From: Camellia lanceoleosa
Taxonomy: Eukaryota; Streptophyta; Magnoliopsida; Ericales; Theaceae
NCBI GenBank assembly: GCA_025200525.1
Contig: CM045758.1
Coordinates: forward strand, 194,034,463 to 194,098,462
Direction: 5' to 3'
DNA: 64,000 nucleotides
Shown: positions 1-64,000 of the stretch, piece after piece
Layout of the letters: every line of letters starts with the position of its first letter
Position numbering within the stretch: position 1 is the first letter of the stretch
Position numbers and translations under genes: made by a program
Notes under the pieces: model-generated
What the model was told of the DNA's origin: nothing
Databases searched by the model: none
Seen by the model: only the letters and a program-made list of their open reading frames with translations

Positions 1-1432
1 TATGAGTTATAATAATTTGAATTAAGTTTTGAAAATTCTTTCCAAAACTCATAACCAAACAAATTTTTTTATTTCACATGTCAAATCAAATTTTCAAAAC
101 TCAATTCAACACTCTATTAAAAAGCCATAACCAAACAAATTTTCTATACTCAAATCATAATTTCATAACTCACAAACTCAAAATACAACTCATACTCTCA
201 AATCATATTTACAAAACTCTACCAAACGCAACCTTCCTTTCTTTATGGGATTGGCTCTCTCCTGATTGGATTGGAGAATATTATTAGTCTGTGAGGACTT
301 ATCAAGGGTTATGTTTTGATAATTTAAATTATTTAATTTGTAGAACTCGTCGAGTATTATATATCTATAAAAAATTACGTTGATCGAATATCGATAACTA
401 TTTCATTGGATTAGATTTTTGTTAATCGTTTATTTTTTCATCGTTCATTTTTTTTTTATATATATAAAACTAATTTGATCACGTAACTATCGATATCCGA
501 TTAATGTGATTTTTTACAAGTGTATAGTACTCGACAAGTTCTATACATTACATAATTCAAATTATTAAAATAAGACTCGTGATAAGTCTCTACAAGTCCA
601 ACAGTATCCTCTAACCAAACCCTTTCTTTATATCTCCAAATCTTTCTCTTAGATTTTCTTTTACGGCCGTGAGAAATCCCCCGAATCCGGGGGCCCGAAT
701 CCCCATAATTTTCATTTCAAGTAAAAAAAAAAAAAAAACAATTGCCCAAATTAAAAATTAAAAAGATTAAGAGAAATATTTTTAAAGAGATTTTTCATTT
801 TCCTTTCTTTTATTGTCCCTTCTTGGGATTATTTCAAGTCACGTTGGCTGAATCATATTTTCCTAGATGTGGGACAATTCTCCAAAATAACTGGACTGTA
901 TTAAAGTTGGTTGGAGTAGAGTTTATAATAAAATATATTAGTCAAATTGACTAGATGCTCTCAAAAATTACATGAACTCGCCACAGCGAGCCCTCCCATT
1001 TCATGGGCTCAGAAGAATCTGTCTCCATCACAGTAATTTTCTTCCATTCCCCCCCCCCCCCCCCCCCCCCCCCGGGTCCTTTTTAGATGGGTTGACAATT
1101 GGACGACTTTGAGGGTTATTTTAAAAATTAATTATTTTAATTTTTTTTATAAAAATACATAAAAAAACAATTAATATTTTAATAATAATTTTTTAACTAT
1201 TTCCCAAATTTATCTCGAGAGGCAAGGTGATTTCATTCAAACATCAACCTTTATTTTCACGTCAATAAGTTTGAAAAATATTTCATACTATTAATTTAGT
1301 ACCGCTAATGAAGTGACATCATATGAATCTCATCACTAATGTGATAATTTAACCTCTATTTTTTATTTTATTTTTTTCTTCTTTACACTATCACCTCATC
1401 GTGGTCCTTTTAAAACTTTCAATTTAATACTC
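1..1432. other. AT-rich intergenic DNA
   Basis: No open reading frame here has a recognisable protein or codon bias; short ORFs at 78-287 and 742-954 are low-complexity chance ORFs. The stretch is AT-rich with homopolymers, a C-run near 1049 and a GC-rich patch near 665-705. The part from about 963 belongs to a degenerate duplication described separately. Confidence 0.7.
1049..1073. repeat. poly-C homopolymer run (25 C)
   Basis: An uninterrupted run of about 25 cytosines followed by GGG. The length is probably approximate, since runs like this are hard to sequence and prone to slippage. Confidence 0.9.
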
Positions 1433-1435
1433 TAA

Positions 1436-1646
1436 GGCCATGTTTGTTTGGGCGGATTGGATTAACATTCCCATGACTAATAGTCTTAGGACTACGAATT
1501 CGTTGAATTATATATCCTATCTTAACTAATAATCAAGTTTAAAATAATTAATCCGTACTTTAATTATTTAACCAAACATCGGATTAACAATTTTATTGAA
1601 CTATTAATCCAATCCCAAACTCATGTCCACCCAAACAAATATGACT
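1436..1646 (+). mobile_element. Tourist-like MITE, copy 1 (211 bp)
   Basis: The element begins GGCCATGTTTGTTTGGG and ends with an imperfect inverted copy of it. It is flanked by the 3-bp direct repeat TAA (1433-1435 and 1647-1649). A TWA target duplication with a G-rich terminal repeat is typical of PIF/Harbinger (Tourist) MITEs. It has no coding capacity. A copy of exactly the same length lies in the opposite orientation at 27774-27984. Confidence 0.8.
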
Positions 1647-2289
1647 TAAATGGAACTGGTTAAGTTTCTTGCTCTCAAAAAAATCTGTCTCCATTCACAG
1701 TGAGCCCCGCCCATTTCATGCTCTCAAAATAATCTGTCTCCATCAGAGTAATTTAATGACTTTTTTATATTATTTTTATATTTTTTTTTTGGATTGACAA
1801 ATGAACGACTTTGAGGGTTTTCTTAAAAATTAACTACTTCTTTCGTCTTAAAATAATAATTTCTTTTGATAAATTTAATTTTTTTTAATAGTACAATTAT
1901 TATACTTTAAAAATATTAATTTTTTAAAATTACTCTTTGATAGTACATTTTTTAAAAATATCAATTGTCATAATTGTATTTTTTATATTGTTAATTAATT
2001 TAAAAGAAGGAAAAAATAAAAAATTCATATTTTAGTTCTTAATTTTTGAAAAGAAACTAATATTTTGAGATAATGAAATATAGAACAAGAAACTAATATT
2101 TTAAATCAAAAGAGAGTATTTTAGTTGATTTTTTAATTTTTTTATAAAAATATATAAAAAAAAATAAAATGAATAACTTTTTAATTATTTTAACTAGTTT
2201 CAAACTTGTCCAGAGAGACAAAATGATTTCATTCACACATCAACCTTCATATTCACGCTAATAAGTTTCTTAAATAAATTATTACTATC

Positions 2290-3060
2290 TGTTGGCTACA
2301 TATTTTGTAAAAGCCAATTACAATTCGACACGTGGCAGAATGAGGGTATTATTGGAAGATGATTTTAATCTTAAATCTCAATCATACACGTGGCAATAAA
2401 TATTGGTTCTCAAGTGGTCTGAGTAGCACTAGATCAGGAATGAGATACAAGGTGACGTGGCTTCAACGGTTACCTATATTCAAATTCAAATACAGGAGGG
2501 AAGTCCAACTGCAAGTGATGGCGTAGTGGAACTATTTCTAAGGTAACATGATCAGCGATCATGGAGGAGCAGTTCGACGGTTCGAAGTACAGTTCGAAGA
2601 TCATCTCTAACAAGTATAAATAGCAAGGAAGTTCCCAGAAAAGCCCCCCAGACTCAGATCATATAAACCAGTTTTACTTCATATTTTCCTTTCTAGTTTT
2701 ACCTTTTCCTGTATTTTAAATACTTGTTCTTTAAATACCTGCATTGTATTTCAATTCATAAGAGTAGTCTTCAAGTAGATTCAAGTAGATTGTTGCTGTA
2801 AACTTCCTCAAGGCTGAGTTTGGACTATTGTAAGTGTTTATGTTAATGAAATACTTCAATTGTTCTTCGTATTAATTGTTATTTCTCTTAATTTCTCCTA
2901 AAGTCAAGTCACCAGTAAAAGTCCTCTTCATTGAAATTTGAAAGAACTAAAACATAGTCGCCGATAATTGATTGGCAATTATAATTTCAGAAGGATCGAT
3001 TGATCCTTCTTTGGCACGCCAGATTTACAAATATACCCTTGAAAAGTCAAAAAGCCAACA
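2290..3060 (+). repeat. 5' LTR of Tat-type element
   Basis: 771 bp, starting TGTTGGC and ending GCCAACA. It carries a TATAAATA box at 2615-2622, a plausible promoter. It matches the 3' LTR along its whole length; most differences are small and lie at CAG/CTG/CCG positions. Confidence 0.9.
2615..2622 (+). promoter_or_regulatory. TATA box of 5' LTR
   Basis: TATAAATA within a stretch conserved in both LTRs (26675-26682 in the 3' LTR). The position fits the U3/R boundary of an LTR promoter; the start of transcription is inferred. Confidence 0.55.
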
Positions 3061-3070
3061 TATATATTTT

Positions 3071-3080
3071 TGGCGCCGTG
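3071..3080 (+). promoter_or_regulatory. Primer binding site of Tat-type element
   Basis: TGGCGCCGTG lies 10 bases after the 5' LTR. Its first nine bases match the tRNA-Asp-type primer site (TGGCGCCGT...) used by many Tat/Athila elements; the match then breaks off, so the tRNA assignment is tentative. Confidence 0.5.
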
Positions 3081-3092
3081 GGACTAATTAAA

Positions 3093-6000
3093 ATGGCTAG
3101 ACGAAGACGACAAGGAGAAAATGAACGCTTGGAAGAAGGCGTAGAAGGAGAGGTAGAAATACCTAATCCAGAGGAGAATGTGGTAACACACCCTGTGGAG
3201 ACTCCTATGTTATCAGAACCTTTGGTCGAACAGACCAGTACTTCTGGACAAGAACCATATGTTCATAATATTGGACGAAACCAAGGAATTGGGCCATCAA
3301 CCGTTCCATCTTCTCAGCCAACAAATCCATAGGATGGCTTGGTAGATGTTATGGGACAACAACTAATGAACACAATGGAAAGGTGGGCAACATCCTTTTT
3401 GGATCGAATGAGCAACCACCAACCAACAAATACAAGACATACAGAGGAAATTTTAAATGTCCTCGGCAAAAGATTGGCTAGAGAAAAACAGCCTATGCAA
3501 GTTAATGGACAAACTAATGGTCAGACTAGTACTCAGAACTATGAAAGACCATTGCCTCAGTCTTGGTATGAACCCATTTCAAGGCCTGTAGTAGGCCAAA
3601 ATGCCTCAGTACTCAACAGTGAAGCCACACCAGTTGGCAGATCTGGCCAAGTACAAGAAACTGGCATAAGAATGATGGCAAATCCCATGTTCGAAGCCAT
3701 ACCTGGCACCAGGGGTTATAATAATCCCTTATTCGAATTTATACGGGGGTTGGAAGGTTTGCCTACAAATGGAAGGACACAATGCCTATTCCAACACCTT
3801 TCACAGTCCTTTCGCGGGGAGGCTCAAAGGGTTATCCATACCCCAACAAGAACTGCACCCACCACAGGTCCCAAATGTACCATTGTATGGACCAAGAGGA
3901 CCACAGGCACAAGTTTGTCCACCAAACCCTGTGTTTGCTCCTCCGATGAGTGGTTAAGAAGCCCAAAATATGGTCCATAGGGACCAAATTGTCGATATTG
4001 TTAGGGAGATATGTGGACCAATGGCTCGGGGTCTAGACTCCAGATACTGAAAACCATACCCAGTGGGTAGATAGGGTGCATGAATACCCAAGAGGGTTGA
4101 ATACCAGATTTCACCTTATTCTACACGAATCGAAATCAATCAACAAGAGAGCATATTGCTAGATTATTTGCTTCGGTGGTGAATTCGCTAATCATGACTA
4201 TATAAAATTGAGATTATTTCCAAACTCTCTAAGCGGGGAGCGTTTGTATGGTATATCAACCTTACACTGCTCCATTCAAACTTGGCAAGATGGAAGAGGC
4301 ATTTCATGCCCAATTTTTCAATCGGAGCGAGAGGTATCCATGGCAGATTTGGCAAGATTGAATCAAAGACCTGAAGAAAAAGCTACTCAATTCATTGCCA
4401 GATTTAAAAGGGCTCGAAATAAATGTAGAGTCATCCTTCGAGCGAAATTTATGCGATTGGCTCAAAAGCGGTTTAGAGTTCGAGCTTGAAGAAGTTTGAC
4501 TCAATCAATTTAGGATTTGGTCGAATTAACCTATAAGGTGTCTCGATATGAAGCATTACTAGAGGAAGAACAAGATCGAAACAATGCTTCATATAAGACA
4601 TACTGAGATCCCAATTATGAGATTGATGCAGCGAGATTGTGGGCAAAGAACACATGTCATGAAGCATTAATTCATAAGGATACGACTATCGACCAGCAGT
4701 TTAAAAAGAAAGACTTTCACAGAAAGTATTCTTTCGATTTAACAAAAGCAGATGACATTTTCGATCATTTGCTTGCAGCCAATTTCCTTAAGTTACCAAA
4801 AGGAGTAAAACTGCCTTCTCTTGATGAACTTAAAGGAAAAGTATACTGTAAATGGCATAATTCTTGGTCTCACTCAACTAAAAACTACATTATTTTTCGA
4901 GACAGGATCCAAGAGCAAATCCGGAAAGGAAGTTTGAAGTTCCCGACCAAAACGGAGAAAGCCATGGGAATTGACAGTAACCCGTTTCCAGAAGTTGGAG
5001 AAAGCGCGGCTAATGTGGTTGTTCCAAACTTTCAGAATTTATCTCTGCAGGAATTGGAAGAGGTCAATGTGCAAATGCATATTGCCAATCAGACAGCTGC
5101 CAAGAAAGAGACCAGAAATCTACCAGTTATTGGACAGAGTCTCTCATATCATAAGGAACATTCTGATGAAGAAATATTGGACGACGATTCTTTGGAAGCA
5201 GCTGTAATGCAAAGAATGTGTCCAAGGTGTAGACTAAGCTACAAATGGTTGAAGGGGCTTCCAATTGATGGGAAGCAATACTATAAGGATGTTCAGAGAC
5301 GTCCTAGATCGACCAACGCTTACAACAAAAGGCAATACCCGGCTAGTGATAGGCAGCGGCCAGTGGTGGTTGAGCCTGCAGTTGACAGAACAAATGCTAA
5401 GGGTAAAAGGCCCTTGTATGAGTCTAGGCCACTTAACTACTATAGAATGGAGAGCAAACATTCTGAAAGAAGATTAGAGAGGAGTTCAGGTTATGGGACT
5501 AAAGCCAGAGATTGGCTCCCCAGATCAACCTCACACAGAACAGAAAATGGCCATTTCAAACAAAGGCCAGAATCAAGCTCGAAACATGAGACTAGAACCA
5601 AGCACTTACCTCCACGGCCAATTTCGAAGATGGCTTCGAAGGTGGAAAAGGGTGGTTCAACATCTGAATCAGTAAGCTCTTGGGTACCTGGAGTTCCAGA
5701 TTGGTTTGTAATGCAAAACAAACCTAGGGAATTGCCTGACAGGAGAGATGTTGGAATCACAGGCAGAATGGTCAAGCCTCCTTTGGTGGCCCCAAACAAC
5801 TGGGTATTGCTGAAGCACCCAAAGACAAAGGAGCCAAACATGGTTCCGGTTATTTCCAGATCACAAAGGAGGAAAATTCAGCGCAGGTACACCCAAGATC
5901 AAAGAAGATCTCAAAGAGAGAAGAGAGTTCTTCACATGTCAAGACGAAGAAAAGAAAGCCAAGTCGCACCATGTTCCAAAACCGACGCTACAAAGTAAAG

Positions 6001-6616
6001 TGGTTTGTAGCAGAGAACAATTGGCCCAAGTTCATTCTGAACTAAAGGCCAGAGAGAAGTCCAGTTTGGCAGGATTGGAGAAGGCTCTGATGGAAAGTGA
6101 TAGTGAAATAGAAGAAGAGATTGGCATGAGCCAAAAGAAGGAAATGGCAGAAGAAGAAATGTTGAAGCCTTCATTTGAACAAACATTTCGATTGGCTTAG
6201 TTGAGAAGGATCCTTCGAAGGGATCAGTTATCAATGAAATACCAGAATGCAGCATGGAGGACGCTGCTGAAGACATTGAGCAAGGTAGCCAAGAGGGGAA
6301 GAAGGTACAACCAGCCATCCAGTTTGGCTCATTTCCACCTGTATCAGTAAACATGGTACATATACTACCTCATGAATTTCAGGCTGAAAATGAGGATCAG
6401 GAGGACCAAGACATGGATCCAATTCCTGTTTCTAGTGAGGAATCACAAGTGAGCATGGTACAGGATGCTCCTGAAATGGCTATTCCTATGGAAGTTGAGT
6501 GTGAAAGCGAGGAGGAGGTGAGCATCAACCTCTCATATCCTTTTGAATACCCCTCGAATTCCATGACCCAACATGTTAAGCCTTTGTACATTAAGGCTTT
6601 CTTTGATGGTATCTGA
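3093..6616 (+). pseudogene. Gag of Tat-type element, broken
   Basis: Gag is the structural protein of the retrotransposon particle. Reading starts at ATG 3093 (MARRRRQGE), soon after the primer site. A TAG at 3330 interrupts it, and reading resumes in the same frame to 3980. The core retrotransposon gag domain is visible at about 4208-4500 (SMADLARLNQRPEEKATQF) in shifted frames. The longest open block is 4637-5998 (453 codons), containing the cysteine-histidine part YCKWHNSWSHSTKN and a basic tail. An acidic segment follows at 6000-6616. Several frameshifts separate the blocks. The domain order fits Tat elements; functional Gag is unlikely unless the frameshifts are sequencing errors. Confidence 0.75.
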
Positions 6617-6960
6617 TTAAACGAGTCCTAGTAGACAATGGGGCGGCGGTTAATTTATTGCCAAATCTTCTTTGAAGAAATTAGGAAGAAGAATCGTGTT
6701 GATTCCAACCAAGACAACCATTCTTGGCTTTCTTTGGAGATAAGCAGATGGCCCAAGGTATTCGCCTATTAATTTGAGTGTAGGAACCAGGATTGTATGA
6801 CAAAGATTCTTCGTGATCGATGCAATGCTAAATATAATGCCTTACTTGGAAGAGATTGGATTCACACCAACAAGTGTACCTTCCTCTTTGCATCGAAGAT
6901 CATGATGGCTCGAGCAATGGAGAGACGGAGGAGATTGATGCAGATCCTCAACCCTTCATA
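6570..6960 (+). pseudogene. Aspartic protease region of Tat-type element, broken
   Basis: Directly after gag the frame KPLYIKAFFDGI stops, and in a neighbouring frame reads LVDNGAAVNLLP, a Tat/Athila-type variant of the aspartic protease active site with DNG in place of DSG or DTG. Downstream sequence can still be followed in pieces to about 6960. It is too disrupted to give one ORF. The role in the family is cleavage of the Gag-Pol precursor. Confidence 0.55.
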
Positions 6961-7660
6961 GCTTTGTCAGACTTTGCAGAGGCCAAACTATATATTGAGG
7001 AGTAACCCCACTCGAGATATTGAGGAAAGTGATGGCTCGGCCGAGTGACGGTGATGAGGAAGTTACACATCTGAAGCACTTAGTCCAAGAAAGTCTTGAT
7101 GAAGAGGTTGTCGTGAAAGATGACAACGATGCAGTTGTAGGCAAAGAAGTGAAGGGCGAGAGGCCAAGTCATTGGCTTTGATTAAATTCTCATCATTGGA
7201 TGTAGAAGCAATAGTCCGAAGAAATGAAACAAGAGAGAAGCCATGATAATTGGTCGTAAACAAGAAACAACAACAGTCGAAGTTTGACCTTTGGGAAATA
7301 TTGTGCATTGGACATTGAAATAAAAGTCCGAAATACAAGAGGAAGACGCCTTATGGACAGATTTTGTATGCATGAGGAAGAAAGCGAGATGTCGAGATAA
7401 AGAAACTAGAAGCGAGCAGGGAAAAAGGTTGCTTCAAAGGTTGAAGAAACCAAAGAGAAAGCTTCAATGAATTCTCGACGCAGACCCCTTAGAAGAAGTG
7501 AATTTAGGGAAGGTTACGCATGTTTCACTTATATAAGTACTTGTTTGAATGCTCGACAGAGACCGGTTGTTGGTTGTTTTAAAGAAATACAAAGATTGTT
7601 TTGCATGGTCCTATAATGAACTACCGATTGGATAGATCATTGGTGGAACATAGGCTCCCT
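6961..7660. other. Degraded protease-RT linker of Tat-type element
   Basis: About 700 bases between the protease motif and the first RT motifs. No ORF above 90 codons has recognisable content. Minus-strand ORFs at 6956-7373 are serine-rich shadows. By position this is the protease C-terminus and the N-terminal part of RT. Confidence 0.5.
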
Positions 7661-7919
7661 TGAAGCCTAATTTCAAGCCATACAAGCGAAACCAAGAAGG
7701 ATGAGTCCAGATGTAATTGAAGGTCAAGGAAGAAATTCTTAGACTACTTAAGGCAGACTTTATTAGACAAACGGGTATGTTGAATGGCTATCTAATATTG
7801 TTCTGTAGTTACGAAAATGGCAAAATGAGGATATGCATCGATTTGAAATTTAAATCTAGCAACTCCTAAAGATGAGTACCCTATGCCTATAGTGGATCTG
7901 TTGGTGACAGCTTAATGAG
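7661..7919 (+). pseudogene. Reverse transcriptase, 5' part (interrupted by nested element)
   Basis: Broken frames carry the early RT motifs of Gypsy elements: VEWLSNIV, then KMRICIDLK, then a VDLLV segment immediately before the nested LTR begins at 7920. The RT continues at 17458 with the next conserved block (MDGHSGYNQI). The nested chromovirus therefore landed within the palm domain, separating early motifs from the YIDD catalytic motif. Confidence 0.7.
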
Positions 7920-10382
7920 TGTAACAACCCTCTTGATTCGACATCAGTATAACCCGAATTATATCTCGATTCGCTAAACCGAATCGATAATGACCGATAA
8001 GTGAACTGGATGAACTATCAAGCATCGAATGAAACTAAAACGAAATTGAATGAGATAATCTAATGAATTGCATTTCTATCTGATTAACTGATGTGTGATC
8101 TGCTTGTGTTTATGTGTTTAAACTGTAATTGAAGGCCTTATCGGCGACGATTTAGGAACCGCTTAGTGTTTTGTAATCGAGGAGAATATTTGTGATTTAA
8201 TGATATAATTATCTGAAAATTGATTTGGAATGATTAAATTAGATTAAATTAAGTCAATTAAAGAGTTTGAATTAATTACCACATTGCCATTGGATGGACC
8301 TTTGTTTAATCTTGTTTAAGAGCCTTATACACTTAGTTAAAACAATACTCCATCAGCCCCTTCCTTTGTCTCCACCGAAATTAGAAGAGAGTTAGGGAGA
8401 GAGAATTGATTTTTCATCACATTTTGCTTGTTGAGCTTGAAACTTAAGAGGATTGAAGTGTTGACCCCATTGTTGATCTCCTAGGCTCTCAATTGAAGAC
8501 TTAAGGTAGGAATCCATCTCTTTGATTGTGTATTTAAGGTTGATCTTGCATGTTCATACATCATTGTAGAACTAAGACATGAATTTGCTCATAAATGGTG
8601 AATTGAAGCTCAAATGTTACATGCATGCTTGAATTGTTATATTTTGAAGTTAAACTCTTGAAGAATCATACATGCATGTCCATGTTTATATTCTAGTTCA
8701 TGTTTTCAGAATGTTTTCCCACTAATGAGTCCCTTTGGACAAGAATTGAAGGTTAATTTTGGATTAAAACTCAGGCATTGCATGTTTGAAATTGTTCTTG
8801 AAATTGGGTTTGAAAAATGGACTTAATTGACTCACCTTTGGGGCTTGAATTCATAAATTGGCTTTTGAAACTTGTTATACATTGTTTTGGGATGTATTCT
8901 CGAATTTGAGCCCAAGAGGTCGAGAATTGAGGTGAGAATGCTTGGTTTGAGCTAGGAAGGCAACTGAAATTCCATTTGGCTTCTTCGCTTCAGCGAAGAT
9001 TCCTCGCCGAGCGACCAACGTTTTCCTCGAGCCCCGCCGAGTGAAGGATTGGTGGCTCGAGCGTAAAATCGAACATCCAAGATTTTTTCTTTTTCATCGA
9101 CCGCTCGGCGAAGGAAGTCTCGCCGGCGAACCCTTTGATTTTGGAAGCTTCGCTCGGCGAGCATCGGCGAGCATCGCGTAAAATTGAGCATCCGATATTT
9201 TTCTTTGTTTCATCGGACCGCTCGGCGAAGGATTGTTCGCTCGGGCGAAGCCTTTGTTTTTGCAACCTTCCTCGGGCGAAGGAAGGCTCGCTCGGCGAGA
9301 CCCTATTTCAAAGAACTTTTGAAAAGTGCCTTCCAACTGTATTTTTGCATCCTCATCGCATCCTAGGCATTCTTAGGCCTAGTTTAAAGCATCTTAATGA
9401 GGATTTAGACATAGAACCACACCGAGGGAATTTAGGGATTTAATTATCATCCTTTCCAAGCGTAAACTTAGTGTATTCTATTGATTGATCGCTTAGGGTT
9501 GACTCTCGGGACGCCAGCTCTAGCTCTTGATAGCCCAATCCGTGAGTAACAGTTGTGTAAAGATATGTTCAAATGGTTTCATTTTGAATATTGAATCGAA
9601 CTATTTATTGAACTGATATTGTTTATTGAATGAATGTATGTCTGTATTTAATCGTATTGTGGCATCCTTAGCACCTTGTTATTGGTATTCTGAGCTCTGT
9701 CGGTTTCCTTGTGGAACCATCTTGTTTGATGGCCATCATTATTGTTGGGTGCAAAGGCCGGTCCTTTTGGACCCTCTTGTTTATAGGCTAATGGATGTAC
9801 CACATATGGTGATTGATTGAAATATTGATTGGTGAAATCTTGAAAGATTGAAATCTTGTATAATGAATTGATTTCATTCTTGTAAGGACATTCATTCATA
9901 ACCTCTTTACACGTTATGTTATTCAGGGCTTTAGCTCACTGTTTATATATATATGTAGGTTCTCGGCAACTGCATCGAGCTAGGGCGTGGGTTTGATCCC
10001 GATTTTGTCGGCCCGGCCTATGTGCCTCCTTTGTGAGGTTCGAGATGCCATGCCATGGCTTGGGGTGTTTTTGTTTCCCCCTGTCTCCTCTTGTTTTTGT
10101 ACCTTTTGTATAGATTTCTTTGTCTGTTATCGAGGATTCGATCCGTCTTGGCTTGTAAAGGATTGTATAGATCAGTCTGGATTATTGTATTTGCATTGTA
10201 TGAATGCATAAAATGTTTTTGACATACTGATTTACATTTCGATGGACACTAGTTACTTCTTGTATTGGCTTCCGCCAGCCTCTACTACTGTTTGATCAGA
10301 TATTACTATCGCAGGCCTTGGTAATCTCGGATTCTTGGCGATTCTGATGCTAAACCCATAGGGCCGGGTTTGGGTCGTGACA
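7920..10382 (+). repeat. 5' LTR of nested chromovirus
   Basis: 2463 bp, from TGTAACAACC to GGGTCGTGACA. Short ORFs inside it (for example 9135-9443) are chance frames. At about 8985-9305 it holds a cluster of GCTCGGCGAG-like units that correspond to cleaner CTCGAGCG palindromes in the 3' LTR. A TATATATATATGTAGG segment lies near 9945. Confidence 0.88.
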
Positions 10383-10385
10383 GAG

Positions 10386-10397
10386 TGGTATCAGAGC
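10386..10397 (+). promoter_or_regulatory. tRNA-Met primer binding site
   Basis: TGGTATCAGAGC, three bases after the 5' LTR, is the exact complement of the 3' end of initiator tRNA-Met, the usual primer of chromoviruses. Confidence 0.92.
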
Positions 10398-10586
10398 GCT
10401 ACTTGACCACGAGTTATACCGCACACACGTGTCCAAATGAGCTATAGGGTGTCCTAGAAAAGCAATTAGGGCATCTCATGAGTTTGAAAAGTGTGTGCTT
10501 TTAAATGACTGATTATATATTAAAGCGTTAAACTGTTTAATTGTACAACTGTTTATAATGATAACTGTTATAACTGCTATAGTGAA

Positions 10587-11570
10587 ATGGATAATGCAAA
10601 TGAAACTGAAGCATCATCCTCTGAGGCCAGAATGGCCAGACTTGAACAAATGATGGGACTAATAATTGAAAGACTCGAACAACAATCAGACCATGACACC
10701 TCCTCCTCCTCCTCGGTGAACGAGAATGTCTGAGAATGTGAATGCTAATGAGGTGGACATTATTACCTTGACCCATAAGTTCGAGAAGATGAAACCGCCG
10801 TCCTTCGGGGAGGCTTAGAACCGTTAAAGTGAAGCTTGGGTTCTTGAGGCGAAAGTTGTTTGAGATGTTTAGTGCTCGAAGCCAACAAAATCTTGTTAGC
10901 AACCTTCACCCTTCAGAAGAAGCAAGAAGGTGGTGGATGTTGACCCGTGGCGAATACTATTGTGACTTGGACTCGGTTCAAGAGTCCTTCTTTGAAAAGT
11001 ATTTTCCCGATTGCATCGAGAGATAGAAAAGTGATCGAGTTTGAACAACTAAGACAGGGCAATATATGCATTGCGAATATGAGAAGAAATTCATGAATTT
11101 GCTAGGTATGCACCTCATATGGTGGATACGAATATAAGAAGGCCGAAGGTTTGAAGGAGGCCTTATTGCTAATATACAAGATGTAATTAGTGTTACGAAA
11201 ATGCCAACTTTTGTGGGTGTTCTCGGCCGAGCATTGATGGCGAGATAAATATTGCGGCGATGAAACAATCTGAAACCGACAAGTGAGTGGCAAGGGAAAA
11301 GCGGGGTTTTAAATTTAAGAAAGGCAAGCATAACCCGGAAACAAGAAAGCGAGAATCTGGGTCGACTACTAGCCCGACCAAGGAGTGGATTTACTCCACC
11401 TGTTCCATATGTGGCAACAAGCACAAAGGGTTTGCTACAGTTTGAACTGTTTGAGGTGTGGCAAGGTGGGCCTGAGAATCAAGCGCCCTCTGCTCCACCT
11501 TAGTAGTAAAAATTGCACCAAGCGCAACATCAAATGTAGCACCAAAACCGAACCCCAATACTCTTAGGAA
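10587..11570 (+). pseudogene. Gag of nested chromovirus, broken
   Basis: The ATG at 10587 begins MDNANETEASSSEARMARLE, a typical coiled start. Frameshifted blocks then show EEARRWWMLTRGEYY (about 10915-10960), the signature of plant chromovirus gag, and further segments at 11040-11280. A CCHC zinc-knuckle remnant with CLRCGKVGL appears near 11450. At least five frame changes occur within 1 kb. The product would bind RNA and form the particle; this copy cannot do so as read. Confidence 0.75.
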
Positions 11571-11577
11571 AGAGCAC

Positions 11578-12093
11578 ATGAGGCGGGGCAGTATTCGCCC
11601 TAATCTTAGGGAGATGTGCAAAACACCGAAGGCTGTTGTGTCAGGTATCCTCTCTATCTGTGCTCAAAATGCTTATGTATTGATTGATTCGGGGTCTACA
11701 CATTCTTATGTGTCGCATGCTTTTTCGCGTAAATTGACTAGACCCTTAGAACCTATGAACTATTTGCTAGCTGTATCATCACCTGTTGGGGGATCCATGA
11801 CATGTGCATATATGTATCCTGCTTGTGAGATTATCATTGGGGATATGCATCTGTTTATTGATTTACTACCATTGAACATAGACCACTTTGATGTAATATT
11901 GGGGATGGATTGGCTACAAAAATATCATGCCACTATAGACTGTGTAACAAAACAAGTAGTTTTCCGTCCACCGGGTTTGCCTGAATTTGTGTTTAATGGG
12001 AGTGGAGTAGTACCTCCTCCATATCTGATTTCTTCTGTAAAGGCTGTCAAATTGATTAGAAAGGGGTGTAAAGGATATCGTGTTACGTATTGA
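11578..12093 (+). pseudogene. Aspartic protease of nested chromovirus
   Basis: The best preserved block of this element: 171 codons containing the active site LIDSGSTHSYVS (about residues 36-47) and the conserved FDVILGMDWL (about residues 103-112), both diagnostic of plant Gypsy protease. In the family it releases mature Gag and Pol proteins. The reading frame is open through the whole domain but is cut off from gag upstream and RT downstream by stops, so it is listed as part of a defective polyprotein. Confidence 0.85.
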
Positions 12094-12239
12094 TGTACTG
12101 CTAATGATAATGTTAAAAGCGATGTGAATTGTATTCCTATAGTCGAGAATTCTGGATGTATTTCGGATGAATTGCGGGATTTGATTGTGAAATTGAATTT
12201 ATTGTGGATGTGGTTAGGGTACCCGGTACATCTAAAGCC

Positions 12240-13400
12240 CCTATAAAATGGCCCCAATCGAATCGAAAGAACTGAAGGTACAATTGTAGGAACTATTAGA
12301 CAAGAAGTTTATCAGACCAAGTACTTCACCGTGGGGTGCACCTGTTTTGTTTGTAAAGAAGAAAGATGGTTCACTGAGACTGTGCATTGATTACCGTGAA
12401 TTGAACAAGGTAACTGTAAAGAATAAATATCCATTACGCGTATTGATGATTTATTTGACGATTCTGAGGTGCACAAGTGTTTTCCAAGATTGATCTTAGA
12501 TCGGTATCATCAACCGAAAGTCAAACCGAAGACATTGATAAAAGCGCTTTGAGCGGTATGGCCACTTTGAATTTTTAGTTATGCCGTTCGAGTTCTGAAT
12601 GCCCTATTTGCATTTATGGACCTCATGAACGAATTTTTAAACCATACCTTGATGATTTTATTGTGGTATTCATTGACGACATCTTGATTTATTCTAAGAT
12701 TTTGAAGACCATGAACACCATCGAGACTTGCCCCGCAAACCTTAAGAGAAACAGCGTATGCTAAATTGTCTAAATGTGAATTTTGGCTTGATCATGTGAT
12801 GTTTTTGGGGCATGTTGTTAGCAAAGATGGAATTCCTGTTGATCCGCAGAAAATTGAAGCCGTAGTAAACTGGCCTAGACCAACCAATGTAACTGAAGTC
12901 CGAAGCTTTTTGGGATTGGTTGGATACTACAGAAGGTTTGTCAAAGATTTCTCTAAGATTGCCTTACCACTGACTCAGTTGACACAGAAAGGGATATCAT
13001 TTGATGGGTGACCAAAGGAATCGACATTTCAAGAACTGAAAACCCGACTTGTATCGCACCGATTTTGACTCTACCTTCGTGCGGATGGTTATCTTGTTTT
13101 TAGTGATGCTTCTCATAAGGGTTTGGGGTGTGTTTTAATGCGAGAATGGGAGAGTTATTGCTTATGCTTCCGGCAGTTGAGACCACGAAAAGAACTACCC
13201 GACCCATGACTTAGAACTTCTTTGCGATAGTTTTTGCACCGAAAATTTGGCGTCACTATTTGTATGGAGCAACTGTGAAGTGTATCGACCACAAGAGCTG
13301 AAGTACTTTTTCACTCGAAAAGAATGAATATGAGACAGCGGAGATGGCTTGATCGATAAAGATTATGACCTCTGATTTTGTACCATCCGGGAAAAGCCAA
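12240..13400 (+). pseudogene. Reverse transcriptase-RNase H of nested chromovirus, broken
   Basis: Frames in order: [19 protein letters not shown] (about 12330-12385), [17 protein letters not shown], the catalytic FIDDILIYS (about 12671-12697), then the open block 12766-13011 ([19 protein letters not shown] ... [19 protein letters not shown]), the classic thumb/connection of Gypsy RT. RNase H follows in fragments (SDASHKGLG near 13100; HPGKANTVADALSRK near 13385). Numerous one-base frame changes separate the blocks. The two-Asp YIDD-type motif is present. Confidence 0.82.
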
Positions 13401-13659
13401 CACCGTTGCCGATGCATTGAGCCGAAAATCGATTGCCAACTTAGCCTGTTTGCTGACTAGACAGAAAGAGTTGCTTCTTGATTTGGAAAAGTCTGAAATT
13501 GAGATTGTTTTGAAGGAACAAGGTGGAACCTTAAAGCTATTTCGCCTTGACCAACATTGATTGAAGGGATTAAGAAACAACAACTTGATGATTTCTTGAA
13601 AAAGGTTATTGAAGAAAGAGATTCAAAACCGAGACCGGGTTCAAATTTGACAACAATGT

Positions 13660-14440
13660 CTTGAAATTTCAAGGCAATTGTGTGTACCAAATGACCTTGA
13701 ATTGAAAAGAAGAGTTACGCAAGAAGGCCACAGTTCAAGTTTTCTATTCACCCAGGAATACGAAAATGTATCAAGATCTCAAAGCAATTTCGTGGCGGGA
13801 ATGAAGAAGAAATTGCCGACTTTGTGTCCAAATGCCTTCACTGCCAACAAGTCAAAGCTGAACATCAACGACCTGCCGGATTACTGCAACCCTTACCCAT
13901 ACCAGAGTGGAAATGGGAGCATATCACGATGGATTTTATCGTCGGATTACCGCGCTCCAGGAAAGGTATGGACTCTATTTGGGTTATTGTTGATAGACTG
14001 ACTAAATCTGCACACTTCTTACCTGTCAAGACAATCTATAATGCGGACAAATTGGCTGTTATCTATATTGATGAAATTGTGAGATTGCATGGAGTGCCTG
14101 TATCTATTGTTTTAGGGATTCGAAGTTTACATCGAGGTTCTGGCGAGCCTCTGACTGCATTGGAGTCTTGAATTGAAATTTGAGTAGTGCCTATCATCCT
14201 CGACGGATGGCGGTCGAAAAGACCATCCGCACTCTAGAGGATTCTTGAGAATGTGTGTCTTGGACTTCGGGGAATTGGGAGAGTCATTTGCCGTTGGTGA
14301 ATTCGCCTACAACAAGACTACCATTCGAGTATCGGAATGGCGCCTTCGAGCATTGTATGGCGAAAGTGTAGATCTCAATCACTGGCGAAGTTGGAGATGG
14401 GCCGTTCTTGGGCGAGATTGTGTATAAACGGCCGAGAAAG
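13660..14440 (+). pseudogene. Integrase of nested chromovirus, broken
   Basis: The zinc-binding region is degraded near 13730-13850 (CPNAFTANK/SKCLHCQQVKAEHQRP in different frames). The core is clear at 13824-14100: EWKWEHITMDFIVGLPRS, with the first catalytic Asp, then WVIVDRLTKSAHFLPV and IVRLHGVPVSIV. The later catalytic residues fall in frameshifted sequence. It would join the element's DNA to the genome. Confidence 0.78.
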
Positions 14441-14499
14441 TAAAATTGATCTGGAGAAAGCGCAGTGAAGCGAAAAGTTATGCGGATGTCGAGAAGACG

Positions 14500-14985
14500 G
14501 GATAGAGAGTATGAAGTGGGTGATCACGTGTTTGTGAAAGTGACACCAATGAAAGGCGGACTTCGCTTTGGAGTCAAAGGCAAGTTAGCACCGAGATATG
14601 CCGGACGTGTCAGTTATTGAGAAAATCAATCCGGTGGCGTATCAAGTTGCACTTCCTCCTGAAATGGAGCATATGCATAACGTCTTCCACATTTCGATGT
14701 TGAGAGACTATCTTGAGATCCGTTTCATGTGATTGAGCCTACGTATCGTGTTGAGTGATGACTACACTTACGAGGAGCGGCCTATACAGATTGTAAACCC
14801 ACAGATCAAGAAACTGAGAAACAAAGAGATTCCGCTAGTGAAAGTTGACTGGTAGAACCATGGTGGTGTGTATGCCACTTGGGAAAGGGAAGATGACATG
14901 GCTAGGCGATATCCGGATTTGTTCCCACTGAACCCTGTTTTCTTCCAAACTGAAGGTAACTCGAGTTTAGAGGACTAAACTCCTT
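14500..14985 (+). pseudogene. Integrase C-terminus with chromodomain-like tail
   Basis: Frames show YEVGDHVFVKVTPMKG, then MHNVFHISMLRDY, then YEERPIQIVNPQIKKLRNK, ending in TWEREDDMARRYPDLF. This GPY/F module plus chromodomain-like end is what defines Tekay/Del chromoviruses, where it is thought to bias insertion toward heterochromatin. One internal TAG (near 14853) and two frame changes break it. Confidence 0.75.
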
Positions 14986-14987
14986 AT

Positions 14988-14997
14988 AAGGAGGAGG
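14988..14997 (+). promoter_or_regulatory. Polypurine tract of nested chromovirus
   Basis: AAGGAGGAGG immediately precedes the 3' LTR, the expected position for the plus-strand primer. Confidence 0.75.
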
Positions 14998-17457
14998 CGT
15001 AACAACCCTCGTCTTGATTCAGATAACCAGCAATTATATACTGATTACTGCTAAACTGAACTGATAATGACTGATAAGTGAACTGGATGAACTACTGAAC
15101 AGACTGAATGAAACTGAAAACGAAATTGAATGAGTTAACCTATTGAATTGCGTTTCTATCTGTTTAATTGATTTATTATCTGTTTGTGTTTATGTGTTTA
15201 AACTGGTAATTGAAGGCCTTATCGGCGGCCGATTTAGGAACCGTTTAGTGTTTTGTAATCAGGAGAATATTTGTGATTTAATGATATAATTATCTGAAAA
15301 TTGATTAGGAATGATTAAATTAGATTAAATTAAGTCAATTAAAGAGTTTGAATTAATTACCACATTGCCATTGGATGGACCTTTGTTTAATCTTGTTTAA
15401 GAGCCTTATACACTTAGTTAAAACAATACTCCATCAGCCCTTCCTTTGTCTCCACCGAAATTAGAAGAGTTAGGAGAGAATTTATTTTTCATCACATTTT
15501 GCTTGTTGAGCTTGAAACTTAAGAGGATTGAAGTGTTGACCCCATTGTTGATCTCCTAGGCTCTCAATTGAAGACTTAAGGTAGGAATCCATCTCTTTGA
15601 TTGTGTATTTAAGGTTGATCTTGCATGTTCATACATCATTGTAGAACTAAGACATGAATTTGCTCATAAATGGTGAATTGAAGCTCAAATGTTACATGCA
15701 TGCTTGAATTGTTATATTTTGAAGTTAAACTCTTGAAGAATCATACATGCATGTCCATGTTTATATTCTAGTTCATGTTTTCAGAATGTTTTCCCACTAA
15801 TGAGACCCTTTGGACAAGAATTGAAGGTTAATTTTGGATTAAAACTCAGGCATTGCATGTTTGAAATTGTTCTTGAAATTGGGTTTGAAAAATGGACTTA
15901 ATTGACTCACCTTTGGGGCTTGAATTCATAAATTGGCTTTTGAAACTTGTTATACATTGTTTTGGGATGTATTCTCCAGAATTTGAGCCCAAGAGGTCGA
16001 GAATTGAGGTGAGAATGCTTGGTTTGAGCTAGGAAGGCAACTGAAATTCAGTTGGCTTCGCTTCAGCGAAATGATTCTCGCCGGCGACCAACGTTTTCCT
16101 CTGAGCCCTTTCGGCGAAGGATTGGTGGCTCGGCGTAAATCGAACATCCGATACTTTTCTTGTTTCATCGACCTCGGCGAAGGAAGTCTCGCCGGCGAAC
16201 CCTTTGATTTTGGAAGCTCGCTCGGCGAGCATCGAAGCGGCATCAGCGTAAAAATTGAGCATCGATATTTTTCTTGTTTCATCAAACCGCCGGCGAAGGA
16301 TTGTTCGCTCGAGCGAAGCCTTTGATTTTGCAACCTCGCTCGAGCGAAGGAAGGCTCGCTCGAGCGAGACCCCTGTTTTCAGCAACTTTTGAAAAGTGCC
16401 TTCCAACTGTATTTTTTGCATCCTCATCGCATCCTAGGCATTCTTAGGCCTAGTTTAAGCATCTTAATGAGGATTTAGACATAGAACCACACCGAGGGAA
16501 TTTAGGGATTTAATTATCATCCTTTCCAACTGTAAACTTAGTGTGTGTTCTATTGATTGGTATTTAGGGTTGACTCTCGGGGCGCTCTAGCTCTTGATAG
16601 CCCAATCACTTTGTGAGTAACAGTTATGTAAAGATATGTTCAAATGGTTTCATTTTGAATATTGAATCAACTGTTTATTGAACTGATATTGTTTATTGAA
16701 TGAATATATGTCTGTATTTGGCTGTATTGTGGCATCCTTAGCACCATTGTTATTGGTATTCTGAGCTCTGTCGGTTTCCTTGTGGAACCATCTTGTTTGA
16801 TGGCCATCATTATTGTTGGGTGCAAAGGCCGGTCCTTTGGACCCTCTTGTTTATAGGCTAATGGATGTACCACATATGGTGATTGATTGAAATATTGATT
16901 GGTGAAATCTTGAAAGATTGAAATCTTGTATAATGAATTGATTTCATTCTGTAAGGACATTCATTCATAACCTCTTTACGTTATGTTATTCATGGGCTTT
17001 AGCTCCTTTGTTTTATATATATATGTAGGTTCTCGGAACTAGGCCGAGCTAGGAGCGTGGGTTTGATCCCCAGTTTTGTCAGCCAGCCTATGTGCCTCAC
17101 TGTGAGGTTCCGAGATGCCATGCCATGGCTTGGGGTGTTTTTGTTTCCCCCACCTGTCTCCCTACTGTTTTGTACCTTTTGTATAGATTTCTTTGTCTTG
17201 TTATCGAGGATTCGATCCCGTCTTGGCCTTGTAAAGGATTGTATAGACTGTATCTGGATTGTACTGTTTGCATTGTATGAATGCATAAAAATGTTTTTGA
17301 CATACAGATTTACATTTCGATGGACACTAGTTACTTCTTGTATTGGCTTCCAGCCCTCTACTACTGTTTGGTATATTCATCGTTACGGGCCTTGATAATT
17401 TCGGATTCTTGGCGATTCTGATTGCTAAACCCATAGGGCCGGGTTTGGGTCGTGACA
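14998..17457 (+). repeat. 3' LTR of nested chromovirus
   Basis: 2460 bp, aligning end to end with the 5' LTR. It carries three clean CTCGAGCG-type palindromic motifs at about 16305-16370, and a TATATATATATGTAGG segment near 17016. Confidence 0.88.
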
Positions 17458-18138
17458 GCAGGGCATCAAGTTTTATCAATGATGGATGGCCACTCTGGTT
17501 ATAATCAAATATGCATTGCAGAGGAAGACATCCACAAGACAGCATTGAGATGTCCTGGGAATATTGTCACCTTCGAATAGGTTAAGATGCCATTTGGTCT
17601 GAAGAATGCTGGGGCTACGTATCAGAGGGCTATGAACACTATCTTTCATGACCTTATTGGAGGGTATCTAGAATGTTATATTGATGACATCGTGGTGAAA
17701 TCCCAGTCCATGGAGAAGCATTTGCTTCATTTAGAAGCAGCTTTTGAAAGAATGAGGAATTTCAAGTTGAAACTCAACCCTCTTAAATGTGCTTTTGGTG
17801 TGTCATCTGGAAATTTCTTGGGTTACGTAGTGCACAAGAAAGGAATACAGATTGATCAGAATAAAGCCAGAGCCATCATCGAAGCTAGACCTCCATCAAG
17901 TAAGAAAGAATTACAAAGGTTCCTTGGGCAGGTTAACTTTCTTCGAAGGTTTATTTCTAACATTGCAGGGAAAACTAAAGTATTTTCTTCCTTGTTAAGG
18001 CTGAAAGATGAAGAGGAATTTGTGTGGACAGCAGAGCATCAAACTGCTTTCGAAGGTATCAAAGCCTACTTGGCCAACCCTCCAGTGCTGATGCCTCCAA
18101 AAGGAAATAAGCCTTTGAAGTTATACATAGCGGCGTGA
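17458..18138 (+). pseudogene. Reverse transcriptase, 3' part, of Tat-type element
   Basis: Continues the RT interrupted at 7919. Frames begin with MMDGHSGYNQICIAEEDIHK (near 17485), then one TAG at 17578, then an open block of 183 codons from 17587: MPFGLKNAGATYQRAMN, the catalytic YIDDIVV (about 17680-17700) and FLGQVNFLRRFISN (about 17918-17960). It ends at a TGA at 18136 inside the RNase H start (KLYIAA). The catalytic aspartates are intact, so the fold was functional before the insertion and stops. Confidence 0.88.
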
Positions 18139-19049
18139 AGATTCATTAGGAGTTTTCTTGGCCCAAGACAATGAAGAAGGCAAGGAACAATTGTTTATTA
18201 CCTTAGTAGGTTTTAAATTCTTGTGAATGTAAATATTCATTTGTTGAAAAACGTGTCTTGCTTTGTATTTTCTTTGCAATGAAATTAAGATATTATCTTT
18301 TACCTACAATGTCTTGGTAATTGCAACCCAGATTTGGTTAAATACATGTTATCTAGACCTATGTTGAGGGAAGAATTGGCAAATGGATATTAGCCTTATC
18401 GAATTTCATTTAGAATATGTCCCTCAAAGAGGCGATAAAAGGGCAAGTATTAGCCAATTTTCTGGCAGATCATCCATCTCAAACAGAGAGCCAAGAGGTA
18501 ATGGAACTTGGTATGGCTAGTGTTGAACCATGGCAAATGTGGTTCGCTGGATCGAAGGCCAATGGATTAGTTGGGATTGGTATCGTGATTAAGTCTCCAC
18601 AAGGGGTAGAAACCACGCATGGTTTCAGAGTGGATGAAGCTAGTTGTTCCAATAACGAGGCTGAATATGAAGCCTTAATAGTGGGACTAGAAATCCTTAT
18701 TGGATTACAGGTACATGCAGTTGACATATTTGGAGACTCTCAATTGGTGGTTAACCAAGTAAAAGGGATTTTCAAGTGTCAAAGCATAAGCATCCTACCA
18801 TATTATGTTGTTGCATTACATTTGCTTTCTCAGTTTCAAATAGCAAATGTAACCTATGTTCCAAGATTCTTGAACAATAGAGCTAATGATGTGGCTCAAA
18901 AAGTTTCGAACTTCAAGAGAAGGGATAATACCCAAAGGGATATAAGCCAAACAACATATCAGAGATTAATACAACCTTTGAATAAAAGGAATGTGATCTT
19001 GGAATTCAATCATAATGACTTACAAGAACGAGTTGGAGGCATCCAATAA
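18139..19049 (+). pseudogene. Dual RNase H region of Tat-type element
   Basis: The usual gypsy RNase H is recognisable but broken at 18139-18420. An open block at 18417-19049 (210 codons) then begins with KGQVLANFLADHP and holds a second RNase H: MWFAGSKANGLVGIGIVI, NNEAEYEALI, and GDSQLVVNQ. This extra copy, acquired from an archaeal-type RNase H in the family, is diagnostic of the Tat lineage. The first motif reads FAGS instead of FDGS, so the first catalytic aspartate is lost. Integrase follows after 46 bases. Confidence 0.8.
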
Positions 19050-19095
19050 TGCGATTACTTAGGTAGTCCATCTTGAAGGCGGCCGGGAAAATCAA

Positions 19096-20290
19096 ATGCG
19101 ATCCATGCAATACATGATATATGGTAATGCTCTATACAAAAGGGGAGGAGATGGCTTATTATTGGAATGTTTGGGCCCAAAAGAAGCATTAACAGCTATG
19201 GCTGAGGTTCATGAAGGCATTTGTGGTGCTCATCAGCCTGGTGTAAAGATGAGATGGTTGCTTCAAAGGCATTCCTATTATTGGCCAACTATTCTTAAAG
19301 ATTGCATAGAATATGCAAAGGGTTGCCAGGTATGCCAAAAACATGGCACAATAAGACATGTGCCCATAACTGACCTACATGCAGTAGTGAAGCCTTGGCC
19401 ATTCAGAGGATGGGCCATGGATATGATGGGTAAAATTCACCCACCTTCTTCGAAACATCATTGTTTCATTCTAGTGGCTACTGACTACTTCACTAAATGG
19501 GTGAAGCCAAACCATATAAGGTATGTAGACAGACCGGAGGTCATTGGGTTCATTAAAGATCGATTCATAGGTTTGGCATTCCACAAACCATAACAGTTGA
19601 TAATGGGCTGTGTTTGATGGGAAAATGGTGAAGTCTTTTGTGGCGAAATTTGGGATTAGCCTTATTAATTCTACTCCTATTATGCATGAAGCCAATGGTC
19701 AAGCTGAATCATCTAATAAATCCTTGAAAAAAGAAATACAAAAGGTGGTGGAAGATAATCCTAGGGATTGGCATAACTTATTGTTGGATGTTTTATGGGC
19801 TTACAGAACTTCCCAAGGTCAGTCTGAGAGTCACCCTTATGCCTTAGTATACGGGCATGATGCAGTGTTACCTGTGGAGATTAATGTTAAATCTCTGAGG
19901 GTAAGATGTCAAGATCAATTAGACTCTGAGCAATATCATCAAAGCATGTGCTTGGAATTAGAAGACATAGATGAAGCGAGGATTTTGGCGTTAAATAGCA
20001 TTCTTTTTCAAAAGAAGAAAGCAGCCAAGAATTATAACAAGAAAGTCAAACATATTGGTTTTGATGAAGGTGACTTGGTATGGAAAACAATACTCCCAAT
20101 AGGGATTAAAAGCCATAAGTTTGGCAAATGGTCACCTAATTGGGAAGGACCATATCAAATTCATAGAGTGCTGCCTTTTGGAGCATACCATTTAAGAAAT
20201 TTAAATGGCTATGTGCACCCCAAAAAGATTAATGGAAGATATTTGAAGCCTTATTTTCCAACAATTTGGGAAACACAAGGATTAGAATAA
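19096..20290 (+). pseudogene. Integrase of Tat-type element, one frame break
   Basis: Two long blocks, 19096-19593 (165 codons) and 19610-20290 (226 codons). The first carries the HHCC zinc finger (HEGICGAHQPG ... CQVCQKHG) and the first catalytic region (GWAMDMMGKIHPPS, TDYFTKW). The second carries FVAKFGISLINSTP and the catalytic Glu region HEANGQAESSNKSLKKE, then a C-terminal GDLVWKTILP / WSPNWEGPYQIHRV module. The break near 19594-19609 falls at the middle Asp region (VDNG). Only one frame change separates it from a complete integrase. Confidence 0.85.
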
Positions 20291-20430
20291 ACATTATGTA
20301 CAAAGCACAAGACACTCGGGTAATAGATAAAAGCTTGATTTTTCATAAAGAATCAAGTACATGGTGCCTAAATTGGCCCAAAAATCATTACAATGTTTCA
20401 ATTGTTTTTATGCAGTTGATTTTCTCTTTG

Positions 20431-21558
20431 CTAAGTGATGGAAAGCAATTGAATAAATGCAACCATGTCTTCTTTTCGTTCGGACAGTTCTTGGTTGGTG
20501 ATTTGCAATTTGGTGTCAGTTCGATCCAAGGCCTGGTTCACTGCAGCTAAATCCTCCTCAAGTTGAGCTTTCTTCTCCAGCAGCTGAATTCGAAATTGGG
20601 AGGTAGAAGAGTGTTGTTCCTTGAGATCTGATATTTCGGTATGCACTTGAGAAACAAAACACTGTTTCCTGGCCAATTTCTCATTGGCAGTATTGGCAGC
20701 ATGACAAATGTTGATATAGAAATCAATAGTAGCTGCAGCCTGGGATAGGTGACTTGAGACGTTCATATTAGACTGCTCAGCAATATTACAGCACTGAAGA
20801 AACCCATTCCTGATAATAGGCCTTTGTAGAGCCTCGAAGGGGATCTTCGAAAAGGAAGTCAACAGTTCCAGACATGTGTCTAAGTCCACTGAAGGTACAG
20901 GAGACTTGCTGCTAGGAGAAGGAGGACTCTCAAAAATCTCCAGCAAGGAGTCAGCCAAGATTAATGGCTCAGCTTCAACACTAAATGTTGGAGAAGTAGA
21001 AGATACGTCGAAAAGACTAGCAAGTCTTCCTTCGAAGATGTCTACTTCATCCCTAGACATGGAGGACATAGAAAGTATGGTGGTGGAAGACACAGAGGGC
21101 TGCATGGGGATGGGAAAAATGGATGGAGTATCTTTGGCAGCTTCTATGGTTTTAGCCACCAAGGAATCAAGTGAAGAAGGGCTAGAAATAGGCATAGGTG
21201 ATGAACCATGAATTGGAGAATTATCAGCACCCTCTGTGGAAGAATCAACTGCCATTAGGATTGGAGTAACAGCTGGAATATCCTTGGAAGAAGGAAGAGT
21301 AAGGCTCGAAGAAGGAATGGACTGAGGTGAATTGAAAGTCAAGAAAGGAAGGTACGGTTCTAGGCCAAGAAGAAGAGATGCAGGAATGTTGGGACTCAAG
21401 GAAGGTACAGGAAGCGTAAGCTTATGAAGTGGAAGTGGTATTTGAATAGTCTTCACATTTTTCATCTGGTCAAATTCAACCGAAACTGGAAGAGGCCCCA
21501 TCGGAAAGATAAGCGCGATGGTTATTCTTGCGAAGGAAGAAATGTAAAGCAATGTCAA
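20431..21558 (-). CDS. Antisense ORF of Tat-type element (Ser/Pro-rich, coiled-coil C-terminus)
   Basis: A 375-codon ORF opposite in direction to gag-pol, starting about 140 bases after the integrase end. Residues 1-250 are rich in Ser and Pro with repeated SSxSxP character. The last 100 residues are charged and heptad-like (LLEKKAQLEEDLAAVNQALD; LQITNQELSERKED), predicting a coiled coil. Additional antisense ORFs between integrase and the 3' LTR are known in Tat-type elements, but their function is unknown. No catalytic motif is visible. It may be the C-terminal part of a longer antisense protein whose N-terminal part is at 22391-23245. Confidence 0.6.
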   Translation of the reverse strand: MTLLYISSFARITIALIFPMGPLPVSVEFDQMKNVKTIQIPLPLHKLTLPVPSLSPNIPASLLLGLEPYLPFLTFNSPQSIPSSSLTLPSSKDIPAVTPILMAVDSSTEGADNSPIHGSSPMPISSPSSLDSLVAKTIEAAKDTPSIFPIPMQPSVSSTTILSMSSMSRDEVDIFEGRLASLFDVSSTSPTFSVEAEPLILADSLLEIFESPPSPSSKSPVPSVDLDTCLELLTSFSKIPFEALQRPIIRNGFLQCCNIAEQSNMNVSSHLSQAAATIDFYINICHAANTANEKLARKQCFVSQVHTEISDLKEQHSSTSQFRIQLLEKKAQLEEDLAAVNQALDRTDTKLQITNQELSERKEDMVAFIQLLSIT

Positions 21559-22390
21559 ACTTCAAATATTTAAAGCTGACAAAGGAAAAATAGCAGAAGT
21601 ATGAAAGGAATTACTTGTTTCAGAAATGTTGATACTGATGGGAGAGCTACGAAGAGAATAATGTTCGACAATTTGTTGTCTTGACGATTTCTCTTTGTAA
21701 CACATCGGCAGCGGCCTTCATCTCTCGAAACTATTCTTTGCCGTTTCTTCTCACCCTCTCAAAAGCGATTATTGCTTTGGAATGTTCTGTTCTCTTGCCT
21801 TGGCGGCTTCATGAACGGATCTTCTACCAAGTCGGCCAGCAGATCATCTTCTTTCTCTCTTTCTCCTTGGCGGTGATGCTCTCTTGGTTCTTTTCAATCT
21901 CCCTCTCCTCAATTTGGGTTTCATATGTTTGAGGTAAGTGCTTTCTCTATTACTACGATGGGTGCTTGAAAGAAGGATCGTAATTATGTCGGAAGGGAGG
22001 CAACTACTTTTTGTCTCTTTGTTCTCTGCAAGGACACTTCGCTCTTGCTCAACCTCTTCTTCTCCCAAAGATTGGATTCCTCGGGAGGGAGGACTAGCTT
22101 CCTTTTTTTTGTTTTGTTGTTGTTGTTTCTTTTTGAGAAACACTAAAGTTTGACTCTCTTGGGAGATTCTTCGTGTGGGGCCTGCACCAAAGAACAAAAG
22201 TGTAAAGGGAAGGAACAAAAGATTCAAAAGAAAGGAAAAGGAGAAGTCGAAAATATTTACCCTTCTTGAGCGACTCTAGTAACTCTAGTGGAGGGATGAA
22301 GTTGTAGGATTAGTCGTGGCGACCACGTGAAGAGGAGAATGTCCTAGATGTCGGCTTAGCCTTGAAGGCACTCCTAATCCTACCGACAAG
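21559..22390 (-). other. Broken middle part of antisense region
   Basis: Between the two clear antisense ORFs. A minus-strand ORF at 21844-22227 (127 codons) is Lys/Gln/Arg-rich with a KKKQQQQNKKKE run; it could be a linker or an intron-containing segment. The sequence is less AT-rich than the flanks. No known domain is recognised. Confidence 0.4.
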
Positions 22391-23245
22391 TCATGGGGAT
22401 GTTCGGATAGGCGTACTTCCATATTGTTGTCCACCGTTACGGAATCTTTTCAAGACCGAGCCATACGGAAGAAAGGGGATAAATTGGAACTCATTCACTC
22501 TTCGGAGTTTGAGGATTGCCGTCTCTAGTCGGATTTGGATATTCTCAAATCTCGCGATAAGATGGACATTCGAGAGACTGCAAAGAGGAACTGGTATCCC
22601 TTGAGTGAGTCCAAATTGTCTGGCAAATTGAGAAGGGCAGTACACCTCAGATATGCATTTGTAGGCTCGAGGGTTTAAACTACCAATGAACAATTCCCTT
22701 GGTAGTAGTATAAAAGCCCATATATCTTTATGAGGAGAAGTGGAGCATTCTTTATCATCTAGGAAAGCTTGCAGCCAAGTTGGTCCTTTATTGGCTTCAA
22801 AAGGACAGAAGAAAGAGGCAGATGGAGAAATGGGGAGTTGATAAAAGAAGGTAAAGTAGTAAGCAAAGGAAGCAGGGTAAAGAGCAATCCTAGCATATTT
22901 TTCCCCATAAGTACTAGGATCCTGAACGAGGAATTTTAGACATTTGGGGTGTAGGTCAGTGAAATAGGCGAAGAGCCAAAGTTGAAGCACCCAGAAGGGA
23001 CCTCCTTGGTTAGCATCAAAAGGTTTCTCACAAAATTGGGAGGCGGACTCAGAGACATGACCTAAAAGATAAGGAGCAAGAGCTATATGTTTTTCAAGAC
23101 AAGTGCCTTCATGAGGAACAAACTCGAGGCATAATCCTCTGAGATGAGGTGCAAAGAGAATTTGCATAACCAATATAAAATAAAGGAAAATAGCTCTCTG
23201 TCCTTCACAGGACCTTCCTTTTATTTTCGGACTTTCTGAAATCAC
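22391..23245 (-). CDS. Antisense ORF resembling plant mobile domain proteins
   Basis: A 284-codon minus-strand ORF. The aromatic-rich middle (GGPFWVLQLWLFAYF at about residues 80-94, then FAYYFTFFYQLPIS) resembles the helical repeat of the plant mobile domain (aminotransferase-like/transposase-28) family, found as an extra antisense ORF in Tat retrotransposons and in host proteins such as MAIN. The N-terminus has a hydrophobic patch (FLYFILVMQILFAPHLRG). It ends near the 3' side with polar sequence before the Ser/Pro-rich part. Assignment rests on motif resemblance only. It may be the same gene as the ORF at 20431-21558. Confidence 0.5.
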   Translation of the reverse strand: MISESPKIKGRSCEGQRAIFLYFILVMQILFAPHLRGLCLEFVPHEGTCLEKHIALAPYLLGHVSESASQFCEKPFDANQGGPFWVLQLWLFAYFTDLHPKCLKFLVQDPSTYGEKYARIALYPASFAYYFTFFYQLPISPSASFFCPFEANKGPTWLQAFLDDKECSTSPHKDIWAFILLPRELFIGSLNPRAYKCISEVYCPSQFARQFGLTQGIPVPLCSLSNVHLIARFENIQIRLETAILKLRRVNEFQFIPFLPYGSVLKRFRNGGQQYGSTPIRTSP

Positions 23246-24704
23246 TTTAAGAGGAGCTTAAGGATGGAAGAAAACTTAATAGGAAGGTGCAGGTAGTTGG
23301 GAGTAAATGGAGAACCATGGAAAGCCTAAGAGATGGCAAATATCAAGAACGGTAGGGGCCATCATGCGCTTTGAAATTGGAAGAAATTAAAAGACATATT
23401 CGAAACATAAAAGCGTGGTATCAAGAAAGGGTCTTGAGGAATAATGAACTGGAAGACGAAGGGCATCGAGAATCTGAGCTCTTGCAGTCATCTTCTCTCG
23501 CAGTACAACTCTGTCATACCATTCTTCCCATTCGGTCCTCATTGTCGGCCCGACAACGGTGAGGGCGATTCACCCTCGATTTCCCCAATCAAGCCCTTCT
23601 TCGTAGAAGAAAATGGTCCTCAAGCGAGGATATAGAGGCTGCGAGTTGGCGAGGAGCTTCGAAAAATAGGGCCAGGGCGTATTCTGTTTATTGCTATGAC
23701 GAGGCACGAAAAGGCGTCCATCTATGTGGCTTGACTCACGGATGATAGTTTGGTGATTTCTTCATCGATACATCGCTTCAAAGCCATAGTAGGACTGATA
23801 CGATCGCCAGTAAATACTTTTAGAGAAGAAGAATCCATTGATAATGGGTAATAAGGAAGAGCGGTTTAACAGGAGATCGGTAGGGTTTGCGAGTCAAAAA
23901 GAGCAAGTGATTTCAGAATATAAAGCAAAGGGGCCTTTAAAAGGTTTCACGTCTGAAAAATATATTGCGTAAATCGTTAGGTACTAAAAATGCGAATATG
24001 AGGAGACTCTTCCAAATATTGATAGTTTTGGAGGAAGGACACATTCTGAATGTTGGCGTCGACGAAGAAAGATATTTGGCCGAAGCCAATTTTGGCTCAA
24101 GAAATCAAATAAAAAGCGGCTGAAATCTGAGAATCCGGCTTCGAAGTATACTACATGTTTGAAGATGCTAAGATGCAAAGAACATCAAAACCAATCGTTG
24201 GTTTTTGCAAGAGAAGATTGTCCATTGAATTAAGACAGCATAAGATGCTTTTCGAAGTAAGAATGGTCAATTTAAAAATGACTGACTATATTAACTATAA
24301 CCATATGTTGGTTATAATTAGCTTTGAAAAGTAAGGTTGTTAACTCCGAAGCATTAGTTTGAGATAATATTAACCAAAATTGTCAAATTCTGCTCCATAA
24401 ATTGGAAAAAGACATATTGGTTGTTGGTTATGATTAGCTTTGAAAAGTAAGGTTGTTAACTTCGAAGCATTGATTTGAGATAATATTAACCAAAATTGTC
24501 AAATTTTGTTCCATAAATTGGAAAAAGACATATTGGTTTCTTTAGTGTTTTGATTGAAAATAAGTGAGTCCAAATTCAAAGGATGAGATTATTTAATTTA
24601 AGGCTATAAGTTGGCTTTTAAAAGTAAGAGGAGAGCGAGTCAAACAATGTCAATCTGAGAGGACTTTGCTGTCATTAGAGCCAAGACAATTACATTAAGT
24701 AATC
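23246..24704. other. Non-coding part of Tat 3' region
   Basis: No ORF above 65 codons has recognisable content on either strand. It separates the two antisense ORF groups and contains one 116-bp tandem duplication (24308-24537). It could hold the promoter of the antisense gene, but no clear TATA box was found in the expected place. Confidence 0.5.
24308..24537. repeat. 116-bp tandem duplication
   Basis: Two adjacent copies, starting TTGGTTATAATTAGC (24308) and TTGGTTATGATTAGC (24424), differ at only a few positions. The period is 116 bases. It lies in the non-coding part of the Tat 3' region. Confidence 0.85.
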
Positions 24705-25526
24705 TTATCTAGGTACAAATTCAAGCTCATAAAAATAAGGAATAGAATAAATTACAAGATCATGGAATTTCGTCCAACAATGATCAATGAATATTTGTTC
24801 TTTCTTTATTATGTCTTCCATTTCCTCCAAAGTTGGCTGCATGAGTTGATGCGCTCTCACTTCGTAATAGAGCTCTTCAGCCTTTGCTTCGAAAGCCTCC
24901 TCCCTCAATTTTTGTTCCAACTCATCTATAACTAAATCATCCCAATACGCAGAATCTTTATTTTTGAAGTCATCAAAGTCTTCAATAAAGTTTTCTGCTT
25001 CGTATTGAGCATGAATTCGAAGAGATGAAAGTTGATCCAAAGATTGAATGATGACTTTGGAATTTCGATGCCAATGGAGAATCTTGGAAGTTGATCCGAG
25101 GAACATGTGAAGTTACTGGGCGATAGGATTAAGGATATGGCCCCTAGTCAGAATATCACAAGCCCATCGAAAGTTCTTGAGAGGAATGTCATCCTCAAGA
25201 ACATTGAAGGATAGGTGAGAAAAAGCTGCGAGCAGAAGTTGGGCTTCTTTCCGCTCAAATGGAGTTGGGGATAATGGAGGTTTGTAAGGAGGGAAGATTT
25301 TGTCCATTGGAAGAGCAAGCTTTAATTTCTCTGTCCAAGAAAGAGTGGGAGGAGGAGAAGGAGTAGATGGTTCTGCTTCAGAAGAAAGAGAAGGTGTGGA
25401 TGCCTCTAGTCCAGAGGATGAAGAAGGTGTGGATGCTTCTATTTCAGAAAATGGAGAAGAAGAAGTGGATGCTTGATTAGGGAGATGACACGAGGATGGA
25501 AGGAACAAAGGCATTAATATAATCAA
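24705..25526 (-). CDS. Antisense ORF pair, acidic coiled-coil type
   Basis: Two minus-strand ORFs, 25113-25526 (137 codons) and 24705-25106 (133 codons), are separated by six bases and probably form one protein. The first has Ser/Pro repeats of the kind EASTPSSSSGLEAS and ends in KNFRWACDILTRGHI. The second is acidic and helical (DELEQKLREEAFEAKAEELY) and ends ELEFVPR. They follow the ORF at 25477-26214 in the same direction with overlap. Similar Ser/Pro-plus-coiled-coil composition recurs at 20431-21558, suggesting a duplicated antisense gene. No known domain is assigned. Confidence 0.5.
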
Positions 25527-26214
25527 GCGGTCGAGAAGAGCAAATCTGCGCTTTCTTGGCTAAAAATGAAGGGGTATATCCTTGTGATTCTTCCAAGCAC
25601 CGGGCAGGGTGCATTATCCTTGTGGGCATGGAGGATGTATACCAAGCCACAAGCAAATTCTCCTCTAAACTACGTCGAAGGTCGATGGGCACATAAGGAT
25701 AAACCACCGAGCTTCGAGCGTAGGAAGGAAAATCTAAAGGGTCAGTGAACTCAATAAAATGATGATTGATCCGCTCCCTCAAGTCCCAGGACTCAGGTGC
25801 AGACCAGTTCGTCCATCCAGAAACCCCTGAAGATGAAGAAGTTGTAGCTTCATCCCAAGCAGAAGTTTGTGAAGAAGAATTTCCTAATTTCATATTTGCA
25901 ATTTGTTGAAGCAAAGGCTTGAGAGTTGTTCGTTCAAAGTGCGAGGGAAGTTTAGAGGAAGAATTTTTTGTATCAACGAGTTTGTAGACCAAAGGATTGA
26001 GGGCAATGTGTTCGTAGTCCAAAGGTTGATAATCTGCGAAAGCCTCCATGACCTGAATATAGAAAGGCGGGTAAAGGTGGCTAATAAATGCATGGAGATT
26101 CTTTCGAGGGGAAACAGCATTACTCAATGGCTCTTCGTATGCTCGATCAATAGAGTGAGAAGGTGATTGAATCATAATCCGTTCGAATGCTGAAGGTATT
26201 GGAACGTCCAACAA
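25477..26214 (-). CDS. Antisense ORF, unknown product
   Basis: A 245-codon minus-strand ORF starting about 140 bases inside the 3' LTR boundary and reading away from it. Recognisable features are few: a hydrophobic HAFISHLYPPFYIQVMEAFA stretch, a Ser-rich stretch (TTSSSSGVSGW) and a DLRERINHHFIEFTDPLDF segment. It is likely the first part of the antisense gene continuing into 24705-25526. The 3' LTR could act as its promoter in reverse; this is inference. Confidence 0.45.
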   Translation of the reverse strand: MLDVPIPSAFERIMIQSPSHSIDRAYEEPLSNAVSPRKNLHAFISHLYPPFYIQVMEAFADYQPLDYEHIALNPLVYKLVDTKNSSSKLPSHFERTTLKPLLQQIANMKLGNSSSQTSAWDEATTSSSSGVSGWTNWSAPESWDLRERINHHFIEFTDPLDFPSYARSSVVYPYVPIDLRRSLEENLLVAWYTSSMPTRIMHPARCLEESQGYTPSFLAKKAQICSSRPLDYINAFVPSILVSSP

Positions 26215-26354
26215 AGTTAAGAGTTAATGCAAATGATCACCAAAATAGGTGGGTTGTGTTTCTGAAAATAGATTCTATGCACGTTCCAAAAAGCGAGGAA
26301 AAGTTTTTGATTCACTAATATTTCCAAGTATTGGGTATATTAGTGCGAGAATAA

Positions 26355-27115
26355 TGTTGGCTACATATTTTGTAAAAGCCAATTACAATTCGACAATGGC
26401 GAGAATGAGGTATTATTGGAAGATGATTTTAATCTTAAATCTCAATCATACACGTGGCAATAAATATTGGTTCTCAAGTGGTGCAGTAGCACTAGATCGG
26501 GAATGAGATACAAGGTGGCGTGGCTTCAGCGGTTACCTATATTCAAATTCAAATACTGAGGGAAGTCCAAGCGCAAGTGATGGCGTAGTGGAACTATTTC
26601 TAAGGTAACATGATCGTGATCATGGAGGAAGCGATTGACGGTTGAAATGCAGTTCGAAGGTCATCTCTAACAAGTATAAATAGCAAGGAAGTTCCCGGAA
26701 AAGCCCCCGGACTCGGATCATATAAACCGGTTTTACTTCATATTTTCCTTTCGGTTTACTTTTCTGTATTTTAAATACTTGTTCTTTAAATACGCATTGT
26801 ACTTCAATTCATAGGAGTAGTCTTCAAGTAGATTCAAGTAGATTGTTGCTGTAAACTTCCTCAAGGCTGAGTTTGGACTATTGTAAGTGTTTATGTTAAT
26901 GAAATACTTCAATTGTTCTTCGTATTAATTGTTATTTCTCTTAATTTCTCCTAAAGTCAAGCCACCAGTAAAAGTCCTCTTCATTGAGGCTGAAAGAACT
27001 AAAACATAGTCGCCTGATAATTGATTGGCAATTATAATTTCTGTAAGGACTGATTGATCCTTGCTGGCACGCTCGCATTTACAAATATACCATTCGAAAA
27101 GCCAAAAAGCCAACA
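26355..27115 (+). repeat. 3' LTR of Tat-type element
   Basis: 761 bp, TGTTGGC to GCCAACA, followed by the target duplication CTATC (27116-27120). It is collinear with the 5' LTR. Characteristic differences: GCCGATAA in the 5' LTR reads GCCTGATAA here (near 27010), and CAGACTCAG reads CGGACTCGG (near 26709). Confidence 0.9.
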
Positions 27116-27120
27116 CTATC

Positions 27121-27770
27121 ATGGATAAAAGTCCATATTGTTGCTTTTTTGTGTTTTTTTTTTGTGTTTTTTAGATGGTGGACTAAAAGTTCATGTTGTT
27201 GGGGGATGTAATTCTATCATTGTAATTCAACCAATTATCAAATGGTCTTTCATTTCCTTTTCTTGTTGTGCATGTGAAAAAATGTTAACAATGGAGATAT
27301 CTTGCATCCTAAAAAAAAAAGAAAAAAAAAAATTTTTGAGGGAGAGAGATCATGCATGGTTCTGAAATCAACAACTTATTATATATAATAAATGGAGAAT
27401 AATCATGTGGTGTACATGCAGGTAAATTACAAACACATTTCCATATAAATTGTCACATGTAATTTGAAAAATTATAAATATTTTTTGTCAAAAAATTTTA
27501 ACTGCTTTCCTATATAATAATAACATTACCTAAATTATTAATTAAAATAAATTTATGATATCATTACAAATTATTAATTAACTTGATGATTTATTAATAA
27601 AATGAATTATTTGTTATGAAATTTTAAGGGAGATATAATTTTTAAAATCATATGAGTTAATTTATATTTTAAGTAAATTTTAAAAAATCTATTTGCAATT
27701 TATCTATAAAAATAAAAAATAAATAAAAAAAACTCATGTGGTGCACATGACATAATCAAAATATATATCG
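27121..27770. other. AT-rich intergenic DNA
   Basis: Right flank of the Tat element. It is strongly AT-rich with T and A runs (27145-27175, 27310-27335). The short ORF at 27138-27365 has no recognisable content. Confidence 0.6.
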
Positions 27771-27773
27771 TTA

Positions 27774-27984
27774 GGCCATGTTTGTTTGGGTGGACATGAG
27801 CTTGGGATTGAACTAATAGTCCAATAAAATTATTAATCTGATGTTTGGTTAAACAATTAAAGTACGGATTAATTATTTTAAACTTGACTATTAGTTAAGA
27901 TAGGATACATAATCCAACGAATTCGTAGTCCTAGGACTATTAGTCATGGGAATGCTAATCCAGTCCGCCCAAACAAACATGGCC
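27774..27984 (-). mobile_element. Tourist-like MITE, copy 2 (211 bp, inverted)
   Basis: It starts GGCCATGTTTGTTTGGG and ends CCCAAACAAACATGGCC, with TTA on both sides (27771-27773 and 27985-27987), the reverse complement of the TAA around copy 1. Its reverse complement aligns with copy 1 over the whole length. The terminal repeats are perfect here, so this copy is the better preserved. Confidence 0.85.
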
Positions 27985-28358
27985 TTAATACATTACTAGT
28001 CGGAAGATCGTGTCTCAAAAATTTTAAATTTTGAAATTTTTAATCAATTAAAAATATACTGCATAGGAGGACAAGAATGTTTTCACTGTTGCTTTAAAAA
28101 TATTTAGATAACAAGAATTTTAGAACAAAAAAAATCTATAAATAATGAAAGAAACAATTATCACTATCAAAAATTAAGGATTTAAAGATTAAAATTTAGG
28201 AATAAAAAATATTTTTTAGGGATTAAATATTTTTTCTGAGAAAAATGTTATTATTATATTTTTAGTAACAAAAATTGGACATTGGTAATGAATTATTATC
28301 TTCTTTGAACTAAATTTTTTTAGACCAAATTATTTTGTTCTTAAAAATATATTTAGCC

Positions 28359-28576
28359 TTCGTTTGGAACGTCAAATTTTTTAATTTTTTAGTTATTTTA
28401 GTCACAAAAAGACAAAATTATATAAAAAGCTAATAAGATAAAATGTTACATTCAAATTATAATCATTTTTTTTTCACAAAAATTAAAAAAGCCAAAAAGT
28501 CTATCCAAAATGAGACTTTTTAGTCCTAAACTAAAATAACAAAAAAACTAAAAAGTCAACCTATATCCCAAACGAC
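28359..28576. mobile_element. Probable MITE with ~40-bp terminal inverted repeats
   Basis: The left end TTCGTTTGGAACG and right end TCCCAAACGAC are imperfect inverted copies, and the similarity continues inward through a TTTTTAGTT.TTTTAGT stretch. About 218 bp, no coding capacity. Low complexity makes the exact ends uncertain. Confidence 0.45.
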
Positions 28577-30399
28577 TTCTTATTAGTGACAATTTCAAAA
28601 TTTTGTCGCTAAAAGTCTTATTTTTTACTTTTCAAAACTACCTTTTAGCAACTATCCTCACAACGATAAAAATTAGTTCTTAAATATCTTTTATATCAAA
28701 ATTTTCATTTTTAAGGACTATTTTTTTTTTATTTCTAAATTTCTTATACATTATAGTGTATGTGTGAGTTATCAATTAATTTTAATACGAGCAATGTTAT
28801 ACACACATAAATTAAAATATGCTATATAAATAAGGGTAAATTATAAATACACCTTCTAAGATTTACTTAAATTACAAATTACCTCTTATAGTTTTAGAAA
28901 TTATATTATGCCCCTAAGGTTTCTAATTTCATAACAAATTGTCATTTTATTAATAAATTATCAAGTTAATTAACAGTTTTTAATAATGTTAAAATTTTAT
29001 TTCAATTAATAATTCTGATAATTTTATTATTGTATAGGTAAACAGTTAGAAATTTTACTTTTTTAATTAATTCTGTTAAATAAAATTTTTTGATAAAAAG
29101 ATATTTATAATTTTTTAAACTATAAAAAATAATTTCTATTTTAAGCAAATATTGTGAAATGTATTCATAATTTACCCTCTAAATTAACTTTCTTTTACTT
29201 GACTTATTTAACAAATTGATGTGATATGCTTTATTTGGCATATGCTAAAAAAAGTTAAAAAGTCAAAAAATTATTATTCTATTTAAGTCATATTATCTTA
29301 TTAAATCACATCACCTCTCTATAACATAACTTCAAATTCAATTCATACCTAAATTATATTTTATAAAAAATTAAAAAATATACTTATTTAGAATATGTAA
29401 AACCACCCGTAATAGAAAACCTTGATATTTGAATGGGACTATAGAAATTGAACGACAGGGTAAATTTCACTTTACTTTTTGTATTTTTTTAGGTGTGTTT
29501 TTGAAAAGTTAACTAAAGACTAATTTTTCAATTTTTTTAATTATTTTATTTTTTTATAAATAAAAAAAATAAAAAGTGATGCAAGTCAAGATGAATTAAA
29601 AAATTAAAAGTCAATTTTAAGTGGTTGGCAAAACAACCCTTAAGTCTGCCCTAAATGATATCAACAATTCAAACGTCACGTCAATATAAATCATTAAATA
29701 TATGAAAAATGTTTTGGACCTCAAAAAAAAGTCCCTCTAATCCCCCTAATTTTTTTTTTTGGAAAACTGTTTTCTTTTTTTTTTTTGTTTTCTTTTTTTT
29801 TTTTTTTTTTTATACCTAAAGTGGGAATTGTGGGGATTCGGGGGAGCCTCTTTCGAGGTCCCAATCCCCACTGTAAATAAATATATATATATATATTTAC
29901 AGCGTGACTTTTTTTTTTCTTTTAGCAGTGGTGCACAGAATGATTTTATTTTTATTTTTTTTATTTTTAGCTGTGATGTACAGCATGACCTGAAACAAAT
30001 TATTATCAAAATTTCTTACCTTTATAGACACAAAATTAAGAAAATCTATGACTGATGTATCTAGTTATATAAATTATTTAAAAAAAAATCTCTTAAAAAA
30101 TGAACATTTTTTCTTTTGATAATGCTAAAGACCCCACTCATTAGTGGACCTGGAGTTTGGCGAGGTTGTTTTAGTCTTTTTAGATTAAAATTCACAAAAA
30201 AATAAAGTAATTTAAAATAATTAATAAAACAAAATATTACATCAAACTATGATAATTTTATTTTTTCTCTCACAAACATCATATCTAATTGTAAAAAATT
30301 CAATTATCTCCACAAACACAAAAATTTTAACTTACTAAAATAACCTATTAAAATAATAATTTCCCAAACACAGCTGATAACTGAGATTACTGCACTGTT
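28577..30399. other. AT-rich intergenic DNA upstream of lipase gene
   Basis: No supported gene. It contains long T runs at 29749-29815 and an AT hairpin near 29870. ORFs 29746-30055 on both strands are products of the homopolymers. A GC-rich patch at 29820-29870 (GGGGATTCGGGGG) resembles one near 680-705. Confidence 0.6.
29870..29903. repeat. Palindromic AT hairpin
   Basis: CTGTAAATAAATATATATAT and its near-complement ending ATATTTACAG form an inverted repeat with an (AT)n centre. It could extrude as a hairpin; no function is assigned. Confidence 0.6.
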
Positions 30400-30562
30400 G
30401 AGCAGCTAATATAATAACCTGCTTCAGCCTCCCTACATATACACATTCACACACAGTTCTAAATTTGAACCAAAACAACAAAAACTCCAAACACACACAT
30501 CGCACGAACCCCCCACCCCCCAACAACACCCCTCCAATCTTCTCTCCTTCTCGACCCGATCG
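30400..30562 (+). promoter_or_regulatory. Promoter-proximal region and 5' leader of lipase gene
   Basis: A TAATATAATA stretch at about 30408-30417 could serve as TATA element. The following 100 bases are CA- and C-rich without upstream ATG, as in plant leaders. The transcription start is not determinable. Confidence 0.4.
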
Positions 30563-33500
30563 ATGGAGACCAGGGCAGCTTATGACAGGAGTTTCTCCAA
30601 AAACTACATGTTGCTGTCTCAAGAAAAAGCAAGTCTCATTGATCTCATTCGAGTCTTGTTCAACAGTGACTTAGCCAAGAGGGAATTCATTCAGTGCCCT
30701 GCTGGGACTGAGCAGAGCTTCAAATACAGATGGCTCATAGTTGTGTCCATCTTGGTTCTGAAGATTCTTCAAGCTGTGTCTAAGCCATTGGCATGGTTCG
30801 GGTCTGTTGTGGAGATATGGCTCAACCTTCTCTCCAGCAACCGCAATTTTTGTGTGCTGATTTTGAATTTCTTCCGAGGTTTGTTTTGTTTTTTCAGATA
30901 TACATGCTCTTATTTTAGTCTACTATAATTAACATTTTATGAATTGGGTGGTTCATTGAATCTGAGAGATCTGATGACTTGACCATAAAACTTCATTGAC
31001 ATTGACTTTATCATGAAGAATAAGAAGTTCATGGTTAGCTGGCTACTGGGCTTTCCATCCAACAGTTTTAAAGAGAGGAAAATTTTATTAAGAAAATATA
31101 AGCATATTATACTTTTTCACTTTCAGTTAGAAAATCAATAAATAAATTTGAGTTAGGCTTTCTTTGGAAGGATCCAGAATTATGCGAAAGTTTGTTTTGG
31201 ACGTGTAAATTCTTATAATTTTAAAATATTTTAAAATTTTAATATAATATATGATATTTTTAAAAATTTTAGAAATAATCGCCCCTAGATCCATCCTTGT
31301 TTGAAAGTTATCTAAAAAATAAAATTCTTCGAAAAAAATGAATTTATAAAAAATCTAATTTGTTTGGCTTTTTAATGGCCTTTTAGAGTGGTAAATTGGG
31401 TTTTGTTATGAAAAATGAGTTTTGCGAAATTAATTAAAGTTTATCATGGCAAAATGGGGTTTTTAGCCAATAAAATGTCTTTTAAAATACAGTCAAACAA
31501 CACCTTATTAATATCACAGTTATATTAGGTTAACTAATATCAATTTGAACCACAATTAAGGTTTATTTTGAGAAATAGGTTAAAAATTAAGTTTTTTTTT
31601 ATACTTTTTTTAAAAAGAATATGTAAAAAAAAGTAGAGTGATATGATCTAAAAAAATTAAAAAATAAAAAAAAATTGGCTTTTAATTCAATTGCCAAAAT
31701 AGGCCAAGAATCATTTTGGTTGTAAATAACACTCTGTTTCTTATTTTTCGTATTTTTTGGTGTTTAGTATAATAGAAAACCAAAATTAATGATAACATTT
31801 TCTACGATCAATGAAAAACACGTTTATTTAGGTAAAAAAATATTTTTTACTCTTAAAAGAAAAAAAAATGTTTTTCAAATTAAAATTTTACCAATATTAC
31901 GACTCCACCATCACCACAGCCATCACCATCCATCACAGTCACTGTGGCCCCACCACCATTCCACCAACTCTACCTCCACTTCCATCTTTATTCTACCTCC
32001 ACCACCGTCACCATCAAACATACCAAAAAATTAAAAATATTTTTTTAAATTTTTTTTATAAAAAATATTTTCTACCTAAATAAATAGCGCGTAAAACTAC
32101 TGACTTATTTTTTAGCATAACTAAACATCCTAATCAGACAAAACGAATTACCAATACAGTGACCCATCACCAAATACCTTGATAATTCATAATTAACACC
32201 AATTAAATTATATTTTATCTACAGCATGCACCAGGAGTGTTATAGCCTATTTTGAAAATATGGTTAAAAATTAAATTTTTAACTTTTTAATTCTTTTTAA
32301 GTCATATTATTTTTTTATTTTTTTAATATTTTTTTTAAAAAAATTAAAGAAATCAAAAAATTGACACCAATTAAATTATATCTTATCTACAGCATGCACC
32401 AGGGGTGTTATAACCTATTTTGACAATATAATTAAAAATTAATTTTGTGCCTTTTAATTCTTTTTAAATCACATTATTTCTTTATTTTTTTTATATTTCT
32501 TTTATATTTTTTTAAAAAAAATTTAAAAAAATAACTTTTAGCCGAGGTCTTAAAATAAAAGAGAGGAATATATACCTGAAAACAATTTGTGAAAGTGGGC
32601 GACTTTACTATTTTGTTTCTAATTGTCATAGCACATGATGTGCACTTGACGGTACTATCAACCTCCACCACAGATGAAATATATGGATTCAAAAATGAGG
32701 GAGACATTCACTGGGTGACTCCCACCAACCCCCGATGGATGTTGATTGATTTAAATTTTTTTATCTTTTTTTTATCTTTCTCGTTGACCCTGCGTGTATG
32801 TGGAATAGTGAAGGTCTGTATCAATTTTGTATATGGATTACTTTAGAAAATCAAACTCGCATGGTGTTAATATTAACATAAATCATCTCAAAACCCTAAA
32901 ATTATGGATATAATCTGTGCAAGTGCTTCTAAGGTGGGTGTGGAGAAGTTAGTGGTTCTGAAATATTGTTTCAATAGTCACTTGTGTCAAAATATTTGTT
33001 CTGTAAAAGATAACAACATAAGGTTTATTGTTTTATTTAATAAAAAAAAAATGATTCAGACTTCTAAAAAAAGACTACTAATGGAGTTTTAATTTGTTTT
33101 TTTCTTTTCCTTCTTTTGTCTTTGACTTCACTATTTTTTTTTTTTTTATTACTTGACAGCTCACTAAAATTATATTACTGTACCTCTAATTAGAGATCTG
33201 CAGCACCGTTGTTTAATAAAAATCAACTTTAGACACCATTTATTATATTATTTCTTAAACAAAATATTATAATTTTGTGGGTGTCCAATCAAAATTTAAA
33301 GTAGTGGTAAGTTAGACAAGATGGGAATTATTGATGGCGGAACCCAAGTTTTTTATTTTATTTTAAGGGTGTCTTGTCTAGTCTACATAACTTATCTTTA
33401 CAGCTCAAAGGGATCCATTAAATTATTATTATTTTTTTTGGAGAAAAAAACAACATCATCAAGTTAAGAGCATCTTCAATCCAATTCTCTTATTAGGAGG

Positions 33501-36500
33501 ATAGAAATAATTTTTTTTATTCAAAAAGTAAATATAAAATATGTTATTATTCATTCAAATTCTAATCACAAACTTTCAAAACACTTCATCCTCCATTCAT
33601 TAAAAAGTAATTTTTATTCATTAACAAATATTTAATTTTAAAATTTTTATAAAATATATTTAACATAATATTCATTTTAAAGGTATGATTTCACATTTTT
33701 TAATGATGTCAATTTTGTAAAAATGAAATTTATATATTAAAAATTATTTGTAATATAATAAAAAAATATAGAATGAATAGTATTATAGAAATAGTTCTTC
33801 ATTTTTCATACTCCCTTCAAATTTGAAGGATGAAACATCCATCCTCTCAAATAAAAAAGGATATAAAGGATGGATTAGAGTAAATTTTTTCAAAAGATTC
33901 TCTATATTGGAGATGCTCTAAGGCAGGGACAGGCAGAGGACCATTGCCTGTTTTTGTCCAGGGAAGTGGGGGAATATCTACAACATGTGTTTCACGTAAA
34001 ATTCCATTTTAAGTTTAATGACATACCTTTAAAATCAACTTCACCTTCTTCCACATAATTTATTTAATGTCATCATTGCTTCTTACTATTCATTAATAGT
34101 AATTAAAATAGATACATGGAACATAAAATTAAAGGTAAATTATACTGCTTTTTAAAAATTTAAAAAAAAACAAAAACAAAGACAAATCTCACAAACTTAG
34201 TATAATTACATTAAGTTCTCTTAAAGTCTTAATTTATACAATATTTAATCATATTTTTATCCGCAATTTATTAATTATGTAAATAAAAAAATAATATTGT
34301 TATCAATTTTACATTTAAATGTGTATTTTATCTTATTTATCCTAATATTATTCCATCATCTGCATTATTTCTTATATTTTTATCCTCATTAAATGAAAAA
34401 CCAATATAATTATGTGTAAATTATAAAACTTATATTTTTTTAAATTTTAAAAGCAATCAAGATAATTTACTTAAATTGAAACAAAATATGGGTCGTTGAG
34501 AATATATGCTTTGCTGTCCTTTGCAATTTAATGATTTGATCCAAAGTAGATCTTTCACTTTCATAAAAAAAAGTTACTTTCATCGTGATTTTCCTTTCTC
34601 CTTTTTACATAAAAATGAAAAAAATAACCAAAAAAAAAAAAAAACAAAACAAAACTCATTTGAATAATAGTTAATTGTAAAAATGCCACTGTTATATTAT
34701 TCTGCTGCCAGATTATGCATTAGTTTTATGCAAGAATTTATTTCATTTTTTTCATTTATAAAAATAAATATTGTGTTAGTATCAAAGACTAATGGAGAGG
34801 GGGTCAATTATTGCAGGGAGGGTGGTGAAGCCGGATAAAGATTCAGCAACGTTCTTGTCATTTATAGGGAATCTAGACACGAGAGTGGAGTTAGATAAAA
34901 GCATCAAACATGGTGATAGCAGATACTATGCTGCACTCTCTATAATGGCTTCTAAAGCATCTTATGAGAACAGAGCCTATCTCCAATCTACTGTCACAGA
35001 TCACTGGAAGGTAATTAAACAATCTTACAAATAAAGTAGATGATCATTTTTATCTTTTTTTCAAAAACAAATTTAAAATTCAAGACAGTATTTATTTGGA
35101 GATTTTGTGAGGAGATGTTGGATATGGATGTGGGTCATGTTTGGATTTTTGGATTTGTGGAGAGGAAAAATAAAAATGTAAGAAAAGTAAATGAAATAAT
35201 CTTTTCTTATAATTTTCTTTTCTATCCATATATTTTTATACAAATTCAAATAGAGGCTTTTTGTTGAGTTTATATGATAGAAATTTCTAATATCATTTGT
35301 TTGCCCGTGCAGATGGAGTTCTTAGATTGCTTTGATTTTTGGAATGGTGAGTTTGCAAGAGTTGTTTCCATTTTTTCATATATATTTAAAGAAAAGAGAT
35401 AGAAAAGAGAGAGAAAACCATCCATAATTTATAATCTAAGGCTAAGATTTACCCATGAATATTCAACCTATATTTACAATTCTTGGTAGGTTTCTAATTT
35501 TATTTTATGTATAATGAATGATTGAGCTAGTTGAATCGTCATTAGAGAGGTATTATTGAGTTTTAGTGAGCTTATTATCTCAAGTTTACTTGGATAATTT
35601 GAATTATTTATCTTATTAGGTTCACTATATCCATCATTTATAAAATAAGTAAAAAAAATCAAGTTAATTAAATAATCAATAGTCACATGATCGAATCACA
35701 TTTGTGTTAAAAAAAAATTATATTCATATTTGTTATTTATTTCGTAAAATAAATGTAATTTAATTATGAATCATTTACTAATAAATCTTACAAAATATAT
35801 GGTCTCTATTATCAAATTTCATAAACCCCTAACGAAACACTGAATCAATAAATTAGATAACAGTGCACAATTTCATTCGACAATCAAGGAAGCAATTAAA
35901 TCCTAATCCAATGTTAATTGACAGAGTACCAAGACAAAGCAACAACACAAGCCTTCATGCTTCGGGACAAGAACGTCGATCCGGAACTCATCGTCGTAGC
36001 CTTCCGAGGAACCGAAACCTTCGACACAGACGCATGGTGCAGCGACTTCGACATCTCATGGTACGAGCTCTCCGGCATAGGCAAAGTCCACGGCGGCTTC
36101 ATGAAAGCTCTCGGCCTCCAAAAACACACGGGTTGGCCCAAAGACGTCCAACGAGCCGACAACCAACCCCCCTTGGCCTACTACGCAATTCGAGACTTGC
36201 TAAGAGAGCTTTTAGGGACAAACAATCAAGCCAAGTATATATTAACCGGTCACAGCTTGGGCGGAGCGTTGGCGATACTGTTTCCAGCAGTTTTGGCATT
36301 TCATGAGGAGGAGTGGCTGTTGGAGAGGTTGGAAGGGGTGTATACTTTTGGACAGCCGAGGGTTGGAGATGAGAAATTTGGGGAGTACATGAAAGAGCAG
36401 TTGAGAAATTTTAATGTTGGGTATTATAGGTTTGTGTATTGTAATGATATGGTGCCTAGGTTGCCTTACGATGATAACACTCTTATGTTTAAACACTTTG

Positions 36501-36823
36501 GGACGTGTGTTTACTTCAACAGCTTCTACAAAGGCAAGGTGGTTACAGAAGAACCAAACAAGAACTACTTTTCACCACTGTCAGTGATACCCAAGATCAT
36601 AAATGCTTTCTGGGAGCTGATTAGAAGCTTCAGTATTAGATACACAAAGGGACCAGAGTACAAAGAAGGGGGTGTTCTTCGTGTTCTCCGGTTAATCGGA
36701 TTGGTAATTGCAGGTGTTCCGGCGCATTCACCTCAAGATTATGTCAATTGTACCCGTTTGGGATCCTCGGATGTTTATCTTCCTGCAGTTCAGGACCCCT
36801 CAAACCATCAACAGAGCATTTGA
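30563..36823 (+). CDS. OBL1-like: Oil-body lipase-like triacylglycerol lipase (class 3), four exons
   Basis: Exons 30563-30878, 34817-35010, 35313-35346 and 35925-36823 join to 480 codons with intact GT-AG introns (phases 1, 0, 1). The start [10 protein letters not shown] follows a CA-rich leader and is the first ATG. Near the N-terminus is a hydrophobic segment ([13 protein letters not shown]) of the kind that anchors these lipases to oil bodies or ER. The lipase_3 domain spans roughly residues 190-420, with the nucleophile elbow [11 protein letters not shown], catalytic Asp in the FGQPRVGD / [11 protein letters not shown] region, and a C-terminal His in PAHSPQDY. Length (480) suits the OBL family of about 470-520. 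These enzymes hydrolyse triacylglycerol and diacylglycerol. The exact member (OBL1, OBL2 or OBL3) is not resolved. Exon 3 is only 34 bases. Confidence 0.92.
30879..34816 (+). other. Intron 1 of lipase gene (3.9 kb)
   Basis: Starts GTTTGT after codon 105 plus one base and ends TTGCAG. It is unusually long next to introns 2 (302 bp) and 3 (578 bp). It is AT-rich, with a 168-bp tandem repeat at 32196-32525, a CAC-rich stretch near 31905-32010 and many T runs. No coding content was recognised; ORFs at 31789-33092 are low-complexity. Confidence 0.8.
32196..32525. repeat. 168-bp tandem repeat in lipase intron 1
   Basis: Two copies begin ACACCAATTAAATTATAT at 32196 and 32364 and share the CTACAGCATGCACCAGG.GTG core. 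The period is 168 bases and the second copy runs to about 32525. Confidence 0.8.
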
Positions 36824-37201
36824 TGTTGATTAAATTAATTGAACTCGTTGTCAATTTCAATTACTTGCAAGAGTGACATTATTACTTAATTTTGTGTCAA
36901 GGGTTGGGCTTTGCAGAAGTTGAAATGTCCCAACATAATGTTTTTGTAGTAAGTTTTTGGTGTTTCTGAGAAGCGAATGCCTCAAGTTTTGAATCTTGCT
37001 ACTCTGACTAGAAGCCGTTTGATTGAAGAAAGATTGTACCGGGAAGAAAATGTTAGAAAAATATTATGCAATTATACAAAAGTTAATCAATAGAAATGAC
37101 TTAAAGAGATATTTTTATAACAATTCTAGAAAATATGATGAAATAACAGTTACAACAGATAATTAGCAAGATAACATAAAAATAAAAAGTTGGTCTCTCA
37201 T
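36824..37201 (+). other. 3' flank of lipase gene
   Basis: Presumed 3' UTR for the first 100-200 bases; no canonical AATAAA is obvious close to the stop. The rest is AT-rich with no gene, up to the TTA that borders the next transposon. Confidence 0.5.
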
Positions 37202-37204
37202 TTA

Positions 37205-38588
37205 GAGCATCTCTAATGGAGTTTGCTAAAATAGCATTGCTATTGTTATAATTTGGCAATGAATAGTACTATTTTGCCAAATTATAGCAATGATGTACCA
37301 ATGGTCACTTGCTATTTTGACAAATCTTAACTAACTTTTTCTCCAAGTTTATAGGTGTTGTTTGAATATAAGTTTTCTAGTGATTTTTTATTTTTTATTT
37401 TTATTTTTTGTCTTTTGTGACCTTTTTTTAACTGTTTATAAAAAAAAATTATATATTTACATTATTCCCGACTAGACAAATATAAAAAACGAAAAACAAA
37501 ATTGAAAATAAATAAATAAATATAATTCACCCTACCAAATTTCATACCACTACTAAAAAAAAAAAAAAAAGAATAAAAAATTTGGCAAACAGAGCACAAC
37601 GGCTCTTTTCATTTCCAAGGTAGCTCACTACCGTCCAACGATTGAGATGATTTCTCTAGAATCATCTCAACCCATTCGCAGACCTTCATGAGTCTTTCTT
37701 CCCGCTCCCTATCAATCTAACTCTGCCTCTCATCTTCATTTTTCCTCCTCTATCATCGAAACCTCTCTCTCTCTCTCTCTTTTGCAACCAATTCGAGTAA
37801 TCTCCGAGCCCGTACTCCTTATACCCCTTCCCAGAGATCACCTCTCCAGCTCCCTTGTTTGTGACCACAAATTCGAAGATGGTGAAGCAGAAGAGAATGA
37901 CGATGAGAAGGAACATAGCTAAGAAGTAGACCCAGAGAAGCCATGAGACGCAACAACACATGCCAATGAGTCCAGCCAGAGAGATCACCATGAGAAAGAC
38001 ACCTAAATGATGACTGACTTTGTTAAGAACTTCTCGCACTCACTTGCGCCATGGTGGCCCAACCATACTCCAACCCATTGCATCAAACCGATCACCGATT
38101 TCCAAAACTAGTCTTCTCTCTCTTTCTGTCCTCAAACTAGTCAGCTGAAGAAGAAGCCCTAGAGGTCGATCCAGGTATTTATCATCTTCGTTTATGAAAT
38201 TTATATAAATTTGTGAAATTGATGATGAAATTTGCTGTGTGATTCTGAAATTGATTCTAAAATTTGTGTGATCTCAAATTTATTATGAAATTTGTGAAAT
38301 TTATTCTGAAATTGGGTTTGATTTTGAAAATTGGGTTTGATTCTAAAATTTGGGAGGTTCTATACTGTTTCAATTTTGTTTTTTTAACTAAATTTGGAGC
38401 CAAAAATCTGTTGATATTTGCTGATGTGGCATGTTTGCCAGCTACTATTCAACCTGCCAAATTTGAGAATAGAAATGGCGTCTGCCATCTATGGCAAGTA
38501 GAATAGCAGGCCATTGGAGAACCCATTTTGGCCTAAGCTGCTATATTTTGACAATAACAAGTGTTTTAGCAATCCATTGGAGATGCTC
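37205..38588. mobile_element. Harbinger-type non-autonomous element carrying a host gene fragment
   Basis: The left end GAGCATCTCTAATGGA and right end TCCATTGGAGATGCTC are inverted repeats with one mismatch, flanked by TTA on both sides (37202-37204 and 38589-38591). Subterminal TTGCCAAATT-type repeats continue inward. TTA duplication with this end is typical of PIF/Harbinger. There is no transposase. Internally it holds a tetraspanin gene fragment on the minus strand, so it behaves like a Pack-type element. Size 1384 bp. Confidence 0.8.
37776..38039 (-). pseudogene. Captured tetraspanin gene fragment
   Basis: An 88-residue stretch with a clear plant tetraspanin signature: [18 protein letters not shown] (second membrane segment), [20 protein letters not shown] (third), then [13 protein letters not shown] and [18 protein letters not shown], the start of the large extracellular loop. 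A canonical plant tetraspanin is about 270 residues, so only the middle third is present, lacking the first and fourth membrane segments and the cysteine-rich loop. After WLQKR the frame runs into a GA dinucleotide repeat and loses similarity. It lies entirely within a Harbinger-type element and has no start of its own; it is a captured exon fragment, not a gene. Confidence 0.8.
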
Positions 38589-38655
38589 TTACTATCTTAA
38601 AATCACTATTCCTTGCCACAAGAAGGTTCCAAGAGAGTGTAATGATGGGTCCGAG

Positions 38656-38840
38656 GTAATTGCTGTGAGATAAAACGATGTCGTTTCATCATCTATATGC
38701 ATATTCAATAAATAAAAAAAAATGGTTGTTAAGAGGGTTTGAACCCAGACAACTTGGAGAGAAAAAAGGTCATGAACCACTGTGTTACTTAGTATACTCA
38801 TTAATATTTTGAACATAAATTATATTTATTACAATATGTA
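38656..38840. repeat. Left terminal inverted repeat of MULE
   Basis: Matches the reverse complement of 42573-42765 with scattered differences. Its minus strand contains a tRNA-like segment (38722-38791) with ACAGTGGTTCATGACC and GGGTTCAAACCC, resembling pol III A and B boxes. Confidence 0.8.
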
Positions 38841-39064
38841 TTCCAACATAAAAAATAAAAAATCTACAATCTGCAGCCACAATAAAGCTTATAACTTTCC
38901 ATCTTCAAAAGAAAAATTCTAATCTGCACAAGTTGATGCTCTGTTATGTATCAAATACAAATGAAATAAAACACAATAACAATGGTTTCTCCTTAAATAA
39001 ACCTTGAATACATATTCAATATGCACAATTTGATACTCTATTATGTATCAAACACAAATAAAAT

Positions 39065-39126
39065 AAAGGAAAATGTTTTTTGCCCCGATTTTCCCCGCCC
39101 CTAATGCCCCGATTTTCAGAAGAGAG

Positions 39127-39163
<37 letters not shown>

Positions 39164-39480
39164 GGAGAGGAGAAGGCTTGCAGAGGAGGCTCACGCCTCA
39201 CGCCGCTGCCCATCGCCCTCGCCTCTCCGCCTGTTCGCCATTCTCGTCGCCTCCGTCACGATCGCCATTCTCGCCTGCCATCACCGATCGCCTCCTCGCC
39301 TCCGCCTCGCTCCAAAGCCCATTTTTAGGCCCCTCCAGTCCCCTCCTCCTTCTCCTCCTCCTCGGCCATCTTCTTCTTCGCTCTTCTACTCAAAAAAAAA
39401 AAAATTTAAAACCACGAAACGACGTTGTTTTGTGGTTTCGGGGCTTTCGGGGGTGCCAAATTCGAGCTCTTTATCACTTC
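39065..39480. other. GC-rich insert with (GA)n and CTC repeats in MULE
   Basis: Between AT-rich flanks lies a 400-bp block starting GCCCCGATTTTCCCCGCCCC, with a (GA)n run at about 39119-39160 and a C/T-rich part. The ORFs across it (39073-39510) have proline and leucine repeats and no known domain. It may be a captured 5' UTR or exon, or an inserted small element; no terminal repeats were established. Confidence 0.4.
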
Positions 39481-39489
39481 TCTAAAATA

Positions 39490-41618
39490 AAACACAATAA
39501 CAGTGGCTAGGTTGCGAACAACTTTTGTTCTCTTAGTAGTTTTCTCATGCCAAGGTTTCAATCTACTCCTACCCTTGTGTTCGCTCTCTTTCTTTTTTAA
39601 GTCCTTAGCTCGTGCAAAGTTTGGATCAACTACAAAAGCTTTGGTACCCACTTTAATATTGTCTCTAGCCGTCTAATGAAGTCATCACATTGTCTACTGT
39701 TGCACACAAATCCCTAAGAGTTTCATCAACTAATTGATAGGCATGTTTGCATTCAGATGATTAAGCTGCTAGTTTACCATTCTAGGATAAAGATCTCTGT
39801 AGCGTGCTGTTATCACCAACTTAGGGTCATTCTCAACCACTATAACTGTTTCCTCAATCACACAATCCTTCGCATCTAGTCTCCATCAACCTAATATATA
39901 CCTTTCAAGAATTTCCATAATATTCATTCTATCAAGCGCCGTAATTGCATGACTACATAAAATTTCAAAATTCTCAAATTTTTAACAAGTGCAACGAATT
40001 TCTCGACAATTATTGCCTCCTCCTGACTCATTAACTTCCACATTACCTTTCACAATATACTCTCTATCCTCTCCATATAAGTCCATCACATACGTTACTT
40101 CTCTTCCTAACTCATGGCACCGCTTCACTTGAGAACAAAGGGATGTGTCTAACTCATTATGAAACAAGTCAAAGATAGGAGGGGTATACAAATTAGCAAC
40201 TTAAATTAACATGGGAGACATTTTCAACTTTATTCTCGGCAACTGTTGTTTAGAATCGTATACAGCTTTTACTTCTTCATACCGCTTATCCATAATAACT
40301 AGATTGAAGTGTGTAAAAAATTGAACAATGTTATGGTCAACTTTTAAATGCTTCTTCAATTCTGCATTCAAGCTTTCACTAAGTTGAGTGCTTCGCATTC
40401 CTGCAGTATATACCAACTTTATATACACATGCGCCCATTTCTCTCTAAATTCCCAAGTCTTCTTTATCCATAAGTTCTCTTGCAAGTTATATTTATAAAT
40501 CAAAGAATCCCAAGCTTCAACCAACTCATGTTCATCCTCATACCCAAAAATGCAAGTTTTGAAATCGTAACCAAATTTTAAACCACCCTTTAACAAGTAG
40601 CCTAAATGCTTCAAAGCATTTTGCATTAGGTGAAAAGTGCACAATTCATGAAATACCTCAGGCATGATTCTAGAAATTACCTTAGCCATTGCCTGATCTT
40701 GATATGTGAAAAAACTAACAGACTTTTTCCCTGACATTACGTGCAAGAAAGTTTCAAATAACTACTCAAATGATGCTGTAGTTTCATCATGTAATAATGC
40801 AGCACCAAAAATCACAGTCATTCTAAAGTGGTTAAAGCCAGTAAATAAAGCAAGTGGACAGTACTTTTTGTTTGTTTGGAATGTTTTGTCAAATGACATA
40901 ACATCACCGAAAATGTCATAATCTGTAATCATTTGATGATCAGCTCAAAAAATGTTAGTAATCATCTCATCAACATCCAACTGAAATGCAAAGTAAAAAT
41001 ATGAATTTTCAATGGCTTGTTGTTGGAAATATCTCAACAAACTTCATGATTCACCATATTGCAAGTTTCGTTGCCTTTTTGCACGCAAGAAGGTTTTTGG
41101 TCCTCTCGCATGAACCCTATAATTTCCTTCCCCATTGCTAAGGCGCTAATAAGATCATGTGATACCTTAAGTGATATACCAGTATCATCAGCTACATTAA
41201 CATTTATACCCTAAGCATTACACAACTTTCTCTAAGATGGCATCATATGCATATATTGAGGAATATGCAAAAGATGGTTGTGATTATCATCAAACTTCAT
41301 CAGAACCCATTTTGACAAGTCCCGTCTAAAACATATATAGATGAATGTATTACATTTTGTTCTTCTCTCATGTTGAGAATGTTTTACTATTACGTACCAT
41401 TTATCTTTTTCATTTTCTCCCTCCTTACAACAAACAAACTTTTTATTAACCATGATAACATCTTTCTTACTTTTTGTATGGTAATCTCTTCTAATACTAA
41501 ATCACACAATCCTTCCATATTCATTGTAGAATTAATATGCAGCTTCTTCCAAATCAAATTCCATTCCAACACGTGGCATGGAATTCTTAGCTAACTCCTC
41601 AAGTGCACCATCTTCCAT
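39490..41618 (-). pseudogene. FAR1/MULE-type transposase, decayed
   Basis: From ATG 41618 the minus strand shows, in order: a FAR1 DNA-binding domain (about 41600-41235, with KKFVCCKEGENEK and DDNHNHLL), a MULE transposase core (about 40920-40330) with GDVMSFDKTFQTNKKY, YQDQAMAKVISRIMPEVFHE and CTFHLMQNALKHLG, then NAELKKHLKV, a SWIM zinc finger (IRCTC ... ILCSHAI, 39990-39940) and a basic tail (AKDLKKKESEHKGRSRLK, about 39600). At least five stops (for example one in the core at about 40775 and one inside the SWIM region) and one or two frame changes occur. The catalytic D-D region is partly intact. In the family it cuts and joins MULE ends; FHY3/FAR1 transcription factors derive from such proteins. 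Confidence 0.78.
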
Positions 41619-42572
41619 TTCGACACTATTGAATATAAAGTCTAATAACAATAAGAATAGCACAAAAATAACATCAATAATAAGATAAATTACCGCATAA
41701 TCTAAAAAATTGCCTACTTTCTTGATGTGGTTTATTATACACGAAACAAATCAATTATATTACTAAAAGAGTACACCTTTAAAAAAAATCATAAAATTTT
41801 ATAACTTATATTATGTAAAGACATAATTTTTCTCGTCACAAAATATAGCTTTTACTATAAATTCTCCATTCTTAACTTTTACCACAAATTATCATAACAC
41901 AACAAACATTCTTAACTTTCATCACAAAAAAAATGTGTTGATAAGAGTACTTGCCTTATTATATAACTTTGTGAAAAGATAATGAAAATGCCAAGAGTTA
42001 AATCACCATATACAATAACAGATTCCTATAACAGATTCGTATACATATCAAATTGTGAAGTTAATTTAATAGAGCATCAATCCCTAATCCAAAACACAAT
42101 AACAGATTCCTATAACAGATAACAAAATCCAATCTGCACAATTTGATACAAATCACCATATACATACACATAACAGAATCCTATACTATTATATTAAAAT
42201 CCCCAATCCAAAATACAATCTCTATTTGATATGAAAATAAATGACTATATATATATACATAACAGATTATCATAATATTATATTGTAAGCATATAAAAAA
42301 TATATGTATATATATTTTTTCAAACCTGAGTAAAGATTCTTAGAAGGCAAATAAGCAACCTTAATGACAATGGTGATAGCGGAGCTACAATACAGCAATG
42401 GCAGAGGAATGTCAGAGCAAACGGTGGAGGGACGACAGAGCAATAGTGGAGAGATGGCAGAGAATCCAAACCCTCCCCCCTCTTAACAGACCTAGCATTT
42501 TGTAGGATTTTCATTGTTTTGTATTTTAATTATAGCTGATTCTAATTTATTTTTTTTTAATGCTGGAAGGCC

Positions 42573-42765
42573 TACAAATTGTAATAAATACAATATATGT
42601 CTGAAATATTAATGAGTAGAATAAGTAGCACCGTGGTTCAAGACTCTTTTTCTCTCCAGGTTGTCTGGATTCAAGCTGTCTTAACAACCATTTTTTTTTT
42701 TTTTTTTTAATATTGAATATGCATATAGATGATGAAACAACGCCATTTCATCTCACAGCAGTACC
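42573..42765. repeat. Right terminal inverted repeat of MULE
   Basis: Inverted copy of 38656-38840. The plus strand carries a tRNA-like stretch (42623-42690) with GTAGCACCGTGGTTCAAGAC and GGATTCAAGC, followed by a T run of about 19, as at the 3' end of a pol III unit. Confidence 0.8.
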
Positions 42766-43177
42766 CATGTTTCCTTCAATGACTCCAAAATAAACTCACA
42801 TCGAGTTGCGAACCAAAGTCACCCATAAAATATAATAAAATAACATAAAACTAATTTTCCAAAGAATAGTATTTATGTGTGTGTCATCGTAAAAAATAGC
42901 ACTAAGAATATAGTAATTCTATTTACTTAGAAAAAAAATGTAAAGACTTTTATTTACAATGTGATTGTGATTAAAATTAAATTATTATAATGTGAGATCT
43001 TTGTATATATAAATTTAAATTACATATTGATAATTCTAAATAAAATTGTAGGTATATAGGATTACTACTAAGATTATATTACAAACAACCATTCGGATAC
43101 CAATTTGCAGCTTCTGGCTAATGAATTGGCTCAAAGGCTCGCGACCAAGCCAATGCTCGGGCTTGTCTAATTCAATC
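42766..43177. other. AT-rich intergenic DNA
   Basis: No gene recognised. It separates the MULE from two MITE-like sequences. Confidence 0.6.
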
Positions 43178-43585
43178 ACTTTGTTTGTTTTCAGTTTTCA
43201 GAATTTATTTTTTCAAAAAATTCTATTTTTTCATTTTCCATATTTTTTGTTTTCACTAATTTTTTTAAAATTTTTAGAAACACCTAACATAAATATACTT
43301 AGAAAATATAATATTTGTGAAAAAAAATCTTTAAAAAATTCACTAAATACCAAAAATATTATATATATATATATATATATGAGAATTCAGTATGTTTTTA
43401 GTATTTTTGTGTATTTATTAATTTTTTATGATATTTTTTCACACATAATTTACTATTTAGATACATCTAAGTAAAGTACAACTAAAAAAGTATTTAAAAA
43501 AAAAATTGCTTAAAATTTAAAAAATATTTACCAAAAATAAAAAATAAAAAAATTTAATTTTCAGAAAACTAAAACCAAATACTAA
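43178..43585. mobile_element. Probable MITE, 0.4 kb
   Basis: The left end TTGTTTGTTTTCAGTTTTC and the right end GAAAACTAAAACCAAATAC form an imperfect inverted repeat. The interior is AT-rich, with an (AT)n run near 43360-43380 and no ORF with recognised content. Exact ends and target duplication are uncertain. Confidence 0.45.
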
Positions 43586-43590
43586 GCCTA

Positions 43591-43992
43591 TTTGGTAACC
43601 ATTTTGTTTTTAGTTTTCAATTTATATTTACAAAAATTTTAAAAACTGTCATAAAAAATTGTTTGATATTTTTTTTGGTTTATAAATGATTGTTTCAATT
43701 TGTAAATTTGAGGAAAAAACGTAAACTCAAAAAATGAGTTTACATTGGTTTTTAAACAGAAATTTAAAATTTTGACTAACAATTTTTTTTTTTCAATAAT
43801 TTTTGTTTCAATTAATTTTTTTTCCAATTATAATGTGTATGATCCCATTGTCATAAAATAATAAAAAATAAATATAAATATTTTAGGCCTGAACAAACAT
43901 ATTTTTTAGTTTATGTTTTTAAAATTTTTAAAATATTTTGTTCGAACCAAACACGTTTATAATTTATGTTTTTCTAAATATAAACAAAAAAA
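43591..43992. mobile_element. Probable second MITE of a related family
   Basis: The left end ATTTGGTAACCATTTTGTTT and right end AAACGTAAACGTTATCAAAC are imperfect inverted repeats of the TTTGGTAAC type. It abuts the preceding element. Low-complexity sequence weakens the call. Confidence 0.4.
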
Positions 43993-45130
43993 CGTAAACG
44001 TTATCAAACACTACTTAAAAATTTGTTTTTTTACCCAATTTAAGCTACTATATAGCAGGGTCGTTTGACCCAAATAAGGCTTAGATTAAACTTAGGCCTA
44101 AGGTTAAAGTTCGGTCGGTTGCCCAAGTTCATTGGTGTATGAGAGACAGACCTACTAGGTAAGATCGAGGGTCCATCAAAAAATTATTAAAAAACAAATT
44201 AAAAATTAATTTTAAGTCTCAACCTGTTGGGCTAAACTCGTATCTTTGTTAGAGGCAATCTAGCCAGCAAGCCCCGTTTGAGCCAAGCCCATAGTAAAAC
44301 TTTAACTTAAAATTTTGGTCCACAGATTGGCCCAACAAGCCTGCAAGAAAAAACAAATGCTCACACCAATGCATGCATGTCCTAAGTCCTTCGTTATTTT
44401 CAATGCAGATAGTTTCAAAAGCATCGTACAAGAACTATTTTTCTGTTATGTCATTTGCTCCAAAGATTAATGCAGTTTGAAAGATGTTAAGAAGCTTTGT
44501 CAATCAGCCATAAATGAAATTAAGTAGACATGTATGTCCTGTCTCTAATTAATTTCATAAAATATATTTTTTATCGCAAAGTTGGATTGTCTATTGATTA
44601 GTAATAATATTACTATTATATCAATATTTAAATACTATAAAACAGTTTGTTACTTAAAATAGTTATTAAAAAATATAATATCATGATATAATGTTATATT
44701 AATAATTTTATAATAAATAATGTTCTCACCATCTAAAAATAATAATAAGTATAAGTTTATGAATTCACTCTTATCTACCTCGAATGATGATTTGTAATTG
44801 GGATTGAATTTGTACGTATATATTCATATGTAAAATAAATTTGAATCACAAGATAATAATTCTGAATAAGTTTTAAGTAATCAAATCTAAACATAAAAAA
44901 GAATAAATTATAATTTACTTAAAATCTTAATATTAAGAATTTGAAAATAAAAACTCTTTTAAAAAAATTGTTTCTCAAACGAGCCATTAATAACAGGAAA
45001 TTCTATTTCTACACACCTACGTATATCAGTGCACATCTTTTCTCAGTACACACGTAATTTGATTATTAATTTTTGTTCTCATTTCACACACCAATTATTA
45101 CAATCACACCTTTAACTTATATCTTGTATA
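43993..45130. other. AT-rich intergenic DNA before the viral array
   Basis: No gene recognised; the ORF at 44249-44431 is not supported. It ends at the left junction with integrated viral sequence at about 45130. Confidence 0.6.
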
Positions 45131-45131
45131 C

Positions 45132-45802
45132 AATCACTAGTTCTATCACCACCTTTGCGTACATCAATCTCAGACAAACTCAAACGACCTCTGCGTTCAT
45201 GAATAACTAAACCACTTTCCCTTAAACCTCCTAACAACAAATCTCTTCACCTCTTCGGTAAATCGACAGACTTAGTCCGTGTCAGAATCGGAATGGCCTT
45301 TATTGGAGGACAATGCCAAACATCAACATTTTCATTAGTATATTTTTTAGATAACACAACAATAGATGGGGCACTCATTTATGAATTTTCTGGCATGTCA
45401 CTCGTAAAATACTTCAGATACCCCTTCATTTTACAATACGTAATCCCTCTTTTAATATTCAAATTTTCAAGTTAATACTTTACCATCTAGGGCACTTGTT
45501 TGTCATTAATTGAACAATAACCATTCCTATAATAGACTAACTCGCATTGACAATCCATAGGGAAAAGAAACCACGCCTGGTAATGAGATTACCATCTAAC
45601 CTCCGATGATAAACATTCACTCTGACCAACCCACTAGCATTGGGTGTGCAAAGGGGGGGAATATTTTATCAACCTTAATACTCTTTTGTTTGTATCTTAA
45701 CCTCAACTGCGAAAATAAATTAGGCAACGCAAATTCAATACAACTGAAATCATTTACTGAAACACCTTCAACAACACTAGTATTTATATCGTCCACCTCC
45801 AT
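45132..45802 (-). pseudogene. BC1-like movement protein, copy A (3'-truncated)
   Basis: It starts at ATG 45802 (MEVDDINTSVVEG), 44 bases after the coat protein stop, the position of a movement protein in citlodaviruses. The first 61 codons are open to a TGA near 45617; later segments, including the KMKGYLK region also seen in copy B, lie in other frames. The coding sequence is cut at about 45132, where host DNA begins, so the C-terminal ~50 residues found in copy B are absent. The gene product would move viral DNA between cells; this copy cannot be functional. Confidence 0.62.
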
Positions 45803-45845
45803 TCAAAACCTGAACATTACAAATAAGAATACATAAATTATAATT

Positions 45846-46592
45846 CTAAACAGTCTTAAAGTACATTTGATTCCTTAAAGTAATTTTACATTCATTTCCA
45901 CTAACAGTAGCAGCCATTAAATATATGGCACCCTTTTGAATACTTCCAACATTTCCCAACAGCGTATCTTTGTAGTCTGTCCAAACATCAACTGGGAAGA
46001 ACCAGTTCACAACTTCTATACTGTGACGAACGTACTCTTTGTCCCTACCATCAATGACCTTGAATCCCATTTTCTTTAGCATCCGAAATCGGTCGGACTA
46101 GTCAGGATAAAAAATTTAGGTCTCTGGATTGCACTCACCAACTCCAATAAATATCTTGTCAGGTGTGTGGATGGAATCAGACGGACTATTATCACTTATG
46201 ACGAAAAACAAAACGCGGTAGACCATAGCTTCGTCTTTAGCATCTTGTCCCATTTGAACATTCTTAATTAATTTTATACCCTTAACCACGATCTTGTCTG
46301 ATTGACGGTCACATCTCTTATTACCCAACCCAATACCATTCAGCAATCTCGCCACACCTTTATTATCAAATTTAGCATCCCTTAATTGTTCATCGTACAA
46401 TTATAACTTTCTTACTTCCCTCCTAGTCTTCTTAATATATCGGGGAATATTTTGTACGTACCGTCTACGTACATACGCCGCCTTAAAAGATGTACGACCA
46501 CGGTAACTACACTTATAACCACTGGCTGCCGGTGTCCTTAACCGGCGGTACGCAAAGGGAGTCTGATACTGGCTGCTCATTACTCCTTTCAT
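45846..46592 (-). pseudogene. Geminivirus coat protein, copy A
   Basis: 248 codons, with a basic N-terminus (YRGRTSFKAAYVRRRY) and a central LLNGIGLGNKRCDRQSDK region. It ends YLMAATVSGNECKITLRNQ, in line with geminivirus coat proteins of about 250 residues. The frame is continuous but for three stops: TAA near 46399 and two near 46113 and 46098. The start is taken at 46592 (MKGVMSS), or five codons in at MSSQYQ. The protein forms the twinned particle and binds single-stranded DNA. Its start overlaps the V2-like ORF. Confidence 0.85.
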
Positions 46593-46842
46593 TTTTTAAA
46601 AAACAATCCAAATCTTTTATCTTGCAAATTCTGCGGATTCTCTTATTTCTGCTAACCCTTCCATTTAAACACCTTAGCTTTGATATTTTTTTCCTTTACT
46701 TCTCGTACCCACGAACAAACTTCGCAGGAGCTAACCGTCGCCTCTCTTCCCACATTCTTATTTGCCACATCAAAAAACAATCTACACACATTTGAGTGAA
46801 CTGGCCGTAATTCTCGAGATACTCTTCTAAGGAGTACAACAT
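46513..46842 (-). pseudogene. V2-like (pre-coat) ORF, copy A
   Basis: A 109-codon frame starting MLYSLEEYLENYGQFTQM, overlapping the coat protein start by 80 bases in another frame, exactly where geminivirus V2 lies. It is basic and cysteine-containing (RRICKIKDLDCF). One internal stop (near 46692) breaks it. The same frame exists in copies B and D. Geminivirus V2 proteins suppress silencing or aid movement; identity here rests on position and conservation between copies, not on a diagnostic motif. Confidence 0.45.
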
Positions 46843-47165
46843 TATATACCTAAACAATCAACAAAAAAAGAAGACTGAAAATGAGGGACGAAATAAGGTA
46901 CTAGGAAACAACTTTACCACAATTGCTATCCCACTGCAAAAGCATATTCCTCTATACCATCAAATGTGTTCTAGTACCAAATAAATAACAAAACTACCTA
47001 GTGATTAAGTACGAAGATTCCCTATGCAAAATCATTCAAACACATTTATTTTTTTTCTTTTGCTTTATGTCTATCATTCTGCAAGAATATTTGCTTTACA
47101 GCTACGCAAACCACCAGAAACACGAGACGTGTATCGCACTATCCGACAAAAGAATCAAAAGTACT

Positions 47166-47185
47166 CACACCTGGGCCCGGGTGTG
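47166..47185. promoter_or_regulatory. Palindrome in viral intergenic region, copy A
   Basis: CACACCTGGGCCCGGGTGTG is a 20-bp palindrome with one mismatched pair, 70 bases upstream of the origin stem. Related forms occur in copy B (near 53286), C (near 54566) and D (near 63006). It could be a Rep-binding or promoter element. A CACGTG motif follows at 47209-47214. Confidence 0.5.
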
Positions 47186-47256
47186 ACTTCCTTTTAACCC
47201 CATCCATACACGTGTCTATAAATACAATAATGGACGGCCTAGATCAGTGGGAGGGG

Positions 47257-47282
47257 GGCGCTGGTAATATTAATACAGCGCC
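47257..47282 (-). other. Viral origin hairpin, copy A
   Basis: Stem GGCGCTG/CAGCGCC (7 bp) around a 12-base loop. On the minus strand the loop holds the geminivirus nonanucleotide TAATATTAC (47264-47272), where Rep nicks to start rolling-circle replication. The strand is the coat-protein-sense strand, as expected. Confidence 0.92.
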
Positions 47283-47378
47283 ACCCTAGTCATACCACTC
47301 AAACTATTCACATCGGATTTTTTAACTAATAGAGAAGCCTTGTATGGCTGGTGTGAGTTCACTGTTTACCACTACAAA

Positions 47379-48525
47379 ATGCCTCGCCAAGCCTTTTTCC
47401 GTTTTTATACCAAAAATGTTTTCCTCACCTACCCACAATGCCCATGCCCAAAAGAACAACTCTTGGAACTCCTTCAATCCTTAGTCCAACTAGCCTGTAA
47501 GCCATACTACATACTTGTCGCAAGAAAGCTCCACAAAGATAGAAACCCTCACATTCATGCCATGGTTCAATGCACAAAGAAGATCCAAACTACCAACCTG
47601 AGATTTTTCGATCTCACCGGAACCAACGGCATAATCTATCATCCAAATATAGAAAAACTCCACTCTCTGACAGCAAATCGATAGTATATACAGAAAGGAG
47701 GCGACATCGTAGAATGGAAAGAATTTTTATCGAAGGGAAAAGTCCTTCGAAGAACAGAGACGAACTCTAGAGGGGTATACTTGTAGAAGCAGAAATGAAA
47801 GAACAATTCTTTGCACTGTGCAAAGAAAGATATCCTACCGATTACCTCACAAAATACCCCCAATTAAAAACATTTTCGAGGCATCAATACAAAAGAGAGA
47901 GGCTCCCATATACTAGCACCTTTAATTCATTTCCTTTATTAAATGAAGAAGCAAAAGAATGGGCAAAAAATAATATTTTGTTTGTAAGTCGAAATTTTGT
48001 ACAATACGAGTTATGTCAAAATTGTTGTCTCTCCGTTTAAAGGAAAGACGACTGGATTAGATTAGGGATACACAAAAATAATATCAATAATTTATATACT
48101 GACGAATAACTCTCCTCTTCCTCTGATAACAGGAACCAAAACAACGGCCCATCCACCCAATCTCTCTCTACCTCGAAGGACCCTCAAGAATAGGAAAAAC
48201 CGCCTGGGCTAGAAGTCTCGAACGACACAATTACTTTTCCGACAGAATAAGCTTCAAGAACTACGATCAAGACGCCGTCTACAACGTCGTAGACGACATC
48301 AAATACTCAACAGTCCCTACCGAATTAATGAAAAATTTAGTAGGTTGCCAAAAAGACTTCTATGTATTTGTTAAATTCCAACCAAATCTCACTATTAGAG
48401 GTGGAATTCCTTGTATTATACTAACTAATGGGGATAGTAGTTGGTTAGATGCAATGTCCCCAAAAATGAGAGAATGATTTGATGTTAATGTAACCACTAT
48501 CAAGATTAATGAAAAAATTTATTAG
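47379..48525 (+). pseudogene. Geminivirus Rep, copy A
   Basis: Starts MPRQAFFRFY at ATG 47379; an in-frame ATG at 47340 is upstream. Motif I is FLTYPQC, motif II HIHAMVQ, motif III YIQKGGD (catalytic Tyr near 47686). The helicase part has Walker A GPSRIGKT, Walker B-like NVVDDI and ILTNGDSSW. A stop sits just before motif III (near 47683), a one-base loss lies near 47720 relative to copies B-D, and more stops follow. A GTAAGT at 47984 and an AG at 48131 define a 149-nt phase-0 intron joining the two halves in one frame. Rep nicks and unwinds viral DNA. This copy is the only one with the full helicase half in the window. Confidence 0.85.
47984..48132 (+). other. Candidate Rep intron, copy A
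   Basis: Donor GTAAGT, acceptor ACAG, 149 bases, phase 0 on both sides. The Walker A frame downstream is reached only by removing it. In copy D the corresponding interval (63823-63971) is also 149 bases. Reading through instead gives an alternative C-terminus, as for RepA. Confidence 0.6.
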
Positions 48526-48586
48526 TTTTATTTATGAAACCACTCAAACTTTTATTTACTTACTACATTTCCCTTATCATCAACTA

Positions 48587-51500
48587 TTACATTTGAGTCA
48601 CATCACTATTTTTTACACTCATTATTACATTTCGTAAAACATCAGAAAATTTTGCTCGATCCATAACAACTAATACTCTAAGATCAACTTCTTCTTTGCT
48701 AATACCAGCCTCCGAAATCGACGGACCATGATCAATATCACTAGTTCCATCACCACCTTTGCGTACATCAATCTTAAACAAACTCAGACGACCTCTGCAT
48801 TCAGGAATAACTAAACCACTTTCCCCCAAACCTCCTTACAACAAATCTCTTCACCTCTTCGGCAAACCCACAGACTTAGTTTGTGTCAGAATCGGAATGG
48901 CCTTCGTTGGAGGACAATGCCAAACATCAACATTTTCATTATTATATTTTTTAGATAACACAACAATAGATGGGGTCCTCATTTGTGAATTTTCTGGCAT
49001 GTCACTCGTAGAATACTTCAGATAGCCCTTCATTTTACAATACGTAATCCCCCTTTTAATATTCAAATTTTCAAGTTAATACTTCACCATTCATGGCACC
49101 TGTATGTCGTTAATTGAACAATAACCATTCCCATAATAAACTAACTAGCATTGAAAATCTATTGGGAAAAGAAACTGTCACGATCCAAACCCGCCCCTAA
49201 GGGTTTAGCATCGTAACCGGCCAGTAATCCGTGATTACCGAAGGCCTGAATAACAATAATAACAGTAATACAATATAAAAGGGACTGGCGGAAGCCAAAC
49301 AGTAATAACAGGATATCCAATGAGCTGTGAAAACCTGAATAGAAAAAGACTTTTATGGACTAATCCACATTCATAACCATAAACATATATACATATCAGA
49401 TACACATAACATACGGGTTAGGGATCCAATCCCTTCAACATAACTGTACAATCAAGTCTTAAACATTCGATACATAACAGAGACAAAAGGGTGAATCTGA
49501 AACACCCCCAAAATAGCCTTGGCTCGAGTAGACTCGAAACCTCGAAGTGAGGCACAACGGTTGGCTGGACAAAACATAAGCTTAACTCGACGCTTCTAGC
49601 TTCTAGTTTCAGTCTGGTGCCTGGCCACCTACATACATATATAAACTGTGAGCTAAAGCCCAGTGAATAACAAATGCATAAAGGGGTTAAGAATGAATGT
49701 CCTTTCAGTAATTAAAACAGTTAATTACATCTGTAGATCAGTTATTCAATCAGTGACTCATAGTTCATGTCATAACAGTCGTTTAGAAACCATAGCAATC
49801 ATAGGTGGTACATCCAATAGCGAGCGGTAATAGACAAGAGTCCTTAGACCTTAATGGCCATCAAAGCGATGTGAAGAGTAATTCCAAACATTGGAACTGA
49901 CAGAGATATTAGTAACAGTAGCAGTAACAGTAACCATAACAGTAATAGTAAGTTGCTATGGATGCCACGAGTAGAGCTCATAAAATAGGACAAACATTCA
50001 TTCAGTAAACAATGTCACTTCAGAGAGCAGTGCAGTCGATCGTTCAAAAAATAATTATAATTGAACATATCTTTACAACATTGTTACTCACAGATTACTG
50101 GGCTATAGGCAAGCTAATCAGCGCACTCAGGTGCCAACCCTACACAGTTGCAGAATGAACATACACTAAATTACATACTCGGGATTAATAACTTAGCCCC
50201 TAACTTGACTTGGTGTGGTTCTATAACATTGTCCTCATTATGATGCTTTAAACATGGCTTAGGAATGCCTAGGATGGAATGAGGATGCAAAAATGTAATT
50301 AACAATATTTTTCAAAACTTGCTGAAAACAGGGATCTCGCTCGAGCGTAGCTTTCTCCGCTCGAACGAGCTTACCAAATGAGAGAGGTCGCTCGAGTGTA
50401 GACTCCCTCGCTCGAGCGATCTGCAAAAGTGTAAAAAGTACTGGTTGTTGAAATTTCCCGCTCGATGCTCATTCGAGCGTGAGACATAGTTTCTCGCTCG
50501 AGCGTAGGTCTCGTCGCTCGAGCGTACGTCTGCACACACAAAAACCTGAGAGCTTGCAATTTACGCTCGAGCCAGCATTCCGTTGCTCGAGCGAAAGTCT
50601 GAAAACAAAAGTAGTTGCTCGAGCATGGAATCCTTCGCTCAAGTGAGGAAGCCAAATTCTGGGTTTTCTAGATTTGCTCCTAAAGCTCAAACCATGGATC
50701 AAACATTTCAAAACTCATCATTTTGGGCCAATTTTCTGGAAAACACTTAGAAACTCATAATACAACATGATTTAAAGACCATTTCATAAAATCAAAGCCC
50801 AAAAGTATACCAATTGAACACAAATTCAACCCAAAATTCAAGAACATGATGTGATTATGCCATGCATGCATTTATTTGAATTCATAGCTTCCAATACATG
50901 ATCCAAAGAGACATTCTTTTCAAAAACATGATGAATTCTTAGATTACAACTATAATCTAGACATGCATGGAAAAATTTCATGAAAACAACTTCAAAATTC
51001 CATGGTATGGACATGCATGCATAAATTCACTAGACTTCCTTAAATTCTAGCTCAATTAACCCATGACCTCACCTATTTCATATACATACAAGTTCTAGAT
51101 GGCTCAAAAATAAGATTAAAAGGTTAAGCTCTTAGCTAGGCTTCTCAATCAAACTTCACCTAAGCTAAAACCTTGAGCAATGTAGACAAGTCTCCAAAAT
51201 TTCCTTCAATTTCCTCTCAAAATCAAGCAATTCTCTAATTGAATTCAATTTTCCCCCATTCTCCCTCTCTCTCTCTCACGGTTTGGGTCTTGAGGATGGA
51301 AAAATGGTGTCATCAAAAAGATGAAATCAAACAAATGGCCTTGTAAACGCCCACTAATGGCAATTGTGTAATAAACTCAAGCTAATGTAATTTAACATTA
51401 TTTATTCCAATTTAATAATTTCAAATCAAATTTTAATTAAACCTACCATAAAATCATATAAATCCTAATTAGCATATAACACTAATCAATTTTTGAATTG

Positions 51501-51919
51501 GTTGCCGATAAGGCTTTCAATTCGCAATTCGAAATTAAAACATGAACAGATCATTCTGTAACAAACAGATAAAAATACAATTAAAACAACACACTCATGC
51601 AATCAGTTTAGGAGTTCATCTTAATCAATTACTTATCATGCTCAATCACAAATTAACGCTAATCAAAGGTGAGGATTGTCACAGAAACCACGCCTGGTAA
51701 TGAAATTACCATCTAACCTCCGATGATAAACATTTACTCTGACCAACCTACTGGTATTAGATGTGCAAATGGGGGGAATATTTTATCAACCTTAATACTC
51801 TTTTGTTTGTATTTTAACCTCAACTATGAAAATAAATTAGGCAACGCAAGTTCAATACAACTGAAATCACTTGCTGAAACACCTTCAACAACACCCATTT
51901 TTATATCGTCCACCTCCAT
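48587..51919 (-). pseudogene. BC1-like movement protein, copy B, split by a solo LTR
   Basis: It begins at ATG 51919 and ends at a TAA at 48587. Without the 2513-bp insertion it is about 820 bases (about 273 codons), close to geminivirus movement proteins of about 280-300. The middle reads KMKGYLKYSTSDMPENS and RTPSIVVLSKKYNNENVDVW, resembling the conserved region of begomovirus BC1. The C-terminal 80 codons (48587-48829) are open: MGESGLVIPECRGRLSLF ... DVLRNVIMSVKNSD. Several stops and frame changes occur. In begomoviruses such a gene is on the second component; here it shares a unit with Rep and coat protein, as in citlodaviruses. Confidence 0.68.
49176..51683 (-). mobile_element. Solo LTR of a chromovirus-like element
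   Basis: 2508 bp in reverse orientation, starting TGTCACGATCCAAACCCG and ending GATTGTCACA, flanked by the 5-bp duplication GAAAC (49171-49175, 51684-51688). Its termini are related to the nested chromovirus LTR (reverse complement of GGGTCGTGACA). A CTCGAGCG palindrome cluster lies at 50338-50645. It has no internal region, so it arose by recombination between LTRs. ORFs inside (50312-50711) come from the palindrome cluster. Confidence 0.9.
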
Positions 51920-51962
51920 TCAAAACCTAAACATTACAAATAAGAATACATAAATTATAATT

Positions 51963-52707
51963 CTAAACAGTCTTAAAGTACATTTGACTCCTTAACGTAA
52001 TTTTGCATTCTTTTCCACTAACAGTAACAACCATTAAATATATGGCACCCTTCTGAATACTTCCAACATTTCCCAACAGCGTATCTTTGTTGTCCGCCCA
52101 AATATCAACTGAGAAGAACCGGTCCACAACTTCTATCCCATGACACACGTACTCTTTGTCCTTGCCCCAATGAGCTTGAATCTCATTTTCTTTAGCATCC
52201 AAAAACGGTCGGACTATTCAGGAACAATAATCCATGTCTCAAGATTACCCTCCCCAATTTCAATAAATATCTTGTCAAGTATGGAGACAGAATCTGACGG
52301 ACTAGTATCACTTATAACGAAAAACAATATGTGGTGGACCACAGCTTCGTCTTTAACATCTTGTCTCAATTGAACATTCCCCATTAATTTTATACCCTTA
52401 ACCAGGATCTTGTCTGATTGATGGTCACATCTCTTATTACCCAACTCAATACCATTAAGCAATCTCGCCACATATTTATTATCAAATTTAACGTCCCTTA
52501 ATTGTTCATCGTACAGCTGCAACTTCCTTACTCTCCTCTTAGTCTTCTTAATATATCAGGGAATATTCTGAACGTACCATCGGCGAACATACGCCGCCTT
52601 AAAAGGTGCACGACCATGGTAACTACGCTGATATCCACTGGCCGCCGGTGTCCTTGACCGGCGGTATGCAAGGGAGTCCGATACTGGATGCTCATTACTC
52701 TTTCCAT
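51963..52707 (-). pseudogene. Geminivirus coat protein, copy B
   Basis: Matches copy A in layout, from ATG 52707 to a stop at 51963. Lesions: one base missing near 52672 within the N-terminal basic part, a TGA near 52557, a TAG near 52217, and a frame change near 52165. The central block 52214-52522 (LLNGIELGNKRCDHQSDK) and the last 79 codons are open. It lies 43 bases upstream of the movement-protein start. Confidence 0.85.
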
Positions 52708-52957
52708 TTTTTATAAAACACTCCAAATCTTTTATCCTACAAATTCTACAGATTCTCTTACCTCTGTTAACCCTTCTGTTCAGACACCTTAGCTTTGATA
52801 ATTTTTCCCTCTGTTCCTCGTATCCACGAACAAACTTCGCCGAAGCTTACCGCCGCCTCTCCTCCCACAGTCCTATTTGCCCCATCAAAAAACGATCCAC
52901 ACACATTTGCGTGAACTACCCGTAATTCTCGAGATACTCTTCTAAGGAGTACAACAT
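52623..52957 (-). pseudogene. V2-like ORF, copy B
   Basis: Same position and start (MLYSLEEYLENYG) as copy A. A TAG occurs at codon 14, where copies A and D have CAG, and a frame change follows near 52845. A different frame gives 52767-52979, a shadow. Confidence 0.4.
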
Positions 52958-53373
52958 TGTATACCAAAACAATCAACAAAAAAAAAAGTCTAAAAATGAC
53001 GAAACAAGGTACTAGAAAACAACTTCACCACAATAGCTATCCCACTACAAAACCATATTCCTCTATACCATCAAATGTGTTATGGTACCAAATAAATAGC
53101 AAAGCTACCCCATGATTATATATAAAGATTCCCCATTCAAAATAATTCAATCACATTTATTTTCCCGTCTTTGCTTTATGTCTATCATTCTGTAAGAATA
53201 TTTACTTTACAGCTACGCAAACTACCAAAAACGCGACACGTGTATAACAATATCTAGCAAAGGAATCAAAAGTACTCACGCCACTCACATCTGGGCTCGG
53301 GTGTGGCTTCCTTTTAGCCCCATCCATACACGTGTCCATAAGTACAACAATAGACGGCCCAGATCAGCGGGAA

Positions 53374-53407
53374 GGGGGGCGCTAGTAATATTAATACAGT
53401 GCCCCCC
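53374..53407 (-). other. Viral origin hairpin, copy B
   Basis: Stem GGGGGGCGCT with AGTGCCCCCC (one G-T pair), loop with TAATATTAC on the minus strand at 53385-53393. The stem is longer than in copy A. Confidence 0.9.
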
Positions 53408-53490
53408 CCCTCACACCATTCACATCGGGTTTTTTAACTAATAAGAAGGCCTTGTACGGCTGGTGTGAGTTCACTGTTTACCACTACAAA

Positions 53491-54342
53491 ATGCCTCGCC
53501 AAGCCTCTTTCCGTTTTTATGCCGAAAATGTTTTCCTCACCTACCCACAATGTCCATGCCCAAAAGAACAACTCTTGAAACTCCTTCAATCCCTACTCCA
53601 ACTAGCCTGTCAACCATACTACATACTTATCGCAAGGGAGCTCCACGAAGATGGAAACCCTCACCTTCATACCATGGTTCAATCCACAAAGAAGATCCAA
53701 ACTACCAACCTGAGATTTTTCAACCTCACAGGAACCAACGGGAGGATCTATTATCCAAATATAGGAAAACTTCATTCTCTAACAGCAAGTCAACCGTACA
53801 TACGGAAAGGGGGCGACATCGTAGAATAGGGAGAATTTTCATCGAAGAGGAAAAGTCTTTCGAAGAATAGAAACGAACTATGGAGGGGAATACTTGCAGA
53901 AGCAGAAACGGATGAACAATTCTTTGCACTCTGTAAAGAAAGATGTCCCACTGATTACATCACAAAATAGCCCCAATTAAAAACATTTTCGAGGGATCAT
54001 TACAAAAGAAAGAGGCCCCCATATATTAGCCCTTTTAATTCATTTCCTTTCTTAAATGAAGAAGTAAAAATATGGGCATAAAATAATATTTTGTTTGTAA
54101 GTCAAAATTTTGTACAACACGAGTTATGTCAAAATTACTATCTCTCCGTTTGGAGAGAAGGCGACTGGATTAGATTAGGGATATATAAAAATAATGTCAA
54201 CAATTTATATATTAATGAAAAACTCTCCTCCTCCTCTAATAAAGGGAACAAGAACAGCGGCCCATCTACCCGTTATCCCTCTACCTCGAAGGATCCTTAA
54301 GAATAGGCAAAACCACCTAGGCCAAAAGTCTCAACGACACAA
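53491..54342 (+). pseudogene. Geminivirus Rep, copy B, truncated after Walker A
   Basis: It starts MPRQASFRFY; motif I FLTYPQC, motif II HLHTMVQ, motif III YIRKGGD. Codons 1-112 are open, then a TAG replaces a Trp codon near 53826, with more stops near 53968 and 54079. A GTAAGT donor is at 54097. The unspliced frame runs to 54300 (SVWREGDWIRLGIYK). Helicase sequence ends about 35 bases past Walker A, where the copy is joined to intergenic region of copy C at about 54340. Confidence 0.85.
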
Positions 54343-54344
54343 TA
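54337..54344. other. Deletion junction Rep-B / intergenic region C
   Basis: Sequence is Rep-like up to CACAAT and intergenic-like from the same CACAAT, since Rep copy A has GACACAATTAC and the intergenic region of copy D has CCACAATAGC. The 6-base shared sequence marks a microhomology junction that removed about 2.3 kb of a unit. Confidence 0.7.
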
Positions 54345-54646
54345 GCTATCTCACTGCAAAAGCATATTCATCTATACCATCAAATGTGCTCTGGTACCAA
54401 ATAAATAGGAAAACAAAATAATTCAAACATATTTATTTTCCCGTCTTTGCTTTATGTCTATCATTTTGTAAGAATATTTTCTTTACAAGCACGCAAACCA
54501 CCAGAAACGCGACACGTGTATCGCACTATCCGGCTAAGGAATCAAAAGTATTCACACCACTCATACTTGGGCCCGGGTGTGACTTCATCTTAACCCCATC
54601 CATACAAGTGTCCATAAGTACAACAATGGATGGCCCAGATCAGCGG
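54345..54646. other. Viral intergenic region, copy C (5' of insertion)
   Basis: Collinear with 47000-47250 of copy A and 62760-63095 of copy D. It includes the palindrome near 54566 (GGGCCCGGGTGTG) and ends with AGCGG, the target duplication of the LTR element. Confidence 0.75.
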
Positions 54647-56608
54647 TGTCACGACCCAAACCCGCGCCCGAGAAGGTTGGTATCGTAACTGGCCAGTAAT
54701 TTTAGATTACCACAGGTCTTTCCGTACAAAACATAAATAATCAGGGCTTGCGGAAGCGAAAACAAAGAAACTAATAGTCCAAAGAGCTGTGTATTTATAT
54801 GAACAAATATTTACATGCCAAAAATGTTAATTTACCCACTTACATACATAACATGCAACCAAAAGATCATATACAAAACATAGGCTCACGCCACAGCTAT
54901 ACAACCAAAAACAAAGCTCGTACAGCCTTCCAGGCCTAGCCCTAACTCGGAGGCACCAAAACACCAGGTAGGCTTCAAAACGGCGGCTCGGCTCGAACTC
55001 CACCTAGGCTTGACTCCCAGAATGCTCACCTATAAATACATATATACAAACAATGAGCTAAAGCTCAGCAAGTAACATTAAAGTAAAGGGGGTAGTGAAC
55101 GAAGTCCAACTTTTCATAAATCCGTAATAAATCAATCATAATCATAATTATAATCATCATAAAACATACATAATAGCATACTCCACAGAACATAACATTT
55201 GTCATCCAACGACTACAGTAACCGGTCCCGGACACCGATTAAACACATACCGAGATCTCGTAACTAGTCATGAGCCTACATTTTCATGCCGTCCCCCATG
55301 ACTTCAAACTATCCGTGGATGCCATACTAGATTCGCAAATAGGACATTCGTTCACAGAAAACATTATCATTTCAAAATCATACATAACATAGCACTTTGA
55401 AACATAGTTCATAATAACATATCTTTACAGAAATGTTACTCACAGTGGGTTTCCAAAACCGGTTGCACGGTCTTCGCGTTTTGACCTGCAAATACCATCA
55501 TTAATAACACAATTCCTTAATACACATCGTCATAGAACCAAATAGTTCATGCCATACTATTCTTTCTTAACTCTATTCCATGTTCATAAGATGCTAAACG
55601 ATACAAATAACATGTGAAAATCAAGTAATTCATGCCATATATGAACTGAATGCAACTTCCAAAATTTTCTTGAAAATAAGTCCCCCGCTCGAGCGCCACT
55701 TTGTCCGCTCGAGCGGACTGTACAATTTTCCAAAACTGCTGGGAGGTCGATTTTCATGCTCGAGCGGGAGTACCTCCGCTCGAGCGGACCATGCAAAATC
55801 CGAAATTCTGAACTTTTCCAAAGCTTTAACCTTTCCTTTATCAAAAACAACTTTAAAATGATGGAAACCAAGCCCCAAAACACTTGAAAACCACTTGATT
55901 TAGACCTTACAACTTCTCAACAAAACCCACATGCATCATATACAAGATCAAACCATGAATTGAGGTGAATAATCATAACTATGCATATAAAAGCTTCATT
56001 TCTTCATATCCATGGAGGTTCTCCCTCAAATACCAAATATAAACATAAATCATCAATTTATGCCATATATGCTCAAATTAAACATATTTTCTCTTCAATC
56101 CACTTATTTACCATGAGGTCATGCATGAATCAACCTTATTTCAAGAAATTAGAGAGGTATTCTTACCTTGATTGCTTAAATGAAGAAGATAAACTGATTT
56201 CCCTTTTCTTTACTCTTCTTCCTCCCTTGGTTCTCTCTTCCATGAATTCTTCTCTCTCTCTCTCTTTCTAGATTTTTCTTCTCTTGTTTTTTTGAGTCAA
56301 GCAATGGGTCAATATCCTTATCTTAAAGCATATATATATAATTGTGCCATAATCTTGAGCCAAACAAGGCTTTACGAATCAGACGAAATTCAGTCCTCAA
56401 TTTATTGTCCCAAATGGTTCTAAAAATTCCCGGTATCACATAGGCGTGTTCAATTTCATTTTCTGATCCCATTATGGTCATCAATTTCAGTTCCAAAGTT
56501 ATAGTTCCAACAGATATTTTTCCAATTCAAACAGATATTCTTCAATTAATTCGCATAAACTCATAATTAATTACTGATAAATATGACACATGTTTTGGGG
56601 TCATTACA
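54647..56608 (-). repeat. 3' LTR (left) of gag-only element
   Basis: 1962 bp. It contains CTCGAGCG palindromes at about 55686-55785 and a CTCTCTCTCTCT run near 56252. The short ORFs at 55584-55883 are products of the palindrome region. Confidence 0.88.
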
Positions 56609-56621
56609 CTCTCCTCACCTT
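56609..56621 (-). promoter_or_regulatory. Polypurine tract of gag-only element
   Basis: On the minus strand AAGGTGAGGAGAG directly precedes the 3' LTR. Confidence 0.7.
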
Positions 56622-56999
56622 AAGAAGTTTGGTCCTCCAAACTTTACTTATCCTGGTATAATCTCACTCAGAAATCTTGATCATATATGATTGTTCATTC
56701 CGGAGCCATTGAATAATTCACAAGGTGTCATCACACAAAGAGGACAACTCGACGGTTCTATTCCGTTATTCAACATGATAAGGTAGTTCGTATGTCCATT
56801 CCATAACAATGAAGACAGTATCATAGCAGTCAAACACATAATGAACATATTTTACATATACTGAAGTCATCTAACAAGTTCCATAGCATTCAATTCAAAG
56901 GTAGTAACGTAGATATAACAATCCATAGCAAAGGTAATAGCAAAGGTAAATTTGTTCCATCATAGTCATAGTCAATTTGTTTCATGTCGTTCACATTCA

Positions 57000-58248
57000 A
57001 TTGGTGTCACATAATTTACGTATGATTTGTTCCGTCCCATTCACATATTCTACAATTTCCCATCGCATAGGTAACATAGCCAACATAACAATAGATAGGA
57101 AAATCATACCTGCATTCGCTTTTCCAGTAGTCTGTGTCTTTTCTGAAACTAGGGTGAAAACCCTTCCTTGCCTCAATGTATTCCCCTCAGGAGTAGCTGT
57201 TACGGTTGTCTTTGGTGTCATTGTTGAGTTAACTCCACTAGTAATGGGTCTTTCATTTCTTGAGTAAACTTGTGGACAAGCTTTGGCTATGTGTCCTTTC
57301 TGTCCGCATTTGTAACAAACTCCAGATCCACGCCAACAAATACCCCAATGTTGCTTCACACACTCCTTACAAGTAGGCATGCCCACACTTCCACTACTTC
57401 CCTTCTTTATATTCTCACTAATACCTGAAGTCAAATTCTCATTCACAGAGCCCATGGATTCACTAAATGTTTTTACTTTCTATTTTTTGAATTTCTTACT
57501 TTCTGCTTCGATCATTGCTGTTAGCTTGCACATTTTCAAGGTAGCAATATTTGTTTCAGCCATCAAGGCTCTGTCAAGTACATCAACATACTTTTCTAAT
57601 TTCAACACATTCACCCTGTCAAGTACCTCAACATGTAAGCCACCCTCAAATTTCCTTGCTTTCTTGTATTCTGTATCAATCATATGTGGAGCATAACGGG
57701 CTAATTCAGTAAATTTCGCTTCGTACTCCGCTACTGACATAGTACCTTGCTTCAACTGTTCAAATTCAGATATTTTCCTGTCTTGCATGCATTGTGGAAA
57801 ATTTTTTCATAAAACATTCCTTTGAATCGATCCCATGTTAAGTCCCTATGCTCACCTCGTACGAGCATCCACCATCTTCGAGCTTCTTCTGTCAGAGTAA
57901 ACGTTGCTAACAAAACTTTATAGACATCTGTACACGGAAACACTTCAAAAATCTTTTCAGTTTCAAGTACCCATGCCTCCGTTTTAATGGTTCAATTCCC
58001 CCTGCGAATTCCGGTGGTTTAAGTTTCTTGTATTTCTGTGTCAAAGTGATAACATCATCATTATTAATCGGTTCCATTTGCACAAGTGGCGGAGGAGGAG
58101 GCGGAAATGGTTGTCTCTATTGTTGTTGGTTTTGTTCTTGTTGTTGTCTTACCAACCCAGTTAAAGTTTCCACCATTCTTTCTAACCGATCTAGTCTAGC
58201 ATTAGAAGATTTTGTCTCATCTACATTCCTTGCATTAGTGTTCTCCAT
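57000..58248 (-). pseudogene. Gag of gag-only element
   Basis: From ATG 58248 (MENTNARNVDETKSSN), then TLTGLVRQQQEQNQQQ and a TAG. Frame changes follow, with EEARRWWMLVRGEH (about 57890-57850), then the open block 57788-57480 (EFEQLKQGTMSVAEYEAKF, ARYAPHMID) and, after one stop, 57455-56997 with a CCHC zinc knuckle CYKCGQKGHIAKAC and a RVFTLVSEKT end. It stops where protease would start. The domain series is that of chromovirus gag. Few lesions, so it may have been active recently, using partners from an autonomous element. Confidence 0.8.
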
Positions 58249-58447
58249 TGGTCTCTAGAACCCATAGCAGATAGAATATTTCATTCTCAACATAATAGTT
58301 CCTCTGTTGTCTCATCATTTACAGTTCTAGTCTCTTTATATTCAAAAACACACGCACACATACACATATGCTCATGCCATGCTCTACTTCTTGTCTAGGA
58401 CACCCTACAGCTCTTATGGACACGTGTGTGGGTAAATTAACTCGTGC

Positions 58448-58459
58448 GCTCTGATACCA
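58448..58459 (-). promoter_or_regulatory. tRNA-Met primer binding site of gag-only element
   Basis: The plus strand reads GCTCTGATACCA, i.e. TGGTATCAGAGC on the coding strand, three bases after the 5' LTR. Identical to the site at 10386. Confidence 0.9.
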
Positions 58460-58462
58460 TTC

Positions 58463-60416
58463 TGTCATGACCCAAACCCGCCCTGAGAAGGTTGGCATCG
58501 TAACCGGCCAGTAATTCTAGATTACCACAGGCCTTTTCGTACAAAACATAAATAATTGGGGCTTGCAAAAGGGAAAACAAAGAAACTAATAGTCCAAAGA
58601 GCTGTGCATTTATATGAACAAACATTTACATGCCAAAAATGTTAATTTACCCACTTACATACATAACATGCAACCAAAAGATCGTATAAAAAACATAGGC
58701 TCACGCCACAGCTATACCACCAAAAACAAAGCTCGTACGACCTTCCAGGCCTAGCCCCAACTCGGAGGCACCAAAACACCGGATAGGCTTCAAAACGGCG
58801 GCTCGGCTCGGACTTCGCCTAGGCTTGACTCCCAGAATGCTCACCTATAAATACATATATACAAACAATGAGCTAAAGCTCAACAAGTAACATTAAAGTA
58901 AAGGGGGTAGTGAACGAAGTCCAACTTTTCATAAATCCGTAATAAATCAATCATAATCATAATTATAATCATCATTGAACATACATAATGGCATACTCCA
59001 CAGAACATAACATTTGTTGTCCAATGACTAGAGTAATCGGTCTTGGACACCGATTAAACACATACCGAGATCTCGTAACTAGTCATGAGCCTGCATTTTC
59101 ATGCCGTCCCCTATGACTTCAAACTATCCGTGGATGCCATACTAGATTCGCAAATAGGACATTCGTTCACAGAAAACATTATCATTTCAAAATCATACAT
59201 AACATAGCACTTTGAAACATAGTTCATAATAACATATCTTTACAGAAATGTTACTCACAGTGGGTTTCCAAAACCGGTTGCACGGTCTTCGCGTTTTGAC
59301 CTGCAAATACCATCATTAATAACACAATTCCTTAATACACATCGTCATAGAACCAAATAGTTCATGCCATACTATTCTTTCTTAACTCTATTCCATGTTC
59401 ATAAGATGCTAAACGATACAAATAACATGTGAAAATCAAGTAATTCATGCCATATATGAACTGAATGCAACTTCCAAAATTTTTCTGAAAATAAGTCCCC
59501 CGCTCGAGCGCCACTTTGTCCGCTCGAGCGTATATTCAATTAAAGCTGGGGAGGTTGATTTTCATGCTCGAGTGGGAGTACCTCCACTCAAGCGGACCAT
59601 GCAAAATCCGAAATTCTGAACTTTTCCAAAGCTTTAACCTTTCCTTTATCAAAAACAACTTCAAAATGATGGAAACCAAGCCCCAAAACACTTGAAAACC
59701 ACTTGATTTAGACCTTACAACTTCTCAACAAAACCCACATGCATCATATACAAGATCAAACCATGAATTGAGGTGAATAATCATAACTATGCATATAAAA
59801 GCTTCATTTCTTCATATCCATGGAAGTTCTCCCTCAAATACCAAATATAAACATAAATCATCAATTTATGCCATACATGCTCAAATTAAACATATTTCCT
59901 CTTCAATCCACTTATTTACCATGAGGTCATGAATGAATCAACCTTATTTCAAGAAATTAGAGAGGTATTCTTACCTTGATTGCTTAAATGAAGAAGATAG
60001 CTTGATTTCCCTTTTCTTTACTCTTCTTTCTCCTTTGGTTCTCTCTTTCACGAATTCTTCTCTCTCTCTCTCTTTCTAGATTTTTCTTCTCTTGTTTTTT
60101 TGAGTCAAACAATGGGTCAATATCCTTATCTTAAAGCATATATATAAAATTGTGCCATAATCTTGAGCCAAACAAGGCTTTACGAATCAGACGAAATTCA
60201 GTCCTCAATTTATTGTCCCAAATGGTTCTAAAAATTCCTGGTATCACATAGGCATGTTCAATTTCATTTTCTGATCCCATTATGGTCATCAATTTCAGTC
60301 CCGAAGTTATAGTTCCAACAGATATTTTTCCAATTCAAACAGATATTCTTCAATTAATTCGCATAAACACATAATTAATTACTGATAAATATGACACATG
60401 TTTTAGGGTCATTACA
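58463..60416 (-). repeat. 5' LTR (right) of gag-only element
   Basis: 1954 bp, highly similar to the left LTR, with a short divergent patch near 59530-59545 next to the CTCGAGCG motifs. Confidence 0.88.
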
Positions 60417-60426
60417 AGCGGGATAG

Positions 60427-60456
60427 GGGGCACTGGTAATATTAATACAGCGCCCC
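60427..60456 (-). other. Viral origin hairpin, copy C
   Basis: Stem GGGGCACTG with CAGCGCCCC (one mismatch), loop with TAATATTAC on the minus strand (60436-60444). It lies just 5 bases from the LTR element's target duplication. Confidence 0.88.
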
Positions 60457-60541
60457 TCCAGTCATACCATTCACACCGGGTTTTTTAACTAATAGGGAGG
60501 CCTTGTACAACTGGTGTGAGTTCACTGTTTACCACTACTAA

Positions 60542-61357
60542 ATGCCTTGTCAAGCCTCTTTCTATTTTTATGCCAAGAATGTTTTCTTCACCTATCCACA
60601 ATGCCCATGTCGAAAAAAACAACCCTTGGAACTCCTCCAATCCCTTTTCTAACTAGCCTGTCAGCCATACTACATACTTGTCGCGAGGAAGCTCCATGAA
60701 AATGGAAACCCTCATCTTCATGCCATGGTTCAATGCACAAAGAAGATCCAAACTGCCAACCTAAGATTTTTCGATCTCACTGCAACCAACGGGAAGATCT
60801 ATCATCCAAATATAAAAAAACTATATTCTCCAACAGTAAGTCAACAGTATATATAGAAAGGGGGCGACATCGTAGAATGAAAAGAATTTTCATCGAAGGG
60901 GAAAAGTCTTTCGAAGAACAAAGACAAACTCTAGAAGGGAATACTTGTAGAAACAGAAACGGATGAACAATTCTTTGCACTCTGCAAAGAAAAATGTCCC
61001 ACCGATTACGTCACAAAATACTCCCAATTAAAAACATTTTCGAGGAATCATTACAAAAGAGAGAGGCCCCCATATACTAGCCCCTTTAATTCATTTCCTT
61101 TCTTAAATGAAGAAGTAAAAAAATAGACAGAAAATAATATTTTGTTCATAAGTCAAAATTTTGTACAATACGAGTTAAGTCAAAATTGTTGTCTCTCCGT
61201 TTGGAGGAAAGACAACTGGATTAGATTAGGGATACATAAAAATAATATCAACAATTTATATATTGATGAAGAACTCTCCTCATCCTCTGATAACAGCAAC
61301 CAAAACAGCGACCCATCCACCTAATCTCCTTCTACCTCGAAGGACCCTCAAGTACAG
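60542..61357 (+). pseudogene. Geminivirus Rep, copy C, truncated at Walker A
   Basis: Starts MPCQASFYFYAKNVFFTYPQC, so motif I has one change (FFTYPQC). A TAA stops it near codon 36. Motif II survives (HLHAMVQ); before motif III is a TAG. The intron donor is lost (CATAAGT instead of GTAAGT). Sequence ends within Walker A (CCTCAAGTACAGGC) and is joined to the movement-protein/coat region of copy D. More decayed than A or B. Confidence 0.8.
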
Positions 61358-61365
61358 GCAAACTC
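61355..61365. other. Deletion junction Rep-C / movement gene D
   Basis: Rep sequence (ACCCTCAAGTACAGGCA) switches to AACTCGCATTGACAATCCAC, found near 45539 in copy A. About 0.94 kb of the unit is missing, covering the helicase half of Rep and most of the movement gene. Only one or two bases are shared at the join. Confidence 0.7.
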
Positions 61366-61636
61366 GCATTGACAATCCACAGGGAAAAGAAACCACGTCT
61401 GCAGACTGTTATTACCATCTAACCTCCGATCATAAACATTTACTCTGACCAACCCGCTGGCATTGGGTGTGCAATGAGAGGGAATATTTTATTAATATTT
61501 TATCAACCTTAATACTCTTTTGTTTGTATCTCAACCTTAATTGAGAAAATTAATTAGGCAACAGAAGTTCAATACAACTGAAATCACTTGCTGAAACACC
61601 TTTAACTGCACCAGTTTTTATATCGTCCGCCTCCAT
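61363..61636 (-). pseudogene. BC1-like movement protein, copy D (N-terminal part only)
   Basis: Begins at ATG 61636 and runs 274 bases to the junction; it contains the first ~90 codons, with stops and a short insertion (ATTAATATTTT near 61490) relative to copies A and B. The remaining two thirds were lost in the deletion. Confidence 0.6.
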
Positions 61637-61679
61637 TCAAAACCTGAACATTACAAATAAAAATACATAAATTATTATT

Positions 61680-62412
61680 CTAAATAGTCTTAAAGTACAT
61701 TTGACTCCTTAAAATAATTTTGCATTCTTTTCCACTAACAGTAGCAGCCACTAAATATATAGCACCCTTCTGAATACTTCCAATATTTCCCAACAACGTA
61801 TCTTTGTTGTCCGTCCAAACATCAACTGGAAAGAACTAGTCCAAAACTTCTATCCTGTAACGAACGTACTTTTTGTCCTTACCCCCAACGAGCTTGAATC
61901 TCATTTTCTTTAGCATCCGAAAACGGTCGGACTGGTCAAAATCAACAATCCAGGTCTCAAGATTACTCTCCCCAACTCCAATAAATATCTCGTCAGGTAT
62001 GGGGATGGAATCTGACGGACTATTATCACTTATGACGAAAAACAATATGTGGTAGACCACAGCTTCGTCTTTAGCATCTTGTCCCAATTGAATATTCCCA
62101 ACTAATTTTATACCTTTAACCACGATCTTGTCTGATTGATGGTCACATCTCTTATTACCTAACTCAATACCATTAAGCAATCTCGCCACACATTTATTAT
62201 CAAATTTAACATCCCTTAATTGTTCATCGTAAAGCTGCAACTTCCTTACTTCGCTCTTAGTCTTCTTAATATATTGGAGAATATTTTGTACGTACCGTCT
62301 GCATATACGCTGCCTTAAAAAGTGCACGACCACGATAACTACGCTCATATCCACTGGCCGCCGGTGTTTTTGACCGGTGGTATGCAAGGAGAGTCCAATA
62401 CTGGTTGCTCAT
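61680..62412 (-). pseudogene. Geminivirus coat protein, copy D
   Basis: The best preserved coat gene of the window. The upstream start codon of copies A and B is ATA here, so the first ATG is 62412 (MSNQYW). A frame change near 62300 separates the N-terminus from a 150-codon open block (62290-61836, with RRYVQNILQYIKKTKSE and LLNGIELGNKRCD). One TAG near 61836 follows, then the conserved end (AIYLVAATVSGKECK) to a stop at 61680. Confidence 0.85.
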
Positions 62413-62674
62413 TATTCCTTTTATTTTTAATAAAACACTTTAAATCTTTTATCCTACAAATTTTGCAGATTCTCTTACCTCTGCTAACCCTTCTGTTCAG
62501 ATACCTTAGCTTTGATATTTTTTCCCTTTGCTCCTCGTACTCATGAACAAACTTTGCTGGAACTAACCGCCGCCTCTCTTTCCACATTCTTATTTGCTAC
62601 GTCAAAAAACAATCTACACACATTTGAGTGAACTGCCCGTAATTCTCGGAATACTCTTCTAAAGAGTACAACAT
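62345..62674 (-). pseudogene. V2-like ORF, copy D
   Basis: 110 codons, with one stop (TAG near 62601). The 80 codons from 62587 are open (MWKERRRLVPAKFVHEYEEQ ... KICRIKDLKCF). The frame overlaps the coat protein start. Conservation of this frame in three copies supports a real viral gene. Confidence 0.45.
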
Positions 62675-63095
62675 TGTATATCAAAACAATCAACAAAAAA
62701 AGAAGACTGAAAATGAGGGACAAAACAAGGTGCTAGAAAACAATTTCACCACAATAGCTATCTCACTGCAAAAGCATATTCCTCTATACCATCAAATGTG
62801 TTCTGGTACCAAATAAATAGCAAAACTACCCCGTGATTAAGTACAAAGATTTCCCATTCAAAATAATTCAAACACATTTATTTTCCTACCTTTACTTTAT
62901 GTCTATCATTCTGCAAGAACATTTGCTTTAAAAGCACACAAATCGCAAAAAACGCGACACGTGTATCGCACTATCTGGCAAAGGAATCAAAGTACTCATC
63001 TCACTCACACTTGGGCCTGGGTGTGACTTTATTTTAACCCTATCCATACACGTGTCCATAAGTACAACAATGGACGGCTTAGATCACCGGGGAGA

Positions 63096-63121
63096 GGCGC
63101 TGGTAATATTAATACAGCGCC
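63096..63121 (-). other. Viral origin hairpin, copy D
   Basis: Stem GGCGCTG/CAGCGCC, loop with TAATATTAC on the minus strand (63103-63111), identical in stem and loop to copy A. Confidence 0.92.
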
Positions 63122-63216
63122 CCCCAATCACACCACTCACACCATTCACATCGGGTTTGTTAACTAATAGGGAGGCCTTGTACGGCTGGTGTGAATTCAC
63201 TGTTTACCACTACAAA

Positions 63217-64000
63217 ATGCCTCGCCAAGCCTCTTTCCATTTCTATGCCAAGAATGTTTTCCTTACCTACCCACAATACCCATGCCCAAAAGAACAACTC
63301 TTGGAACTCCTCCAATCCCGTCTCCAACTAGTCTGTCAGCCATACTACATACTTGTCGCAAGGGAGCTCCACGAAGATGGAAACCCTCACCTTCATGCCA
63401 TGGTTCAATGCACAAAGAAGATCCAAAGTACTAACCGAGATTTTTCAATCTCACTGGAACCAACGGGAGGATCTATCATCTAAATATAAAAAAACTCCAT
63501 TCTCCAACAATAAGTCGCCAGTATATACAAAAAGGGAGCGACATCGTAGAATGTGGAGAATTTTTATCGAAAGGGAAAAGTCCCTCGAAGAACAGAGACG
63601 AACTCTGGAGGGGAATACTTGCAGAAACAGAAACGGAGGAACAATTCTTTTCACTTTGCAAAGAAAGATGTCCCACCGATTACGTCACAAAATACCCCTA
63701 ATTAAAAACATTTTCGAGGGATCATTACAAAAAAGAGAGGCCCCCATATACTAGCCCCTTTAATTCATTTTCTTCTTAAATAAAGAAGTAAAAAAATAGG
63801 CAAAAAAATAATATTTGTTTTTGTAAGTCAAAATTTTGTACAATACGAGTTATATCAAAATTGTTGTCTCTCCATTTGGAGGGAAGACGACTGGATTAGA
63901 TTAGGGATACACAAAAATAATATCAACAATTTATATACTAACGAAGAACTCTCCTCCTCCTCTGATAACAGGAACTAGAACAGCGGCCCATCCGCCTAAT
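63217..64000 (+). pseudogene. Geminivirus Rep, copy D (runs off the window)
   Basis: Starts MPRQASFHFYAKNVFLTYPQY: motif I ends in Tyr instead of Cys. Motif II HLHAMVQ is intact. One base is missing near 63433 (CCGAG where copy A has CCTGAG), giving a stop near 63481; motif III YIQKGSD lies in the restored frame downstream. Stops follow near 63700 and 63782. Intron donor GTAAGT at 63823 and acceptor AG at 63970 are both present. The helicase half is beyond the right edge. Confidence 0.83.

What the first reader, a model, noticed from the sequence alone, without database searches (positions are those of the whole stretch)
45132..64000. Tandem endogenous geminivirus array with citlodavirus-like organisation
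Four origins and repeated gene blocks lie head to tail, with a 3.61-kb period between the first two origins after subtracting the solo LTR. Each unit combines Rep, coat protein, a V2-like ORF and a BC1-like movement protein, with no TrAP/REn-like ORF. Known endogenous geminiviral elements are mostly begomovirus-like Rep pieces; a multi-copy array with structural and movement genes of this type looks unusual and may record a lineage not known as a living virus.
Basis: partly seen in the sequence, partly recalled or inferred. Interest (0 to 1): 0.95.

Follow-up and report, generated by a model that had tools for sequence, protein, structure and literature searches.

The report
Fossil geminivirus array in tea genome
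A stretch of Camellia (tea family) chromosome holds several decayed copies of an old plant virus joined end to end, one of hundreds of such sites of a kind already reported in tea; the way the copies are broken and joined suggests that the viral DNA was pasted in by random end joining rather than by jumping like a transposon.

Summary
The array is real. Four origins, Rep and coat pieces and a BL1-type movement gene lie head to tail from 45133 past the window end, about 23 kb in all, with a unit of 3604 bp. Only the first unit is complete. A solo LTR and an LTR retrotransposon sit inside, each with a 5-bp target duplication. The host is a Camellia. The kind is published: tea carries 918-967 Rep loci, clustered, many near coat or movement domains, one Rep clade sister to citlodaviruses (PMC7758297). 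What I add concerns formation. Sampled copies diverge almost as a star; copies in one locus are as far apart as copies in different loci; shared stop codons do not follow kinship; of 42 joins 18 are same-strand and 24 opposite, none shared between loci; ends do not favour the nick site. One locus pair is an old local duplication. I read this as random end joining of multimeric viral DNA over a short time, then decay. Helitron-like spread, proposed for yam, is not supported in this sample. Coat relatives occur on 3.3-3.9 kb metagenome contigs.

The parts
45133..64000 (+). Endogenous geminivirus array inside the window; continues to about base 4107 of the next stretch (L031), some 23 kb in all, interrupted by two retroelement insertions
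45133..48736 (+). First unit, the only complete one, 3604 bp; used only as separate short probes
47264..47272 (-). Origin nonanucleotide in a hairpin loop, unit 1
53385..53393 (-). Origin nonanucleotide, unit 2; predicted fold differs from the other three
60436..60444 (-). Origin nonanucleotide in a hairpin loop, unit 3
63103..63111 (-). Origin nonanucleotide in a hairpin loop, unit 4
47274..47684 (+). Open piece holding the Rep catalytic domain, unit 1 (Gemini_AL1, E 4.9e-26)
47771..48040 (+). Open piece holding the Rep central domain, unit 1 (Gemini_AL1_M, E 1.5e-10)
47984..48132 (+). Intron-like gap in Rep (GTAAGT ... AG); GTAAGT or ATAAGT at the start in the four aligned array copies; inferred, no transcript seen
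48130..48477 (+). Open piece with a Walker-A-like motif, position of the Rep helicase domain; no family match above cut-off
53395..53829 (+). Open piece holding the Rep catalytic domain, unit 2 (E 3.3e-28)
62932..63483 (+). Open piece holding the Rep catalytic domain, unit 4 (E 9.5e-19)
46116..46400 (-). Coat protein piece, unit 1 (Gemini_coat, E 4.6e-7, below the curated cut-off)
45846..46097 (-). Coat protein piece, unit 1 (Gemini_coat, E 8.6e-7, below the curated cut-off)
51963..52555 (-). Two overlapping open coat pieces, unit 2 (by repeat homology to unit 1)
61836..62408 (-). Coat protein piece, 190 aa (Gemini_coat, E 4.2e-12, above the curated cut-off)
48851..49075 (-). Movement protein piece (Gemini_BL1, E 1.2e-9); a longer piece in L031 1126-1620 scores E 1.8e-25
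52767..53024 (-). V2-position open frame without any family match
49176..51683 (.). Solo LTR inserted in unit 2, 5-bp target duplication GAAAC
54647..60416 (.). LTR retrotransposon inserted in the array, 5-bp target duplication AGCGG; LTRs 54647-56608 and 58463-60416, 96.1% identical; zinc-knuckle piece at 56997-57479
54338..54343 (.). Internal join: unit position 48231 to 46918, 6 nt shared
61361..61362 (.). Internal join: unit position 48198 to 45539, 2 nt shared

Best explanation
This is one locus of a large endogenous geminivirus family of Camellia, most likely the 'Clade 3' family already published for tea. A geminivirus with a 3.6-kb circle (Rep with an intron-like gap, coat, BL1-type movement protein) replicated in cells that gave rise to the germline, and made multimeric head-to-tail double-stranded DNA. 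Broken multimers were joined to each other and to chromosomal breaks by end joining with little or no shared sequence. This left patchworks at many sites: some, like this one, all head to tail, others with inverted blocks. It happened at a great many sites from a nearly uniform source over a short time, with some early local duplication of finished loci. Since then the copies have decayed, near neutrally, and taken retrotransposon insertions. Shown here: the anatomy, the junction counts, the near-star divergence, the stops that do not follow kinship, the later insertions, and one duplicated locus. Inferred: the viral (rather than re-mobilised endogenous) source, the cell type, end joining as the pathway, and the shortness of the episode. 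I think this array has no protein-level function today; a small-RNA role is possible and untested.
For: Domains by Pfam. Hundreds of copies: four probes give 493, 512, 514 and 510 first-look candidates, of which 40 each were scored; 160 of the listed places (three short extra matches left out) form 110 clusters, with hits on all 15 of C1-C15. In seven pieces with 18-39 copies, mean pairwise divergence is 0.094-0.128; within-locus means (0.079-0.138) are like between-locus means (0.093-0.128); the spread is 0.0154-0.0271 against 0.0174-0.0207 for a binomial star. 80-93% of tree length is terminal; the 2 clades with support of at least 0.95, over seven trees, are both within one locus. Of 23 stop sites shared by two or more copies, 1 has sharers closer than random at p<0.05. 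43 joins were listed, 19 same-strand and 24 opposite, p 0.54 (one same-strand join, in L007, is a merging artefact); 137 block ends, KS p 0.30 against uniform. No join is shared between loci (42 joins, 19 loci). The unit join is unbroken in 20 copies at 16 of 29 loci, window included. Larger flank homologies between the 30 loci compared trace to an LTR family with 9367 candidates or to the window's own retrotransposon.
Against: L006 and L026, 52 kb apart on C7, are collinear and share an edge with flank homology of about 80%: one locus was duplicated after insertion, and its copies are 8-11% apart, as far as copies of unrelated loci. So divergence alone does not tell duplication from separate insertion. 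The star is not perfect: terminal fraction 0.80-0.93 against 0.94-0.98 in star simulations, and the spread exceeds the binomial by 30-40% in two of seven pieces. Sites varying in three or more copies lean to third codon positions (104, 83, 135; p 0.002), but singletons lean too (205, 168, 227; p 0.012) and the two do not differ (p 0.47). Coat and movement pieces are mostly free of stops, 52 of 65, Rep pieces 33 of 86; why they differ was not tested. Outer ends are not quite uniform (Rayleigh p 0.006, centred near 48544; arc scan p 0.13). A few short flank matches of 119-159 nt (L037 with the window array, L006 with L042) are unexplained. The sample is biased: copies most like the window, and five of the ten 10-kb loci picked because they held two or more hits. 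I could not place Rep or coat in a tree of genera, so 'Clade 3' rests on gene set and host.
Confidence: 0.65

Rival explanations
1. Rep-driven, Helitron-like spread: after one integration, Rep nicked its own origin and copied the unit to new sites, as Filloux et al. 2015 suggested for yam elements.
For: The array units keep an origin motif, three of four in a clear hairpin; the yam paper lists Helitron-like features (PMC5014472, section 31 read).
Against: Of 40 outer ends 1 lies within 50 nt of the nonanucleotide, 1.1 expected; of 137 block ends 6, 3.8 expected. Joins are in both orientations. Caveat: copies were found with probes that must be present, so lone ends next to a probe are under-sampled, but a full unit with both ends at the nick would have been found.
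Confidence: 0.06
2. One or a few integrations, then dispersal inside the genome by segmental duplication or by capture in other transposable elements.
For: L006 and L026, 52 kb apart, are a duplicated locus with diverged copies. A 512-nt duplication in L031 has arms 2.3% apart in the movement piece. Two L040 coat pieces cluster.
Against: Among the 30 loci compared, the larger flank matches are retroelement LTRs, apart from the L006/L026 pair and its duplicate contig L022. No internal join is shared between loci. Stops are not shared by kin. Outer ends coincide within 10 nt in 6 pairs, about 4.5 expected.
Confidence: 0.2
3. Episomal or contaminating virus, or a misassembled repeat.
For: Tandem repeats are a common place for assembly error.
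Against: Units differ by about 7-24% piece by piece; two retroelements sit inside with 5-bp target duplications; the array has non-matching DNA on both sides.
Confidence: 0.03
4. A kept, useful array: transcribed copies feed small RNAs that silence related viruses, or Rep is kept in fusion transcripts with host genes.
For: Published for Camellia: Rep-HSP70 co-transcripts with some sites under purifying selection, and high cytosine methylation (PMC7758297, passages).
Against: Codon-position counts show only a mild third-position lean, the same for singletons and shared variants; most Rep pieces hold a stop (53 of 86); no expression data at hand. This could hold for a few loci and not for this one.
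Confidence: 0.06

Closest known systems
Camellia sinensis endogenous geminiviral elements, Rep Clade 3 (Sharma et al. 2020, PMC7758297; sections 3.1, 3.3, 3.4, 3.6, 3.7 and passages seen)
   Same: Host genus, hundreds of copies in hotspots, Rep with coat and movement genes, TAATATTAC origin; C. sinensis gene models are the nearest named proteins (Rep piece 84%; full-domain coat models 80-85%).
   Different: Their k-mer assembled unit is 4.6 kb; the circle here closes at 3604 bp in 20 copies at 16 of 29 loci. They state that how and why clusters form remains to be determined; I saw no junction analysis in the sections read.
Citlodavirus (for example citrus chlorotic dwarf associated virus, camellia chlorotic dwarf-associated virus)
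   Same: Monopartite circle larger than in other monopartite genera, Rep and RepA with an intron, large movement gene (PMC11053556, passages).
   Different: Citlodavirus coats are described there as nearest to begomoviruses; the tea coat was reported to group with grabloviruses (data not shown in PMC7758297). I could test neither by tree.
Dioscorea endogenous geminiviruses EGV1 and EGV2 (Filloux et al. 2015, PMC5014472; passages and section 31 seen)
   Same: Tandem units with an origin hairpin, many copies.
   Different: 2.6-kb begomovirus-like units without a detectable coat gene; a Rep-driven spread was proposed there.
Endogenous rice tungro bacilliform virus-like sequences (PMC526188; abstract and one section seen)
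   Same: Rearranged segments of a circular viral genome at many sites.
   Different: A pararetrovirus, with preferred ends and AT-rich flanks reported; no strong preferred end is seen here.

Membership tests
Camellia endogenous geminivirus, Clade 3 | Host is Camellia | tested here: met
   Nearest named proteins are C. sinensis gene models; 3.0 Gb with hits on 15 large contigs. The species is not settled.
Camellia endogenous geminivirus, Clade 3 | Rep, coat and movement genes with a TAATATTAC origin in one element | tested here: met
Camellia endogenous geminivirus, Clade 3 | Rep groups with Clade 3 in a tree of genera | not testable with these tools
   No full-length reference Reps were returned; reading broken Rep through is barred
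Citlodavirus | Circle larger than in other monopartite genera (one member is 3918 nt in PMC11053556) | tested here: met
   Unit 3604 bp; that other members are near 3.6-3.8 kb is recalled
Citlodavirus | Large BL1-sized movement gene on the virion strand | tested here: met
   Gemini_BL1 E 1.2e-9 in the window and 1.8e-25 in L031, minus strand like the coat; full length not read
Citlodavirus | Spliced Rep plus RepA | tested here: inconclusive
   Intron-like gap in four aligned array copies; no transcript
Citlodavirus | Coat and Rep fall inside the genus in trees | not testable with these tools
   No named geminivirus coat was returned
Begomovirus | TrAP and REn genes present | tested here: not met
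   No AL2 or AL3 match in the 9 plus-strand frames scanned
Begomovirus | Rep close to begomovirus Reps | tested here: not met
   Best begomovirus 45% over the catalytic domain, curtovirus 41%, mulcrilevirus 38%; that members of one genus are much closer is general knowledge
Helitron-like mobile element | Fixed ends at the nick site | tested here: not met
   1 of 40 outer ends within 50 nt, 1.1 expected

The most novel reading that the evidence does not exclude
The tea-lineage genome records an integration storm: hundreds of separate germline insertions of broken multimers of one nearly clonal geminivirus within a short time, some millions of years ago, from a group that still has living, unnamed members seen as genome-sized contigs in metagenomes. 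That would make endogenous geminivirus abundance a matter of repeated insertion during infection rather than of copying within the genome.
Probability: 0.33. Interest if true: 0.72.

Novelty: new member of a known kind. Interest (0 to 1): 0.45.

Why it matters
Two papers leave open how endogenous geminiviruses multiply and cluster in plant genomes: Sharma et al. say that how and why clusters form remains to be determined, and Filloux et al. suggest Rep-driven, Helitron-like spread. The junction and divergence data here speak against the second for this family and make the question answerable by a census in existing assemblies. Unit-length evidence (3.6 kb, not 4.6 kb) also bears on what the original virus looked like, and the coat relatives on genome-sized contigs hint that its kin may still circulate.

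Tried and rejected
Tried without result: two scans of IMG/VR with coat and Rep alignments (15 and 18 pattern matches, none confirmed); a structure model of the coat piece (mean pLDDT 33.8, not used further); a PDB search with the helicase piece (no meaningful match); PHROGs with the Rep piece and NCBIfam with five proteins (nothing meaningful). Considered and rejected: that the roughly 1.2-kb stretch beside several copies is a co-integrated second viral molecule; it has 9367 candidate places, some 14-15 kb apart, and looks like an LTR. Considered: a fifth origin at 44605; it lies outside the array, on the other strand, in an AT-rich hairpin, and one chance match is expected. The codon-position test was meant to separate viral from post-integration change and did not.
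Full report
What is there. The window lies at C1:194034463-194098462 of a 3.0-Gb assembly of 790 contigs. The best named protein matches of the Rep and coat pieces are C. sinensis gene models, and hits fall on all of C1-C15 and a few small contigs, so the host is a Camellia, very likely tea or a near relative; the species is not settled. From 45133 to the window end, direct repeats run in one orientation. Searching 300-nt pieces of the first unit against the window and the next 40 kb shows homology up to about base 4107 of the next stretch and none further. The unit is 3604 bp.

Genes. Pfam finds the Rep catalytic domain in three open pieces, the Rep central domain in one, the coat in three (two of them below the curated cut-off) and the BL1 movement protein in one window piece and two pieces of L031. 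Coat and movement lie on the minus strand, Rep on the plus strand, and the nonanucleotide on the minus strand next to the Rep 5' end, as expected for a geminivirus whose virion strand is the minus strand here. Between the Rep central and helicase pieces a GTAAGT ... AG gap (47984-48132) recurs in the aligned array copies, one of them with ATAAGT (the L035 row of that alignment was a wrong stretch of mine and is ignored). The V2-position frame has no match. No TrAP or REn match was found in the 9 plus-strand frames scanned.

Later events. A solo LTR (49176-51683, target duplication GAAAC) and an LTR retrotransposon (54647-60416, target duplication AGCGG) were inserted into the array. The two LTRs of the latter differ at 68 of about 1954 aligned sites (corrected 0.036), while viral pieces differ among copies by 0.10-0.14 corrected. 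So the copies began to diverge roughly three to four times earlier than this insertion. With recalled plant rates of 6.5e-9 to 1.3e-8 per site and year this means about 4-11 million years for the copies and 1.4-2.7 for the insertion; the rates come from no call.

Sample. One search with the Rep 5' probe scored 40 of 493 candidates and cut out 30 loci of 3.4 kb. I then fetched ten loci of 10 kb, five of them chosen because they held two or more hits. After dropping loci that lie inside others, one duplicate contig (L022, the same as L026) and stretches without copies, 29 loci including the window array remained for the junction counts. Copies that resemble the window most are over-represented.

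How the copies relate. In seven pieces with 18-39 copies each, pairwise divergence averages 0.094-0.128. The spread is near the binomial value for a star in five pieces and 30-40% above it in two. Copies in one locus are as far from each other as from copies elsewhere, except in the movement piece, where a local duplication pulls the mean down (0.079 against 0.104). Trees put 80-93% of their length on terminal branches; simulated stars give 94-98%. Two clades reach 0.95 support, both within one locus. Stop sites shared by several copies are not shared by close kin: 1 of 23 at p<0.05. Pieces without a stop number 33 of 86 for Rep and 52 of 65 for coat and movement (short pieces, insertions not counted; L022 left out). 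The copies seem to have started nearly alike and decayed independently. The codon-position test does not decide between sources.

A result against separate insertion. L006 and L026 lie 52 kb apart on C7, are collinear over the fetched 3.4 kb, and share their left edge with about 80% identity in 119 nt of flank. This is one insertion, duplicated. Its copies are 8-11% apart, no closer than copies of unrelated loci, so the duplication is old and divergence alone cannot separate the two models. Against wide duplication stand the joins: none of 42 is shared between the 19 loci that have them, and outer ends coincide within 10 nt in 6 pairs, 4.5 expected.

How they were joined. 43 joins between blocks less than 60 nt apart were listed, 19 on the same strand and 24 opposite; one same-strand join, in L007, is a merging artefact, which leaves 18 and 24. 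The two homologies overlap by 1-12 nt in 22 of these 42, meet exactly in 3 and are separated in 17; whether the overlaps exceed chance was not tested. Block ends are spread over the whole circle (137 ends, KS p 0.30; 6 within 50 nt of the origin, 3.8 expected). Forty outer ends include 1 within 50 nt of the origin, 1.1 expected. Outer ends lean towards the side of the circle opposite the origin (Rayleigh p 0.006), though an arc scan gives 0.13, and the probes used to find the copies may cause it. The circle is closed without a gap at the unit join in 20 copies at 16 of 29 loci, so 3.6 kb is the general unit in this sample. In the lists of best hits, 12 of the 34 clusters with more than one hit hold both strands; the window array, with 7 hits all on one strand, is the largest cluster, but four of its hits are the probes themselves.

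Explanation. Geminiviruses replicate by rolling-circle and recombination-dependent routes (a passage of PMC5014472); that these make multimeric head-to-tail DNA is general knowledge. Broken multimers joined at random to each other and to chromosome breaks give patchworks of this kind. The near-star and the stops that do not follow kinship mean that the source was nearly uniform and the period short compared with the decay since. I cannot exclude that the source was an endogenous copy released as a replicating circle; that would look the same.

What is known. Sharma et al. 2020 (PMC7758297; [quoted passage not shown] Their remark that alignment-based assembly was difficult fits the scrambled structure seen here. 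I searched the paper library six times and saw no later study of tea endogenous geminiviruses in the rows shown (some lists were cut); supplements could not be read, so whether this locus is listed there is unknown.

Living relatives. Four coat proteins from unnamed metagenome sources (P0010, P0011, P0014, P0016) form a group apart from the tea coats with 0.999 support in an unrooted tree; they are 75-87% identical to each other, and P0010 is 82% identical to the tea coat P0008. Three of them lie on contigs of at most 3324, 3873 and 3363 nt, the size of a geminivirus genome. They may be living viruses, endogenous copies in other plants, or named viruses absent from the library (no named geminivirus coat was returned at all). 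This is a lead only.

Verdict. A real and readable locus of a published kind of fossil virus. The mechanism data are the useful addition.

Noticed in passing
P0010, P0011, P0014, P0016: Coat relatives without a virus name from metagenomes, three on genome-sized contigs of 3.3-3.9 kb; possible living members of the same lineage.
   Followed up: partly
P0026, P0030, P0033: C. sinensis gene models with database names such as a 40S ribosomal, arginine-methyl-type or actin-related protein match the viral coat over part of their length: viral fossils apparently merged into host gene models.
   Followed up: no
P0032: A Rhododendron molle protein matches 19% of the coat query at 80% identity, so related elements may exist there too.
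   Followed up: no
L022 and L026: Copies on contigs C165 and C7 with identical flanks over 316 nt and near-identical copies: probably a duplicated haplotype contig in the assembly.
   Followed up: partly
L006 and L026, C7 at 115.99 and 116.05 Mb: A viral locus duplicated 52 kb apart, collinear with a shared edge, copies 8-11% diverged.
   Followed up: partly
L031 577-1089: A 512-nt tandem duplication inside the array, arms 2.3% apart in the movement piece, much younger than the array.
   Followed up: partly
L019 29-1234 and homologues in L003, L005, L015, L027, L038: An abundant LTR (9367 first-look candidates) that lies at or near the edge of several viral blocks, probably inserted into them.
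   Followed up: partly
40 outer ends: Outer ends lean to the side of the circle opposite the origin (Rayleigh p 0.006, arc scan p 0.13); may come from how copies were found.
   Followed up: partly
six coding pieces: Coat and movement pieces are stop-free far more often (52 of 65) than Rep pieces (33 of 86); codon make-up or selection not separated.
   Followed up: no
window 8180-15773, 11578-12093, 18417-19049: A retroelement region with repeats about 7.08 kb apart, an aspartyl protease piece between them and an RNase H piece beyond the second repeat.
   Followed up: no
window 35918-36823, 40201-40746, 22391-23245: A class 3 lipase piece, a Mutator transposase piece and a plant mobile domain piece upstream of the array.
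   Followed up: no
window 44605-44613: A fifth TAATATTAC on the plus strand, about 0.5 kb before the array, in an AT-rich hairpin; probably chance.
   Followed up: yes
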